Below, piece by piece: positions 1-64,000 of a DNA stretch of 64,000 bases. Origin of the DNA: Sphaerolaimus hirsutus (lineage: Eukaryota; Nematoda; Chromadorea; Monhysterida; Sphaerolaimidae). The translations under genes and the position numbers were made by a program. The notes beneath the pieces are model-generated. The model was not told where the DNA came from and ran no database searches. It worked only from the letters and a program-made list of their open reading frames with translations. Location of the stretch: NCBI GenBank assembly GCA_964036195.1, contig OZ038460.1:11783504-11847503 (forward strand), read 5' to 3'. Each line of letters begins with the position of its first letter. The stretch's first letter is position 1.

Positions 1-181
1 ACACTTTGCGTCTGAGATTTGAATTGAACTTGACTTGTGTATTTTTTATGCAGGGTTCCACGGTGACGTCTAATGTTACTGAGGTAGGGGAGGTTCAAAT
101 AGATGTTTGGTCCACGAGTTACCCATTTTTTTGGCACAAATGCAACAAGATGTAGCCAAAGCAAGTGCTCAATAAGCTCAC

Positions 182-3100
182 AAAAGCAGCAATGGCTCGG
201 GCATCTCTTCACTAATCCGCAGAAAGCCCGGCTGCTCGTCGCGCCCGATTGCCAGATGTTGTTGATCTTGGCACATGCGCGCTGCACGAAATACAGTCAT
301 CATACAAAAACACCACCGTCATCCAGTCATTGCAAACAACACACAAACAACGAACCCCACAAATCCAGCTGGTGCCTATAATAAGTGAGATAGTGTCGCT
401 TGTTTTCCACGTCGGCGTAGCTGCACTTGTTGCGGCCGTCGCCGAACACGTCGGCAGCCAGTTCTTGCAGCGAGTAGCAAGTGTTATCGGCCGCCCGGCA
501 CACGTACACCTGCGAAATAGACGCCGCGTCACGCTGACAGGATAGATTTCGATCGATCTGTGTGATCGATCACTGTAGGAGGTCGGGTAAATACACGCGG
601 GGTGCGGGTAAATTAATCGGTAAAATGGGAAACGATGGAGGGGTAATGGAGGAATAATTGAACTGAAAAAAGACAATGACAAAGGAAGTACATGTGCACG
701 TGTGGAACCGAAAAAAACCGAGTGCATAATCATAAACGGGCGAGGGCAAAGTAGAGGCAACTGAAGCAAGCATATGGCACCCGAAAGTTGTGTCCAAACC
801 TCCATGCCCGGAGGGTCATCCCCATCGACCAAATCTATTTGAATGCTTGGGCCATGCACCACCAATGTTTGCCTAGTGACACTGGGGCCATCGGTGCAGT
901 CACCACTACCAGAATGCGCACTGCCAGTTGCTCGTTTGCTTGTGAGCTGTTTGGCACTTTTCCAACGGCGCCACAATTTCGCCGGCCATTCCCACGCACC
1001 GTTCGTGGCCCAAGAATTCACGTTGAGTTTTACCTGACATTTGAGAGACTCGATGTACGGCTGCTTGTAGTTATAACAGAACGTGATGATGCATTAATTG
1101 AAATGAAAATGGATTTGCATGCGCCGGGGACACACGACAATGAACATTGTGTTACATGCTCAAACAACAGGGCTCACCCGTACTGGGACAAATCTAAATT
1201 GTACAAGTTTAGGTTACTAGCTTATGGATTAAGTACGATCGAACTGAAAAAATCATCCAGACAAAAATGGTAGTCCATAAGCGATAAAACTCACGACAGT
1301 GTTTTTTCTCGCAGCCGCCCCATCCAAACTAGCGGGCGTTTCATGCAACATGGTTCGCTTGCCGCACAGGCGCTTCTTCGACGGCAGCGGCGACATGTTG
1401 TCGCCCACGACCGTGTACGCCTTGACGAGTCTACCTCTGGCGGCGGCGCTGGGCGCGTCGGCGGCGCCGCAGCGACAGCAAGTGTTCGCGCACACGGGGC
1501 ACGCGTCCGCAGCGCTCGACGTGGACAACTTGCCGCAGCCGGTCACGCTGTGGTAGTGGTGCGTGTGCTGCGGCGCCGTCTGCTCGCGCGTTATGAACAT
1601 TTATGCCCATTGTGTTTTAAGAGTGCACTGGTTCAAAAAGCGATTGCAAAGCAGCTCAACGTTCGTTGTTAGTTCGAGGACAAGCTAGTACATTTGCACG
1701 TGTAATAACGGCTATGCAGAAATGTAACCGTATCCAGAGCGAGCAGCATTTTTTCTATGTATGCTACATGAACAATGACTTCGGCAGGACCTTAATCTGC
1801 ATTGCAAATCGAATACTAACACACACATACTTTCGTAAATTTAGGTCCGTTTCACCGATGTGTGCATGATATGTACCAGCTTGCGTATGCACCTACTGCT
1901 ATATTTAGCTACTTGTGACTATGACTTATTACATAACCATCAGTGTGACATCCCACCGCCTCCTTGGTTTTTGTCGCCAGAAAAAACAACGACCGCCACT
2001 CAAATACGCGATTATTGGGTTGGAAATACATATTTTTATATGGATATTCTATATTTTTCGACTTTCATCAAAAATAGACAAAAATATGTCGACAAACAAA
2101 CTATGTCACTATTATTCTTTAACTTTTGAAATCAATACTCTAAACGACATATAAATACATCCAACCATAGTCTTAAATCTACATAAAAAGGAACACAAAA
2201 AAGTTATAAATACCTTGCGGCCATCCAGATCCATGCGGCCGCGCGGACTGTCAACTAGCAGCTGCGTCTCCAGAAAGATATCCCGATGTTTCTCAGACAG
2301 CACCACTTTGCAAATGCGCTCCTGAATTTTCTTGCTCGCCTCGCCGCGGCACACGCACATGTCGCCCAGGTAAATGAAGAAACTGCAACGGTGTCACACC
2401 GCATCTTGCGTAGCATTTTTTTAGATGCTTGTCGCTTTTTGCTTTGTGCGTAGAGTGGGCTAACAGACAATCGCACAGAACAGTCAGTTACAATGAGACG
2501 TGTAAAATTAAACGATACTGTACCTCTCTGCAAGTTGTAGCGCTCTGCAAGTGCGCTCGTACTGTAAGTATGCACCCCAGCTAGAATTGTAAAAATGCAT
2601 CATTTTTAGAAAGTATAATTAAATATAATCTCAGAAAATCTGTCAAAATGAAAATATTATACAATTAAATCAGTATGATAAAACAGTGGAAATAAAAGAA
2701 AATATTTATGAGTCATTTTCTTCTCATACAGGAAAAACCTGGAGAAAATAAATAAATATAAGATTTTTAAATATTGTATTTTCTAAGATCATATTTTCTG
2801 ATACTGAAAAATATATAAATTTCCTGGATTTTTTCAATGCTAACCCTCGGCCTGGTATGCTTCATATAGAATTAATTATATTTTCATTTTGAGATATTTT
2901 CTCTTTATGGTAATTAGATTTTTTCAAAATCACACATTTTTTCAATGCTGGCATGCATACTCGCAGGGCGCGCAAACTTTCAGTGCAGTCATAATTAGCT
3001 GCAGGCCGCTACTTCTGGCAGAGCGAGTTTACTTGCAGAGAGAGAGAGTTCCGACCAAATCAAACAACGCCACCAAAATTTACCGGCCGTCGCCCTTCTC

Positions 3101-6100
3101 CTTGACTAGCTGCACAAACCGCTCAATGTGCTTTACATCTACATTTTTCTCCAACAACGTGGGATTATTGTGCAAAATGTCCGTCATAGTATCCTCTGCC
3201 ATCACGCCATAGCCAATCTGCTCCTGTATAATGCCGAAATTCTCGGCAATGATGTCCTGATTCTTTCGATAGCCGGCCTGGGGGCAGTCTCAAACTCTGT
3301 ATTGAGCCGTGTAAAATGTCAAGTGTCGTGCAAAGTGTCAAAAGTCACGTAAAATGCCCTGCAAAATGGCAACTCGGTTGCCATTTTGCAGGGCAGCCGG
3401 CAGATTACGTGACATTAGACACTTCGCAAGACACATGACATTTCACAGGGCACTTTACAGGGTCTGGGACTGGCACCTGGGCGACGCGCAGCAGCGTGTA
3501 GGCGAGTCGGAAAGTGAGGCAGAAGCGCTCGTTGCCGGGCAGCATCAAGTCGGCGGGGTCCTTGAAGATGGGCGCCTCGGTGCGCAGCTCGGCGCCGCTC
3601 ATCGGGTCGAAGCCGACGCGCCGCTCGAACGGCGCGCTCAGCAGTCGGATCACCTGCAGTTTACCATGCTATGACCACCTTTCAGGGATTTAGTTGGGGT
3701 GGGGGTTGGAGGGGGGGTTGCAACCCCTGCGGGGGTTCAAATCTACAAAACCCCTGCGACCTTTCGGGGTTCTACAGTGCGACTTCATCGTCAGTTCAGT
3801 GTGGTGTATATGTTTTTATATTTCGTTTTTGAATGATTTCGATACTGATGAACAGGAATTTTCACGCATTGATTGTATGAAATGGGATTTTTTAAGATTA
3901 AATTAAACGAAAAATGACTACCCCCTTGGACAACAAAGATCTAAAGAAAAAACAACCACACAGCGGGACTTATTCAAGAATTTACATTGTTTCAATGAAA
4001 ATGACAACCTGCGCTAGTACACCCTGTTCTCTGAGTAGTTTCTGCCTGTTCCTGTTGCCAGCTTTGAGCTTGATTCGCAGCGCGTCCGTCGTGCTGCCGC
4101 CTTTGCGCTCTGCCGTGAAAAATATGCAGTCGGCCAGAAGATTGTTTATAGATCTGAGCGTTTAAAGAATAAAGATCCACCAATATATGACCGCATATGC
4201 TCGAAATTTGGCCGGGGGTGATTGTTTCATAATGTAAATTTCGAGTATTTTGAGGGGGTATTTCGAGGAGATACGGTATTTAATTCGCGTACGTGTATTT
4301 ATATACATATATACCGTATTATCTCGAAATACCCCCATGGGGGTTTATTATTTCGCCAGCAAAATTTGAGGGGGGGTTAATTCGAGGGGGGTTTATTCGA
4401 GGGGGGGGGGTTTATTTCGTCAGAAATTTTCATAAGAATCGTAGTAAATAGTAGGCATTTACATACCCAAACCAGGTAATAAATGTGTCCAAACAGGATA
4501 TATTTGGACATAAAAACGTAGATAGATACACAAAATGAGGCTGCAATGCAAATGTACAGTAATATACATCATGTACATTGCACACATGACGTATTTATTA
4601 TGTACATGACGTATTTCGAGGGGGGGGGTTTATTATTTCACCAGCCCATTTGGAGGGCGGGATGATTCGAGGTAATACGGTACGTGTATTCACATCCATA
4701 TACAGTGCTTTTTGGCGCTAGCGCCAGCGCCAATGGCGCCATGGCGTGGCCCCTACGAATGGCGACAGCGCCATGGAACATTCAGTCACTCTGTAGGCTA
4801 AATTTGAGGGGGTACTCAGCCCCCCCCCCGTTCGCCGGGCTCCGTAAACAAGCAGCCCCCGCTCAAAAATCCTGGATACTTACTTCCCTGGTCAAAAGTG
4901 ATATCGTTCGAACCCAAAATGGTCAGTCAAACAACTCTCGACCAACCCTCTCTCGTGGTAAATGGCGTGCGCCTTGTCGATCTTCTGTATCTTGTCGACG
5001 AAGCCGCGCAGCTTGGCCTGCGCATCGTTGGCGAAGTCCAGGTCGCGCACCTCGTCCGGCTGCACGGGCAGCACGGCGAACACGTCCCGGTCTTGCTTCG
5101 CCTCCGTGCACGACAGCTGCGCGCATTGACTGGAGGTTCGCGTGTGAACGAGAATCGTCAAACTACTCATTGGCGCACCGTAAAAATACGCATCTAGTGG
5201 AATTACGCTGTTTACTGGAATGAACGTCCTAATAGTTGATGGGGATTCAAATTATATCATTCTAGTAAACTCAAATGCGTTCAATGCTGAATTATAAATC
5301 TTCGACATTCTGGTCGAAAACTGTGTGTGGGATCACATTACGAACCTCATACCAGCCGGGCTCCCGGAACGCCTTGGAATGATAGCATACTTTGTCATCT
5401 TTGTGCACCCAAAAGTACGGCACCCCACTGAGAGCGTCGGTGGCGGGCACGAAACGCAAACGCGCGTGCGACTTGTGCGGAATCGGCGAGTCCGGTCTGT
5501 AAAATACATGAGGCGTCTAATTCTAAAAGTCGACAAGTCCACCAAATGCGATTTTGAGTAAAGCGCATTTTAAGTTTCAGACCCAATTCCAGGCCCGTGG
5601 TGTGCGTCTAATTTGGCTCTCTCATGTTTTCCATTAAGTTCCATATGTTGACAATAAAGCGTCAAATTTTCAGCCCCTAATCTCAACCTATATGTGAAAA
5701 ATGGGGTGTCCATAAAATTTCATTTGGTCAGAGCAAAGTTGTTTCGGGGAGGGAAATGTCGACTTGTCGACTTCTTGCACTCGAGAACATTTTTGTTCCC
5801 AGGGAAGATTGGGATGCCTTATGGGAATATTATGGACTTGTCGCCTTTTAGAAATCGGTGTCCACAGTGGACTTATCACATTTCTTGCGTTTTTTTTCCC
5901 ATAAAAAAGGATGAGGATGATGGACTTGTCGACTTTTAGCCCAAACTTTTTGCATTTTCCCAAAAAAAAATGTCAAATTTGGCACTTTGCCATGGCTAGG
6001 GCCCATTCCGCACCAAAGCCCATTCCGCATGTAGACCCATTATAGACACATTATGCCTGCAGGAGAAAGAAAGGGGGGTGGGTAACACCACCCCAAACCG

Positions 6101-9100
6101 CCCAGCTATCTATCAATCCATGGCGCAAATTTTTTTGGCTACATTCCCCTGAACACCCCCCACCCGCAGATTGCTTAACTATCTAGCTATCTGGAGCGCT
6201 TTTGAGCAATTTTACCCAAATTTTCACCAAAATTCCCTAAGTTTCATACTTCTTATAGATTTTCACCGTCTAAATAACTAGGTCATGAGTTTTATTACCT
6301 ATTTTCAACATGCCAGGTATAATTAAAATGTGTTTCGGGTCAACATGCGGGATGGGTTTACATGCGGAATAGTGCACTGCCCTTTGCCATATGGGCATGA
6401 GGTCAAAAAATTTATGGAAAATTATGAAAAATGTGCAGAAGTAGCCCCAGATGACGTTGTCGGACCTAACTCGAAATTTTCATATTTTGGACTTTTAGAA
6501 TTGGACGCCTCATATGTATTCACAATCGATTGACATTCACATTTTACAACAAGAAAAAAGTAAAATAAGTCGAAAACGCACTTGACTCCGGTGCAAGGGT
6601 CCAACTGGAACAGGGTTCTCGTTTGAAACCTCTCGTCGGCGTTGTCGACTAGCAAACTGGTCAATTTATACCTGGCCACCTTCGTGTCGCTGGCGAAGTG
6701 CACCGTGTGGGTGCGGCTGGCCTCCGAAATCTTGGGGGGCCTGGCGCGCGACGGCTTCTTCTCCACGTCCGGCAGCTTCGCGTCGAAGTTGACAATCGTG
6801 CTGCTCGTGGGGGCTGAGGTCGCGTCGCAGTCGAGTTCCGAAACTTCTGGCTGCACGCGGAGCAGAGTATATGGCAGATTTTAGAGTTTAAGGGCCCCCG
6901 CACACTAGTTGACATCAAAATTGGTGTCAACTCAATTGTGGTTAGTCATGTGACCTTCGTGATAGAGCATACTTAATTTTATATCGTGACACTTTATTTT
7001 CATTATGTTAGGTGTGATGCTTTAAAAAAGCTTTTGCTTTATTTAGTTGACATTTATTTGCTTTTTTTTAGTGGAGATACAGTTGACATTTATTCGCTAT
7101 ATTTAGCTGACATCCAGTTGACATTTATTTGCCATGTCAACTACGTAGTGTGTGTGGGCCCATCCATAGAAACACAGAATCGAAAGTACCTCAACGGCGA
7201 GATATCTGTCGCTGGCCAAGTGTTTGAACCTATAAAGTTCCCTCCACGCACCGGCGCCACCCCTGCACGCATCCGGCCCTTGGTCCACTTGTACCTTGAC
7301 AGAAACGAGAATGTGAAACAGAAATACAAGTAAAAAATAGACAGCTGCTATGAATGTACACTACAGTGACACGACGCACCAGTGAGGTTCAAACAGGATT
7401 GACTTTTGGGGATCGGTTATTTTAGTTTTTAGGACCGGGATCGAGATTGGGGTCTTGGGACCCGGATCGGGATTGGTTTTGAGATTTCGGGATCGGGATT
7501 GGCATTTTTTTCGGGATCGCGATTATATTATTTTTCGGGATCGGGACTGGGTTTTGAAAATTTTTGGGGCCGGGATCGGTATTGTTTTTGTGACGGGATC
7601 GGGACCGCAAAAACCCGAAAATTTTCGGGATTCGGAATCGGGATCGGGATCGCGTTTGAACCCTACGCACCAGTCTCTACATTTTTCAGCTGTCCCTTCG
7701 TTTAAAAAATAAACAATCTAAAAAATAATCTTCCCCTGCCCACCTCCCAGAGGGCTTTGCTGCTGGTGGCCTCGGCGGCGGTGACGCGCGCCGTCATGCG
7801 CAGAAAGACTAGCTGGTGCTCGGGCGACTGCTCGGGCGGGTGGTCCAGCGTGAGGAACATCTGCGACTCGGAGTGGAAAAAGCGCACCACGTCGCCCTGC
7901 GAGAGTTTTGGGCGACCAGTTATTCTGAAGTTACCTTGCCTGGCGTTTTTGAGCGACAAAACCGACTGATTTGAGAATTTCCGGCGACGTTTCGCCGTAT
8001 TGCAGATAGAGCAGCACCTGCCAGCTGGTCGACTCGTTCTGGCAGTTCACCTAAAAAAAACGAACAATAATCAGCATAATGCAAATGAAAAAAACCCTAG
8101 GGGGTTTATTTTTTCATCGTGGAAATTTTGAGGGGGTATTTCGATGGGGCGGGTTTTCGGGGAAAAACGGCTAACCTCAGCGGCATTATCGAGATCCGTG
8201 TGTGTCATATTGCTCATGTGCAGCTGGTACTTGTTGCTGTGCGCTGCTGTATGAAAATTAAGACGTTTATACGAATGCTGAATTGCTACACATGTTCATA
8301 AAGATCTTGTGAACTCAACAACACACAACACAACACAAATGCAAAAATTAACACCTGCGGCGGGGCCTGTCACAGCGGCGCCGGTCGGACCAGCGCAATG
8401 TAGTGGTACAAAGCGGACGCGCCAGTTGACCATCACTTTGTCGCCCACGTCCCAGTATCTGCAATGCCGTGGTACTAAATTTAACATTGAGCTGACCGCA
8501 GTCTTTGCAGACAGTGTTACCATAATTCTGTGAATAAAGTCATGTGTTCATCTCTGTGCTAAACCATCACTCTAGTGAGATGGTGCCATGAAAAATACAA
8601 AAATGGCTATCAAGTTTTTAGGTACAACATTTTTTGTGCGGTCCGTGGACAGATCAAGCCAGTTGACTGACCGCCATTATATTTCATCCTACATCATGAT
8701 CAGTAAACATTTGGAGATTAATTTTTGGATAGACAAAGCTGTCAAATGTTTGAGTGAAAGAATCAATACTTTTCCCATCAAGACGATCATCAGCTGTTTA
8801 GAGCTAGAGCAGCATCACGTAGCTCAACCATCTGTACAATAACGGGCAGCACTCACCTGAAAACTGGTTCAACCACAAACTGGCTGCCCTCGTTGCCGGC
8901 CTTGTCCAACCAGACGCGCATGGCGTTCGTCTCCAGGCCGGCCGGCTTCCGTCGGTCCATGGTCACGTACCGCGCCGACTTCACGTGCAGCAGCTGCGGT
9001 GGAGTGGGTAAATGCACAGGAAACTCTCTAGACAACGACCATTGCAACAGGATGGGTGGTACATACCTGCACAGTGTCGCCGTATCTGACTTCCTGGCCG

Positions 9101-10086
9101 AGCAGGCGCTTGAACTCGACGTCATTCTGTTCCCTCTCTTTGTCCGCGGCGATCTGAGACGGGATCAGATGCGATAATGGCGGCCCGCACACTGGTTGAC
9201 ACTCGTGTGTCAACTGGTCTGTGTCAACTCAGATTTCGGCTTCACGTGGCGCAGAGCGATCTCCTAATGCACATGATGCAATGGTGAAAAATAAATATTA
9301 CGGCAAGTGCATTGGAAGATCGTACTGCGACACGTGATACCGAAATATGAGTTGACACAGATCATTTGACACAGATCAGTTGACACACGTGTGTGAACTA
9401 GTGTGTGGGCCGCCAATAGAACACAACACGTTGAAAATTACTACACATCAGCATGACTACGGTTCTCAGACGGATATATCGCCATTGCTTTGTCAAAACG
9501 CTTCAAATACCAAAAAGCGCGAAAATCACGGCCAAAACAGGTCGCACCTCCATTCTCCTTCTCATGTTCTCATCAACGTGGATGCTGGCGGCGCGGCCCG
9601 GCGCCGTGGCCGACTGCGCGCACTCGTTCCAATACGCCTTCTGGGCCGTGTACCGATTGGTCGGACACACGCGGAATAAACAATCTGCGCGTGCAAAATG
9701 GCGTACCACTCCCAGACCCAGACCATGTAAAAGACTCTATAAAATGTCATGTGTCGACCCTGTAATGTGTCATGTGTACCCAGATCTTATTGTATCATAT
9801 CACATTTTTTTTTGAGTTCCCACAGGTCGCCGAGACACCCTAAAAAAGTGCAAAAGCGCGAACCCCTGAATCTAGTAGGCGGATTGGTGGGCGAGAAGCC
9901 CCTGGCGGCGGACACGATGCACTTGTCGTCGACCATGCCGACGCTCTGCAGGAAGCCCTGGCCCTCGTCGTGCTTGTGCGCGTACAGGGAGACCACGTCG
10001 CCGACGTGCAGCGCGTGGTGGCTGCCCGAGCCGGCCGAGCCGGACGCGCCCGCCGTGATCGACAGCGACGTGCCGAAGTCGCGCAT
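182..10086 (-). CDS. ITPR: Inositol 1,4,5-trisphosphate receptor, N-terminal ~970 residues (3' part off window)
   Basis: IP3-gated Ca2+ release channel of the ER. Exons 5' to 3': 10086-9864, 9684-9548, 9153-9067, 8993-8857, 8458-8355, 8246-8176, 8050-7967, 7896-7744, 7294-7190, 6850-6582, 5496-5346, 5116-4947, 4153-4009, 3653-3477, 3277-3084, 2382-2214, 1579-1295, 509-356, 281-182; all junction phases agree and no frame is broken. The ATG at 10086 starts the suppressor domain ([29 protein letters not shown] across the first junction). MIR repeats follow ([48 protein letters not shown]), then the IP3-binding core with [10 protein letters not shown] and YRKNQ, the basic and Tyr residues known to hold IP3, then RIH/ARM repeats ending at LDLWARMC. 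Two oddities: a 95-residue Cys-containing exon (1579-1295) with no match in the vertebrate protein, and RMTAR where vertebrates have RTTGR in the ligand loop. The donor of the 8050-7967 exon (GTCGGT) is weak. Ryanodine receptor is excluded by the suppressor-domain start and spacing. Confidence 0.95.
3278..3476 (-). mobile_element. Introner-like element forming a complete ITPR intron
   Basis: The 199-bp intron between the exons ending at 3477 and starting at 3277 is one inverted-repeat element from splice site to splice site. On the minus strand it begins GTGCCAGTCCCAGACCCTG and ends GAGACTGCCCCCAG. The inner repeats (TGTAAAGTG, AATGTCA, TGTC) are complementary between the halves, and a perfect short hairpin (CCCTGCAAAATGGCA and its complement) lies in the middle. 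The exons on both sides join in phase with conserved protein sequence (VAQ then AGYRKNQ). Related copies are at 15191-15389, 28355-28524, 44898-45059 and 58054-58499. Confidence 0.85.
4195..4682. mobile_element. MITE copies of the TACCGTATTTCCTCGAAATA family
   Basis: A complete copy runs from about 4312 (TACCGTATTATCTCGAAA) to 4682 (TTCGAGGTAATACGGTA). Just left of it, 4195-4278 is a truncated copy ending GTATTTCGAGGAGATACGGT. The arms carry long G-runs alternating with TTTATTATTTCG. No coding capacity. It lies in an ITPR intron. Confidence 0.7.
4684..4892. mobile_element. Truncated hAT-type MITE (GGCGCC-rich, ends AATCCTGGATAC..CCCTG)
   Basis: The GGCGC/GCGCC palindromic stretch (4713-4780) is followed by GGGGGTACTCAGCCCCCC, GTTCGCCGGGCTCCGTAAAC, and a terminus of the form AAAAATCCTGGATAC...CCCTG. 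These match the right half of the full copy at 10598-10973. The left half is missing. It ends a few tens of bases before the ITPR exon at 4947. Confidence 0.6.
5507..6513. mobile_element. ~1 kb inverted-repeat element filling most of an ITPR intron
   Basis: The left terminus carries GAGGCGTCTAATTCTAAAAG and the right terminus carries its near-complement TTTTAGAATTGGACGCCTC. Together they span most of the intron 5497-6581. The interior repeats GGACTTGTCGAC...TTAGAAATCGGTGT and is partly duplicated in inverted orientation. No transposase is visible. A shortened relative lies in AHR intron 3 (31985-32287). In both genes a terminus sits immediately upstream of the 3' splice site. Confidence 0.65.
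6892..7161. mobile_element. PIF/Harbinger-related MITE
   Basis: It starts GGGCCCCCGCACACTAGTTG and ends GTAGTGTGTGTGGGCCC. Subterminal TGTCAACT/AGTTGACA motifs match the autonomous-type element at 12885-16893. About 270 bp with no coding capacity. It lies in an ITPR intron about 30 bp upstream (in gene direction) of the exon starting at 7294. Confidence 0.75.
7402..7662. repeat. GGGATCGGGATT-type degenerate tandem repeat
   Basis: About 260 bp of diverged GGGATCGGGATT units, flanked by GGTTCAAACAGGATTGA and CGTTTGAACCC. The complementary motif (CCCGATCCCGA) recurs at 10165-10257, so this is a dispersed repeat and not a unique microsatellite. ORFs across it have Arg/Gly/Ser/Asp repeat composition and are not genes. 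Confidence 0.7.
8093..8172. mobile_element. Fragment of the CGAAATACCCC MITE family
   Basis: Carries GGGGGTTTATTTTTTCAT and GAGGGGGTATTTCGAT, the G-rich arm of that family. It lies next to the ITPR exon 8176-8246 and supplies sequence downstream of its 5' splice site. Only one arm is present. Confidence 0.5.
9179..9414. mobile_element. PIF/Harbinger MITE with AAT target duplication
   Basis: Termini GGCGGCCCGCACACTGGTTG and ACTAGTGTGTGGGCCGCC, each flanked by AAT. The interior is palindromic, with GTTGACAC/GTGTCAAC repeated near both ends and GGCTTCACGTG/CACGTG further in. 236 bp. Close relatives are at 32831-33022 and 34808-35015. Confidence 0.85.
9700..9816 (-). mobile_element. Degenerate introner-family arm in ITPR intron 1
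   Basis: On the minus strand, ITPR intron 1 ends with ACATGGTCTGGGTCTGGGAG preceded by TTACAGGGTC and ATGACATTTTA, the 3' arm pattern of the introner family. The plus-strand part CCAGATCTTATTGTATCA also matches the interior of the copy at 58054-58499. The 5' arm is not recognisable, so this is a decayed or partial copy. Confidence 0.45.
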
Positions 10087-10164
10087 GGCGCACGTCGACC
10101 AGCTGGCTGCGAGGGGGCCGGTCTAGATCGAAGATCTATAAGGATTACATTTTTGTAAATGCTT

Positions 10165-10257
10165 GGGGTTGGGGTTCGAACGGGATCCCCGAGCCCGAAT
10201 CCCGATTATTTTCAGGATTCAACGATCCCGATCCCGACAAGTCAATCCCGTTAAATA
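10165..10257. repeat. GGGATC/GATCCC dispersed repeat upstream of ITPR
   Basis: GTTCGAACGGGATCCCCG, then CGATCCCGATCCCGACAAG: a short copy of the repeat at 7402-7662 in the opposite orientation, about 80 bp upstream of the ITPR start codon. I see no recognisable core promoter in it. 10258-10597 has no gene; 10261-10275 holds only a TAGGGTTGG end of the hAT MITE family. Confidence 0.55.
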
Positions 10258-10597
10258 ACTCTAGGGTTGGAAAAACAACGCTTTTAAGTTAATATGGAGT
10301 TGATATTTATCTATTTTCAGAAACCGCCAAGAATGCGTCAAAAATAACTTATGTCTTAATCGATATCACGTGACTTATGAATGCACTTTCACAAAAAGGA
10401 ACATATTTACAGGGGTGGGCATCTTCAGTTATCACTGGAAATCGCAATAGCTTGAGCTACGGTCGAGCTATCACAATAAAATTTGAACACAATATAGTAG
10501 ACCCCATATTCTGATATTTGCAACCCAAACGGCCACATTTTGGGTCAGTTGTGGAACACAGTTCATTTAATGACTTGGTGTCACTTAAAGACTCAAG

Positions 10598-10973
10598 CAG
10601 GGCCGTATCCAGGGGGGGCGGGGGGGAGGGGCTGCAGCCCCCCCCCTTCCCGGAGCGAGACCAGAAAGTCACCGGAAAATGCGACTTTTTCAATATCAGC
10701 GTAAAAAATTTTGCGCGCAAGCGCGCATTCTTCACCAGACAAGGTATTATCATCAGATTTGCTTCATGTGACCGCAAATCGTTATAAATACACTCAATTT
10801 TTTTGCTTTTTGCTGTTTTGTATGTATCTTTACATACATATACAGCGTTCCATGGCGCTGGCGCCTACTCATGGCGCCATTTCGCCACTATGTAGCAAAA
10901 ATTTTAGGGCCCCCCCTCGCCGGCCTCCGTGAACAAGCAGCCCCCCCGCTCAAAAATCCTGGATACGTCCCTG
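10598..10973. mobile_element. hAT-type MITE with exact 8-bp target duplication
   Basis: Bounded by CAGGGCCGTATCCAGG and CCTGGATACGTCCCTG and flanked on both sides by GACTCAAG (10590-10597 and 10974-10981). An 8-bp duplication with CAGGG termini is diagnostic of hAT transposition. The interior has a G-run then C-run next to CTGCAG, a GCGCGCAAGCGCGC palindrome and a GGCGCTGGCGCC segment. 376 bp, no transposase. Confidence 0.9.
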
Positions 10974-11233
10974 GACTCAAGTTTCACAATTTTGATTTTA
11001 TAAACGATGGTGTCATGATGGAGTGTTTCCTTCAAAAAAGCATAGTATACGGTCGCGGAGTATACCTAAATACCTAGCAACTGAACAAAACGACCAGTAA
11101 AAAGCAACTGCGAAAAGCTTCGGTGCGCAGTCTCGTATTTGTGTGCAAATGATCTAATCCGAGGTCTACCACCTACACACTTTCAAAACTACCTAATTTT
11201 GCCGGGGGCTCAGTTTTAACGAATAGCGACACC

Positions 11234-11943
11234 TAGGGATGGCCAAGGGTTTTTTTCAAAGGTGTTTTTCTAATAAAAAGTTTTATTTTTTTTAAACCCG
11301 ACCATCGAAACCGTTGTTTTTTTTTAAAAACTTGGCCGAAATTTTGTGTACTAAGCACTAGGTATTTTGCAATTTTTTTGCGCGCAAGCGCGCAATTTCA
11401 CCTGCACGTTATTATTTGTGGTGGTTTTCATTGGTTTTAAGGCATTTTTAGTGTAAAAGCTTCCATTTGTCTGTACTATTATGTCATATTAAGCCATGCC
11501 ATGCTAGTGTAGTATATAATATACGGCCAATGTGCCCCCACACACTTGTACAGTGTGAAACATCACTGCCAATGTGTTAGTCTTCTATTGTAATTTTAAA
11601 AAAAACTAATTTAAACACTATTCCATGGCCAACTTCACTTGAAGTCACGAACATTTGACAAAAGCCGATATACGTAATAAGCCGACATAAAACGGATATT
11701 TTTGACAGAAATCACCACTTATAATGCTATCCCATGACTCTAAAGCCATTATATGGCTATATATTACATCATAACGTACTGTCACCTGTCTGATTTACCT
11801 GTATATGTTGACTCATGAGTCATGACCATATCTGGGAGCTTTTGAAAAAACGGTTTTATTTTAAAATAAAACTCTTTTTTTTGAAAAAAACGGGGTTTTT
11901 TAAACCCTTGACGTTGAAAAAAAACTTTTTTCGGCCATCCCTA
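11234..11943. mobile_element. hAT-type MITE (TAGGGATGGCC termini), 8-bp duplication
   Basis: Begins TAGGGATGGCC, ends GGCCATCCCTA, flanked by GCGACACC at 11226-11233 and 11944-11951. Subterminal regions are T-rich or A-rich (TTTTTTTAAACC and complement), with a CGCGCAAGCGCG palindrome inside. 710 bp, non-coding. It shares interior motifs with 19750-20421. Confidence 0.88.
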
Positions 11944-11951
11944 GCGACACC

Positions 11952-12736
11952 TAATTCTCGCGAACTCTGTAAGTTTAAAAAAATCGTCATCAATGCATAA
12001 TGCATAAATTCAAAGAGAAGTCCTTGAAACCTAAATATACCCAGATGCGTACGCGTTACACCTGCGTTTCCACACACAGCGCAAAAAGACGCGCAAAATA
12101 TTCTGCCCGTACAAAAACAAATATCAGGATTCTTGGAAACGTGTTTAAAATATAAAAAATATAAAAATAATGTTAAAACTGCCATAAAAAGATAGAAAAT
12201 ATCATGACAAAATAACACAAAACATGACAAAGTATTTAAGTATACCACCCGCGCGTTTCGAATCAGGATCGCAATTAACACTATATCAACTGATGCTTGC
12301 TCTCGACACCAAAACATGACAAATTTACAACCAGAGAAATATCACTAAAAAATGCAGAAGTGCAATAGCAATGGAAAGGCACCGGGGCGCCAGTGTAAAG
12401 AGGGAATTGAGATGCCTGGGTCCTGGCCCTGGGTTCCGTAAAAGAAGACATGAAAAACTGTTTGAGAAGTGAAATCATCAATGATAAGTGAAAAAGTTTA
12501 CTTTTTACTTTACTTGCTGTCCCATTTGAACCCTTAACGATATCCTAAATGTAATTTTCACTGTGACATATTTTATTTGGAAAATCGAAAAGTAGCCATC
12601 GGCAGGGTTGGCAAAATGTCAGAGAAAAAAAAATAATATAAAAATAAAATGGGAAATTTAAGAATAAAATAAAATAAAATGGAAAAAATAAATATTGCAT
12701 AAAAATTTGAAATTTTATATAAAAATTGTAAAATTG
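11952..12736. other. AT-rich spacer, no gene seen
   Basis: Open frames here are short and have no codon bias or recognisable domain. 12600-12730 is a low-complexity AAATAAAAT tract bordering the fold-back element. Confidence 0.5.
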
Positions 12737-13880
12737 TAAACCCCCGTTTACCTAGGTCCGAACGCTTACGAATTTTTGAAAAACGATTCATTCACAGCCC
12801 TCCCCGAAACTTTTTGGGAAAATTCACCCCATACAAAAGATAGCCCAAAGAGTCGTCTAAATGATGTATGGTATGCCCCCCAATGGGCCTCCACACGCTA
12901 GTTGACATCGCATTTTTCGCATGTAAAATGTCAACTCAGAGTCAACTGAAATTTTTCTCAGTTGACTCTAGTTGACAACGTACGCACTAGTGATAATGTC
13001 AACTAGTAAATTTGGGCAGTACAGATATTTGTGTCACTGGCCGAGTCAACTAAAGCATACGCGTATGTTTTTTTGCGTACGCGTATGTTTTTTTGGCATA
13101 CGCGAACGCAGAAAAACGTACGCGTATGCTTTTTTGCGTACTTATACAAATGTTTGCGTACGCGTACACAATTTATGCCTTTTGAATTGCCAAAAGTGTA
13201 AAAGTGAAAAAGTTAATTATGAATGTGATATTATTAGTGTTTTTTATGTCAAATGTGATATGTTGTGATATTTATGATTGTTATTTACTGTTGTTTTTAC
13301 GTTTTTGAATGAAATTTTCCAAATTAGTTTTTTTATTACATATTTATTGAAGACACATACTAAAGTGAAAAATCACACAATCATCGATCTGGATCAAGTA
13401 AACGAACTTTTTTACGAAATTTTACATTTTGAAAAATTGAAATCAACGAAATTAAGTAACAGAAATTGCTGAAAACTTTAAAAAGCAACAATTTTAGAAT
13501 TGGAAACAACAAAGTAAAGCGTGTACTACTCGGGTTTATTGACAAGTTTTGAATATTTTGACAAGTTTTGAATTGTTTAAAGAAAAACGAACAACTAAGA
13601 AAAAAACAGATTTAGAAAAGAGAAAGAAAGATTCTTATCAAGTTGTAAAATTTTGAGAGAAATTGCAAACAGAATCTGTTGAACAAAATTTTTTCTGCTT
13701 TTTACTCAGAAATATTTAGATAGTACATTTTAAAAATTAAATTCTGAAAATTTATAAATGTTGTTGTTGTGGTTTTGTGTTTGCCAATTTTTCTCTAGAA
13801 ATCACGCTATCATGGAAATCATGGTCTATCTATTTACTAGCGACTAAAAAGAAGAATTCTAATTTTAAGAATAGAAAAAA

Positions 13881-14146
13881 TACTGTATTACCTGTAATTA
13901 CCCGTATACCCCCAGTGTAGTGTAAAGATAACATGATGATGCATGACTGAGTGACGTTAGCGCAGGGGGTATAAATATATACTATGTCATTGATTGATTT
14001 CTCTATTTAATTAATTGATTTTCATATTTCTCAGTATGTAGAATTTCACAAAATTTCTGCCGAAAAAATAACCCCCCCTCTAATTAACCTGAAAATATGC
14101 TGGCAAAATAATGAAGCCCCTGCGGGTATTTTTAGGTGATACAGTA
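13881..14146. mobile_element. Diverged CGAAATACCCC-type MITE nested in Harbinger element
   Basis: TACTGTATTACCTGTAATTA at the left and GGTATTTTTAGGTGATACAG at the right form imperfect inverted termini. AACCCCCCCTCTAATTAACC in the interior is typical of the family. Confidence 0.45.
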
Positions 14147-14865
14147 TCTTGAAATGATAATCTTGAAAAACATGAAAAATCTAGTGGGGACATTTTTAAG
14201 TATAGAATATAAGTTGACATTTTCAATTTATAACTTATATAAGCAACATAAATGGCACCATGTAACAGAAAATGTCAACTTATCTGTGTTTACAGTTGCA
14301 GTTGACATTTTCATTTGCAATGTTCATTGAGTTGACTTTTTAGCTGTTTCAAAATTTTCAATAAAAGTGAAAATCGTGATCGAAAATGTCAACTGAGCTG
14401 AAAGTGTACGCTGCATACGCTAGTGTACGTTTTTTTCCAATTCAGTTGACATTAGTGTCATGTGTACGATGTCAAGTACCCAAAATCGTATGCAAACGTC
14501 AAAAAACGTACGCAAAAGTGCGTATTTCCGTCAGTTGACTCAGGGCTCGCCGACTTTCCAAAAGTAACTTTATTTATCCAATTTACATTGTATTTATACG
14601 AAATTTTAGGTACACATAGAGAAAAATAATGCGCATCTTTCATAGAAGAACTTTTTGCAAAGGAACAGTTCAAAAAAGTGTGAGAATTTTTTTTCTTGAA
14701 AATTTCAAAGTCAGTTGACATCGCGTTTTTGGTGTACCATGGGTGCATACGCATACTTGACATCAGTTACGTAGACATTTTGTCAACTTCAAATTTTTTT
14801 CTGCACTTCATGCGTTCAGTAAAGATACATTTCAGGTAATAATTGTACCATCTGATCATGCACAG

Positions 14866-16016
14866 GCAGCGGCACGAGATATTTCAACTACAAGGGATTT
14901 TATTCTGTGATTCTGTTCATTTCTGCGAGTGCTGATTTGCGCGTGCAGTATGTGGACGTTGGGGCGCCTGGCAGTCAGTCCGATTCGGGTGTGCTGCTCA
15001 CGTCGGATTTCGGACAAGACCTGATGTTAGTTTCTGCAACTGTCTAGCTTCAGTTGACATTTGAAAACGTACTTTACTTAAATGTTATTGCAGAAATGGC
15101 AGAATGGTCATGCCGAAAAAGTGCCTACTACCTGGCACCGACCCAGCCGATAACACAAACTACATCCCAAGCTGTTTCATCGGTGACCAGGTGTCAGTCC
15201 CACGCCATGTAAAGTGTAAAGTAAAGTATGAAATGTTAAGTGAAATGTAAAATCAAACAAATCAATCAAATAAAAGGAAAAAGTCAATATTTTTCTGTAT
15301 TTTGCATAAGAATTTACAGTTTCGTTTACATTCAACTTGACATTTTACATTTTACTTTACACTTTACATGGCTTGGAACTGCCCCCCATGCATTCGCAAT
15401 GTCAAAATGGTGTCTCGTGCCATATGTGATTCAAAACAACCCGGCAAACAGGCACTTTAACACCAGGTGACTTATAACAATTACCTGTAATTTATGAATA
15501 AATTAATATTATATTGTTTTACAGACTTTCGCGCGCTAGGAGAACGGTCGAGTGCACTTTTGGAATGCTCGCGGCTCGCTGGAGGATTCTGCTTGGCACC
15601 ATCACCATGGAGCCATCCCGCATCAGCCGAATGGTGATGGTGCTGTGCTCGTTGCATAACTGGCTGCAAGTGACGCGCGGATCGACGATTGCAGACCACT
15701 TCAACGCGCGGGGGGAGGAAATCGAACCGCTGCACGGCGTACCTGATCATCCAAGACTTCGCGACCGAACTGTGAGACTGCTAATTGTCTTTGTTTTCCT
15801 AATTTGCATATACTTAAAAATGTGGTTATTAATAATGTCAACTGCTCCCTGCAGCTAAATTGGCGCGGTGCTATCGACCAACTTATCCAAATTCTGCCGG
15901 TTGATCAGCGATCGTCAGAAGCCATTCGTGAGGCGCGAGCGATGCGTGAAAAAATTAAAGAGTGGATGAAGGAAGGTGAAGGCAGACTGCCGTGGTTGAA
16001 CTGGCAAGATGCCTGA
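14866..16016 (+). pseudogene. PIF/Harbinger DDE transposase, C-terminal part
   Basis: Exons 14866-15025, 15094-15190, 15390-15466, 15525-15771 and 15855-16016 join in frame. Recognisable DDE_Tnp_4 features are GFYSVILFISASADLRVQYV, DVGAPGSQSDSG (second catalytic Asp region), FIGDQ/AFAMS (family GDxAFxL), RLSRARRTVECTFG with the catalytic Glu and AARWRIL, and a C-terminal coiled region ending WLNWQDA. The first exon starts mid-codon, and I could not find the N-terminal exon with the first catalytic Asp or the partner Myb-like gene. The junction 15190/15390 has CAT where CAG is expected at the 3' splice site. The copy is therefore probably inactive, though an unseen upstream exon is possible. 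Confidence 0.8.
15191..15389 (+). mobile_element. Introner-like element inside the Harbinger transposase gene
   Basis: Begins GTGTCAGTCCCACGCCATG and ends CATGGCTTGGAACTGCCCCC followed by CAT. The arms are complementary (TGTAAAGTGTAAAGTAAAG against CTTTACACTTTACA). Its edges coincide with a clean in-frame join of conserved transposase sequence (GDQ then AFAMS). Same family and same length as 3278-3476. Confidence 0.75.
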
Positions 16017-17889
16017 GTTGACGATACACATTCAAAACTTATGTCAAATGATACATTTCTAGGTGAAATGTATCAGTTGACACATTCTTGTACGTTGTCA
16101 GCGTCAACACAGGCATTTTTTTTTCCTAGTTGGATATTTAGGTGTTAAAAATCGAAAACGGTTCCGTTTTTTGAAATTTCTTCTTTTACTTGCTTCAATA
16201 ATTTTAGTATATCAGATTTCACATGCAGTGCGGACATAACTTGCCAGGAAATTTTTTTAAAATTATTGAAGTTTGAAACTTTGAAAAATTCATATCTTTC
16301 TTTTACGTCATGTGATTCTTTCAAAAAAAATACTGCTGTGTTCGCGTTTCTTTCGCCTTTCATTTGGTTATGTTGGCATTATGATGTGATTACGTGTTGC
16401 GCGATCAAAAATAAATTTCTGTTTGAAGAAAAAGATTTTTTATTCTTTCAAAAAAATTTATTACGAATGATAATTAGTACAGAAAAATTCACAGACATTT
16501 ATAGTACATGAAACAACTATCTAATAAACAAGCATTCACACATGTAAACAATAAAAAATTTTTGAATATGGAACATGCAAATAATTTTTAATTTGGTTAT
16601 GCTTCACACAATATATGATAATTAGGTGTCAAAAAATCAGATTAATTATGGTCTATCACATAACACTCTTTAAATCACACAAACTGCATCGTAGAAAGCA
16701 GGGTCAACTCGTTTCTGAGAATGGATTTTTCCAGTTGACTTTTTCAATGAAATACATGAGCTAAATGCCAAAAATATGGGTTAACGCGTATGCTCTTTTA
16801 AAAAAGGCAAGTGGTGAGTGATAATGTCAACTGAAACACTAGTTGACTCTGAGTTGACTCTGAAATGCGATGTCAACTAGCGTGTGGAGGCCCAATATAA
16901 GGCCGCGTGGGCCGTGTAAACGGCCCACACATTTTTTTATACAAAAATGCACTGATCACCTTGCTCCGAACATTTCTTTTTATATGCTTATATTCTGTTT
17001 TTCAAGGCCAGAATTTGGCCATAATACAGAACAGAGTCCTGGCTTAGTGCCAAATGCCATTTCGACGGTTTCTTTCCAGGCAGAAATAAGATTAGGATAT
17101 TTTCAATTTTCACTGTTTTGTATTGCGATCACGATCAGCTGTGATTGTGATCATTTTATCTCCTAATGTGAGATCTATTAACACAGAAAATGCTTCCACC
17201 AGAAAGAGAAATCTTAAGCGGTTTTTTAAAAACCTACACCGCTTAAATTCACCTACCCAAACATTAGAACTTGAGGGGCGAAATTTATTAAACTTAGTAC
17301 ATTTCGTCCGGGGAAGGAAATTAGTAGTAAGTAAAATTTAACAATGTTTAATAAATTTCGCCCCTCAAATTCTAATGTTTGGGTAGGTGAATTTAAGCGG
17401 TGTAGGTTTTAAAAAAACCGCTTAAGATTTCTCTTTCTGGTGGAAGCATTTTCTGTGTTAATAGATCTCACGGTAGGAGATAAAATGATCACAATCACAG
17501 CTGATCGTGATCGCAATACAAAACAGTGAAAATTGAAAATATCCTAATCTTATTTCTGCCTGGAAAGAAACCGTTGAAATGGCATTTGGCACTAAGCCAG
17601 GACTCAGTTCTGTATTATGGCCAAATTCTGGCCTTGAAAAACAGAATATAAGCATATAAAAAGAAACGTTCGGAGCAAGGTGATCAGTGCATTTTTGTAT
17701 AAAAAAATGCGTGGGCTGTTTACACGGCCAACGCGGCCTTATATTGGGGGGCATACCATACATCATTTAGACGACTCTTTGGGCTATCTTTTGTATGGGG
17801 TGAATTTTCCCAAAAAGTTTAGGGGGGGCTGTGAATGAATCGTTTTTCAAAAATTCGTAAGCGTTCGGACCTAGGTAAACGGGGGTTTA

Positions 17890-19201
17890 TACAAATTCAT
17901 ACTTTTGTAAAAATTCTGATTTTTGTAAAGAATGTTTTTTTTGTAAAATGGTTCCATTTTATTATTTTATTGACATTTTGGAATAAAATCAAATACATTT
18001 TTATACGATTTGTATACAAATGATTTTTATAAAACCTACCCTGGCCATCGGCATTTCGTGGCACTGTAGTGTAAACTGGAGCTCTCTCGGTACTTTTAAC
18101 AGCACTAATCCACTATTTTTACCTCCTGCTGATAACACGTCGGTAATGTATTTACACGCGAATAGTGCAGCGTTCGAAGTGTGCGGCAAGTTTTACGCAC
18201 CCCTGTGCGGCACATGTAAAAAAAAAACAAGTCACAGGTTTTATCTTTACGTGACAAAAACACGAGTTATTGTCGATCGATGTTCACCTTGCAGAGAAAA
18301 ATAAAAACGCATCGATTCCCAAACAAATGGGTTTAAAAAACACAGGTAGCAAGCAAGTCGGCCCAAAAACTGCGGGCAAACACGCGCGGGATTTTCAGAT
18401 GTTTGCGATGCAAATGGTCTGAAACACCAATGCCAACACATAAAAGACGAAAATTTATACAGTGTGCACACAATATCCAATACCAATACAATACGCGTAC
18501 ATTGTACGCGATATGGGCAATACCTACGTGATAGCCGACGCGTAAAAGTACACAGAAAAACATGTGTAAAATAGGGTAAACGGTTCGCTCGCACAAAGGC
18601 GAAAGATAGGGGCGAGTGCGGCGTCGCGAACCAAGTAAAGCAAGAGCGCGGCAGACAGCGACAGCGGAAAGGTCGCTATATGTTTGAACCCATTTTACCT
18701 TCCACCTAGCCACCTTCGCGGCCAGGACCGGGTTCCAGTTTTGCAAAAATACAGGTAAATGTTACTGACGAAATCAATTTGTGATTAATTGAAATCACAA
18801 TTAATCAATTAATGAAATATCTATCTACTATGAAAAAAAAATTGTTCGCGGTCGTTATCATTTTTTGAAACGATTTCTTTTGTCACTGCACATTCGCGTC
18901 TCACAAGCTGCAAAGAAAAATTTAAGATACCGTTTACCGCAATTCTACAATTAAAAATGCTCCGTGTTAAATAAATACGATATGCGGCTCCAATCACCGC
19001 GACAGCACAATTTTTCAACATTCAAACAACGCCAGTAAACAAACATTTCAAGGAAAAATTTACATTTTTTACAACCGAATAAACCTCTGAAAAAAACGTC
19101 GTAAATTGAATACCTAGTCCAGAAATGTGTGGAATGTGAAGCCTGAAAATTCTTTCCGGCCAGCCGGCCGATCAAAAGTTCTCTCAATTGTCAAATCGTC
19201 T
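17890..19201. other. Spacer without recognised gene
   Basis: Several open frames up to 137 codons exist, but none shows a domain, codon bias or splice-consistent homology. Composition is mixed, with A/T-runs. Confidence 0.4.
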
Positions 19202-19209
19202 GTCATGAC

Positions 19210-21064
19210 TAGTGATGGAACTGCGCCATGGCGCCCTTTAAGTTCTCTGGCGCCATCGTTTGGAATTGGTGTGCACTCATTGAGGGCTTGAGGCACGCCG
19301 CTGTAGAAAAAAAACAGGAAAAAAACAATGCTGATCCCAATTCCAGTCCCAAAAAGTCAATTCCATTTGAATCCTATTATGAGGTGGTGGTAAAGTGACA
19401 ATTTCATGTTTGCATGAATAACTTGTGAATGAGTGGAGCTATCACAGCCATATTTTCAGCGATCATTTCCTATTTAGTTGTTTGACCTCAAATTTGACAT
19501 GAATCCGACCGCCCAGTGACAAGTTATTCAAAATCTAGAGCATACACCTAGATTGTTGCACCCTGTATAATTTAACCAATTTTATTCTAAAATATGAAAC
19601 CTCACTCTCAATGAATTCAGCGTGTCTTCTAAATTATGCTATTTTGTGTATAAATTCATTTGTTGATGTCAAATCATTTCATTTGAAGGTGGCATAAACA
19701 ACATGTAACAAAAAATGAATGCTGTCAAATATATTTACATGTTCAGAATTAGGGTTGGAAAAAAAAACGTTTTTTTTAACTCGATGTTTTTTTAAACGTT
19801 TTTTTAATAAAAAACGTTGTTTTTTTAAAGCTCCCAGATATGATTTTGTGTCAACATATATAGGTATATCAGACAGTGGCAATACTCTGTGATGTTATAT
19901 ATGACCATATAATGTCTGTGGAGCCATGGGATAGCATTATAAGTGGTGATTTGTGTCAAAAATATCCATTTTTCGTCGACATATTGTTTGTATATTGCCT
20001 TATAGTCAAATGTTTGTGACTTCAGGTAAAGTTTGGTACAGAATAGTGATCAAACAATGTTATAAAAGGAGGTTGTTACTTTGGGAGTGAAGTTACACGC
20101 TGTGGAGGTACATGGAAGCACATTACCTCAATGTTATGTACTACAGCAACATATGACGGCTTATTAACCCATGGTGGCACATAGAAATGGATACTTTGAT
20201 ACTAAAAATGCCACATAACCAATGAAAACAACCACCAATGTCAATTTGTGTGGAATTTGCGAGCTTGTGCGCAAAAATTTTGCAAAATACCTAGTGCTTA
20301 GTACTAAAAATTTCGGCCGATGTTTTTAAAAAAAAAAACATTTCGGACGTCATGTTTTTTGTTTTTTTTAAACGTTGTTTTTTTTAAAAAACGTTTTAAA
20401 AAAAAACTTCGGCCAACCCTATTCAGAATACACACAAAAATAAATAAAACACCAATTCACTGATTCATTATTTGTCTATACCCCACTTGTGTGCAATATT
20501 TGAAAGCTGGTTTTCAATTGAAAAGATGTCAAGTGGTCAAACAACTTTCCCCAACCTAACATTATTGTTTCATATTTACAATGTAAGTATTTCATTAAGC
20601 ATTCAGGAGTCTTTTTGGGAAGAGTTCAAATGCTTGAAAATGCAATTAATTACATGATTGGTCATAATAATTGGTTGATAGTCAGTCATATTTCAGGCTG
20701 GCATTATAGTATGGAAATGTGAAAATTCTAGCAGAATGTAATTCCTCCTTCAACAGCTGAAAAATGTGTACCTCAAGAAAAGAAAATATAAAACACACAT
20801 AGAATTTTTTAAATATGTACATATTTCATGATAAGATACAGTTTCTGTGGCTTTTGAAATACCACTGTGACCCCAATCAAAGTAACCAACAAATAAAAAA
20901 TTATATAACACATTGCTCTCCTACAAATGTTTGGGATGATATAAATGCTGTAATAGGGACTCTTATCTCTTTTTTCAGATGGCGTCATTTTCCCGAAGCC
21001 CTTGTTTGCGCCCAGCACCAATTTCTTGAATGGCGACATTTCTTTTGGCGCTTTTCCATCACTA
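19210..21064. mobile_element. hAT-type element (TAGTGATGGAA termini), 8-bp duplication, with nested copy
   Basis: Begins TAGTGATGGAAC next to GTCATGAC (19202-19209) and ends GCGCTTTTCCATCACTA next to GTCATGAC (21065-21072). The duplication is exact and 8 bp. Subterminal GGCGCC/GGCGAC blocks at both ends. 1855 bp including the nested 672-bp element. No transposase frame recognised. Confidence 0.88.
19750..20421. mobile_element. hAT-type MITE (TAGGGTTGG termini), nested
   Basis: Begins TAGGGTTGGAAAA, ends CGGCCAACCCTA, flanked by TTCAGAAT (19742-19749 and 20422-20429). It inserted into the element at 19210-21064. Interior poly-T/A arms (ACGTTTTTTTTAA). Small relative at 44714-44791; related family at 11234-11943. 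Confidence 0.88.
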
Positions 21065-21583
21065 GTCATGACACACAGCCTAAAAATAAAAAAATGGCCA
21101 TGCGCTGATGCTTCAACCTAGAATTACCAAGCTGCAGCGTACCATTGCACGCGGAATTGCAGTGGCATACATCGATATTCGAAATAAAATATAAATACTG
21201 TCGATACACATTTAAAGCAGTTGACCGATCAGTTCACAGAATAAACCAATATTATTTTCCCACCGCCATTACGCCGCATGCCCAGCCATAAAGCAGAGCT
21301 AGATAAGTTCATTGGAAGATGCTTTATGCAATAGCAATTGTGCCCCGCGCCGTGTACACGAAACTATGTTTTTGCATGCTATGACCGCTCTACAATTTCT
21401 TTTTAAACAGCGTGCGGGATCCTTTAAAACATTTGCATCGATCATTTCTGATAAACACTTATGAAGAAGGAAAAAGTTATTTCTGCCATGATATGGCATC
21501 TCATGTAAATATCTGCAATAGATACATAAATATTTTAATATCTACCGACATATGTAATCATTTACGTCCAATATACCAAGCGC

Positions 21584-22281
21584 CAAGGACGTACCTAGGG
21601 GGGGGGGCACCGCCCCACCGGGGTGAAGGGTGGAAAATCGTTGGCGTTGGCTATGACACTTACTGCAAGGACGTATCCGGGGGGGCGGGGGGGGCTGCAG
21701 CCCCCCCCCCCCCCTTCCCGGGATGAGACCTAAAAAGTCCCGGAAAATGCAACTTTTCATGTATTATTTTTCTATTTTTCTCGAAAATTTTGCGCGCAAG
21801 CGCGCAATGTGTTCCCCATGCATTGTATTTTCAGCGGATCGGTCCCTGTAAACAAAGATTCTCGGAAATGAGCATATTTTTGCGACTTTCGCTGTATATG
21901 TATGCATATTTACATACATATAAAGCGGTTCCTGGCGCTGGCGCCAATGCCAATAACGCCATGGTGTGGCGCCTTTGTATGGCGCTAGCGCCAAAACGCC
22001 TTTCCGTCCCTATATAGGGAAAAAATATAGGGGGGGCTGAGCCCCCCCCCCGTTCGCCGGGCTCCGTAAACAAGCAGCCCCCCCGCTCAAAAATCCTGGA
22101 TACGTCCCTGACTTACTGTAGTAGTTGATACAACTTACTAAATTTTGTAGTAAGTGCAATCAACAACTACAATACGAATCCGGCCATTTCGTTCTACATT
22201 AGCATAATTTTAGCCCCCCCCCCGTTAAACGGGTCCCGTTTACAATACGCCCCACGTTCAATAATCCTGGATACTTCCCTG
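21584..22281. mobile_element. Two hAT-type MITEs, one inserted in the other
   Basis: The inner copy 21666-22110 starts CAAGGACGTATCCGGG and ends CTGGATACGTCCCTG with exact 8-bp duplication ACTTACTG. It splits an outer relative that starts CAAGGACGTACCTAGG (21584) and ends CCTGGATACTTCCCTG (22281), whose flanks match 6 of 8 (CCAAGCGC/CAGAGCGC). The interior has G-run/C-run CTGCAG hairpins, a GCGCGCAAGCGCGC palindrome and a GGCGC-rich segment, as at 10598-10973. Confidence 0.85.
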
Positions 22282-24093
22282 CAGAGCGCAAGTTGTTTTC
22301 TATAAGTTTTGGAATATTTGTGCAGTTATTTATATCTGGAACATATTTTCAACGAATATTTAACATTAAGCATAAAATACCAGACATATTTACCAATACG
22401 TTTACCAGACAGAGGCTCATTAAAGCACTTCCAGCAAACCACCTGCTACTAGCGGATTTAAAAAAAATAGAATATTGATAATGTTCTTTTTCACGCAAGA
22501 CTGGAAAAGTGCGAATCAAAGAATTGTAAAATCGGAATCAAGCGGTACAGCGACCGACTACTGGCAACCTTTGCAGCATCTTCATGCTAAATAAAACAAG
22601 CATTCGTTTCAAACATGGTAATGAGAAAAAAGAAACACGCCGCTGTTGTGATAACTTGAAATTTGCTGCGTATGCGCATTTATACGCCCCATTACTTTCG
22701 AAAGTTCAAAATAATTCCACAAAAACCTACTGGAATAAGAGAAAATCACAGAAAAATTAACGCACCTCATGAAGCTCACAGCGTCACAACGTCCTTATCG
22801 ACAGCTCCATTCGCTGCACAACATCTGCAAAATGCCCGAAGAAAGTAAACAGAGCGCAAAAAAATTTGGCACTCAGCCAACACAATCTGACAACCTTCCG
22901 CGTAACCATCAAGCATAAATTACCGATCGGTCGCCAGGATCCCGCCAACAGATGTTCGATAATCGCCACGGAAACTCCAAGACCACTGCAATAGTTTTTT
23001 ACGGGGCTTTGCATTTCGTCATTCGCGCCGATAGATACACTCGTACCGTACGAAAGAAGTTCAAAGAAACCTGTCGTCAAGGTAGAAAAAAATGAACAAT
23101 TCTGGTCGGGATTCTTTGTGAAAGCAAACCAACATCCACAAACTGACCTGTATAAAGGAAACGCATTCCACATAGCACGTAATTTTTTGTGACGTCATAA
23201 AATTTTTTAAACCGTTTTGCTACTTGCATTGTGCATTTATATAGGCTAAAATTATTTCGCAAGATCCATTCAGAAAATAGGAATCCCGACATTATGTGAA
23301 CTTGGCACCGGTCCAAAAACCCGTATGGATATCCCGTTTGTATACCACCCCTGACGATGGTGGACCGGCGCGGCACGCTAGTGTGTCGGCGGCCATAAGC
23401 GACCATATCCGATGGCATTATAACATACCGCGGACATTATCAGTGACTCGGACAGAATTTCTGTGTCTTTTACTCTCGTTAGTACAAAATGTAATCGTAT
23501 CCAAATACAAATTCGTGTGACTTCATTGGAAAAATGCTAAGTTCACATAATGTCGGCGATCCCGAAAATGTTGTAAATGTGTCGTCGATTTTGGTTATTC
23601 TGTTGGGTGAAAGCCGGTGTGTTGATTTGAAATAGGTATCTTGACAAATTTACCACTTTTTCGTTTGTGTTTTTCGGGCGGTCCGTCTGTTTGTTTGCAT
23701 CAATATGTATTCAGTCACAACACGGAACTCGTCAGTTTTTGCAGTAAAATTGGCGCAAATTTCACGGTGATTAACACGGTAAAAGAATATTAACAATTTA
23801 CCTGTGATCATAAATGTTCAGTATGCAAAAAAATCATTTTCAATTTCCCTGTAATCATAAATGTTCAGTATGCAAAAAAATGTTAAATTTTTTTGTCCCT
23901 CCCACCAATGAATGAATGACCCACGCAGCCAATGAGTTTCAATTTCACCTATTTTTCATTTAAATACAAACGTTTCTTAATGACAGATCATTGGCGTACA
24001 TGAGCTATTTACATTAATAAAAGGCGTCCCCCAGTGACGGGGCCCCGTCCACTTCTAAAAGACGATCGCTCCAAAAAAAATCGAAAATTGAGT
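22282..24093. other. Spacer without recognised gene
   Basis: AT-rich with short frames only. A 36-bp direct duplication around 23800-23880 (AAATGTTCAGTATGCAAAAA twice) is the only local structure I see. Confidence 0.4.
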
Positions 24094-24722
24094 TACCGTA
24101 TTTCCTCTAATTACCCCCCCTCCCTCGAAATACCCCCCTCAAAATGGGCACTATGAATTAATAACACCCCCTCGAAATACCCCCCCCCCAATTTCAGTGT
24201 ATAGGGAACGTAGATGACAAAAGCTCTGGGAAACGCAGAACACACGTGAAAAACAATGATTGTGTTACGTTAGAACATGGTTTATATCATCTACATACTT
24301 ACATACTTAAATGGGCACTATGAATTTAAAAACACCCCCACTCGAAATACCCCCCTCGAAATGGGCACTATGAATTTATGACCCCCCCCTCCACTCGAAA
24401 TACCCCCTCAAAATGGACACTATGAATTTATAACCCCGCTCGAAATACCCCCCACCCCAAATTGAATGTAAGTAAAGCGGTTTGTGATCCGAGCAGTGCA
24501 GAACACACGTTAAAAACAATGACTTTTATACTACACTTTGTTATGTTAGAACATGTTTTATACCATCTAGGTACATACTTATATACCTAAGTCTATTTAG
24601 ACTATACATTGTGCTTATTGTTGAATTTGTCTACGTCCGCGTACGTTACAAACAACAAATTGGTACTGGCAGTTTCTGGCAAAAAAAATTCTGGCGAAAA
24701 TACCCCTCGAGGAAATACGGTA
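24094..24722. mobile_element. MITE, TACCGTATTTCCTC family, full length
   Basis: Starts TACCGTATTTCCTCTAATTA and ends CTCGAGGAAATACGGTA. Internally it repeats a unit with CTCGAAATACCCCC and GGGCACTATGAATTTA four times, then GCAGAACACACGTTAAAAAC. 629 bp, no ORF. Confidence 0.8.
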
Positions 24723-25774
24723 GGTATCTGAAATCTGCTTCATGATAGGACATTTGGCATGTGTTTGCCGAAAAAATTCTACAAAGACATCATATGGTGG
24801 CAAACAGAAATTTGAAAACTTTCGAATTTTTATTCGTGAAATAATCACAAAAACAACACTTCAAATAGACTACTTAAAAACAAACCCGAAAACTGCTTTT
24901 GGTAAAAAAAATTCCGAGAATCATTGTATGGAAAACACTAAAACTTTAACGTTTTTATAGTCAGTCTTCAACTTGAACTACCCAATAAAAAGTACAGCGT
25001 TTCCACTTGTAAAGTTTGCCGTCGTTATTTCTTCCACACAGTAGCCACAAGGAAGCAAGCAATAGATGCCCTTGCAGTCAACTGAAGCAACAGCGAAATG
25101 ATTGGGCGGCAAGCTTGATGTCACACAGGATGCCTCCACGCTTTCCGCATGCCCATACTTGATTAGCTCAGTGAGCAACTAATCAAGCATCTAACGCGGC
25201 CGGCGGTCGCGTGCCCGCCGCGCATCAATTATTGAGTAGGTTGCCTCATGCTCGCGATTCTTTATGGCATCATGCTCGGCCGTGACGCGCGCCAGGAAAT
25301 CGTCATGCTTCTGCCGCTTCTGGTTGCCCAATGATGCCGTACAGTGGTGGTGCTCTACAGCGACTTGTTGCAGAGTACAGTGTGTCTCAATTCAGTAATT
25401 GTGAATTGAACGATTTTGTTTTCAATGGGAAAATCGGAGATGCTTGAAGTGAGAAAACTCAATATTGAGATGATATAGGTATAATATTGTGTTTCAATTA
25501 TTTCGATCGGGCTCTCTAATTACTTAGTCCCTCGCTTTCTCAATTGAAATCCAGCGTGCGCGCGATGTCTTCAGATGGGACCGAGCGGCACGTCGGCGCG
25601 CCGCGGGGTGGGTGGAGCTCGCGCGATCGCCCATTGGCTGCAGCGGCGCACTGCGCGCAGCATCTGGTCCGTGGGCTAAACAGTGCACGGCACGCATCAA
25701 CGGCAACTTATCCACTTTGGTGAATCAGCCGATTCGCGATTACTTGATGCTGCGGACGCAAATCGGCGACGATC
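24723..25774. other. AHR upstream region, no firm gene
   Basis: Two short minus-strand frames, 24978-25178 and about 25191-25340. The second has a charged helix-like stretch (KRQKHDDFLARVTAEHDAIK) that could be a transposon-protein remnant; I do not recognise it. From about 25550 the sequence becomes CpG-rich and probably holds the AHR promoter and 5' UTR. Confidence 0.35.
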
Positions 25775-28700
25775 ATGTACGCAACGAAGCGACGTCAGCG
25801 CAACTTCAAAAGGTGAGTATTTTACTTCGCGCCGCCGGCCGGCCCTGCATTACAATGTGTCGGTGATGGTTGTGGCGGCACGCACCATCGCATGATTATG
25901 CGCACACGCCATTAGCTGCGTGCAATGGCGTACAACACGCACAAGATCGCGTGGCGCCAACATTGGTAGGCAGCGGAACTCTATCACGCCACACGTTCCG
26001 TGACTCGCGTGCATTGTGCTCGATATCGGCCGCCGTCGGCCCTGCTCGTCGCCGGCCGCCGCAGCGAGCGCCCACCAAGGCGCGGGCCACCTTCGAGTCA
26101 GGAAGCACGCGCGTCACCGGCGCGGCACGAAAATGCGCCGCGCGGCCAGCGCACCTGTGCGCCAATCAATCGGCCCGTACTTGGGGCCAACAAGGGGCGG
26201 GCGCACGCCACGTGTGCGTGCCAGCCGCAATCGGGCGCCGGCGCCGTGGCCGACCCGCGCAGCTCGCCCGCCGCAATCGACACGCGGCGTCGCGTGGACC
26301 GCCGCCCGTCAAAAATGAACTCACCGGACTATACCGCGCTAGCTGCGCCGGCGGTCATTTATACATCAGCTTGCTCGGCGGTCCGCCTTCTACTTCATTG
26401 TACAGTAACAAGTCAAGTAGCCCTCGATTTTTTACAATAATTTAAAATCGTCTGTGCTCTTTTATAATTTTACATGCCGCCAAGTTCGTTATGCGGCGTG
26501 TAATGCCAACCGCACACCAGTTTACCAACATGAAATGCTTGGAAACATTAAACCATTTTGGCGAACTGTTTTGACAAAACAGTATGAAACACTGTACAGA
26601 GTTGTACGGTGTTGCGTACTGTTTTGTGCAAACAGTTGATCAACATGGTCGAGCATTTCGTGTTGGTAAAGTAGTCTGTGTAGGCTAAAATGCATCATGT
26701 TTCACGGTAAAAATACGCAGAGCGCGCGGCGACGATGCTACGACAAAGGTGGCGACGGGCGTGGGGCCGGGCGTGCTGCCGCCCAGCTGCGCCATGGCCA
26801 CCAGTCTGGTGCCGACGGGCGTGCTCGGCGCGCAGACTACCGCAGGCGCCGGCCAGCCCCACGGATCGAACCCGTCGAAACGGCACCGCGAACGGCTCAA
26901 CGGCGAGCTGGAGAACGTGGCCGTGTTGCTGCCGTACGACGCGAATGTGATCGGCCGACTGGACAAGCTCAGCGTGCTCAGGCTCGCCGTCAGCTACTTG
27001 CAGGCGAAAACGCACTTTCATGGTTGGTTCTGTTCTTTTGGTTGGCAATACATTTTTTACGCCACGTCAATTTAAAATAACATTCAAAAATACATTATTG
27101 GAACAGTTTGGACAGATGCATTTATTTATCACTCATACATATTTCATGAACTTGCAACAATTGCTAATTTCATGACACTTCATTGTTGATTACCCTATCT
27201 CGACTCCATTAAAAATGGCTTCCAATTAGCGTGCGTTACGATTAATTACACATCTGTATTACTGCCCAATAGCCCAATTCCCTCTCCGTCAGCATGCTTG
27301 CGCGTATCATTTTAAATTGATAAATTATGCTCGTAATGTCACAATTTTACAACAGCTTCTGACCCCGCTGTTCGTTCAATATTACGCCCGACGTCTACAG
27401 CGGTCTTTATTCATTCCTGAAAGCAGAAACGTGGCACAGCCCAGTCGGCATATAAAATTCAGCCCGAAGCATCAGTGCCAACCGTGGTCACAAACGCGTG
27501 GACGAAATTGAAAGTGCACGCGCGTTTGCGGCAAAAGCGCCGCCGACTCTAGCTGGAGCGTAGAGGAGCGGCCGAATTGTCACAAGCGCATCTGCATTGG
27601 CGCGAGGCGGCGCCCGCCCGCTTTGATCACGGCCGGAACGTTATCGCTTCGTAAAGTCAGCTGTCGCATCCCGACCATGAGCTACTGTAATCATGGATGC
27701 CATGATCGCATGAATATTGCAACAGCAGCAGCGAGAGATGAAAGCGTGCCTTCACATGACGCTGGATGATGGACATTTTCTTAGAATCTGGCCGCGGCAC
27801 ACCTGTTCAGTTCGATCAACGGTGGCACACGCATTTCGCTGATCATTCGTTTATTTGCATGCGACGTCCGCGGCGGCCGCATGCGCCAATATTGGCGCGA
27901 GTAATTGGACGACCAAAGTTCAAGTAGCTTGGCGCCAGCGCCGGATACAATTTCACAATCGCTAATGGCTGGTGGACGGGCGGACGACGCAACGGCACCC
28001 CCATCCCAGTATGAAAGTAGCTCCTCGATTTGAAGTGTGCGCCGCAGCGGCGAGCGCGGCGACGCCGCCAATCTCGAAGAAGCGTGTCACGCGACGCCGC
28101 GGCTGAGGCTCCAGCCAGCCGCCAGATGCCTCGACATATTTACTTACTGTAGCAGTGCTGCGGTTGAGGTGGGGGCAATAAACTCTGTCACACAAAGCAA
28201 CTAATCAATATGAGAAATGAATACTTCACTCTGGGCCAGTGTAGATAAATGTGACAAGCGTTTGTGGCTTATTACAAACACGGGAATATCGCATACTATG
28301 CTGGAACTATGTATTACATTATTGTTTGGCTGGTTACATAAATATTAACACCAGGTGCAAATACCAGACCATGTAAAGTGTAAAGCAAAGTGTCAATTGT
28401 CATGACAAATGTAAAGTAAAGGGTCAATTGTCAATAAAAGTTTAGTAATCATTTTATATTGACATTTTGAATGACGTTTAACACTTTACCTTACACTTTA
28501 CAGGGTCTCTGGGACTGCTCCCAGATATGTTACAGTAAGCATGAAGTGTATGCAAACAGTTTCTTATAAAAAACGTTTCCAATTATTGTAAATATTTCTT
28601 CATTTTTATAACATAAACAATAGCTGTGAAACTGTTTTTTTACAAGATTATAAAACATATTTCCAACCACATAAAAATGTTACCTGCACTGCACAGCAGG

Positions 28701-31700
28701 TGCACATGTAACCAGCTAAGTGCATATTTACTGAATTAGCAAAAAGAGTCCAATAAGCCACCGTATGTGTTAATGTACCAATGTATGTGTAAGCCAGCGT
28801 GTGTATTTATGCACAAATGTATTTAATAGTGTACTAATCACTGTAAATGTAATAGAGTACTAATCAATCATTGGTGCATGGCGGGTTTACCGTATCGTCT
28901 TTTGTTTAACCCAGCGAATTAGATTTTTCCACAACACTCTTACAGTGGTACTTCAATTCAGGCATGGTACCCAATTCAAAGATGGTACTGTATTACCTAT
29001 TTCATAAGATATCTAGTACATACTTAGACATCATTATACCGTATTTCCTCGAAATACCCACCCTCGAAATACCCCCCCCCCCCTCGAAATAACCCCCCCC
29101 CCTCGTTTCACCCCCCCCTCTCGAGACCACTATGAAACAATCACCCCCCCTCGAAATACCCCCCCAGATTGAGTGTAAAGAGAACGTACATGACAAATAC
29201 TGCAGTTTGTGTTCTGCGTAGTGCAGAACACACGTTAAAACAATGTCGGAATCACGTTAGAACAGTGTTTACCTATACCATCTATGTACTACCATTAGTC
29301 TACAGGAATCTATACATGTCAGTTATTGATGCATTTTTCCACCCCAGGGCACATCACAAACAACGATTATGTACTAGGGTTTCAAAAAAATTTATTGCGA
29401 AACAATGACCCCCTCCCTCGAAATACCCCCCCCCCCTTCGTTTAACCCCCCCTCTCGGGAGCACTATGAAAAAATCACCCCCCGGGGGGTATTTCGAGGA
29501 AATACGGTATGCAGATATATTTTTGCCAACATCAATTGGCAACATTTATTATGTAGGTAAATATACCAACTACAACAATTACAACAATCACTAGGCATTT
29601 TACAACAGAAGCGACTTCTGATAAATACTTGCATGCAGTCACGTTTTAAACATATTGTGCTTCCTGCATCACACTTGCTTGTAGCTACTTGCTTCTAGGT
29701 GTGGGGGCACTCAATTCGAGGATAGGACTTTATTGTTTCATAACATGGTTACCATGGCGCTGTATTCGAGCGTGGTACTCTATTCAAGCATGGTACTCAA
29801 AACAAGCCAATACAGTAAACATGAAAATATTGCCATAAGACGTTAACCAAGCCAAGCACACGAAACAGCTCCCATTCACATGCACGAAGCAGCACAATCA
29901 AGCAATCAGCACTTGATCTGCAACAGGAGTTGCAACAATTAGTCAGCACATTGTTCCGGCGCTGACCCGCGCGCTGTGCACACAAACATGCGTTTGAGGT
30001 GCCAACTGGCGAGTCGCTGTTATTGCCTCAGGTGCGAGACAAAAGCGCAATTATGTGTAGCTGGCTGCGCGCGGTGCAGCTGCCGCTGGCGCCGTGCCAT
30101 GATTTCGCTCAAGAAATCCATGCGCAAGTCTCCGTTTTACCACTCAATGGGAACTACCGTAACCCGAGGGTCTTTCAGACGGTCGCAAACAGATTTTGAG
30201 GTATGGATTTACATTTACAAGTATTAATTTGCATGAATCGGGCCAACACATGTAATTATGTAATGTATGCGCATACATATCCTTCTCACCCAATTTCGCA
30301 CGGCTGGTAGATTTCATTACACAATCACGCGATGCAATCATTTTCTTTTTGAATTAAGAGATGTCTAGAGGGAATGAAATATTGCAACCAGCATTATAAA
30401 TATAGCCGCATAAGACATGCTTCAGCAGTCGGCACACCTGCGTCGAACATCTACGAAATTACCTGGCTACATATTTACCTATCTCATAATCATCTCACGC
30501 TCATTATGGTCGTGATTGGTGCTTAGCTCGATTTGCAGGATACCAGCCACAGTCAAGCATGAAAATGTAATTATCATAAAATGCGTAGTGTATTTAGGAT
30601 TGGTAGACACCGGAAACGCGCTTCATGGGGTTACACGTGCTTCTCTTGAAAATAAATGGCTTATGGGCACGTCTTGTAGGAGGCAGTAGGAAACGAGTAA
30701 AAGTAACCGAATTAACAATGTTCACTGATAACGGGATGTTCATGCAACGAGAGGATTCGCGAACGAAACATTTGTGAACGTTCAGCCCACTTGCTTGGGA
30801 TCTGTTCAGTAAATACATTAATAAAAGTTTAACTGAAAACATTGACGTGGACCAGACCCAATAGACATGATTAAAATTAATCAAGGATAATAATTTATTA
30901 AATTTCACACATGCAAGCATAAGTTCAGTAAAAAAAACTTCTGCGCAGAATAACGTGGGTGGAATCCAATCATACCTAGGTATGTTTTTCATTATTGGTT
31001 GTGTATTAATGAGAAGAATTCCGTTTCTGGTCATACATGTTCACTTTGGCAGAACTTTGCGTGACTGAAGTACGGTAAATTAGAAAAGTTGGATTAACAA
31101 ATTGGAAAAGAAAAAGTAAAAAGTTGCGGTCCCACATTCGGCGCCTCGTGCTTTCTTGACTTCACGTAAATTCTCATTTCACATTCTCATAGATCAAAAA
31201 AATAAAAATATTCAAATACGGTAGCGAAACTCACCGAACATCGCTAGTAACTGCAACACGGTATACTCCAGTGACTTTGCACCTCGCTCGCGTGGTTCTC
31301 GCTGGACGCGTGCCAATAGTATATAAAATACGCAACATTCAGTAACGCTGAAAAAATTCACTTCGGTTATAACATTACAAAAACGTTGTTGCATTCACAG
31401 CAATGAGTTTTTTCATCTTTTTCAAAAGTTGCAAGCTTTATTAACAATTGGCATGCTTCCAACGTGAGACATAAGTCAGTGCGAATGCAGAGTATCATAC
31501 CTACCGAGTATAACAACTTCCCCCCCCCCCGCAGTGTGCCTGCAGCGCTACGTGCACTACGAGGCGTACAAAGCGACGGTGGCCGCGTGCGCCGCCGCCG
31601 CCGTGGTCTACACGCCGCAGCATGAGGGCGCGGCGGCGGGCGGCGGCGTGCCCGGCTACGCCTACCAGCAGCAGCACTTCGGCCACCAGCAGCAGCTCAC

Positions 31701-34700
31701 CATGGGCCAGTTCATGGCCTACGACCCGCTGCACGCAAACGAGAACACCGTGTTCAAGGCGCTCGGTGGATTCGTGCTCATTCTCAACGAGAACGGCGAG
31801 ATCTATTACGCCAGTGATAACATTGAGACTTATCTGGGCTTCCATCAGGTGGGTGCAAAGGGTTATGGTAAAGCGGCGTTCACAAGGTTTAGATGTGATG
31901 TTTGGGATAAAAACGTACCTTGCAAACTCAACGGTTTCCCCAACGTAAATAGCCGTCCCATCAAAATTATGGGCAAATATTATCAAAATTCAAAATCTTA
32001 TGGACTTGTCGACTATTAGAAATCGGTGTTCACAGTGGACTTATCATATTTCTTGCTTTATTTCAAACAAAAAAGGATGCGGAGGATGGGCTTGACGACT
32101 CTTAGCCCAAATTTTTGCATTTTACCCCAAAAATGTCAAATTTGACACTGTCGATATGGGCATGTAAGGTCAAAAAATTATGGAAATAATGAAAAATGTA
32201 CGGGAGTAGCCCCAGATGACGTTTCCGGGCCGAACTCGAAATTTTCATATTTTGGACTTATCGACTTTTAGAATTGGACGCCTTAAATTTCAGTCTGACA
32301 TCCTGCACCAACCCGTGTACGATATGATCCACTCTGAGGACAGAGACGAATTGAGGCAGCAGCTACTGTGGAACTACTCGCTGCCCCCCTCCGGCACATG
32401 GCAGGACGTTTTCACGCCAGGTAAACGCCACGGAATTCAGACGGTCTTAATTGGTAAACACGAAACTGTAAACAATACAGATGGCACGCCATACCTGGAG
32501 AGAAGCGCCAGCGCCAGGTTTCGCTGCCTGCTCGACAATACCTGTGGATTCTTGGTGAGTTTAAATAGCTTAGAAAATATATGTATACTCGGCAGACACG
32601 AGACTCTACAAACAGATAGGAGTTATGTCTTCGGCTGGCAGACGGCCAGCCGAAAACTTATGGAAGACGTGATGAAGACGACGTGATGGCGAGAGATGAT
32701 GATCGCGACGAAAGTAATGACGTCATGATGGAGTGTTTCCTCCGGGAAAATGTACGGCGTAATGTCATCCGAGTATATAAATATATATACATATATATAT
32801 ATTAGACATTTTCATAAACTTTTCAAGAATGGCAGCCCACACATTACCTAGGTAGTTGACGCTCGTGTGTCAACTAAGATTTGGGCTTCACGTGTTGAAA
32901 AATGTTGCAATGTTGAAAAATACGGCAAAAGCATTGGAAGATCGCTCTGCGAGACGTGAAGGCGAAACCTTAGTTGACACAGAACAGTTGACACACAAGT
33001 GTCAACCAGTGTGCGGGCCGCCAATGTCTACACTTCTTTGCAAGTTGCGATCCAGTTTTCATATTTACTTTAATTTTTGTGAATGAAGGTTTCTTTTTTC
33101 TTCAATCTTTTTGACAAGTGACGTCCACCCACTTGATAATGAGCACTTGGCATTACTTGGAAAATGCTGTTGTTGTAAAAAATAATCTCCGTAGTTGAAA
33201 AATCCATCTAATTTCGCTCGCGAAAAAAAATTTACTAAGGGTTTTCTAGGAAATACGGTAGTTGATATAATCGATCAAGTTGATGTATTGAATGAAAAAA
33301 TGCTTGACACATTGCCGTTTATTTACTTCTCGCATAATACACAACCTTAAGGTTGTTATACTCGTTTTGAACTAAATACTACTTAAATGCGACTACTGCA
33401 TTGGGCCCTATATAAACAGTACTTAGATGCAGTGCTAACTCATCCTCCTAGCTAAGCGGCAGGAATTTTTCGAGGACTGTACACTCGTTATTATCATCCC
33501 AACTTCGACCCGCCGCAGAGAATCGACGTGCGCGGCCGCCTCCAACCGCTCTACGGGCTGTCGCCGGCCTTCCTGGGCTCGCGCGCCGACAACCAGTACC
33601 CGGTGCTGGGGCTGGTGGCCGTGTGCAGCCCGTTCGTGCCGCCGCCCAACTTGGACGGGCCCGACACGGAGCCGTTCCTGAAGACCAAGCACGCGTTGGA
33701 CTTCGCCGTGTGCTCGGTGGACGCCAAGGCGCGCTACTTGCTCGAGTTGACGCCGGCCGACAGGCAGCTGCCGACCAGCTTCTACGCGCTCGTGCATCCC
33801 AGCGACGCGCCTTGTTTGGCCGAGGCGCACAAGGAAGGTCTGTTTGTTGTCTGCATCGTGTTCGGGTGGCAGTTTTCTGCCGAAATTATGAAAAAAATTA
33901 GAAAACTCAAACATAATAAGCTTTGAACGCCGTTTACGTCACCAGTATGAGTAGTTTTTATGTCCGGCAACAGTAGTTGACACTCAGACACATCATTCCA
34001 GTAAACTCAAATGCGTTCAAAGCTGACCTATGGGTTGAACTAGTATGTGAAGGACCAATGTGAAATCTAAAACGTTGGATAAAAATTGTAAAATACCATG
34101 AAAGACGGCCAGTAAAATTTCATTTTTACATTTATCTTAGTATTTGACATTCAGCACATTACTAACAATGGCAAACAAAAATTCGTGTATTCGATAACGT
34201 TTTCTAACTTTTGAATCATCGAATTGTTATTCCAAACGGAAAAAAACACTGAAAACGTTTTTAGAGAATTCATTAAAGTATTTTCAAACCTTTCATGTAT
34301 TTTTTAAAAATGCATGTAAAATGCAAAAACACAATGTAAAACTCAATTTCACATTTGTAGCAGAAAAACAACGATGTGCAAATGTGTCTGCGGCTACAGC
34401 TTGAAACCCTACAAAACATAAAAGTTGTATTCAAAATTGGCCAAATAAAATATTCATATAAAAACCTGGATGGGCGTCTGACAAAAATAACTACCGGTGT
34501 GTCACAGGCACAGAATAGTGACATTTCAGCAGTCTAAACACAAAAACCCACGCAGTCATCAAGAACGGTGCCTCCGGTCTACTGGTGTACCGTCTGATTT
34601 CAACTCGGTCGCAGCGCACCTACTGGCTGCAGTCGTCCTGCCGCCTGTTCTACAAGAACGGCAAGCCCGAGTCCATCGGCTGCACGCACAGACTGCTCAC

Positions 34701-36725
34701 AGAGGTTGAAGGCAGCACGCTGCTGGAGAAGAGGGCTGCACTAGGAGCGCGCTTGCTCAGGTGTGATGCTATGCAAACTGATTTGACACAGTTTTCAAGA
34801 CAGGTTTGGCGGTCCACACACTACTTGACACATGTGTGTCAACTCAGATTTTGGCTTCACGTGTCGCAGAGCGATCTACCAATGCATTTGCCGTGATATT
34901 TATTTTCCAACATTGCCGCATGTGCATTCGGAGATCGCTCTGGCACACTTAATGCCGAAATCTGAGTTGACACGGACCAGTTGACACACATGTGGCAACT
35001 AGCGTGCGGGTCGGCAAAGGCAAAGGTTAAACGCACAAAAATCAACCATTCAAAACCATTCGCAGCTTCGACGACTCGCTGCTGCAATCGCCCAAGCTGC
35101 TGCAGTCGACGGCCGCGCTGACGAACGTGACCAGCGGCGGCGCGGTGCCCAACGCGCCCGTGGCCACGCCCAAGCCGTCCAGCTCCGGCACCAGCCAACC
35201 GGCCACCGGTGGCAAGAAAAAGGCGAAAACCGAAGAGAAGGAAGACAAGGCTACTACTCAGCAAAGAAGCGGCTTGTCGCAAGGGAACCGAGACGCGGCA
35301 CAATGTAGCTCGGAAGCTCGAAGCGGGCCAACTGCACAGAGTGACCACGGGGACGGCGGCGCTCTGTCGGCGCTGACGACGCTCACGGCGGGCATGCTGC
35401 CGAGCATGTCCAGCTACATCCCCAGACACGTGCCCAACCCGATCTACCAGACCAACTTGAACGTGCACGTGAATGAGGTGCCGCCGACGGCGCTGCAACC
35501 GGCCGCCGCCGTCAAGTGCGACCCAATGGAACTGGCGTACAGGTTGGCTTGAGGGTCTTTTTTACACGCGGCGCGGAGATTCGGGGCGTAAACCAGGCTG
35601 CGATTAACGCAGGGGCGCCTACGAGTACGCGCCGAGCGGCATGTTGCCCAGCGCCGACTGCGCCCTGCCCCAGCTCAGCGCGGGACCGTTCGCCGACGCA
35701 GAAACAGCATATTATGTAAGTCAAACTTGGCGGCGCCTTATCAAAGCGTAAATATTTATCATGGGAAGTGATTGGTGAATTAATAAAATCAAAACTATGG
35801 CTACAGCACTATTGAGGAAGTTAGCTAGTTTCCATTGTATCAAAGTTTCAGCTGGTTAAATAATCAGTTTGTATTTGATGCGCACATGACTGCACACACT
35901 GAAAAATTATTTATCGGTTCAAACACTGCGTACAAATCAACAATTTTCTTCAAAGTACCTCCAATCAATTAATGACAAGAAAACTTCTAGGAACATTGGG
36001 CTTTTCTCAAAAATCTTCTAGGGTGAATGTCCCAAACTGAAATCTCATTTGTTATTCTCAGATATGTCAAAATTTTGGCTTAGCAGGTTGTCGAATAGAA
36101 TACGTCGGTTGTCGAAAGGAATAAAATACACAACTCAAACTTGAGTAAAATGCACATGCACGCGCAACGCGATCAACTCGCAGCCGAGCAAAACGGACCT
36201 GTCCGCGTGCGCGCCCAGCGACGACGCGGCGTCGTTGGCGGCGCGAATCTACGGCGGGGCGGCCGCCGCCGCGCTTTACCAGTACGCCCCCGGGGCAGCT
36301 TACGGCACGCCAAACAGCAGAGTGCACGCGGCGCAGTTACAACCTTACGGCTACGGCGCCGCTGTGAGTTTACATCCTACCGCTTTAGGGGAGAAAGCTG
36401 CATATTGCGAATGGAGTAAAGTCACTAATGTGAGACAAAGTTTCAAATTCTCCGGGAAAAAAGGTTTACAAGGTAACAGAAATATTAGTTATTGCATGAC
36501 AGGGCAATTGAGATTTTTACACGCCAGTGTAGTTGTACCGAGAGTTGGAAACTTATCTGAAATTTAATACTTGCCACAAGAAAAGACGAAACTGTGCATG
36601 GATCGTCGAAAATAACATGCGATATTGCCACACAGACTTTCGGCGATCAATCAGATATGTACTCATCGGCGGCAGCGGTGAATTTCTCATTCTCGGAGGT
36701 GACAAACACATTGTTGGGGCAATGA
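25775..36725 (+). CDS. AHR: Aryl hydrocarbon receptor (bHLH-PAS), complete
   Basis: Ligand/partner-dependent transcription factor that pairs with ARNT on xenobiotic-response-type DNA sites. Exons: 25775-25812, 26721-27022, 31535-31848, 32294-32420, 32481-32554, 33519-33837, 34556-34760, 35066-35542, 35613-35715, 36184-36363, 36636-36725; 2229 nt, 742 aa, all phases consistent. The 38-nt first coding exon gives [12 protein letters not shown], like the YATKRR start of insect spineless. The bHLH follows ([38 protein letters not shown]), then PAS-A ([57 protein letters not shown]) and PAS-B ([40 protein letters not shown]). A low-complexity C-terminal region rich in Ala, Ser and Thr ends [12 protein letters not shown]. 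About 50 Ala/Gln-rich residues separate bHLH from PAS-A. Intron 2 is 4.5 kb. The last two exons rest on splice phase and composition only. Confidence 0.92.
28355..28524 (+). mobile_element. Introner-family element in AHR intron 2
   Basis: Starts GTGCAAATACCAGACCATG after ACACCAG and ends TTTACAGGGTCTCTGGGACT then GCTCCCAG. The arms pair through TGTAAAGTGTAAAGCAAAG and CACTTTACCTTACACTTTAC. 170 bp, same strand sense as the host gene. It lies inside a larger intron, so here it need not be spliced on its own. Confidence 0.72.
29037..29509. mobile_element. MITE, TACCGTATTTCCTCGAAATA family, full length
   Basis: TACCGTATTTCCTCGAAATA at the left and GTATTTCGAGGAAATACGGT at the right, perfect over about 19 bp. 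C-run tracts lie within the left arm. 473 bp in AHR intron 2. Confidence 0.85.
31985..32287 (+). mobile_element. Short relative of the 5507-6513 element next to an AHR acceptor
   Basis: TTATGGACTTGTCGACTATT, TTAGAAATCGGTGTTCACAG and a right end GACTTTTAGAATTGGACGCC match the right two-thirds of the ITPR-intron element. The right terminus is followed by TTAAATTTCAG, the 3' splice site of the exon at 32294. Confidence 0.65.
32831..33022. mobile_element. PIF/Harbinger MITE with AAT duplication, AHR intron
   Basis: GGCAGCCCACACATTACC at the left, AACCAGTGTGCGGGCCGCC at the right, AAT on both sides. Interior GTTGACGCTCGTGTGTCAAC and GGCTTCACGTG as in 9179-9414. 192 bp. Confidence 0.8.
34808..35015. 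mobile_element. PIF/Harbinger MITE, AHR intron
   Basis: GGCGGTCCACACACTACTTG at the left, CAACTAGCGTGCGGGTCGGC at the right; interior TTGGCTTCACGTGTCGCAGA as in 9179-9414. No clean target duplication. It ends 50 bp before the exon at 35066. Confidence 0.75.
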
Positions 36726-37063
36726 TGTCAGGTTAAATATTAATTACAATTAGATAAATATTTATATTATTTACGTAGGAAAGAGCTACTTAAATCAATC
36801 AATATTTCTGTACAAAATATATATATTTTTATGTCAAACATGACAGTTTTTATTTATTTTTACAGTGATTTTTCGCTTTCCCACACTATACCGCGTTTTG
36901 TGCCGTTCAGCAGGCAATCGACTAACACTTTTATCATGTGATAACGCATTCACCTCAGTATCTATGTACAAACACTTCATTAAGAATCCAAAAACATGAA
37001 CCCACATAACCTAAACAATCTGATCTGACAAGTGCAACCAAAAATCAACAGCCAACAAAACAC
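36726..37063. terminator. Convergent 3' region between AHR and SDA1
   Basis: 338 bp separate the AHR stop (36723-36725) from the SDA1 stop (37064-37066, minus strand). The stretch is AT-rich and must hold the 3' UTRs and poly(A) sites of both genes. I do not assign individual signals. Confidence 0.45.
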
Positions 37064-40000
37064 TCACTTCCTTTTGAGTGCGTTCTTGAGCGCGCGCTGC
37101 CTCTCGCCGTAGCTACGCTGGCGGTTCTTGCCGCGGTGCTTCGCGCGCACCATCATGAAGTGTTTGCCCTTGGCGTTCTGCCTGTTCGTCCGGCCGGCGT
37201 GATCAGCATGCTTGGGACGGCCGAATTTTTCACGGCCCTCGCGGCCCTGTTAGCGGGTGGATATTAGTTGCGGTGGTCACCGTTATATGGTCGACGATGG
37301 GAATCTAAATTCATGGCTGATTGGTTTTCAAAATTGTATTATTCATTTTCAAACCTCCAACTAATGAATTCAAAATGGATTTATTATTATTTTTTCCAGA
37401 CTTAATCGCAAAAATATATAATTTATTTTTCAGATTTGAAATCGGGTGTTTAGAAGTGAAGGAGGCTAACAAGGGTGGCAGAACTTACCGTACCGTACCG
37501 TTTACTGCAAAATTGAAGATTTACCGTACCGTACCGTTTACCGCACAATGGGAAATTTACCGTACCGTACGGTTTACTGCAAGGCCGCATCGTCTGCCAC
37601 CCTAAGGCTAACTAACCTCCATTACGGTTTGCATGCGCTCCTCTTTATCCAGTCGCCGTGGTTTCTTGTGCAAATGTTCCACTGCAGCCAGCGTGGGTAG
37701 ACCTTGCGCTGCATTTTTATGGTTAAAAATGAAATAAGATTTATTTTTGAACAGCGATTAAACGCGCTTTTTAATAAATAAAACCGTTTTTAAAAAGCTC
37801 CCAGATATGGTTATGGGTCTACACATGTATAAATTCAATAAACACGGGTATAAATTTGCGAAATACCTTTGCGACTAAAAAATTTGGCTGAAATTTTAAT
37901 ACAAAAAACGGTTTCGATGCCAAAAAAAATCCCAAGTGTAAACATACCCGTCACCATGTTGTCGGCTTCTTCCTCGGAATCAGTGTCATTGTCGTCACTC
38001 GAAATCGGTGCGTCTTCCTCCGAACTCTCAGAGTCCTTGCGTTTGCGCTTCTGTGACAAAAATGCATTTTGTGACAGACTTTTGATTGTAGCGTTATCGA
38101 TATCAATTTACCTTGGCAGGCACGGCCGCCTTGGCAAGCTGCCATTTCGCTATCTTTCTGTGTTCTTTGTCGTCGAAAATGTGGCCGGTACTAAGCGCCT
38201 CGGCAAAATCTAAAATTTGTATAAAATCATTTTGTAGACATGGAGTGATGGGAAGTAACCGACGTGGTGGAATTTCGACCTTTATTGTCGGAAATTAGTG
38301 TCTTGTAAGCTACGTGAATAAAGTTTGGGCTGGGCGTTTCCAGCTTTGAAAGAACGCACTAGGAAACCGTTCATTAAACCGATCATCACCAAGCAGTCTC
38401 AAAAATAGAAAATCATGTGCAATGAAAAACGGACTTACCCGCTGCAGCATCGATCGAGGTCGACTGGGCCGGAACTTGATCCTCTGTAAAAGACAATTGA
38501 GGGAAATCGAAAACTTTATTTTTTTACAATGTGGCTGTTTTTTGTCCGACCTTTCTCGGCATCGCTTTGCTCGCTGTCCGAAATTTCCGAGTGGCGGCGT
38601 TTTCGTGCCAGAACTTCCGAGCCGGGAACACCGGTAGCCGCTTTATTGGCCCCGTACTGCTTCACGCTACGTTCCTGGGGAATAAAAATATGCAATGTTA
38701 TTTGGTGAATGTTACACGTGTCAATTGAAGAGGTTTCGAAGATGTCACTTGACAAAGCCCAGTGCATAAGGTTAGAATGGGCCTGTGCCTGTTGGCATGT
38801 AGACAATGGATTAGGTGTTTCCAAGGGTTTGACCCTCGCGGGGGCTTGATCCCAGGTAGCAAATCCCACCTCCGGCGAGATAAATAACGGCAAATTTTTC
38901 TGGGGGCTCGCTGGAGCAAAATATATATAATACATATGGCAAAATTGACAAATAAAAGCAAATTTAGCGATCTTGAGTAAAAATTGGGGCTAAAATTGCT
39001 CAAAGTTTAATAGTTGAGCGATTTGTGGAGGGCTCCGGGGGTTGTAGCCTAAGGATAAAATGATAGCTGAGCAGCCCTCCCCCATGAGACCCCCCAAACA
39101 GGTCTACCTACATGCCAAGCGGTTAACATGCCAAGCGAGCGTACGTCGGTTCGAATTTCATACGTACTGAATGTGCAAGCATAGTATTCAGTAAAAAACT
39201 TGTAATACTCTAAAAAAACTCACACTAGTCGCCAATGTAGGACGCCCCCGGTCGGTTTTCTTCAATAACTTCGGATTCTCGACTCTGTACAACTGAATAA
39301 GGGAGCGAGCGGCTGAGGTAACGTTCTTGTTTTTGTACCTGCGATGCTCCAAAGTGTATTTATTGATGAACTACTACTAGCTAATGGACACACTTCTTAT
39401 ATTCTGCCAAATCTCTTAGCATATCATCATCGATGGCGAATGGGCACCGTTCCAAGATCAATCTGGCGGCGTTGAGGCCGACGGCGATGGCCTCGGCTGA
39501 GTTGCGCTCGCTGATGAACTGGTCGATGACGCGCCGCAGCAGCGCCTGCACGATGTCCGGCGGCACGAGCTCGTGTGCCGCCTGCGCCGCGTACAGCAGT
39601 ATGCGCGTCACCTGCGGATTAGTGTGTGAATGTATTTACCTAATAATTGTTTTTGACACTAAGCTGTAAAACAGAAATATTTTCAAACAGGCGACTTGGT
39701 TGCAGGTATGTAATTAGGTTTGATATGTGCAAGATCTTCCCTTGAAAATTTCCACATAGTGTGTTACTAACGAATACAGTTGAAGACAAGAATGAAAGAT
39801 GGATACAGTTTTGAATGTGTTTCCAAAGAAATTCAGCGCTATCAGCATTTGAAAATCTCCCAAAGAAAGTTTTTAAATATAAGAAAATATAAGAATATCA
39901 TATTTTGTTTTTCCCCCAGGTTTTTTTAGGAGTTAAAGGAGTTAAGGTTATTTTTAACTATATTTCCTTTTAGAGGAGAGAATACAACAATATCAAATTT

Positions 40001-43000
40001 ATATTCATGTATTCTTCCAGGTTCTCCAAGAGAGATTTAATTAGTTTGTATTAACGTTTCTATTTAATCACGTTTTTGTTTTAAGATATTTTCTAAGATG
40101 ATACTTCATTATATTTTCTTTTTGAGATATCTTTTGAGATTTTATTTTATTATATGCTCTGAAAAGTGAAAATCAACTTTTTTGGAAGTAATGCTATAAT
40201 GATGCGCTATAATTATTTGCAGCACAGGGGGATGTGTAGATAAATAGTTATGTGTAAACAGATCTGCCAGACATTTACAGACAACTCCGAAATCATGCCA
40301 GTCGCCACCCCATCAAAAACCACAAAACAGCTGCAAACAGCCGCCACAACTGACGTCTCTCTGATGGGCAGTGATGTATCTCTGCACGTACGAGTAGAAG
40401 CCCAGGATGAGCAGTTTGTGCGTGCCAATAAGTCGTCCGAGAAAGGCCATTTTCAGCAGGCGCACCTCGAAACGCTCGGTGGTGCGGCCTTCGAGCGAGC
40501 GGAACAGGCGCTCGGCGAAGTCCTGCGCGTCGTACAGCTGCTGCATGGCCGCGTAGTTGCAGTCCTTGTCCGTCCGGCCTGTGGAACGATGATATGCGTC
40601 GAAATAAGTACCGTAATTAATCGAAATAACCCCCTTCAAAACGACTACTGTAAATTAATAGACCCCCGTCGAAATACCCCCCCTGCCAAATTGAGTGTAG
40701 ACAGAACGTAAATGACAAAAGCTGCGGTTTGTTATCCACGCAATGCAGAACACACGTTAAAACAACTAGAACAAACACTAAAACAACACAAGGCTGTGTT
40801 ACGTTAGAACAGGGTTTATGCCATCTAGGTGCATACTAATATACATCTATAGACTCTTATATATGGCAGTTATTGTTGCATTTTTCTACGTATGCATGCG
40901 TTACACACAACAAATTACTACTGAGAGTTCAAGAAATTTCTGGCGAAATAATAACCCAACTTGAAATATTCCCCTCAAAATTTCAACTATGAAAAAAATA
41001 AACCCCGGGGGGTATTTCGAGGAAATACGGCACATTAATCACAGTCACTGAAATCGACCCAATTCGTCACAAACCGTTTTTACGTTTGGCTTCCTTGCTG
41101 ATGAGTTTCTTGGCCTTGTCCAAGTTTTTCTTGCGTTTGTTGGTTTTCTTACCGACCCGATACCCGACCATGACATCTTTGATATTCCTGACATCTTGGC
41201 TGCCGCCTTCGTTCTCGCTGTCGGAAGCATTCGCCGCCTCTTCTGCTGTTTCTTCGCGACGCAGGCCGAGAAAAAACTTCACGGCAGATATCTGCGACCG
41301 AAAAATTATGTTCACAAACAGGGATCCATAATATGAACACAAACATCCAGGATTTTTGAGCGGGGGGGCTGTTTGTTTACAGAGTTCGGCGAACGGGGAG
41401 GAGGGGGGGTCAGCCCCCCCCCTAAAATTTTTACCAATAAGGTGATAAAATGGCACCATGGCGCTGGCACCATTTGTAGGCGCCACGCCATGGTGCCAAT
41501 GGCGTGCCGCTGGCGCCAAGGACCGCTAAATATCTATGTAATTTTACACCATTGAGTACATTTTCAGAAAATTTTTGTCCATAGGTGCCGCAGATATGCA
41601 GATAAAACCGTGTTGTGACGGAATAATGCGCGCTTGCGCACAAAATTTTTATGTGGACGTCGAAAATTTATACTGGAAGTTGAATTTTCCTGGAGTTTTC
41701 CGGTCTCACCCCGGGAAGGGAGGGGGGGGGGCTGCAGCCCCCCCCGGCCCCCCTGGATACGGCCCTGTTCACATTTATTTATTAGAGCTTACATATCCGG
41801 GGATAATTGTGTGAAGTGAGAATGATTAAAAGTGATAGTATGGCACATGCAAGTAACAACTTGATTCGTCGCAATTCTCATCACAGGCGAACTCTTCCCT
41901 TAAATTTTCACTCTAAAGTGTGCTGAAATGGTACCTGAATTCGAGTGATTCTGTTGAAGCAGCACTCGGCAATAGCATTGGCGGTCTTGGCGTCGTTCCA
42001 AAGTTGCTTGCGATACGCATCAATCAACAGTAGCACGGCCATCCTAGCGACGATCGAACGAGAATCCTGCAACACGACACAGTGTCCATGTTGACAGTTG
42101 ACACAATGAGGCTCGCGCCCGACTAGACAAAAAACGCGTGAAAGTAAATCGACTGGACCGTCACGAGGACTCGTTGTGACGCAAAGACTGTGAATGGAGA
42201 ATTTGAGACTGGAGACTACAGGGTTTTTCTCTGAACTAGGGCTGGGGCAATATGCCAGATTTTGACCCTTCCGGGGGTTGGATAGATAGCAAATAGCTCC
42301 TCCGAAGGGATAGATAGCTAAAAAATTTTGGTTGGTGGGCTGCGAGTGTTTCATTGGCAGGTTGGCACCATTAAGATATTTTCAGAAAACAATTTATAAC
42401 TTTGCTATACAGAATTGTATTTGGCCAAGTGGGGTATCCCCTTGTAGGGCAATTCAAGCCCTACACGTGCATATAGGGCACAACTGATTATCTCTTCTCT
42501 AGGGCATTTCATGGGCCAGATAAATTCTTTTATTCATTTAAAGCTGATCACCATGGTTGGCACCCTAGTGTTTTTTGGTCTTAAATCCTGATTTTCAAGG
42601 CTGCATTCTGCAACAAATGGCAGATTTGAAGAAGTATGGCACTCAACCAGCTCTGAGTGTCAAGGCCCAGTTTGAAATGCATTTTGATGATTGTTTTCCT
42701 TCTATTTTCTGGAACATGGCATCAGATGATAAAAATAGATATTTTAGCCATTTCCATTGCTTTTCAGTTGCTGAAAATGCTTTGGCTTATGAATATGTCA
42801 TCCACATCATGTGTTATGACTTTGTCACGGCTGCATATGTTTTGTCAATGTACTGGAGATGTCCAAGTACTGATGTTGATTTCATTAATGACTGTTTCTC
42901 CAGATATAATGCCCTCATGTTCAAGCAGTTTGTAAAGGCAAAATCGCTGACTGTAAGAGGAATATTCAAGCTTTAAAATGAGTGCTTACATGCATTAATC

Positions 43001-45243
43001 TGTTCACACAAATATGAGATTGGCCATCTCAAAAATCATGTTATCACAAAAATTGTAAATTCAGTAGTAAATAGGCAAGATAACAGCAGTTCCAATTTCG
43101 CTGTAGCATATCTCACATTTGTGTGAACAGATTTATGCGTGAAAGCACTCATTTCAAAGCCTGAACATTCCTCTTACAGTCAGATATGTTGCCTTTACAA
43201 ACTGTTTGAACATGAGGGCCATATGTCTGGAGAAACAGCCATTGATGAAATCAACATCAGTACTTAGGCATCTCCAGTACATTTACAAAACATATGCAGC
43301 CATGAAAAAGTCATACCACAGCATGTGGATGACATATTCATCAGCCAAGGCATTTTCAGCGACTGAAAAGCAATGGAAATGGCTAAAATAGCTATTTTTA
43401 TCATCTGCCGCCATGTTTCAGAAAATAGAATGAAAACAGTCATCAAAATGCATTTCAAGTTGGGCCTTGACACTCAGAGCTGGCTTGATGCCAAACTTCT
43501 TCAAATCTGGCATTTGTTGCAGAATGCAACCTTGGAAATCAGGATTTAAGACCAAAAAACACTAGGGTGCCAACCATGGTGATCAGCTTTAAATGAATAA
43601 AAGAATTTATCTGGCCCATGAAATGCCCTAGAGAAGAGATAATCAGTTGTGCCCTATATGCACTTGTAGGGCTTGAATTGCCCTACAATGGGATACCCCA
43701 CTTGGCCAAATACAATCCTGTATAGTGAAGTTATGAATTGTTTTATGAAAATATCTCAATGGTGCCAACCATGGTGAACGGGGGTGTAGATAGCTAATTT
43801 GGGGGGTTACGTTATGGGACATATCCTGTCGAATATACCAGAGTCTTTTTTTTATAAAAATGATTTGAATTTAGAAATAATGCGACTATACAGAAAAATA
43901 TCCTCCCTGTCGAAAATTATGAAATATAGAACGCATACCTGCACTTTGGCAAAGACGTAGTTCTGTAAATCGCTGCGCACTTTTTGACCACCGCCTTTAC
44001 CAGCGTTGATTTTCTTGATATGATTCATGATAGAACTGAACAGGTACTTTCTGAGAAAGAAAAATACGCTTAAGGGGTCAGATAGAAGCTTGAATAGTAA
44101 AAGTAAAACGTGTAAAAAAAAGCAACCGGAGAAATTTATCTGGGCACTTGATCAATTCGAAGAACAGCTGCAGCACCGACACGGGCGTAAGGACACCATG
44201 ATTTCTGTCAGATGGAAAAAAGTTCATAAATGTGAGCACGCAGCATACCACATAAACATGCATACCGTATTTCCTCAACATACCCCCTCAAAATGGGCAC
44301 TATGAATTTATTAGCCACCCCCCCCCCACGAAATACCCCCCACCTCGTTTGGCCTCCTCAAAATTCTCACTCTGAAACAATCACCCCCGGGGGGGTATTT
44401 CGAGGAAATACGGTAATATTCATCCAAAAAAATCCTCACCTAAACACGACGACCATCTGACACAAGGTGAGCCTGACCTTGGCACCAAGGAGTTCCCCGG
44501 TGCCGGCGCTCTGGTCGCGCAGCAGGCGCACCAACGACTCGGCCAGATCAGAGCACTCGGCTGGGTAAAAACGGGCGCACGGCGCCACCGACTGCAGCGC
44601 CGTCGACAACTGGAAAGTAAGGGCGCGTTTGAGTAGTGTATTTTTATTACGTGTTGACGAATTTGAAAGAGAAATGCAGTGGGTTGGTAATTAAGTTTGA
44701 ATGCTGCCATATTTAGGGTTGGAAAAAACGCTTTTTTAACGCCATGTTTTTTTTATAAATAAAACGTTTAAAAAAACATCGGCCAACCCTAGCCACCTTG
44801 GGTATGGGAGGAAGCCCACCGCCATAAAAAGACAACTTTTTCAACTAGGACATATTGGAGGGTCAAAATTCGGGACAACCCTGGGTGGGGTAACCGCCTG
44901 GGGGTAGTCCTAGACCCTGTAAAGTGTCAAATGTCACATAAAATGCCAATCAAAACAGAAAAATTCATTCAATCTTTACAGTTATCATGACAATTGACAC
45001 GTTGCATGATATTTTACATGACACATTACTTTACACTTTTCAGGGCCTGGGATTGGCACCTGTGGCGCGTCATTCCCTGCTGTGTATACAAAACATACTG
45101 ACCTGCTCCTGCAACTGGGCATCGCCGGCATCCGGGTGCAGTTGCAAAAGTGTCAATGCACTTTGTGCGTGCTGCAGTTTCCGCACAAAATCTTCACGGT
45201 GCGGTGCCGTTAAGCGCTTTTTGACCATCTGATACGGGGGCAT
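37064..45243 (-). CDS. SDAD1: SDA1 homologue, 60S ribosome biogenesis factor, complete
   Basis: Nucleolar protein needed for 60S subunit maturation and export (known for yeast Sda1). Exons 5' to 3': 45243-45103, 44609-44440, 44204-44127, 44050-43939, 42066-41935, 41291-41075, 40578-40355, 39611-39394, 39338-39224, 38674-38551, 38483-38439, 38209-38112, 38050-37948, 37708-37617, 37246-37064; 2052 nt, 683 aa, against about 687 in human. Conserved blocks in order: LQLFFELIKCPDKFLR, AYRKQLWNDAKTANAI, LYDAQDFAERLFRSLE, GTHKLLILGFYSYVQRYI, LLYAAQAAHELVPPDIVQAL, CPFAIDDDMLRDLAEYK, NVTSAARSLIQLYR, a Glu/Ser-rich acidic stretch and the Lys/Arg-rich tail KHFMMVRAKHRGKNRQRSYG. The start at 45243 (MPPYQMVKKR) follows a splice-acceptor-like TTTCTTAG at about 45277-45284, so a spliced leader or non-coding exon is likely. 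Confidence 0.95.
37486..37590. repeat. Three-unit tandem repeat TTACCGTACCGTACCGTTTA
   Basis: Three copies, about 40 bp apart, of ACCGTACCGTACCGTTTACT/C within the last SDA1 intron, separated by similar A-rich linkers. Confidence 0.6.
40609..41032. mobile_element. MITE, TACCGTATTTCC family, SDA1 intron
   Basis: Degenerate left end TACCGTAATTAATCGAAATA, right end GTATTTCGAGGAAATACGG. Interior GCAGAACACACGTTAAAAC and CCATCTAGGTGCATACT match the copy at 24094-24722. Confidence 0.75.
41342..41767. mobile_element. hAT-type MITE, reverse orientation, SDA1 intron
   Basis: CATCCAGGATTTTTGAGCGG then CTGTTTGTTTACAGAGTTCG at the left; GGGGGGGCTGCAGCCCCC and CCTGGATACGGCCCTG at the right. Same family as 10598-10973 in opposite orientation. 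The left CAGGG tip is eroded. Confidence 0.75.
42361..43769. mobile_element. 1.4 kb fold-back palindrome in an SDA1 intron
   Basis: GTTGGCACCATTAAGATATT at the left edge is complementary to AATATCTCAATGGTGCCAAC at the right. The two arms of roughly 680 bp stay near-complementary (for example GATTATCTCTTCTCTAGGGC and its complement) up to a loop near 43045-43090. The 133-codon and shorter frames on opposite strands are mirror images of the same sequence, not independent genes. It fills most of the intron 42067-43938. Confidence 0.85.
44263..44415. mobile_element. Short MITE, TACCGTATTTCCTC family
   Basis: TACCGTATTTCCTCAACATA to GTATTTCGAGGAAATACGGT with C-run and G-run arms and little interior. 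At 153 bp it is the smallest complete copy. It ends 24 bp from the SDA1 exon at 44440. Confidence 0.8.
44714..44791. mobile_element. 78-bp hAT MITE (TAGGGTTGG termini)
   Basis: TAGGGTTGGAAAAAACGC to CGGCCAACCCTA; flanks GCCATATT/GCCACCTT match 6 of 8. An internally deleted relative of 19750-20421. Confidence 0.7.
44898..45059 (-). mobile_element. Introner-family element in SDA1 intron 1
   Basis: On the minus strand it runs from GTGCCAATCCCAGGCCCTG, preceded by CGCCACAG, to TTTACAGGGTCTAGGACTAC then CCCCAG. Arms pair through AAAGTGTAAAGTAATGTGTC and complements. 162 bp, same orientation as SDA1, inside the intron 44610-45102. Confidence 0.75.
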
Positions 45244-45492
45244 CAAAATGGAGGTTTTTGCCAGAGACTGCCGCGGCTAAGAAATAGCATGGTGGAATAT
45301 GCTTTGAATTCATAAATCAATGGTCATTTCAAAGTTATATAAAAATACGAGCGGGTGGAAATTTCATTGTATCAGAAATTTCGCAAAACACGAATGAAAA
45401 ATAGAATTTATTCAGGCACATTTCGGTGTGATAACCGGCTACTGTTCGCGATTGATAGAAGATAATAAGGCTTATCCTATTTTAAATTTATG

Positions 45493-48174
45493 TCAAACAC
45501 CCATCACTGCAGTTTTGACAATCTTCGCATTCTCCTGGAAAACCTCGCTCCAATCAGTGGCCGCTATTTTGGGTACAGCAGCAATAATGATTCGTAGTGC
45601 CTTTTGGCGATTCTTTTCCAGCGATTCCAGAACTGCGAATGCACATTGCATGACTGATAGTGATTGAACGGACTAATTTTTACCGTGTATCTTCGAATAC
45701 TCCCCCCTTGAAAAACTCCCCCATCTCGAATAAGTCCCCTCAGTGTGATGAACTCCCCCTCGAATACCCCCTTTGCTAGGGTGAAAATATTTCACAACAT
45801 TTCACATTTACAAAAAAAGTTTTATCTGTAAAATATGTAAATAAATATATCCAGCTATCTTATATAGCTAATATATATCTTCCAGCTAGAGTTCACTAAC
45901 ATTGATTTCACATTTGACGGAAAATTCTGAAGGAAAAATACGTAACCCCCCTCGAATAACTACCCCTCAAAAACTTCTGACGAAAAAATAACGACCCGGG
46001 GGACTTATTCGAGGATATACGGTTGACATATTTTACGAAAAGAACACTTTACATGCGTCCGTTTCATGTCTCAGTGTAACACTTTACAGAACATCCCCTT
46101 TGTCGATTGACAGGGCACTCTGCACTGGCCCAGGCAATACAAAGCGAACGGAATGGTAGCACGACCCCAACCGACCCATCTGCACAGTGACGGGCGCGTG
46201 TCTGTCGTGCCACGAGTCGTAGTCGGTGGGCAAGGCGAGCGCGGCGTAGCACAGCCCCGCCTCCTTGGCCAGGCACACCTCGGGCACGGTGGTCATGTTG
46301 ACCACGGTGCCGCCCCAAGACTTGTACAGAAAACTCTCCGCGCGCGACGAGAACTTGGGCCCTTCGATACACACCGTCGTGCCGCTGGGGTGGCATTCTA
46401 TGCCTGTATTGCCAGGCGGAAAAATTATATCTATTTTACTTGCACGGGGAAGAATGTTTGTGGCACTGACAACGGTGTTCAAACGGGGCTGCGGTTCCGG
46501 TACTGAGACACGGACTAGTTTTAATTGCATGGGTTCGGAATCAGGACAAATATTGCATTCGCAAAACTCGTAGTAACAAAAAGGTTATAAAACAATACCA
46601 AGTAAAAAGAAAAGTGACCGCAAATGTGAGAAAGTCCCTACTTACGATACCTAACTTTCTAAATTTCATAACAACATTTCGATCACTTTCCTTGTCAAAG
46701 GTGTGTCCGTGTCGAGTCGCAAAATTAGCTTGCGGGAAATAGGTTCAGAGACTGCAAAGTTCCAACACTTAGAACCCACCGACAAACCTAAAAAGCTAGC
46801 GGTTTCGATCAGCAACTTTCTGGTGCGTTCACAAAACGGCTCGTGCATAGGAATATGGCACACCCCTTCCGGCCCCCCGGGGGTTGCGTCATAAAATGTG
46901 TTTTTCCTTGCGTATGTTCGATCAATGTACTGGTCCAGAAAGACAACCTCACCAGGATGAATCGGTTCCTGACTTTCAAGACAGAATTTATGATAATAAG
47001 ACAAGTCTAAAGCGATGCACCGCACAATGGAATCTACTAGGAAAATTAACTATGAGTGAAATGATTGCCTTGTGACGGATAAAATACGCAACTTTTGGTA
47101 CATTGGTCGGATTGGGTATGGTAAAGTGCGCATACATGTGAAATTCGTACGAAACATGACAGTTTTTGTGGATGCTGCTTACACGCCAACAATAAAACAA
47201 CGCCCGAGTACTGACCTAAAATTCGCAGTGTGCGGTGAGTCAATAAGGGAGGTGTACGGCAGAGGTTCGGGTTGTTTTGGCAGGCGACATGACGGCCCCA
47301 GTTGTTCCTGACCGGAGACTGAAGAAGTTTTCTCCGGTCAAGAAAACCTGGGCTGACAGTCGCACTGCAAAAGATTGTGCTCGGTTTTCGAACACAGGGC
47401 ACGTCTCATGCCACTGAGCCAACTGAACACTTAACATTGATGCTGTTAAGTGTCGATAAATTGATCTCTTTTTTCACCCGGTCACTGAATTCAGCGAGAT
47501 TACCCCACCAACGGCATTATGACAATGTACGTTGCCCTGTGCATGGCATTTGACAATGTACGTTGCCCCGCCAACGGCATTACACAATGTGCATTGCCCT
47601 TTTAATCTCTTTCAACAAATCCCAACGTGACTGTACCCAAAAAAAAAATCTGGGGTTAGCTACGTGACACTGGTAAACACAAGTTTGCACCCCCAATTGC
47701 GAAATATTTGTTTCATTATTTTTGGCGACTGCCCAAATCCAAAAAGAAATAATTGGCAGCCGGCTGTTTTGGGAAAAGATATTTCGAATCTCTGCCATAT
47801 CAACCCCAGTCAATAATTAGAGAAACAAATGTCATACTTGTAATGAACCGCAGCAGGTAGTCGCCAGTACGTGGGTGCAACCAGCTTCCTTCAACGCCCA
47901 AATGTTCGCCCTGCAAAAAAATCACTACACCGACGCGGAATTCACCGCGGAACATCGTTCAAATAGCAAACCTATAATTCACACTGGACGGGCCAATCTT
48001 GTGTCCGCGCCCATGTCTCGACAGCAACACGCAATCCACTCCGCTAATTTTTCCGCACAAAAGCGCATCGGATGGAGTTCCGTACGGCGTGTCCACGAAC
48101 GAGGCCTGCGGCTGCTGGAAAATTTCTGGGTCCTCCAACCCGGAGCCGCCCAAAATTCCGATTTTGACAGTCAT
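45493..48174 (-). CDS. MTAP: S-methyl-5'-thioadenosine phosphorylase, complete
   Basis: Cytosolic methionine-salvage enzyme: cleaves methylthioadenosine with phosphate to adenine and methylthioribose-1-phosphate. Exons: 48174-47972, 47910-47838, 46968-46776, 46403-46176, 45632-45493; 837 nt, 278 aa, against 283 in human. Blocks in order: [18 protein letters not shown] (phosphate loop GGSG), [107 protein letters not shown] and PTDYDSW with the two Asp residues that hold the purine. The C-terminal helix ends TAVMGV. The 46776 boundary could shift by 4 nt between two adjacent GT donors; the chosen donor keeps frame. The fold is the PNP family, but PTDYDxW and the SRHGRxH motif identify MTAP and not PNP. 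Confidence 0.96.
45681..46024. mobile_element. MITE of the TACCGTAT family, MTAP last intron
   Basis: Left TACCGTGTATCTTCGAATAC, right TTATTCGAGGATATACGGT. 344 bp, non-coding. A subfamily with CGAATA in place of CGAAATA; relatives at 60561-60867 and 62190-62502. Confidence 0.75.
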
Positions 48175-49267
48175 TTTCGTTACCTTGGCGCAGTTCCAAT
48201 ATAGTTTTTCATTTTTGTCTAATAGATAGTATCTGGATATTGGTTGAAGAAAACAAAAAGATTATGTTAATCAAAATTTCGCTGATAACATCAATAAATT
48301 TCTTACTGACGTGCTGACCCCAGAAACGCATGCCGTGAAAAAAAAGTTAGATTGAGACGACCGTTGCAATATACTTTAATTCATCACATGTAACGTTGTC
48401 TTGCCTTAATGCTTGGACGTGTATCCAATTATTCATTTTGCGATTTCGAAATTGAGCTTTAATTTTTTCGATAAAATTTATTTATTAGAGAGATAGTTCG
48501 ACAAAACTTTATCACAAACAGGAGTACATTATGGGCTGTTATAGTTTGTCCTAATAAATAATATAATAAATTTAATCACATAAAAAGCAACAATGCAACG
48601 AATTTTGACATGCCCTGATGTGGCGCTTTTTTCAACATTTTTGTTCACACATGGTTTTGTAAAAAGTACAAGATCAATGGAAAATCACTAGCCAGACTCA
48701 AACTCTCATGAGAAAGTTTTGCGACAAACGCCAATCGCGACTTGGCGCTATTCCACCACTAGCCATTTTTAATGGAATATATTCCGTGCTGTATCTGCCG
48801 GTGCATTTTCCATCCCTAGTTATAAATCAGATGCACATGTATATATATTCTGTTGCTTTCAATGGGTGTAATGAATCCAAAAATATATCCGTAGGCTCTC
48901 CAAAGGAAATCCCTCTTCAACAGAAGGCAGGGACAGTTCGCTTAAAAACGGCTGGTCTTGAAAGATAGAATGGGCAATCTTCATTTCATGACGTCCGCTG
49001 CACGGCTACAGGGACGAGTTATGGGGAAAATGGCGCCATAGTGATAGTGCCATGATCCAATGGCGCCAGCGGGGAAAATTATTTTGTCCTTGATCGCGCG
49101 GTAATTTGCGAATGATAGTATTCGAATCAATTGAAAAATTGAAGTAATTATTTAGACATTTTTCACAAACAATTCTTGTTTCCCATCGCAGAGCTACACG
49201 ACACCCGTCACTGCCCGATGTTCGACTGTATTATAAATATTTCATGACTCCTTGAAAAATGTGGTAA
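48175..49267. other. MTAP upstream region, no gene seen
   Basis: AT-rich, no recognisable coding. It must contain the MTAP promoter; no motif is convincing enough to place. Confidence 0.4.
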
Positions 49268-49663
49268 ACCGTATTTCCTCGAAATAGCCCCCCCCCTCAA
49301 AATTGGCGCTATGAATTTATAGCCCCCCCCCCCTCGAAATACCGCCATATTGAGTGTAAAGGGAACGTACACGACAAAGGCTACTGTTTGTGATCCGGGA
49401 AATGCCAAACACACGTTAAAAACACCACGTTTCTTACCATCTACATAAAATACTTATGTACGTCTATAGACTCTTATACATGGTGCTTTTTGATGCATTT
49501 TTTGACGTCTGCGTACGTTAAAAACAACAAATTAGTACTGGAAGTTGAAAACATTTCTGGCGAAATAATAAGCCCCCCTCGAAACACCCCCTCGTTTACA
49601 CCCCCCTCAAAATTCTCACTCTGAAACAATCACCCCCGGGGGGCATTTCGAGAAAATACGGTA
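49268..49663. mobile_element. MITE, TACCGTATTTCCTCGAAATA family
   Basis: ACCGTATTTCCTCGAAATAG to GCATTTCGAGAAAATACGGT, interior CAAACACACGTTAAAAACAC like the copy at 24094-24722. Confidence 0.8.
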
Positions 49664-50226
49664 ATTGGTCTCCAATTTGGAACAATGTAGAAAAAGTATC
49701 TCTCTATGCCAAGTTGCCAAATCGCGTCAACGATCAAACGTTCCATGGTGCTTTTTGTCGGACTCTATCGTCATACCGTCTTTCGATCACTATGCAGCGG
49801 CAACATATAGCCTGCAGTCGCGCTGGTAGCATTTCGCCCATCAGCTTCTCATGTAAGCATGCGTTTCGTGTCGCCGCTGCGAGCCGGCTCCGATGTAATA
49901 TGCAAGCATTCCGGCCGCGCGGCCGCCCAAAATCGCCCACTGCGAGGCAGTGATGCTTGGCTGGCCCATGGTAGATTTTGGCACTGCAAATCCATGCGCA
50001 CCAGTGCCACTCGAGACTTTCATTTCTCGTTGACAGCCAAGTGTCTAGTTTTCGGCCGCCATTCCGTTCGTTTCAAACGTCGAGTGGCCAAAACAGGGGC
50101 AAGATGCAGCGATTTTTCCGTGAAATATAACTTGTGCTTCCGTTTTACTGCCGCGCGGCATGTGCCGCTAGTTTTTGGACGTGACTTTTGTTGGGCCTGC
50201 TGAATTTGTTCCCTTTTCAATTATGC
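49664..50226. other. GC-richer block with uninterpretable ORFs
   Basis: Both strands have open frames of 60-114 codons across 49734-50220. The minus frame includes a hydrophobic stretch (WAILGGRAAGMLAYYIGAG) that could be a membrane helix. Neither frame shows a known domain or clear splice context. It could be a small gene, an untranslated exon or a CpG-rich promoter. Confidence 0.3.
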
Positions 50227-50229
50227 TTA

Positions 50230-50436
50230 GGGCTCACACACACACTAGTTGACATTGCAAGTAAATGTGAACTAAATAACACAAAAAATCTTTACCTAAA
50301 GCATCACGCTTTATGGGAAAATTAAGTGTCACGATATAAAATAAACTATGCTCTGCCACATAGGAGTTGAAATCACATAGGTAATTGACCACAATTCAGT
50401 TGACACTAATTTTGATGTCAACTAGTGTGTGGGCCC
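50230..50436. mobile_element. PIF/Harbinger MITE with TTA duplication
   Basis: GGGCTCACACACACACTAGT to ACTAGTGTGTGGGCCC, flanked by TTA at 50227-50229 and 50437-50439, the canonical Harbinger target. Inner TGATGTCAACT motif as in 6892-7161. Confidence 0.85.
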
Positions 50437-50439
50437 TTA

Positions 50440-52546
50440 AATTAATAACTCTGATATAGACAAATGCTATACATGTTGCTTTTTGCATCGATTGTGCTTG
50501 AAGTTCATTTTTCTAGTGCAGAGATTCATGCAAAAACACTGTGCACAGGATTTTGTGACAAGCTTCGATTTCAGTTGCTGGCTAAAGTATTTTAATTTGA
50601 TATTTCTGTTTTACTTTTTATTCATCAATTTAATTTGGCGATTCTTGTGCGTCTAAGAAGCTTTAAAACCTGGGAGGATTTAGTTGTAATCTCGATGTTA
50701 CTGAAAGAAAACTCATGAGTCATGAGTAAAATACTTTTTCCTGGAAAATGTAAAAGTGAGTATTTTTTGAGGAATTTTACTCCAATAAACACCCAAAATC
50801 ACCACTTTTCATATTTTTTGGCCATTGCCCACTTTCAGTTTTCTGCCTACATATAAATAGGATTTTAGATCGAGAATAAGTAGGATATTTACCCTGTACT
50901 GAGTATACGTATTTATCGAGTATAAGTACCTAAATAGGTACGTTTTAACAACTATGGTAAAGTCAACTGGGTATATTCATTAGGTTGATTTGGTTGTCTT
51001 ATTGTTTCTTATGACATTTATGTCCGAGCTCAAAAAACGGCTGTGTGGAGTGGAAATCATGCGGCGTCATTTTTAACAGCTTTTCAAACAGTTTTGCTAA
51101 TCTTATGTTGCTGATCTATGCAACAATAGAGTAACATTCAAAATATACCATGTTTGTGAGCGAACTACGGCAGAACTCTGTAGGTAGATTGAGAGCCAGG
51201 CGCTCACGAAAATGCGTTAAGCGGCTGAAAGTTTATGCTCTTTAAACATTGCATAGGCACTAATACTCGTACTAAAATAAAATGCGTGCGCAGGTAAGTA
51301 CAGCTGACGAATGAGACTTGAGTGAGTTGAGTTCTGCGATAAAATTTGATGTGAGTAACATGGGAGTTTACAAGTTGGCATTGTAAGCCTCGAATAAATC
51401 TGCATTCACCGCTATTATTAGCACGACCAACCTCCGGCTAGAAACCTGATTGTGAAACAGTGTAGTACGCATGTTTCCTTTCTTATTTCCATGAGCCTGA
51501 AGTAATTAAGCTGTGGGTAACTCGGCGCCAGGTTTTCCCACAAAGCATTTTTAGACATTTTACTGCGTTTTCCAGCCGGTAGGTTGAAAGTTAACCCAGT
51601 TGAAAGTACCCAAAGTACCCAGTTGAAAGTCGCAGCAGCCAATGATGTCCAAGTTCTTCTTTGAGAATACTTTTCAGGTTTTCAAAACAGTTTGTGATAT
51701 TAGTTTCTACATTGTGTTTCCATTGCTTAAAATTGATTTTTCGATGCGCAGCAGATCTGGTTAAAGAAAAACACAGAAACAGTGTTTGTGTATTTATGGT
51801 TTCCCTTTACTGAAATACTCCTTCGATCCTTCACTTTCTTGGAATTAGGAGATTAACGAGACGAAAACACAGAAACACCACAAATTTCTGTGTTTCGAAA
51901 GCGCATGCTTGGCATGGTTGGCAACGGCACGAGCGACAGTGCAGCCGTCAGCTGTAAATACCTAGTCGCGGCACAAAGTCCGTGAATAGGGCAGAGTTGA
52001 TCAAAGTACTGAACTTTTTTGAAAGTAAACGAAAACTTTAAGTATTTATTTTTACTCACAGGGGAGTACAGAAAATGTTAAGAATTTATTTTTTATTTTT
52101 ACTCGTGAGTAAACGTGAGTAAATTACTTTTGTCCCAGGAAAACGTAAAAGTGGATATTTTTGAGAAATTTTGCACCAATTTTCTCTGAAAATCTCTTAG
52201 TTTTGAACTTTTTAACCATCACTAGTTAATGTGTTTTTGCGTATTTTGATGCTTTTTTGGGTATTATGTCCCTATTTTTAGCTTTTCTATCCCTTTGTTT
52301 CCTTTATGCTTTGAAAAGCCTATAAAAAGCCTGTTTGAAATACGTTTTCTGTACTCGCGTACTTTCAAAAAGTACGCGAGTAAGTGAGTACTGGTATTTT
52401 TTCGGAAGGAAACGTAAATGTATTTACGCAGTACTCTAGTATCCGTATTTATCGAGTAAACGTAAATACGTTTTAACAACTATTGAATAGGGCGCGAGCA
52501 CCGCGGCGACAATGCCAGCTAGTTGGCTAGCAGCTAGGCCCCTTGT
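50440..52546. other. AT-rich spacer, no gene seen
   Basis: Short frames only. Repeated ACTCATGAGT, GTACTCGCGTACTTTC and AAACGTAAATAC motifs suggest decayed repeats around 50720-50950 and 52020-52480. Confidence 0.4.
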
Positions 52547-52554
52547 CTCGTCTC

Positions 52555-54037
52555 TAGTGATGTTAAAGGCACCGGGAAAAATGGCACCGCACCGCACCGG
52601 CACCGAAGGGCACCGGCGGGTTGCCGGTGCTAGCACCGAAAGGCACCGCACCGGGCTGGAATTTCCGAAGTAAATATCGGACAGTAACTCAGTGGCCACA
52701 CCTTCGGAAGTGCAGATTTCCATGAATTTGCAACCGATTTTGATGGTTGAGCACTTAAAATGATCAGAATGATGTGGCGATCACTATTATGAAGCAATTA
52801 CAATGATTACAAATGAACGATAAAATATTTAATTCACTAGAAAGCCCATAGTCACTATGGTCTACTGATCAGGAGTCGTTGCTGTACCAACTATTCAACA
52901 ACAACGTTGATTCAACAAAATTTTAGATTCACTTGTCAGATCACATATCGGGTATAATGGATTTCACAGTAGGTATATTTATTCAATGGGATGTTTACAA
53001 AATAGGCAAAAAAACGGTTGGGTAAATATATCGCCGTTTTTTAAATATGAATAAGCACATACACTCTCGGAAATATGTCTTTATCCTCCTGATAAGGAAC
53101 AAAAAAATTCAATGTCTCCCCTGCTAATGTGCGACCTGTGTCGGGATGTACATGGGATGAATTCTTGTAGAGTAAGGTGCCTTTATGCCACATGTCGATT
53201 TTTAGGTTTCTGGGTGCTTTGCTGCTCGTTTGGCAGCGATCCAAAGTCAAATTTCCGGTTGAAAAAGTCTTTATCCCTTACACTGAAACATTAAAACAAA
53301 GACGAAAACATGGTGAAACAATGAAAAAGACTGTGATGCGATGTACAAAAAAGATGCACTGCTCAAATATTTATCACTTTGCCAATTTGTATTCAAAATG
53401 GTATACGCAGTGGACTTGATACTCTGCACTCACATTGATTTCGCATCATGTTCAAAATCCTCTGCTGTCGGTTGGCAGACAAATATCGACCCCGCATTGT
53501 TCATATTTTTGAATTTATCAACAAAACGAAATGTTGGCACCGTGCCAGCTCACGACTGCGCGCATTAAGCAGAATGTAAAAAAGCAAGAAAAAATCGCGG
53601 AAGGCACTGCTTTCAGGGTTAACGATATATTGACTATATACACACTAGGGGGGCCATACTTCTAGTGTGGGTGGTTGACATAATTACCCTCCCTATGTTT
53701 GAGCTTCACCCCTCAGTGACCCATATTAAATGTTTGGTTCACTATTGAACCAACAAAATCAAAGGGATAAAGACATTTTTCCAGGAGTGTACTATGGACA
53801 ACATTGCACAGCACATGAAGCCTTGGCTGGTGCCTTTTACTTAAGTGCTGGTGCTAGCACCTTTGGCACCGGCAAAAAAGTGGCACCGCACCGCACCGGC
53901 ACCGGTGCTATTCTGAAAAAAATGGCACCGGCACCGGCATGGCACCCCTGAAGATTGCAATGATTACCAGCACCGGTGCTGGTGCCCTTCGGTGCCCAGC
54001 ACCGGGGCACAGGTGCCCCGGTGCCTTTACATCACTA
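52555..54037. mobile_element. hAT-type element with GGCACC-rich ends, 8-bp duplication, and nested Tc1-like element
   Basis: TAGTGATGTTAAAGGCACC at the left and GGTGCCTTTACATCACTA at the right, flanked by CTCGTCTC (52547-52554 and 54038-54045). Subterminal tracts repeat GGCACC/CACCGG. A Tc1/mariner-type insertion (53062-53789) occupies the middle. Confidence 0.88.
53062..53789. mobile_element. Tc1/mariner-type non-autonomous element
   Basis: CACTCTCGGAAATATGTCTT at the left and AAGACATTTTTCCAGGAGTG at the right form a 25-bp inverted repeat flanked by TA (53060-53061 and 53790-53791), as expected for Tc1/mariner. 728 bp; the frames inside show no transposase motif. Confidence 0.75.
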
Positions 54038-54765
54038 CTCGTCTCTAATCCATTTCTTCCGCCGCGCCGAGAGATGGCGCGGCGACAAAGAAAGCCAACT
54101 TACATATCGGCGGGCGAGAGAATGCGCGCATGCGACACAATCGCTACGCTACTGCCGCTCCAAATGTGTACACTAAAAAAAGCTTGAGCCGTGTTTGCGA
54201 GAGCTTCCCGCGGATATTGTACAATTTAGGTACACAAAGTGGATTTTCATCAAAGTTGTTAAAAACGTGTTTCCTTTTATCTGAATAAATACCTATCCCT
54301 GGATACCGAACGCGTAAATTAAATACGCTTTCTTTTCCAACTAAATACACCTGTAAATATTTCTACTCAGTATTGCAGATACTTTCTGAAAGATATAGTG
54401 TACACGTACAGAAAGCGTATAAGTAATGTAAAGTTACAGTGGGTCTTTAAGGTACGATTACAGCTCAAAGTGCTTTTCGCTGGTGTCTGAAATACATGGA
54501 AATTTGAAAATTTAGTTTCCTTAACGTTTTGGGTTTTACGTTTTACTTTTTAGGGGGAAGTAGTTTTAAATTTTATTGCTGAGAAATGCGCTCTGGGTGA
54601 GTTGTGTTTCTATAATTTTTATTTCCCAATTAAAATCTGTCCTTGTGGTTTCTGTACTCGGGCAGTGAGTAAATTCAAAATACTTTACGATCACGTGTAC
54701 TTTTGAAAAACGTTTATGCTCATAACAGCTCTGGTTTACATGTAAATATTTGTATGCACGTACAT

Positions 54766-55298
54766 TAGTGATGGAATGGCGCCATTTGACGGCGCTAAAA
54801 AGCGCTGCGCCATTTTTCTTGCCCTAAAATGGCGCGAAAAGTGGCGACAGCAGAGTGTCAAGGTGTCAGTGCTGCTCAAATGGAAAAAATAAGCGCACCC
54901 GAAAAATGAACGAACTGGTGCGAGTACAAGCGTCTGACGGATCAGAAGCTGAGAATGCTGAACCGTTGAACTTGCAAACTTCAATGGATTCAAATCGTCC
55001 CTTTTCCGTTTCCATCGATTTCAAGAAATCGAAATCTATTTGTAGTTAATGCATTGTTTTGTTGAATAACAATCTGAATTTAATTTTGAATTGAATGTCA
55101 TGTGTGACATGCAAAAAACACAGCTGCTAGTTCAGTTTTTGTTGACTACATACTGGAGAACGTGAATATAAAGAAGTGAATGTGTGCACTACACTGCTAG
55201 AGAAACATTTTTAGCACACGCAGGTTATTTGTTAACACTTAATTATCCTGGCGCCATTGATGCCTGGTGCCCTTTTTTCCTGCGCTTTTCCATCACTA
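54766..55298. mobile_element. hAT-like element, TAGTGATGGAA termini
   Basis: TAGTGATGGAATGGCGCC to GCGCTTTTCCATCACTA, the same termini as 19210-21064. No matching 8-bp duplication, so one edge may be rearranged. A further GGCGCC-rich fragment with one TAGTGATG end lies at 55539-55700. Confidence 0.6.
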
Positions 55299-56472
55299 AT
55301 TCCATCACATACACATTTTGCTTCTTACACAGCTTCCCTAACACTAACTTTCCTCAACGCTGCTACTTATATTTATTAGTTTATATGTATAAATACCTAC
55401 AATAGGTACAGTGGCGTGAGACCATTGTGATAATGATGAATATTTTACTCATTTCTTCTAGAATGTATTTATCCATCGTGTGGCTGGAAAAAAAATAAAC
55501 TGCTTGCACCAAAGTCTGGCAGTTATTGTGTCATTTATAGTGATGTAGAAGCGCCATGGCGCTGGCGCTTGGCTTTTGCCGCTTGGCGCCATTTGGCTAT
55601 AGCACTATTGGCCCTTCGCGCCATGCCCAAGAAAAGCGCCATGGAGCTTTTGGCGGTTGGCGCTAATTTTTGATGGCGCCAGGAACAAAAGCGTGGCGGC
55701 ATTTATCGCTTTGTAGTAATCACCTGGCCACACATTTACATTTTAATCACCTATTTACCTAGGTCAAACACAACGTCAAAGTGACTTGTTGACAGGTGCA
55801 AGAAAGTTGCTCAGTGTCAGTGTCACTCACAGTTACATAAATAGCATCCACTAGGTAGTGCAGTAGAATGTGCTTTAAGCCAGTGCGAAGTGATATTGGG
55901 GACTAGGCATGTGAATCCATTGTCTATTTAATGCGATTTTTTTGTTGAAACTTAATACGAGGTTTTCAGACTGGAAAGTAGTGCAGATTTTTTGGATGCT
56001 TCTATAAATAAATATACATGTTCAAGTATAGGTGCTTCCAGTTCAAATCAATTCCCCAGTCCTGCATGTGAAAAGAAACATTATATAAAATACCTAGGTA
56101 TACATTTAAGCAATTGTTCACTGTAATTGTATCTGTCTGAGAATAAGATTTTGTTGATCTTGATCAGGTGTACATTGTGATTTTTGTGTTTTTCCGAGTT
56201 TTTCTGTTGTTTGATTTGAATAAGAGACAGGGTTAATGTTAATCGGGTGGCAATCCTTGTCCCAGTAAAGTTCATGTAACAAGTAAACAGTAAACTAAAA
56301 TGTCATGCCTGGTAAAAAAATTCAATTTGACATTCTACATGACTGTTTACATTTTTCAGCACATCTCACAGGGTCTTTGAGCCCGTATGCGTACCCATAT
56401 CCGTATGCTTGCCTGCTTCCAAAAAGAAAATCCCACGCAGCAAAATCTATACTATCTAGACCCAAAACGGTC

Positions 56473-59400
56473 ATGCATCAAAATGGCGGCGCGTCAAGAT
56501 TCATGCAACGACGGCAGTCGGCGAGCAGCCTTTATCCCACGTCGGCGCCGGGCGGCGGGTTGGCGCCGTCGAGCACCGCGCCCGTAGTGGCGGGCGAGCT
56601 GAGCGACCTGTTGAAGGCGGCCGCCGCGGCGCACGCGTTCTACGCACGAGACGTAGACCAGCCGGTCGAGACGGCTCACGCTGGCCGACAGGTGCTCGGC
56701 TATGATTTTGAACGACGCGATTTTATAACGATGGCAAACTCCAAAGAATACGAAAAGTTTTTCGATTTTTTTTTGAGTTTTCACATTTTCATTCCACCGC
56801 AAGAAAAACATTTAAAAATCGATTTCTGTCCGGAAAAAAATCGGAAATTCTAAAAGTATTCTCAATTTTTGGTTGTAAATGCGTACGAAATGCAAAAACA
56901 CTATATAAAACTTCAATTCACAAAAACCCAGTTATGGCGTCACGAGCATACATAAATCTATTTGTATTTACTTGGTCCGGCTGAAAAGTCCCCGGGCAGT
57001 GCTCGCCATTCGCGCTAGGGGTAAGCTACGGTCATAAAATTTTGACAGGTTAAGATATCAGGTGTTTTGAGTTTTTACCTAAAATTTCACCCCTCTAGCT
57101 CCACCCACTGCGGAACTGTGGGGGTTACAATTTCGGTCATTTTGTACTGATGTACACATGGTGCTCCAGCTCAATGCTGCTTTAAGTTGTGATCATGAAA
57201 CGTTGGCTAGTGTAAGCCACCAGTGTTGGCAATGTGCCAGCACTAACCAACATTAGCTATGATATCATAAGCCTAGTCAATATTCTCATTACTGACCCTA
57301 CTCACACTTCCAAATTCATTATTCTGCCTCTGCTTCTCAAAATAGCCCCCATGGAGTCTATGCACCTCTGCCACCTGACTACCACCTTCTCCGTGATCTT
57401 CTTAAAAAATGTTGGTTCAGCAGAAAGGCACCAGCTCTAGCACCAGCACATTAAAATCACTGCAATACAACATGATCTGAGATGATCACCAAAAACATCC
57501 ATCACAGTTCACACGTTTGTTGCACATCACCCTGATCTGCATATAATTTTTACCTTAACAGCAATGATGTTGATGAAAGTGTTGAATACCATCAGCACAT
57601 TGCCAACACTGGTGGCTTACACTAGCCAAAGTTTCATGATCACAACTTAAAGCAGCATTGAGCTAGAGCACCATGTGTACATCAGTACAAAATGATCGAA
57701 ATTGTAACCCCCACAGTTCCGCAGTGGGTGGAGCTAGAGGGGTAAAATTTTAGGTGAAAACTCGAAACACCTTATATCTTACCTGTCAAAATTTTATGAC
57801 CGTAGCTTACCCCTAACGCGAATGGCGAGCACTGCCCGGGAACTTTTCAGCCGGACTTAGTATTAATAACCTGTTCTAAATACATACAGGCCTATAGTGC
57901 GGCAACGCCGCGGTCGGGCGTGAGTAGCCCGGCGGCGGGCCGCAAGCCGCCCTGGCTGATCAAGCGCCTGTACGACTGGTCGAGCCGGGCAAAGAGCCGC
58001 TCGCTGGCGGTTCGCGTGCACTCGGCCCTGGCCAGGCAAAACGGCGCCACCAGGTGCCAGTCCCAGACCCTGTAAAACACTGTAAAGTGTAAAAGACCCT
58101 GTAAAGTGTAAAATACCCTGTAAAGTGCAAAATACCCTGTCAAGTCTAAAATACCCTGTAAAATGTCATGTGTCGTATAAAAAATCTTGTAAAATGTCAT
58201 GTGTCGTGTAAAATGCCCTGTACAATGTCATGCGTCTGTAAAAGACCCTGTAAAGTGTTATATGTATCCAAATCTTTCTGTATCGTATACTAGTTTTATG
58301 TTTTTGTATCCAAATCTTATGTCCAAAAGTAAGATTTGAATAAAAACATAAGATTAGAATATGATAATGATAAGATAAGAAAAAATTTGATTTGGATGCA
58401 CATGACAGTTTACAGGGTTTTTTTTACATGTCATTTGACACTTTACAGGGTCTTTTACCCTTTTTCACGTACTTTTACATGCTCTGGGACTACCCGCAGA
58501 CTCATCGACGACACCGCCCCGGCTCGCTGGGTCGACATGAACTGGGTCCAAATGTTCCCCAACTTTGCCGGCAAGAGAGAGGCGGAACAGAAGCAAATCA
58601 AAGCGCTGTGGGAACTGTTCCACACGGAGCTGAGATACTTGCTCGGGCATTTGTTGGTGTTGAAAAATGTGAGTGCGAAGAAATACCTTTCTTGTTTCAA
58701 CATTTTTAAAAACAATAAAAATGCAGGTGTTTAAAGAGCCACTGAAAGAATGCCAGGCCGGTGGATTGCTGCAGAGAGTCGATGCAGACGTTTTGTTCTG
58801 CAATTTGGATGATCTCTGCAAGGTATAAAAAACAGCGTCACTTTTTGTAACCGGTAATAAATACGGTTCATGCCAAAAACAATGCTTATTCAGGTGAGCT
58901 ACGAGTTTTGTACACTATGCAATGAGCTTATAATTGGCTATGTATCAAATGGGAGTCCCTTACCTGTGAGCATAGCAGAAAAAGTTCTACACGGCACAAT
59001 TTGCACACCATCAGCACTGAATGCCTACCAAACATATTGCCTAAATTACAAAGCCACCCTGGAGCACTTGGACTATGTCAGACAAAGGGATGAGCGTTTT
59101 GCAGAGTTTGAAAAGGTAACTGTTTTTGAAATATTTTTAAAAAGCGACGCAGAAGCGGCAAACTATGCCGGCGTTAATGATGGTAAAGGCACCGGGAAAT
59201 ATGGCACTGCACCGCACCGACATCGATGCCGTCCTGGAGAAAGAGCACCTGGCACCGGAAAAAAATTGCACCGCACTGCATCGGCACCGGTGCGATTCTG
59301 AAAAAATGGCACCGGCACCGAGGGGTACCGGCAGGTTGCCGGTGCTAGCACCGAAAGGCACCCTCAAAAACGCCACCTCTCCGCACCGCGCCGACACCGG

Positions 59401-62400
59401 TGCTTTTATAAAATAATTTGGCATCGACACCGGCAGGGCACCTCTGAAAATGGCGAGGGCACTGGTGCTGGTGCCCCGGTGCCTTTCCATTTCTATCCGG
59501 CGCACCTCGCAGCTGTGCAGCGCGGACGAGCGTTGCGAGCGGCGCAGACTGGACGACCTGCTGATAGCGCCGCTGCACAGAATCGTGCGGCTGCCGCTGC
59601 TAATCAACGAGGTGATCAAAAGCGACGCGGCAGCGACGCCGGCCAACCGGCTACGTGCAGTGTTGAACACACTCAACCAGGCTCTCAGTTGGTGAAACAG
59701 TCCTTTGCATGAAGTAGCTAAGCACATAAGTAGGCATTACCGGGGGTCGGCGCTGCCCACGGTGAAAAACATACAAAATGTCATAAATAATTTTAAAAGT
59801 TCCAGATGAAAAATAATGTAAAGCGTTAGAAACATTAAAAGTCACAGTAAAACATTTTTTACATTTTTACCGGTCCCATGCTATCGACCGACAAATACAT
59901 AGATTGCAAACAGGGATAATGCCAGTGCATAACTTTCGGCATCCGCAAGAACCGTTGAAAGAAAAAAACATAATTGACCAAGGTCCGTCCGCTAAAACTA
60001 TTTTTCAGTTGACTGCAACCTTGTCCCAATCATCGAGTTTTTATACCTATTTTCATTGATATACCGTATTTCTTCTTATAGAACGCCATACCTCCAATAG
60101 AACGGCAGGTTTTGGCACTTTTTTGCATTCACGAAATTTATAGAACGACAGCCTCCACCAATAGAACGGCAGGTAAAAAGGTGACGAAACATTGAACGGC
60201 GCTCTTCTATTACAAAAAATGCTGTAATTGACATTTTCTTTCGCAGAGGCAATGGATGAGGGCATACAATGGCTGCACAATTTCGAACGCGTGCGCGAAA
60301 TTCAACAACAGCTAATTTGGCCCTCGGTAGCCGATCTAGATCCGAAGGTTTACATCCCACAAGTAAGCACACTGGTGCCTCAAAGTGAACCTAAAGACCA
60401 CAACTTTCACCTGAACGCAGTTTTTGAGGCCGGCGCTGTCCACTCAATTTTGTGGCACTATGCTCGCACACCCAAGAAGAAAATTGATATTTGAGGGGCA
60501 GCTACAACTTGTTGGTTAGTCGAGTGAAGTAAGCGTGAAGCACCATTCAAACAACAGTCATACCGAATTTACTCATTCAATTCACCCTCTTGAATAATTC
60601 CCCCCTGTTAGACGAGTGAGAGGAAAAGATTCCCCCCCCCCCACCACGAATAATCTTCCGTTTAGGCATATGATAAATTTATTGTGTATAATCTGATCAA
60701 AAATGGCATGTTACGTTGTTTATAAAGCATATTTCATGAGCTCAGTTGATAGAAACATGCTTGAAAACTTTGACGAAATAATAATTTTTTCCTTGAATAA
60801 TCCCCCCTCAAAAAATCTGACGAAGAATTATTCCCCGGGGGAATTGCCTATTCGAGTAAATACGGTATATACATAATTTGTATTGCTTATACACCCCTAA
60901 CAGAAAACCAACAACGCACCAATGTTTATGTACTGCTGTTCAACGATATGGTAATACTGACCAAAATTATAACCAAAAAGCAGTCGGCCGCCAACGTGGC
61001 AAAGCGGGTTAGCTACATTGGGCCCACACACTTTTTGACATCAAATTTCGTGTCAACTTAATTTTGGTTAATTCTGTGATTTCAACTAGTGTGTGCGAGC
61101 TCGAACAATAAACAAAAAGTCACAAGACCCACACAAATACACACGCAGAAGTTCTCGCCGCGGCCAATGGCCAACCACCTCAGCACGTCGTCCCTGATGT
61201 CCATGAGCGCGCTGGCGGGCAGCTGCAACTCGCTGGCGACCGACTGCGGCCTGGGCACCGCCGCGCCCGGCACCAGGTACACGGTGCTGCGGCAGCCGGT
61301 GCCGCTGGACTCGTGCGTGTTCTGCGACGCGACCACCGCGTGCGCTGACGACAACGCCGGTGAGATTGTCTGAGGCCAACTCCGCAGGAGTGAAAAGTGA
61401 AGTAAAATAGGGAAGTGAAAAATGAAATGAATGGTGAAATGAGAAGTGAAAAGTGAAGTGATATGAGGAGTGAAAATAATAAAAGTAAAAAAACGTCGAG
61501 GATGAATTTCTGACTAAGAAAGCATTGTTTCTCATGACGGCAATGAGTAGTGTGAAACGTACCGATTTTTCGTTTTCGTTGTAAGTTTCGTATTGAAAAT
61601 GTTACCCTATTCAAAAAAAAATCCCACTTCCCACTTCACACCTCCTTTTGGGGTTGCACACACTAGTTGACATTGCAAATTTGTGTCAACAAAATGTCAA
61701 CTACATAACAAAAAATGCTTTTAAAGCATCACACTGAACAGAAACAATGTGTTACGTAAGTTTAGTGTTACGATATAAAATTAAACATGCTCTATCACAT
61801 AGGAAAGTTGAAATCACCTAATTAACCAAAATATAGTTGAATTTAGTTGACACGAATCTTGATGTCAACTAGTGTGTGTGGGCACATTTGCACATGATCA
61901 GTGTGCATGATGTAAATGCGTCACATGGATGAATTTTATCGACCGCAGCCGCGCCCAACCGGAACAGCTTCGTGCTCATTCACCTGACTAGATTCTACCA
62001 GGTCATAGCAGTTTATGTGCTCGCAGCCAATGATCACCAACAAAAGGTAACCTACTCTAAGGGATTTAAAAAAATAGAATTAGAAAATGATCCAAAACTT
62101 GTCAAATTTTTGTCAATATAAATTTCCCTTAGTTAGTCACTTAACCGCTCTGTGCAATTTACCGCAGTCGAGGACATAGTAATTGCTCATTGTCGATTGA
62201 ATAATTCCTCTGGGGAATTATTTTTTCGTCACGCTTTTTTTGAGGGGACACTATTCGAGGGGGAATTATTCGAGAGGAGGGACTATTATTTCATCACAAT
62301 TTTCAAACATGTTTTTATCCACTCATTTCGCGAATTGTGCTTTATCAACACAATAACATACCACTTTGGATCAAATTGGACACAAGAAATTGATCATATG

Positions 62401-62900
62401 CCTTAAGGGGGATTATTCAAGGTGGAATTATTTTTCCTCATTCGTCTTACGTGGGGGGGGGCTGTTGAAGAGGGGGGACTATTCAAGCAAATGCGGTATT
62501 TAGAAATTTGAAGCGGCCGCACCAACGCATGGTATTCGTAGCTGTTTTTATGAAACTAGCATATAGTATTCTAGTGAAGTTCTAGCAACTGTCATGGAAT
62601 AACATGAATAAACGAGACTCAAAAGTACAATCAAGTCGGCCCAAAAGACATAAAACGACCCCCCCCCCAGGAACTCTGGATGAGCAAGCTGCAAGACAGC
62701 GTGCAGCTGTACGAATCCGTTCGCCTGGACGACCTCGTGAGCGCTCCACCACTCGTCGCTGCCACCAAACTTGTCCAGCGGGCGGGCAGCGCCGCGGCCG
62801 ACTCGCAAATACACCGGAAGCCGACAGTCGCCGCCGTGCAGCAGCATCAGCAGCGCGTGCAGCAGTGGTGCTCCGACGGCAGGACGCCCAGTGTGCAAGT
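56473..62900 (+). CDS. PLEKHG5: RhoGEF with DH and PH domains, PLEKHG5 family (3' end off window)
   Basis: Guanine nucleotide exchange factor for Rho GTPases. Exons: 56473?-56691 (uncertain start and 5' neighbours), 57890-58053, 58500-58668, 58727-58822, 58894-59115, 59513-59687, 60247-60362, 60421-60514, 60904-61007, 61149-61359, 61949-62046, 62671-62900; phases agree throughout. The DH domain runs KALWELFHTELRYLLGHL, CQAGGLLQRVDADVLFCNL, YQTYCLNYKATLEHLD, DERCERRRLDDLLIAPL, HRIVRLPLLINEV. The linker DEGIQWLHNFERVREIQQ leads to the PH domain: RRKLIFEGQLQLVENQQRTN, VYVLLFNDMVILTK, RYTVLRQPVPLD, FVLIHLTRFYQVIAVYVLAA, ELWMSKLQD. The YCLNY and HNFxxxR features fit PLEKHG5 (PLEKHG7 is the close alternative). 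The PH domain carries a Ser/Cys-rich insertion in exon 61149-61359. The first listed exon is GC-rich, ends at a good donor in phase, and encodes a Ser/Ala/Gly-rich, probably disordered N-terminal stretch. Confidence 0.82.
56973..57857. mobile_element. Fold-back element in RhoGEF intron
   Basis: GTCCGGCTGAAAAGTCCCCG at the left and CGGGAACTTTTCAGCCGGAC at the right. Arms of about 250 bp stay near-complementary (for example GGTAAGCTACGGTCATAAAA and its complement) up to TGTTGGCAATGTG. The loop (57245-57600) encodes nothing recognisable. It fills most of the intron 56692-57889. Confidence 0.8.
58054..58499 (+). mobile_element. Introner-like element forming a complete RhoGEF intron
   Basis: The whole 446-bp intron between exons 57890-58053 and 58500-58668 is one inverted-repeat element: GTGCCAGTCCCAGACCCTG at the donor, TGCTCTGGGACTACCCGCAG at the acceptor. 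Near the donor a CCCTGTAAAGTGTAAAATAC unit is tandemly amplified, and the interior carries TCCAAATCTT/AAGATTTG inverted motifs. Splicing joins NGATR and LIDDT in frame. Confidence 0.85.
59174..59495. mobile_element. hAT-like GGCACC-rich element in RhoGEF intron
   Basis: TAATGATGGTAAAGGCACC at the left, GGTGCCTTTCCATTTCTA at the right, interior CACCGG/GGCACC tracts as in 52555-54037. Flanks GCCGGCGT/TCCGGCGC match 6 of 8. It ends 17 bp before the exon at 59513. Confidence 0.7.
60561..60867. mobile_element. MITE, TACCGAATTTACTC subfamily
   Basis: TACCGAATTTACTCATTCAA to TATTCGAGTAAATACGGTA, with CCCCCCCC/GGGGG arms. A single-ended related sequence lies at 60061-60180 (TACCGTATTTCTTCTTATAG). 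Confidence 0.75.
61020..61092. mobile_element. Very short Harbinger-type MITE
   Basis: GGGCCCACACACTTTTTGAC then CAACTAGTGTGTGCGAGC; 73 bp, an internally deleted copy between RhoGEF exons. Confidence 0.6.
61651..61884. mobile_element. PIF/Harbinger MITE, RhoGEF intron
   Basis: GGGGTTGCACACACTAGTTG to CAACTAGTGTGTGTGGGC, interior CTATCACATAGGAAAGTTG shared with 50230-50436. Confidence 0.72.
62190..62502. mobile_element. MITE, CGAATAATTCCCC subfamily, left end eroded
   Basis: GATTGAATAATTCCTCTGGG at the left and ACTATTCAAGCAAATGCGGT at the right, with GAGGGGGAATTATTCGAGAG inside. RhoGEF intron. Confidence 0.6.
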
Positions 62901-63060
62901 GTGAGTGGCTTTGAGCGGGGTGGGGATGGGGTGTGGGTTTTGAGGTAGATTGGAGGGGTGTAGAGTGAAGAGTTAATTGTTACTGTGACTGGCTTATACG
63001 GCGGTGCTGATGTTGGGAAGTAAACGACGAGTTGTAACAAGAAACGCTGTTTGGATTAAC

Positions 63061-63221
63061 TGGTGTCAGTTCCGCAAAATGAGAAGTGAAATTGCAAAAG
63101 CGAAGTGAATTGAGAAGTAAAATGGCAATAGCGAAGAGAAATTAGTTTTTAATTTATTAATTTTTTTACTTTGCTTTTGCCATTTTACTCTTCACTTCTC
63201 AATTTGCGGAACTGGCACCTG
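63061..63221. mobile_element. Palindromic element with introner-like tips (GTGCCAGTTCC)
   Basis: GGTGTCAGTTCCGCAAAATG at the left, TTGCGGAACTGGCACC at the right; the interior repeats GAGAAGTGAA on one arm and TTCACTTCTC on the other. The tips resemble the introner family but the inside differs. It lies downstream of the last RhoGEF exon in the window. 63222-63591 shows no gene. Confidence 0.6.
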
Positions 63222-63591
63222 GTCTCAAACTTTTGTCTGTAAAATCTTACCTTTACCTTAACGCCTTCCTTATTGCTTTTAAGTCGCATGCAAATTTTAT
63301 CACCTACTTATATTATTTTACAGCTTTTCATATCATTCCCCGCATTTTAATTTGGAAGGGTGCTGGTATCGTGACGATGATTACGTTGAAAGGTCATCCA
63401 ACATTACCAGTCAATTTTTCAGTTAGAGCTGTCAAATGTTCACGTTTGAAATATATTTGTTTCGCAAAATACTTGCAAAAAGCCTTCATATAGATCAAAC
63501 AGATGCAAGACACTTTATTAAATAAACACCCTGGAGACTTGACTAGCACTTGCGCAGCAGGGACACGTTGAAATTAGTTAGCAAAAGTGAT

Positions 63592-64000
63592 TACCGTATT
63601 TCCTCGAAATACCCCAAGGGGTTTATTTTTTTCAGAATGGAAATTTTTAACGGAGGGGGGGGGCTTATTCGAAAGGGGGTTATTATTTAGCCATAAATTT
63701 TCATAAATAGCGCAGTAAAGAATGGGCTTTTACATACCCAAAACTGGTAATAAACGTCACCAAACGGGACGTATTAGATTAGAACATACAAACATAGATA
63801 AAGCTATACAAACTACTCTATGTATAGTTGCGATGAGATTTAACCTCAATAAATACATCATGTACATTGTATACATGATGTACATCATTCAAGACGGGGG
63901 TATTTCGAGGGGTGGGGGATATTTTTTCCTCAGCTCGAAAACCACTGGAAGTATACCGAGGTGGGGGGGCTTTATTCAAGGGGCTGTTTCGAGAAAATAC
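63592..64000. mobile_element. MITE, TACCGTATTTCCTCGAAATA family, runs to window end
   Basis: Starts TACCGTATTTCCTCGAAATA, contains CATACCCAAAACTGGTAATA and CATCATGTACATTGTATACA like 4312-4682, and ends CGAGAAAATAC at the edge. Confidence 0.78.

Follow-up and report, generated by a model that had tools for sequence, protein, structure and literature searches.

A nearly perfect palindromic transposable element that very probably makes introns in the nematode Sphaerolaimus hirsutus

The window (the whole 64,000-nucleotide stretch of Sphaerolaimus hirsutus DNA analysed here) carries part of an IP3-receptor (ITPR) gene on its minus strand. Within this gene, a 199-bp intron consists of a single 196-bp foldback element followed by the triplet CAG, one of the two copies of a target-site duplication of 3 bp. 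The features at this site are as follows.

3084..3277, minus strand: ITPR exon on the downstream side of the intron, with predicted donor GTAAAT
3278..3476, minus strand: whole ITPR intron (element plus right target-site duplication copy), placed from the sequence and ITPR similarity
3278..3280, minus strand: right target-site duplication copy, CAG, the last three intron bases, predicted to act as the 3' splice AG
3281..3476, minus strand: foldback element, GTGCCAGTC...GACTGCCCC, 196 bp, 12.2% from the family consensus
3477..3479, minus strand: left target-site duplication copy, CAG, final codon of the upstream ITPR exon, located by the two-ended scan
3477..3653, minus strand: ITPR exon on the upstream side of the intron, with predicted acceptor CTGCAG

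When the two exons are joined, the product aligns without gaps with residues 552-626 of IP3 receptor type 1 (E 2.5e-21), which bears out the original prediction that removing the 199-bp intron restores conserved receptor sequence in phase. Without splicing, the frame runs into a stop inside the element. Terminal inverted repeats had also been placed exactly at the splice sites. The foldback does fill the intron, but the element proper occupies 3281-3476 and the last three intron bases are the duplicated CAG. The two halves of the intron match at 148 of 195 aligned positions, and the intron strand folds as RNA at -114.1 kcal/mol, against a mean of -49.2 in 200 shuffles (z -17).

A search of the genome (348 Mb in 762 contigs) with the ITPR element, as the original prediction had proposed, revealed a dispersed family. 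Of 3020 first-look candidates, 40 were scored. The query is itself among the 40, and the other matches show 82-87% identity to it when the better orientation is taken. We fetched 41 loci (designated by L-numbers) and dropped two that repeated the window or another locus, leaving 39 loci that amount, with the window, to 298.7 kb. Likeness to the query determined which 40 genome places were used; the only copies free of this selection are the ones in the window and in the flanks. A two-ended scan of the 298.7 kb identified 60 copies, a count that retains near-duplicate pairs (L002/L003, L013/L041 and two within L027) as well as two spurious-looking copies (L018 at 5453 and L020 at 5621).

These 60 copies start with GTGCCAGTC, end with GACTGCCCC and have CWG flanks in a CCWGG target; the CWG-flanked end type of the family is GGGGCAGTC. 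The left/right triplets are CAG/CAG in 24 copies, CTG/CTG in 8, CTG/CAG in 7, CAG/CTG in 1 and other combinations in 20. The same triplet occurs on both sides in 33 copies, compared with a mean of 22.4 and a maximum of 32 in 2000 permutations. Since the next outward bases are predominantly C at -4 (38/60) and G at +4 (36/60), the target can be written as CCWGG with duplication of CWG.

A 189-bp consensus, built from 50 copies of 170-200 bp with L018 left out, matches its own reverse complement at 184 of its 189 positions. If the centre is set aside, positions 2 and 4 are the only places at which its arms differ, and it is there that one end carries GT. The termini are GTGCC at this end and CCCC before the duplicated CWG at the other. 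In 53 of the 60 copies, one end has T as its second base and the other has G. Arm complementarity averages 90% across the 32 copies of 189 bp. Of 154 changes seen in one arm, 54 are also found in the other (3.3 expected), although subfamily structure may explain part of this. The arms therefore appear to have stayed, or to have been copied, alike while the GT/GG difference persists. With GT at one end and a duplicated CAG, the element would bring the 5' splice site and the CAG would supply the 3' AG.

Longer copies of 340-443 bp (58054-58496 in the window, L018:4297-4656 and L022:2594-2933) have the same GT/GG end difference. A further subfamily (L004:432-627, L019:85-270 and L016:5308-5502) has ends GTGGCAGTC then CAAGCC, with GT at a single end.

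The window includes five further copies, mostly diverged.

58054..58499, plus strand: second whole-intron copy (element 58054-58496 plus the right CAG), in a RhoGEF-type gene; reads ..ALARQNGAT R|LIDDTAPARW..
44901..45059, minus strand: copy with a CAG/CAG duplication, by eye within an intron of a minus-strand gene, with a predicted GT donor at about 45104
15191..15385, plus strand: diverged copy, 38% from the consensus; a DDE_Tnp_4 fragment lies about 120 bp downstream of it
28355..28521, plus strand: copy flanked on both sides by CAG, with no visible coding context; outside the 60
9703..9826, plus strand: degenerate one-ended copy, by eye antisense in an ITPR intron; outside the 60

For the copy at 58054-58499, RhoGEF similarity lies downstream of the site only (one match below the cut-off and another above it at 59417-59692). 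Close to the copy at 44901..45059, the segment 44439-44690 gave no Pfam match. Two SDA1_HEAT exons (39384-39635 and 40316-40654) lie on the same minus strand as this copy, as do one or more exons of a PNP_UDP_1 phosphorylase (46087-46584), MTAP-like by eye. The copy at 15191..15385 interrupts, by eye, the same transposase gene as the DDE_Tnp_4 fragment; the joined upstream piece gave no Pfam match. The family is not restricted to whole introns: by eye, some copies are embedded in longer introns, one adjoins a transposase fragment, and others are in DNA where no coding context was seen. The window also contains what appears to be a second foldback family, with arms of GTTGACAC/CACACTAGT-type repeats (9175-9418, 34805-35018 and 61025-61878), and two long inverted repeats with short spacers (42360-43770 and 16891-17748; arms of 661 nt at 92% and 408 nt at 97%).

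Protein similarity spans the rejoined site at nine loci: the ITPR site and the eight given below.

L026: NEK7; crosses the site without gaps, E about 1e-25
L040: kinase; crosses the site, gapless there against MARK4
L032: Patched-type; Pfam match extends 3 residues past the site and a PDB match to a relative 10 past it, gapless
L021: EF-hand; crosses by matched range, and a homologue lines up through the site by eye
L035: Peptidase M13; crosses by matched range only
L016: RA domain; crosses by matched range only, E 6e-5
L007: intermediate filament; crosses by matched range only
L029: ZP-N; crosses by matched range only

The Pfam test covered 30 of the 60 copies, with one frame each, picked as coding-looking and including all eight CTG/CTG copies. 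Ten joined frames reached the curated cut-off and in seven of these the match range spans the rejoined site; the other 20, although picked as likely coding, gave no match above the cut-off. PDB searches with the RhoGEF-type gene, L035 and L016 found nothing. L026 has TTG as its left triplet; the change is silent and adjoins a conserved NEK7 stretch. Several candidates were not retained as site-crossing: cadherin (L009), whose best stretch ends before the site; a Cys-loop receptor (L014), whose match begins at it; PAX (L024), whose Pfam range above the cut-off does not span it; EB (L012), which is below the cut-off; and 7tm_1 (L022), which spans the site but below the cut-off. Three copies lie within about 4.4 kb (L009:4871-9235) in apparently one cadherin-type gene, with a Pfam match beside one of them and the others placed by eye.

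A different type of comparison is provided by L030, a gene made of repeated peptide units: one unit carries the copy, and four other units (4-7 mismatches per 30 bases) are uninterrupted. It gives no answer as to whether the original triplet was CTG or CAG. The units (..KRHSGYGNKYSSWL..) lie between basic cleavage sites and the gene resembles a neuropeptide precursor.

At all sites shown to be coding, the GT end is the upstream one with respect to the coding strand. We compared orientations with a codon score, trained on 13 frames chosen by eye and applied to both sides of the join. A score of at least 4 was reached by 14 of 60 sense joins and no antisense join (9/47 and 0/47 without the training copies). 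The gap narrows at lower thresholds (21 versus 5 at 2 or above; 26 versus 13 at 0 or above). Among CCAGG sites outside elements 24 of 372 reached a score of 4, against 17 of the 60 elements joined in sense and none of the 60 joined in antisense; this comparison was scored with no leave-one-out. Open-frame length separates the strands poorly (at least 25 amino acids on both sides in 45/60 sense and 33/60 antisense joins), and none of ten antisense frames reached the Pfam cut-off.

The right edge of the element is CAG in 36 and CTG in 12 of the 60 copies, where equal numbers would be expected (p 0.0007); the two triplets are equally common in the fetched loci. At the left edge the numbers are 31 and 18 (p 0.085). 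This right-edge excess is consistent with selection for AG, and the CTG/CAG to CAG/CTG ratio (7 versus 1, p 0.07; the seven include one near-duplicate pair) points in this direction too. Four of the nine coding loci (L016, L026, L032 and L035) nevertheless have CTG at the right and no AG at the edge, so GT-TG splicing would be needed there. Within the element, the AG closest to this edge ends 19 nt short of it, and its use would shift the frame. In three of the eight CTG/CTG copies (L011, L033 and L036) an AG lies 9 nt before the right edge and would keep the frame. GT-TG splice sites are reported for the Micromonas introner classes IE-B and IE-D (PMC3879977). Human TG acceptors are reported to occur solely in the vicinity of an AG, the stated distance limit being 28, and human AG-to-TG mutants are reported as never spliced at TG; the latter speaks against GT-TG in the right-CTG copies. 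GT-TG splicing of these copies is possible but unproven, the alternative being that they are broken alleles.

Taken together, these features make it very probable that the element is an introner: a non-autonomous, nearly perfect palindromic MITE that would make spliceosomal introns on landing in coding exons. The family shares sequence up to both predicted splice edges at many loci, its removal restores conserved coding sequence at the nine loci, and it shows signs of mobility (duplication, inverted repeats and dispersal). The introner interpretation put forward at the outset is thus supported, in that a dispersed repeat with inverted-repeat ends and a duplication makes up entire introns at several coding sites independent of one another. 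In the proposed mechanism, the transposase would duplicate CAG at a CCAGG target. The left CAG would then be the exon end and the first two bases of the element the 5' splice site (CAG|GT), while the right CAG, after CCCC, would provide the 3' splice AG. With a built-in splice start and a splice end gained by copying of the target, an insertion could leave the RNA as a ready-made intron. Excision of the element with one duplication copy would restore the reading frame in any phase, so that insertions into ITPR, NEK7, intermediate-filament, EF-hand and other genes may have survived as new introns. Splicing at the predicted sites is inferred from the sequence. The donor CAG|GTGCCA is weak past GTG relative to the splice consensus, and an alternative donor, CCT|GTAAA, lies in frame 18 nt inside the element.

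Three other explanations were considered. It is very unlikely that this is an ordinary MITE whose coding copies are recent or broken alleles and remain unspliced. The right-CTG copies, with no AG at the edge, and the copies outside coding sequence would fit such an explanation, but the nine coding copies have diverged by 3.2-12.2% from the consensus, too far to look fresh, and the frames flanking them are nevertheless intact. Both the one-sided orientation of the coding copies and the predominance of CAG over CTG at the right edge also argue against it. We consider it highly improbable that the element landed in already existing introns and happens to fill them. Since the copy at 44901-45059 seems to lie within a longer intron, such insertions may occur; at the whole-intron sites, however, there is no remnant of an older intron, the duplicated triplet directly abuts both exons and the joined frames align with homologues without gaps, and at L030 a single unit of the repeated peptide gene carries the copy.

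Spread via RNA by reverse splicing, a proposal made for fungal introners, would account for the fact that all coding copies shown are in the splicing orientation. It is difficult to reconcile with the target-site duplication, the CCWGG target, the palindromic ends and the copies with no coding context, and we regard it as extremely unlikely compared with movement of the introner as a DNA transposon.

With respect to the source of mobility, the duplication together with the GGG-type end points to a NuwaI-like transposase, in the PIF/Harbinger (PHIS) superfamily, as the mobilising enzyme; we call the element NuwaI-like rather than NuwaI. hAT elements have ends in CAG and an 8-bp duplication; a hAT identity was discarded, the longest duplication seen being CWG. 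Classical PIF/Harbinger was set aside since an AT-rich duplication would be expected and the element has CWG. The fetched DNA yielded a single transposase motif, located in the window at about 15528, and it was not seen bounded by element ends. Viral contigs gave no exact match to the 23-base end pattern.

The NuwaI group (PMC4482050) has CWG duplications and is restricted to animals. Its ends usually start with GGG; here the acceptor end is GGGG and the donor end GTGC. An autonomous NuwaI partner would be expected to encode a Myb/SANT protein alongside its DDE transposase. NuwaI elements bear a transposase and have ends of 12-61 bp, with no intron link in the portion of the description used; the present element is a non-coding palindrome with one GTG end. 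Titles and abstract beginnings in the open-access literature gave no link between NuwaI or CWG elements and introners. The survey of Gozashti et al. 2022 (PMC9860276) gives introners in two animal groups only, naming copepods. Its introners are likewise dispersed similar introns, with similarity nearly to both splice edges and DNA-transposon signs. The Chrysochromulina family in this survey also brings a 5' splice site of its own and acquires the 3' site where it inserts, but it has 4-bp duplications and no inverted repeats, in contrast to the 3-bp CWG, whole-element palindrome and animal host of the Sphaerolaimus element. Amoebophrya introner elements (PMC7789003) form hairpin introns with 3-5 nt direct repeats at exon edges; they differ in their protist host, their varied repeats and their definition among non-canonical introns. 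Micromonas IE-B and IE-D (PMC3879977) have the GT-TG sites that right-CTG copies would need here, but belong to a green alga and are very variable in length (certain IE-B members reach 6494 nt).

We also put forward, tentatively and with the balance somewhat against it, a more specific proposal: that one palindromic animal transposon family gives rise to two kinds of intron, GT-AG at CAG targets and GT-TG at CTG targets. TG would be used because an AG lies 19 nt upstream in the element and the hairpin draws the two ends close to each other. A transposase with a CCWGG target, which contains the proto-splice site CAG|G, would have been suited to this in advance, and a single-base change at one end, from GGG to GTG, would have been the final step.

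The origin of new introns is a long-open question. In this family a possible design can be read directly: a proto-splice-like target, mirror-image ends save for the bases that make GT, and insertions in conserved genes. It may provide many candidate introns in one animal for tests of splice-site recruitment, orientation and acceptor choice.
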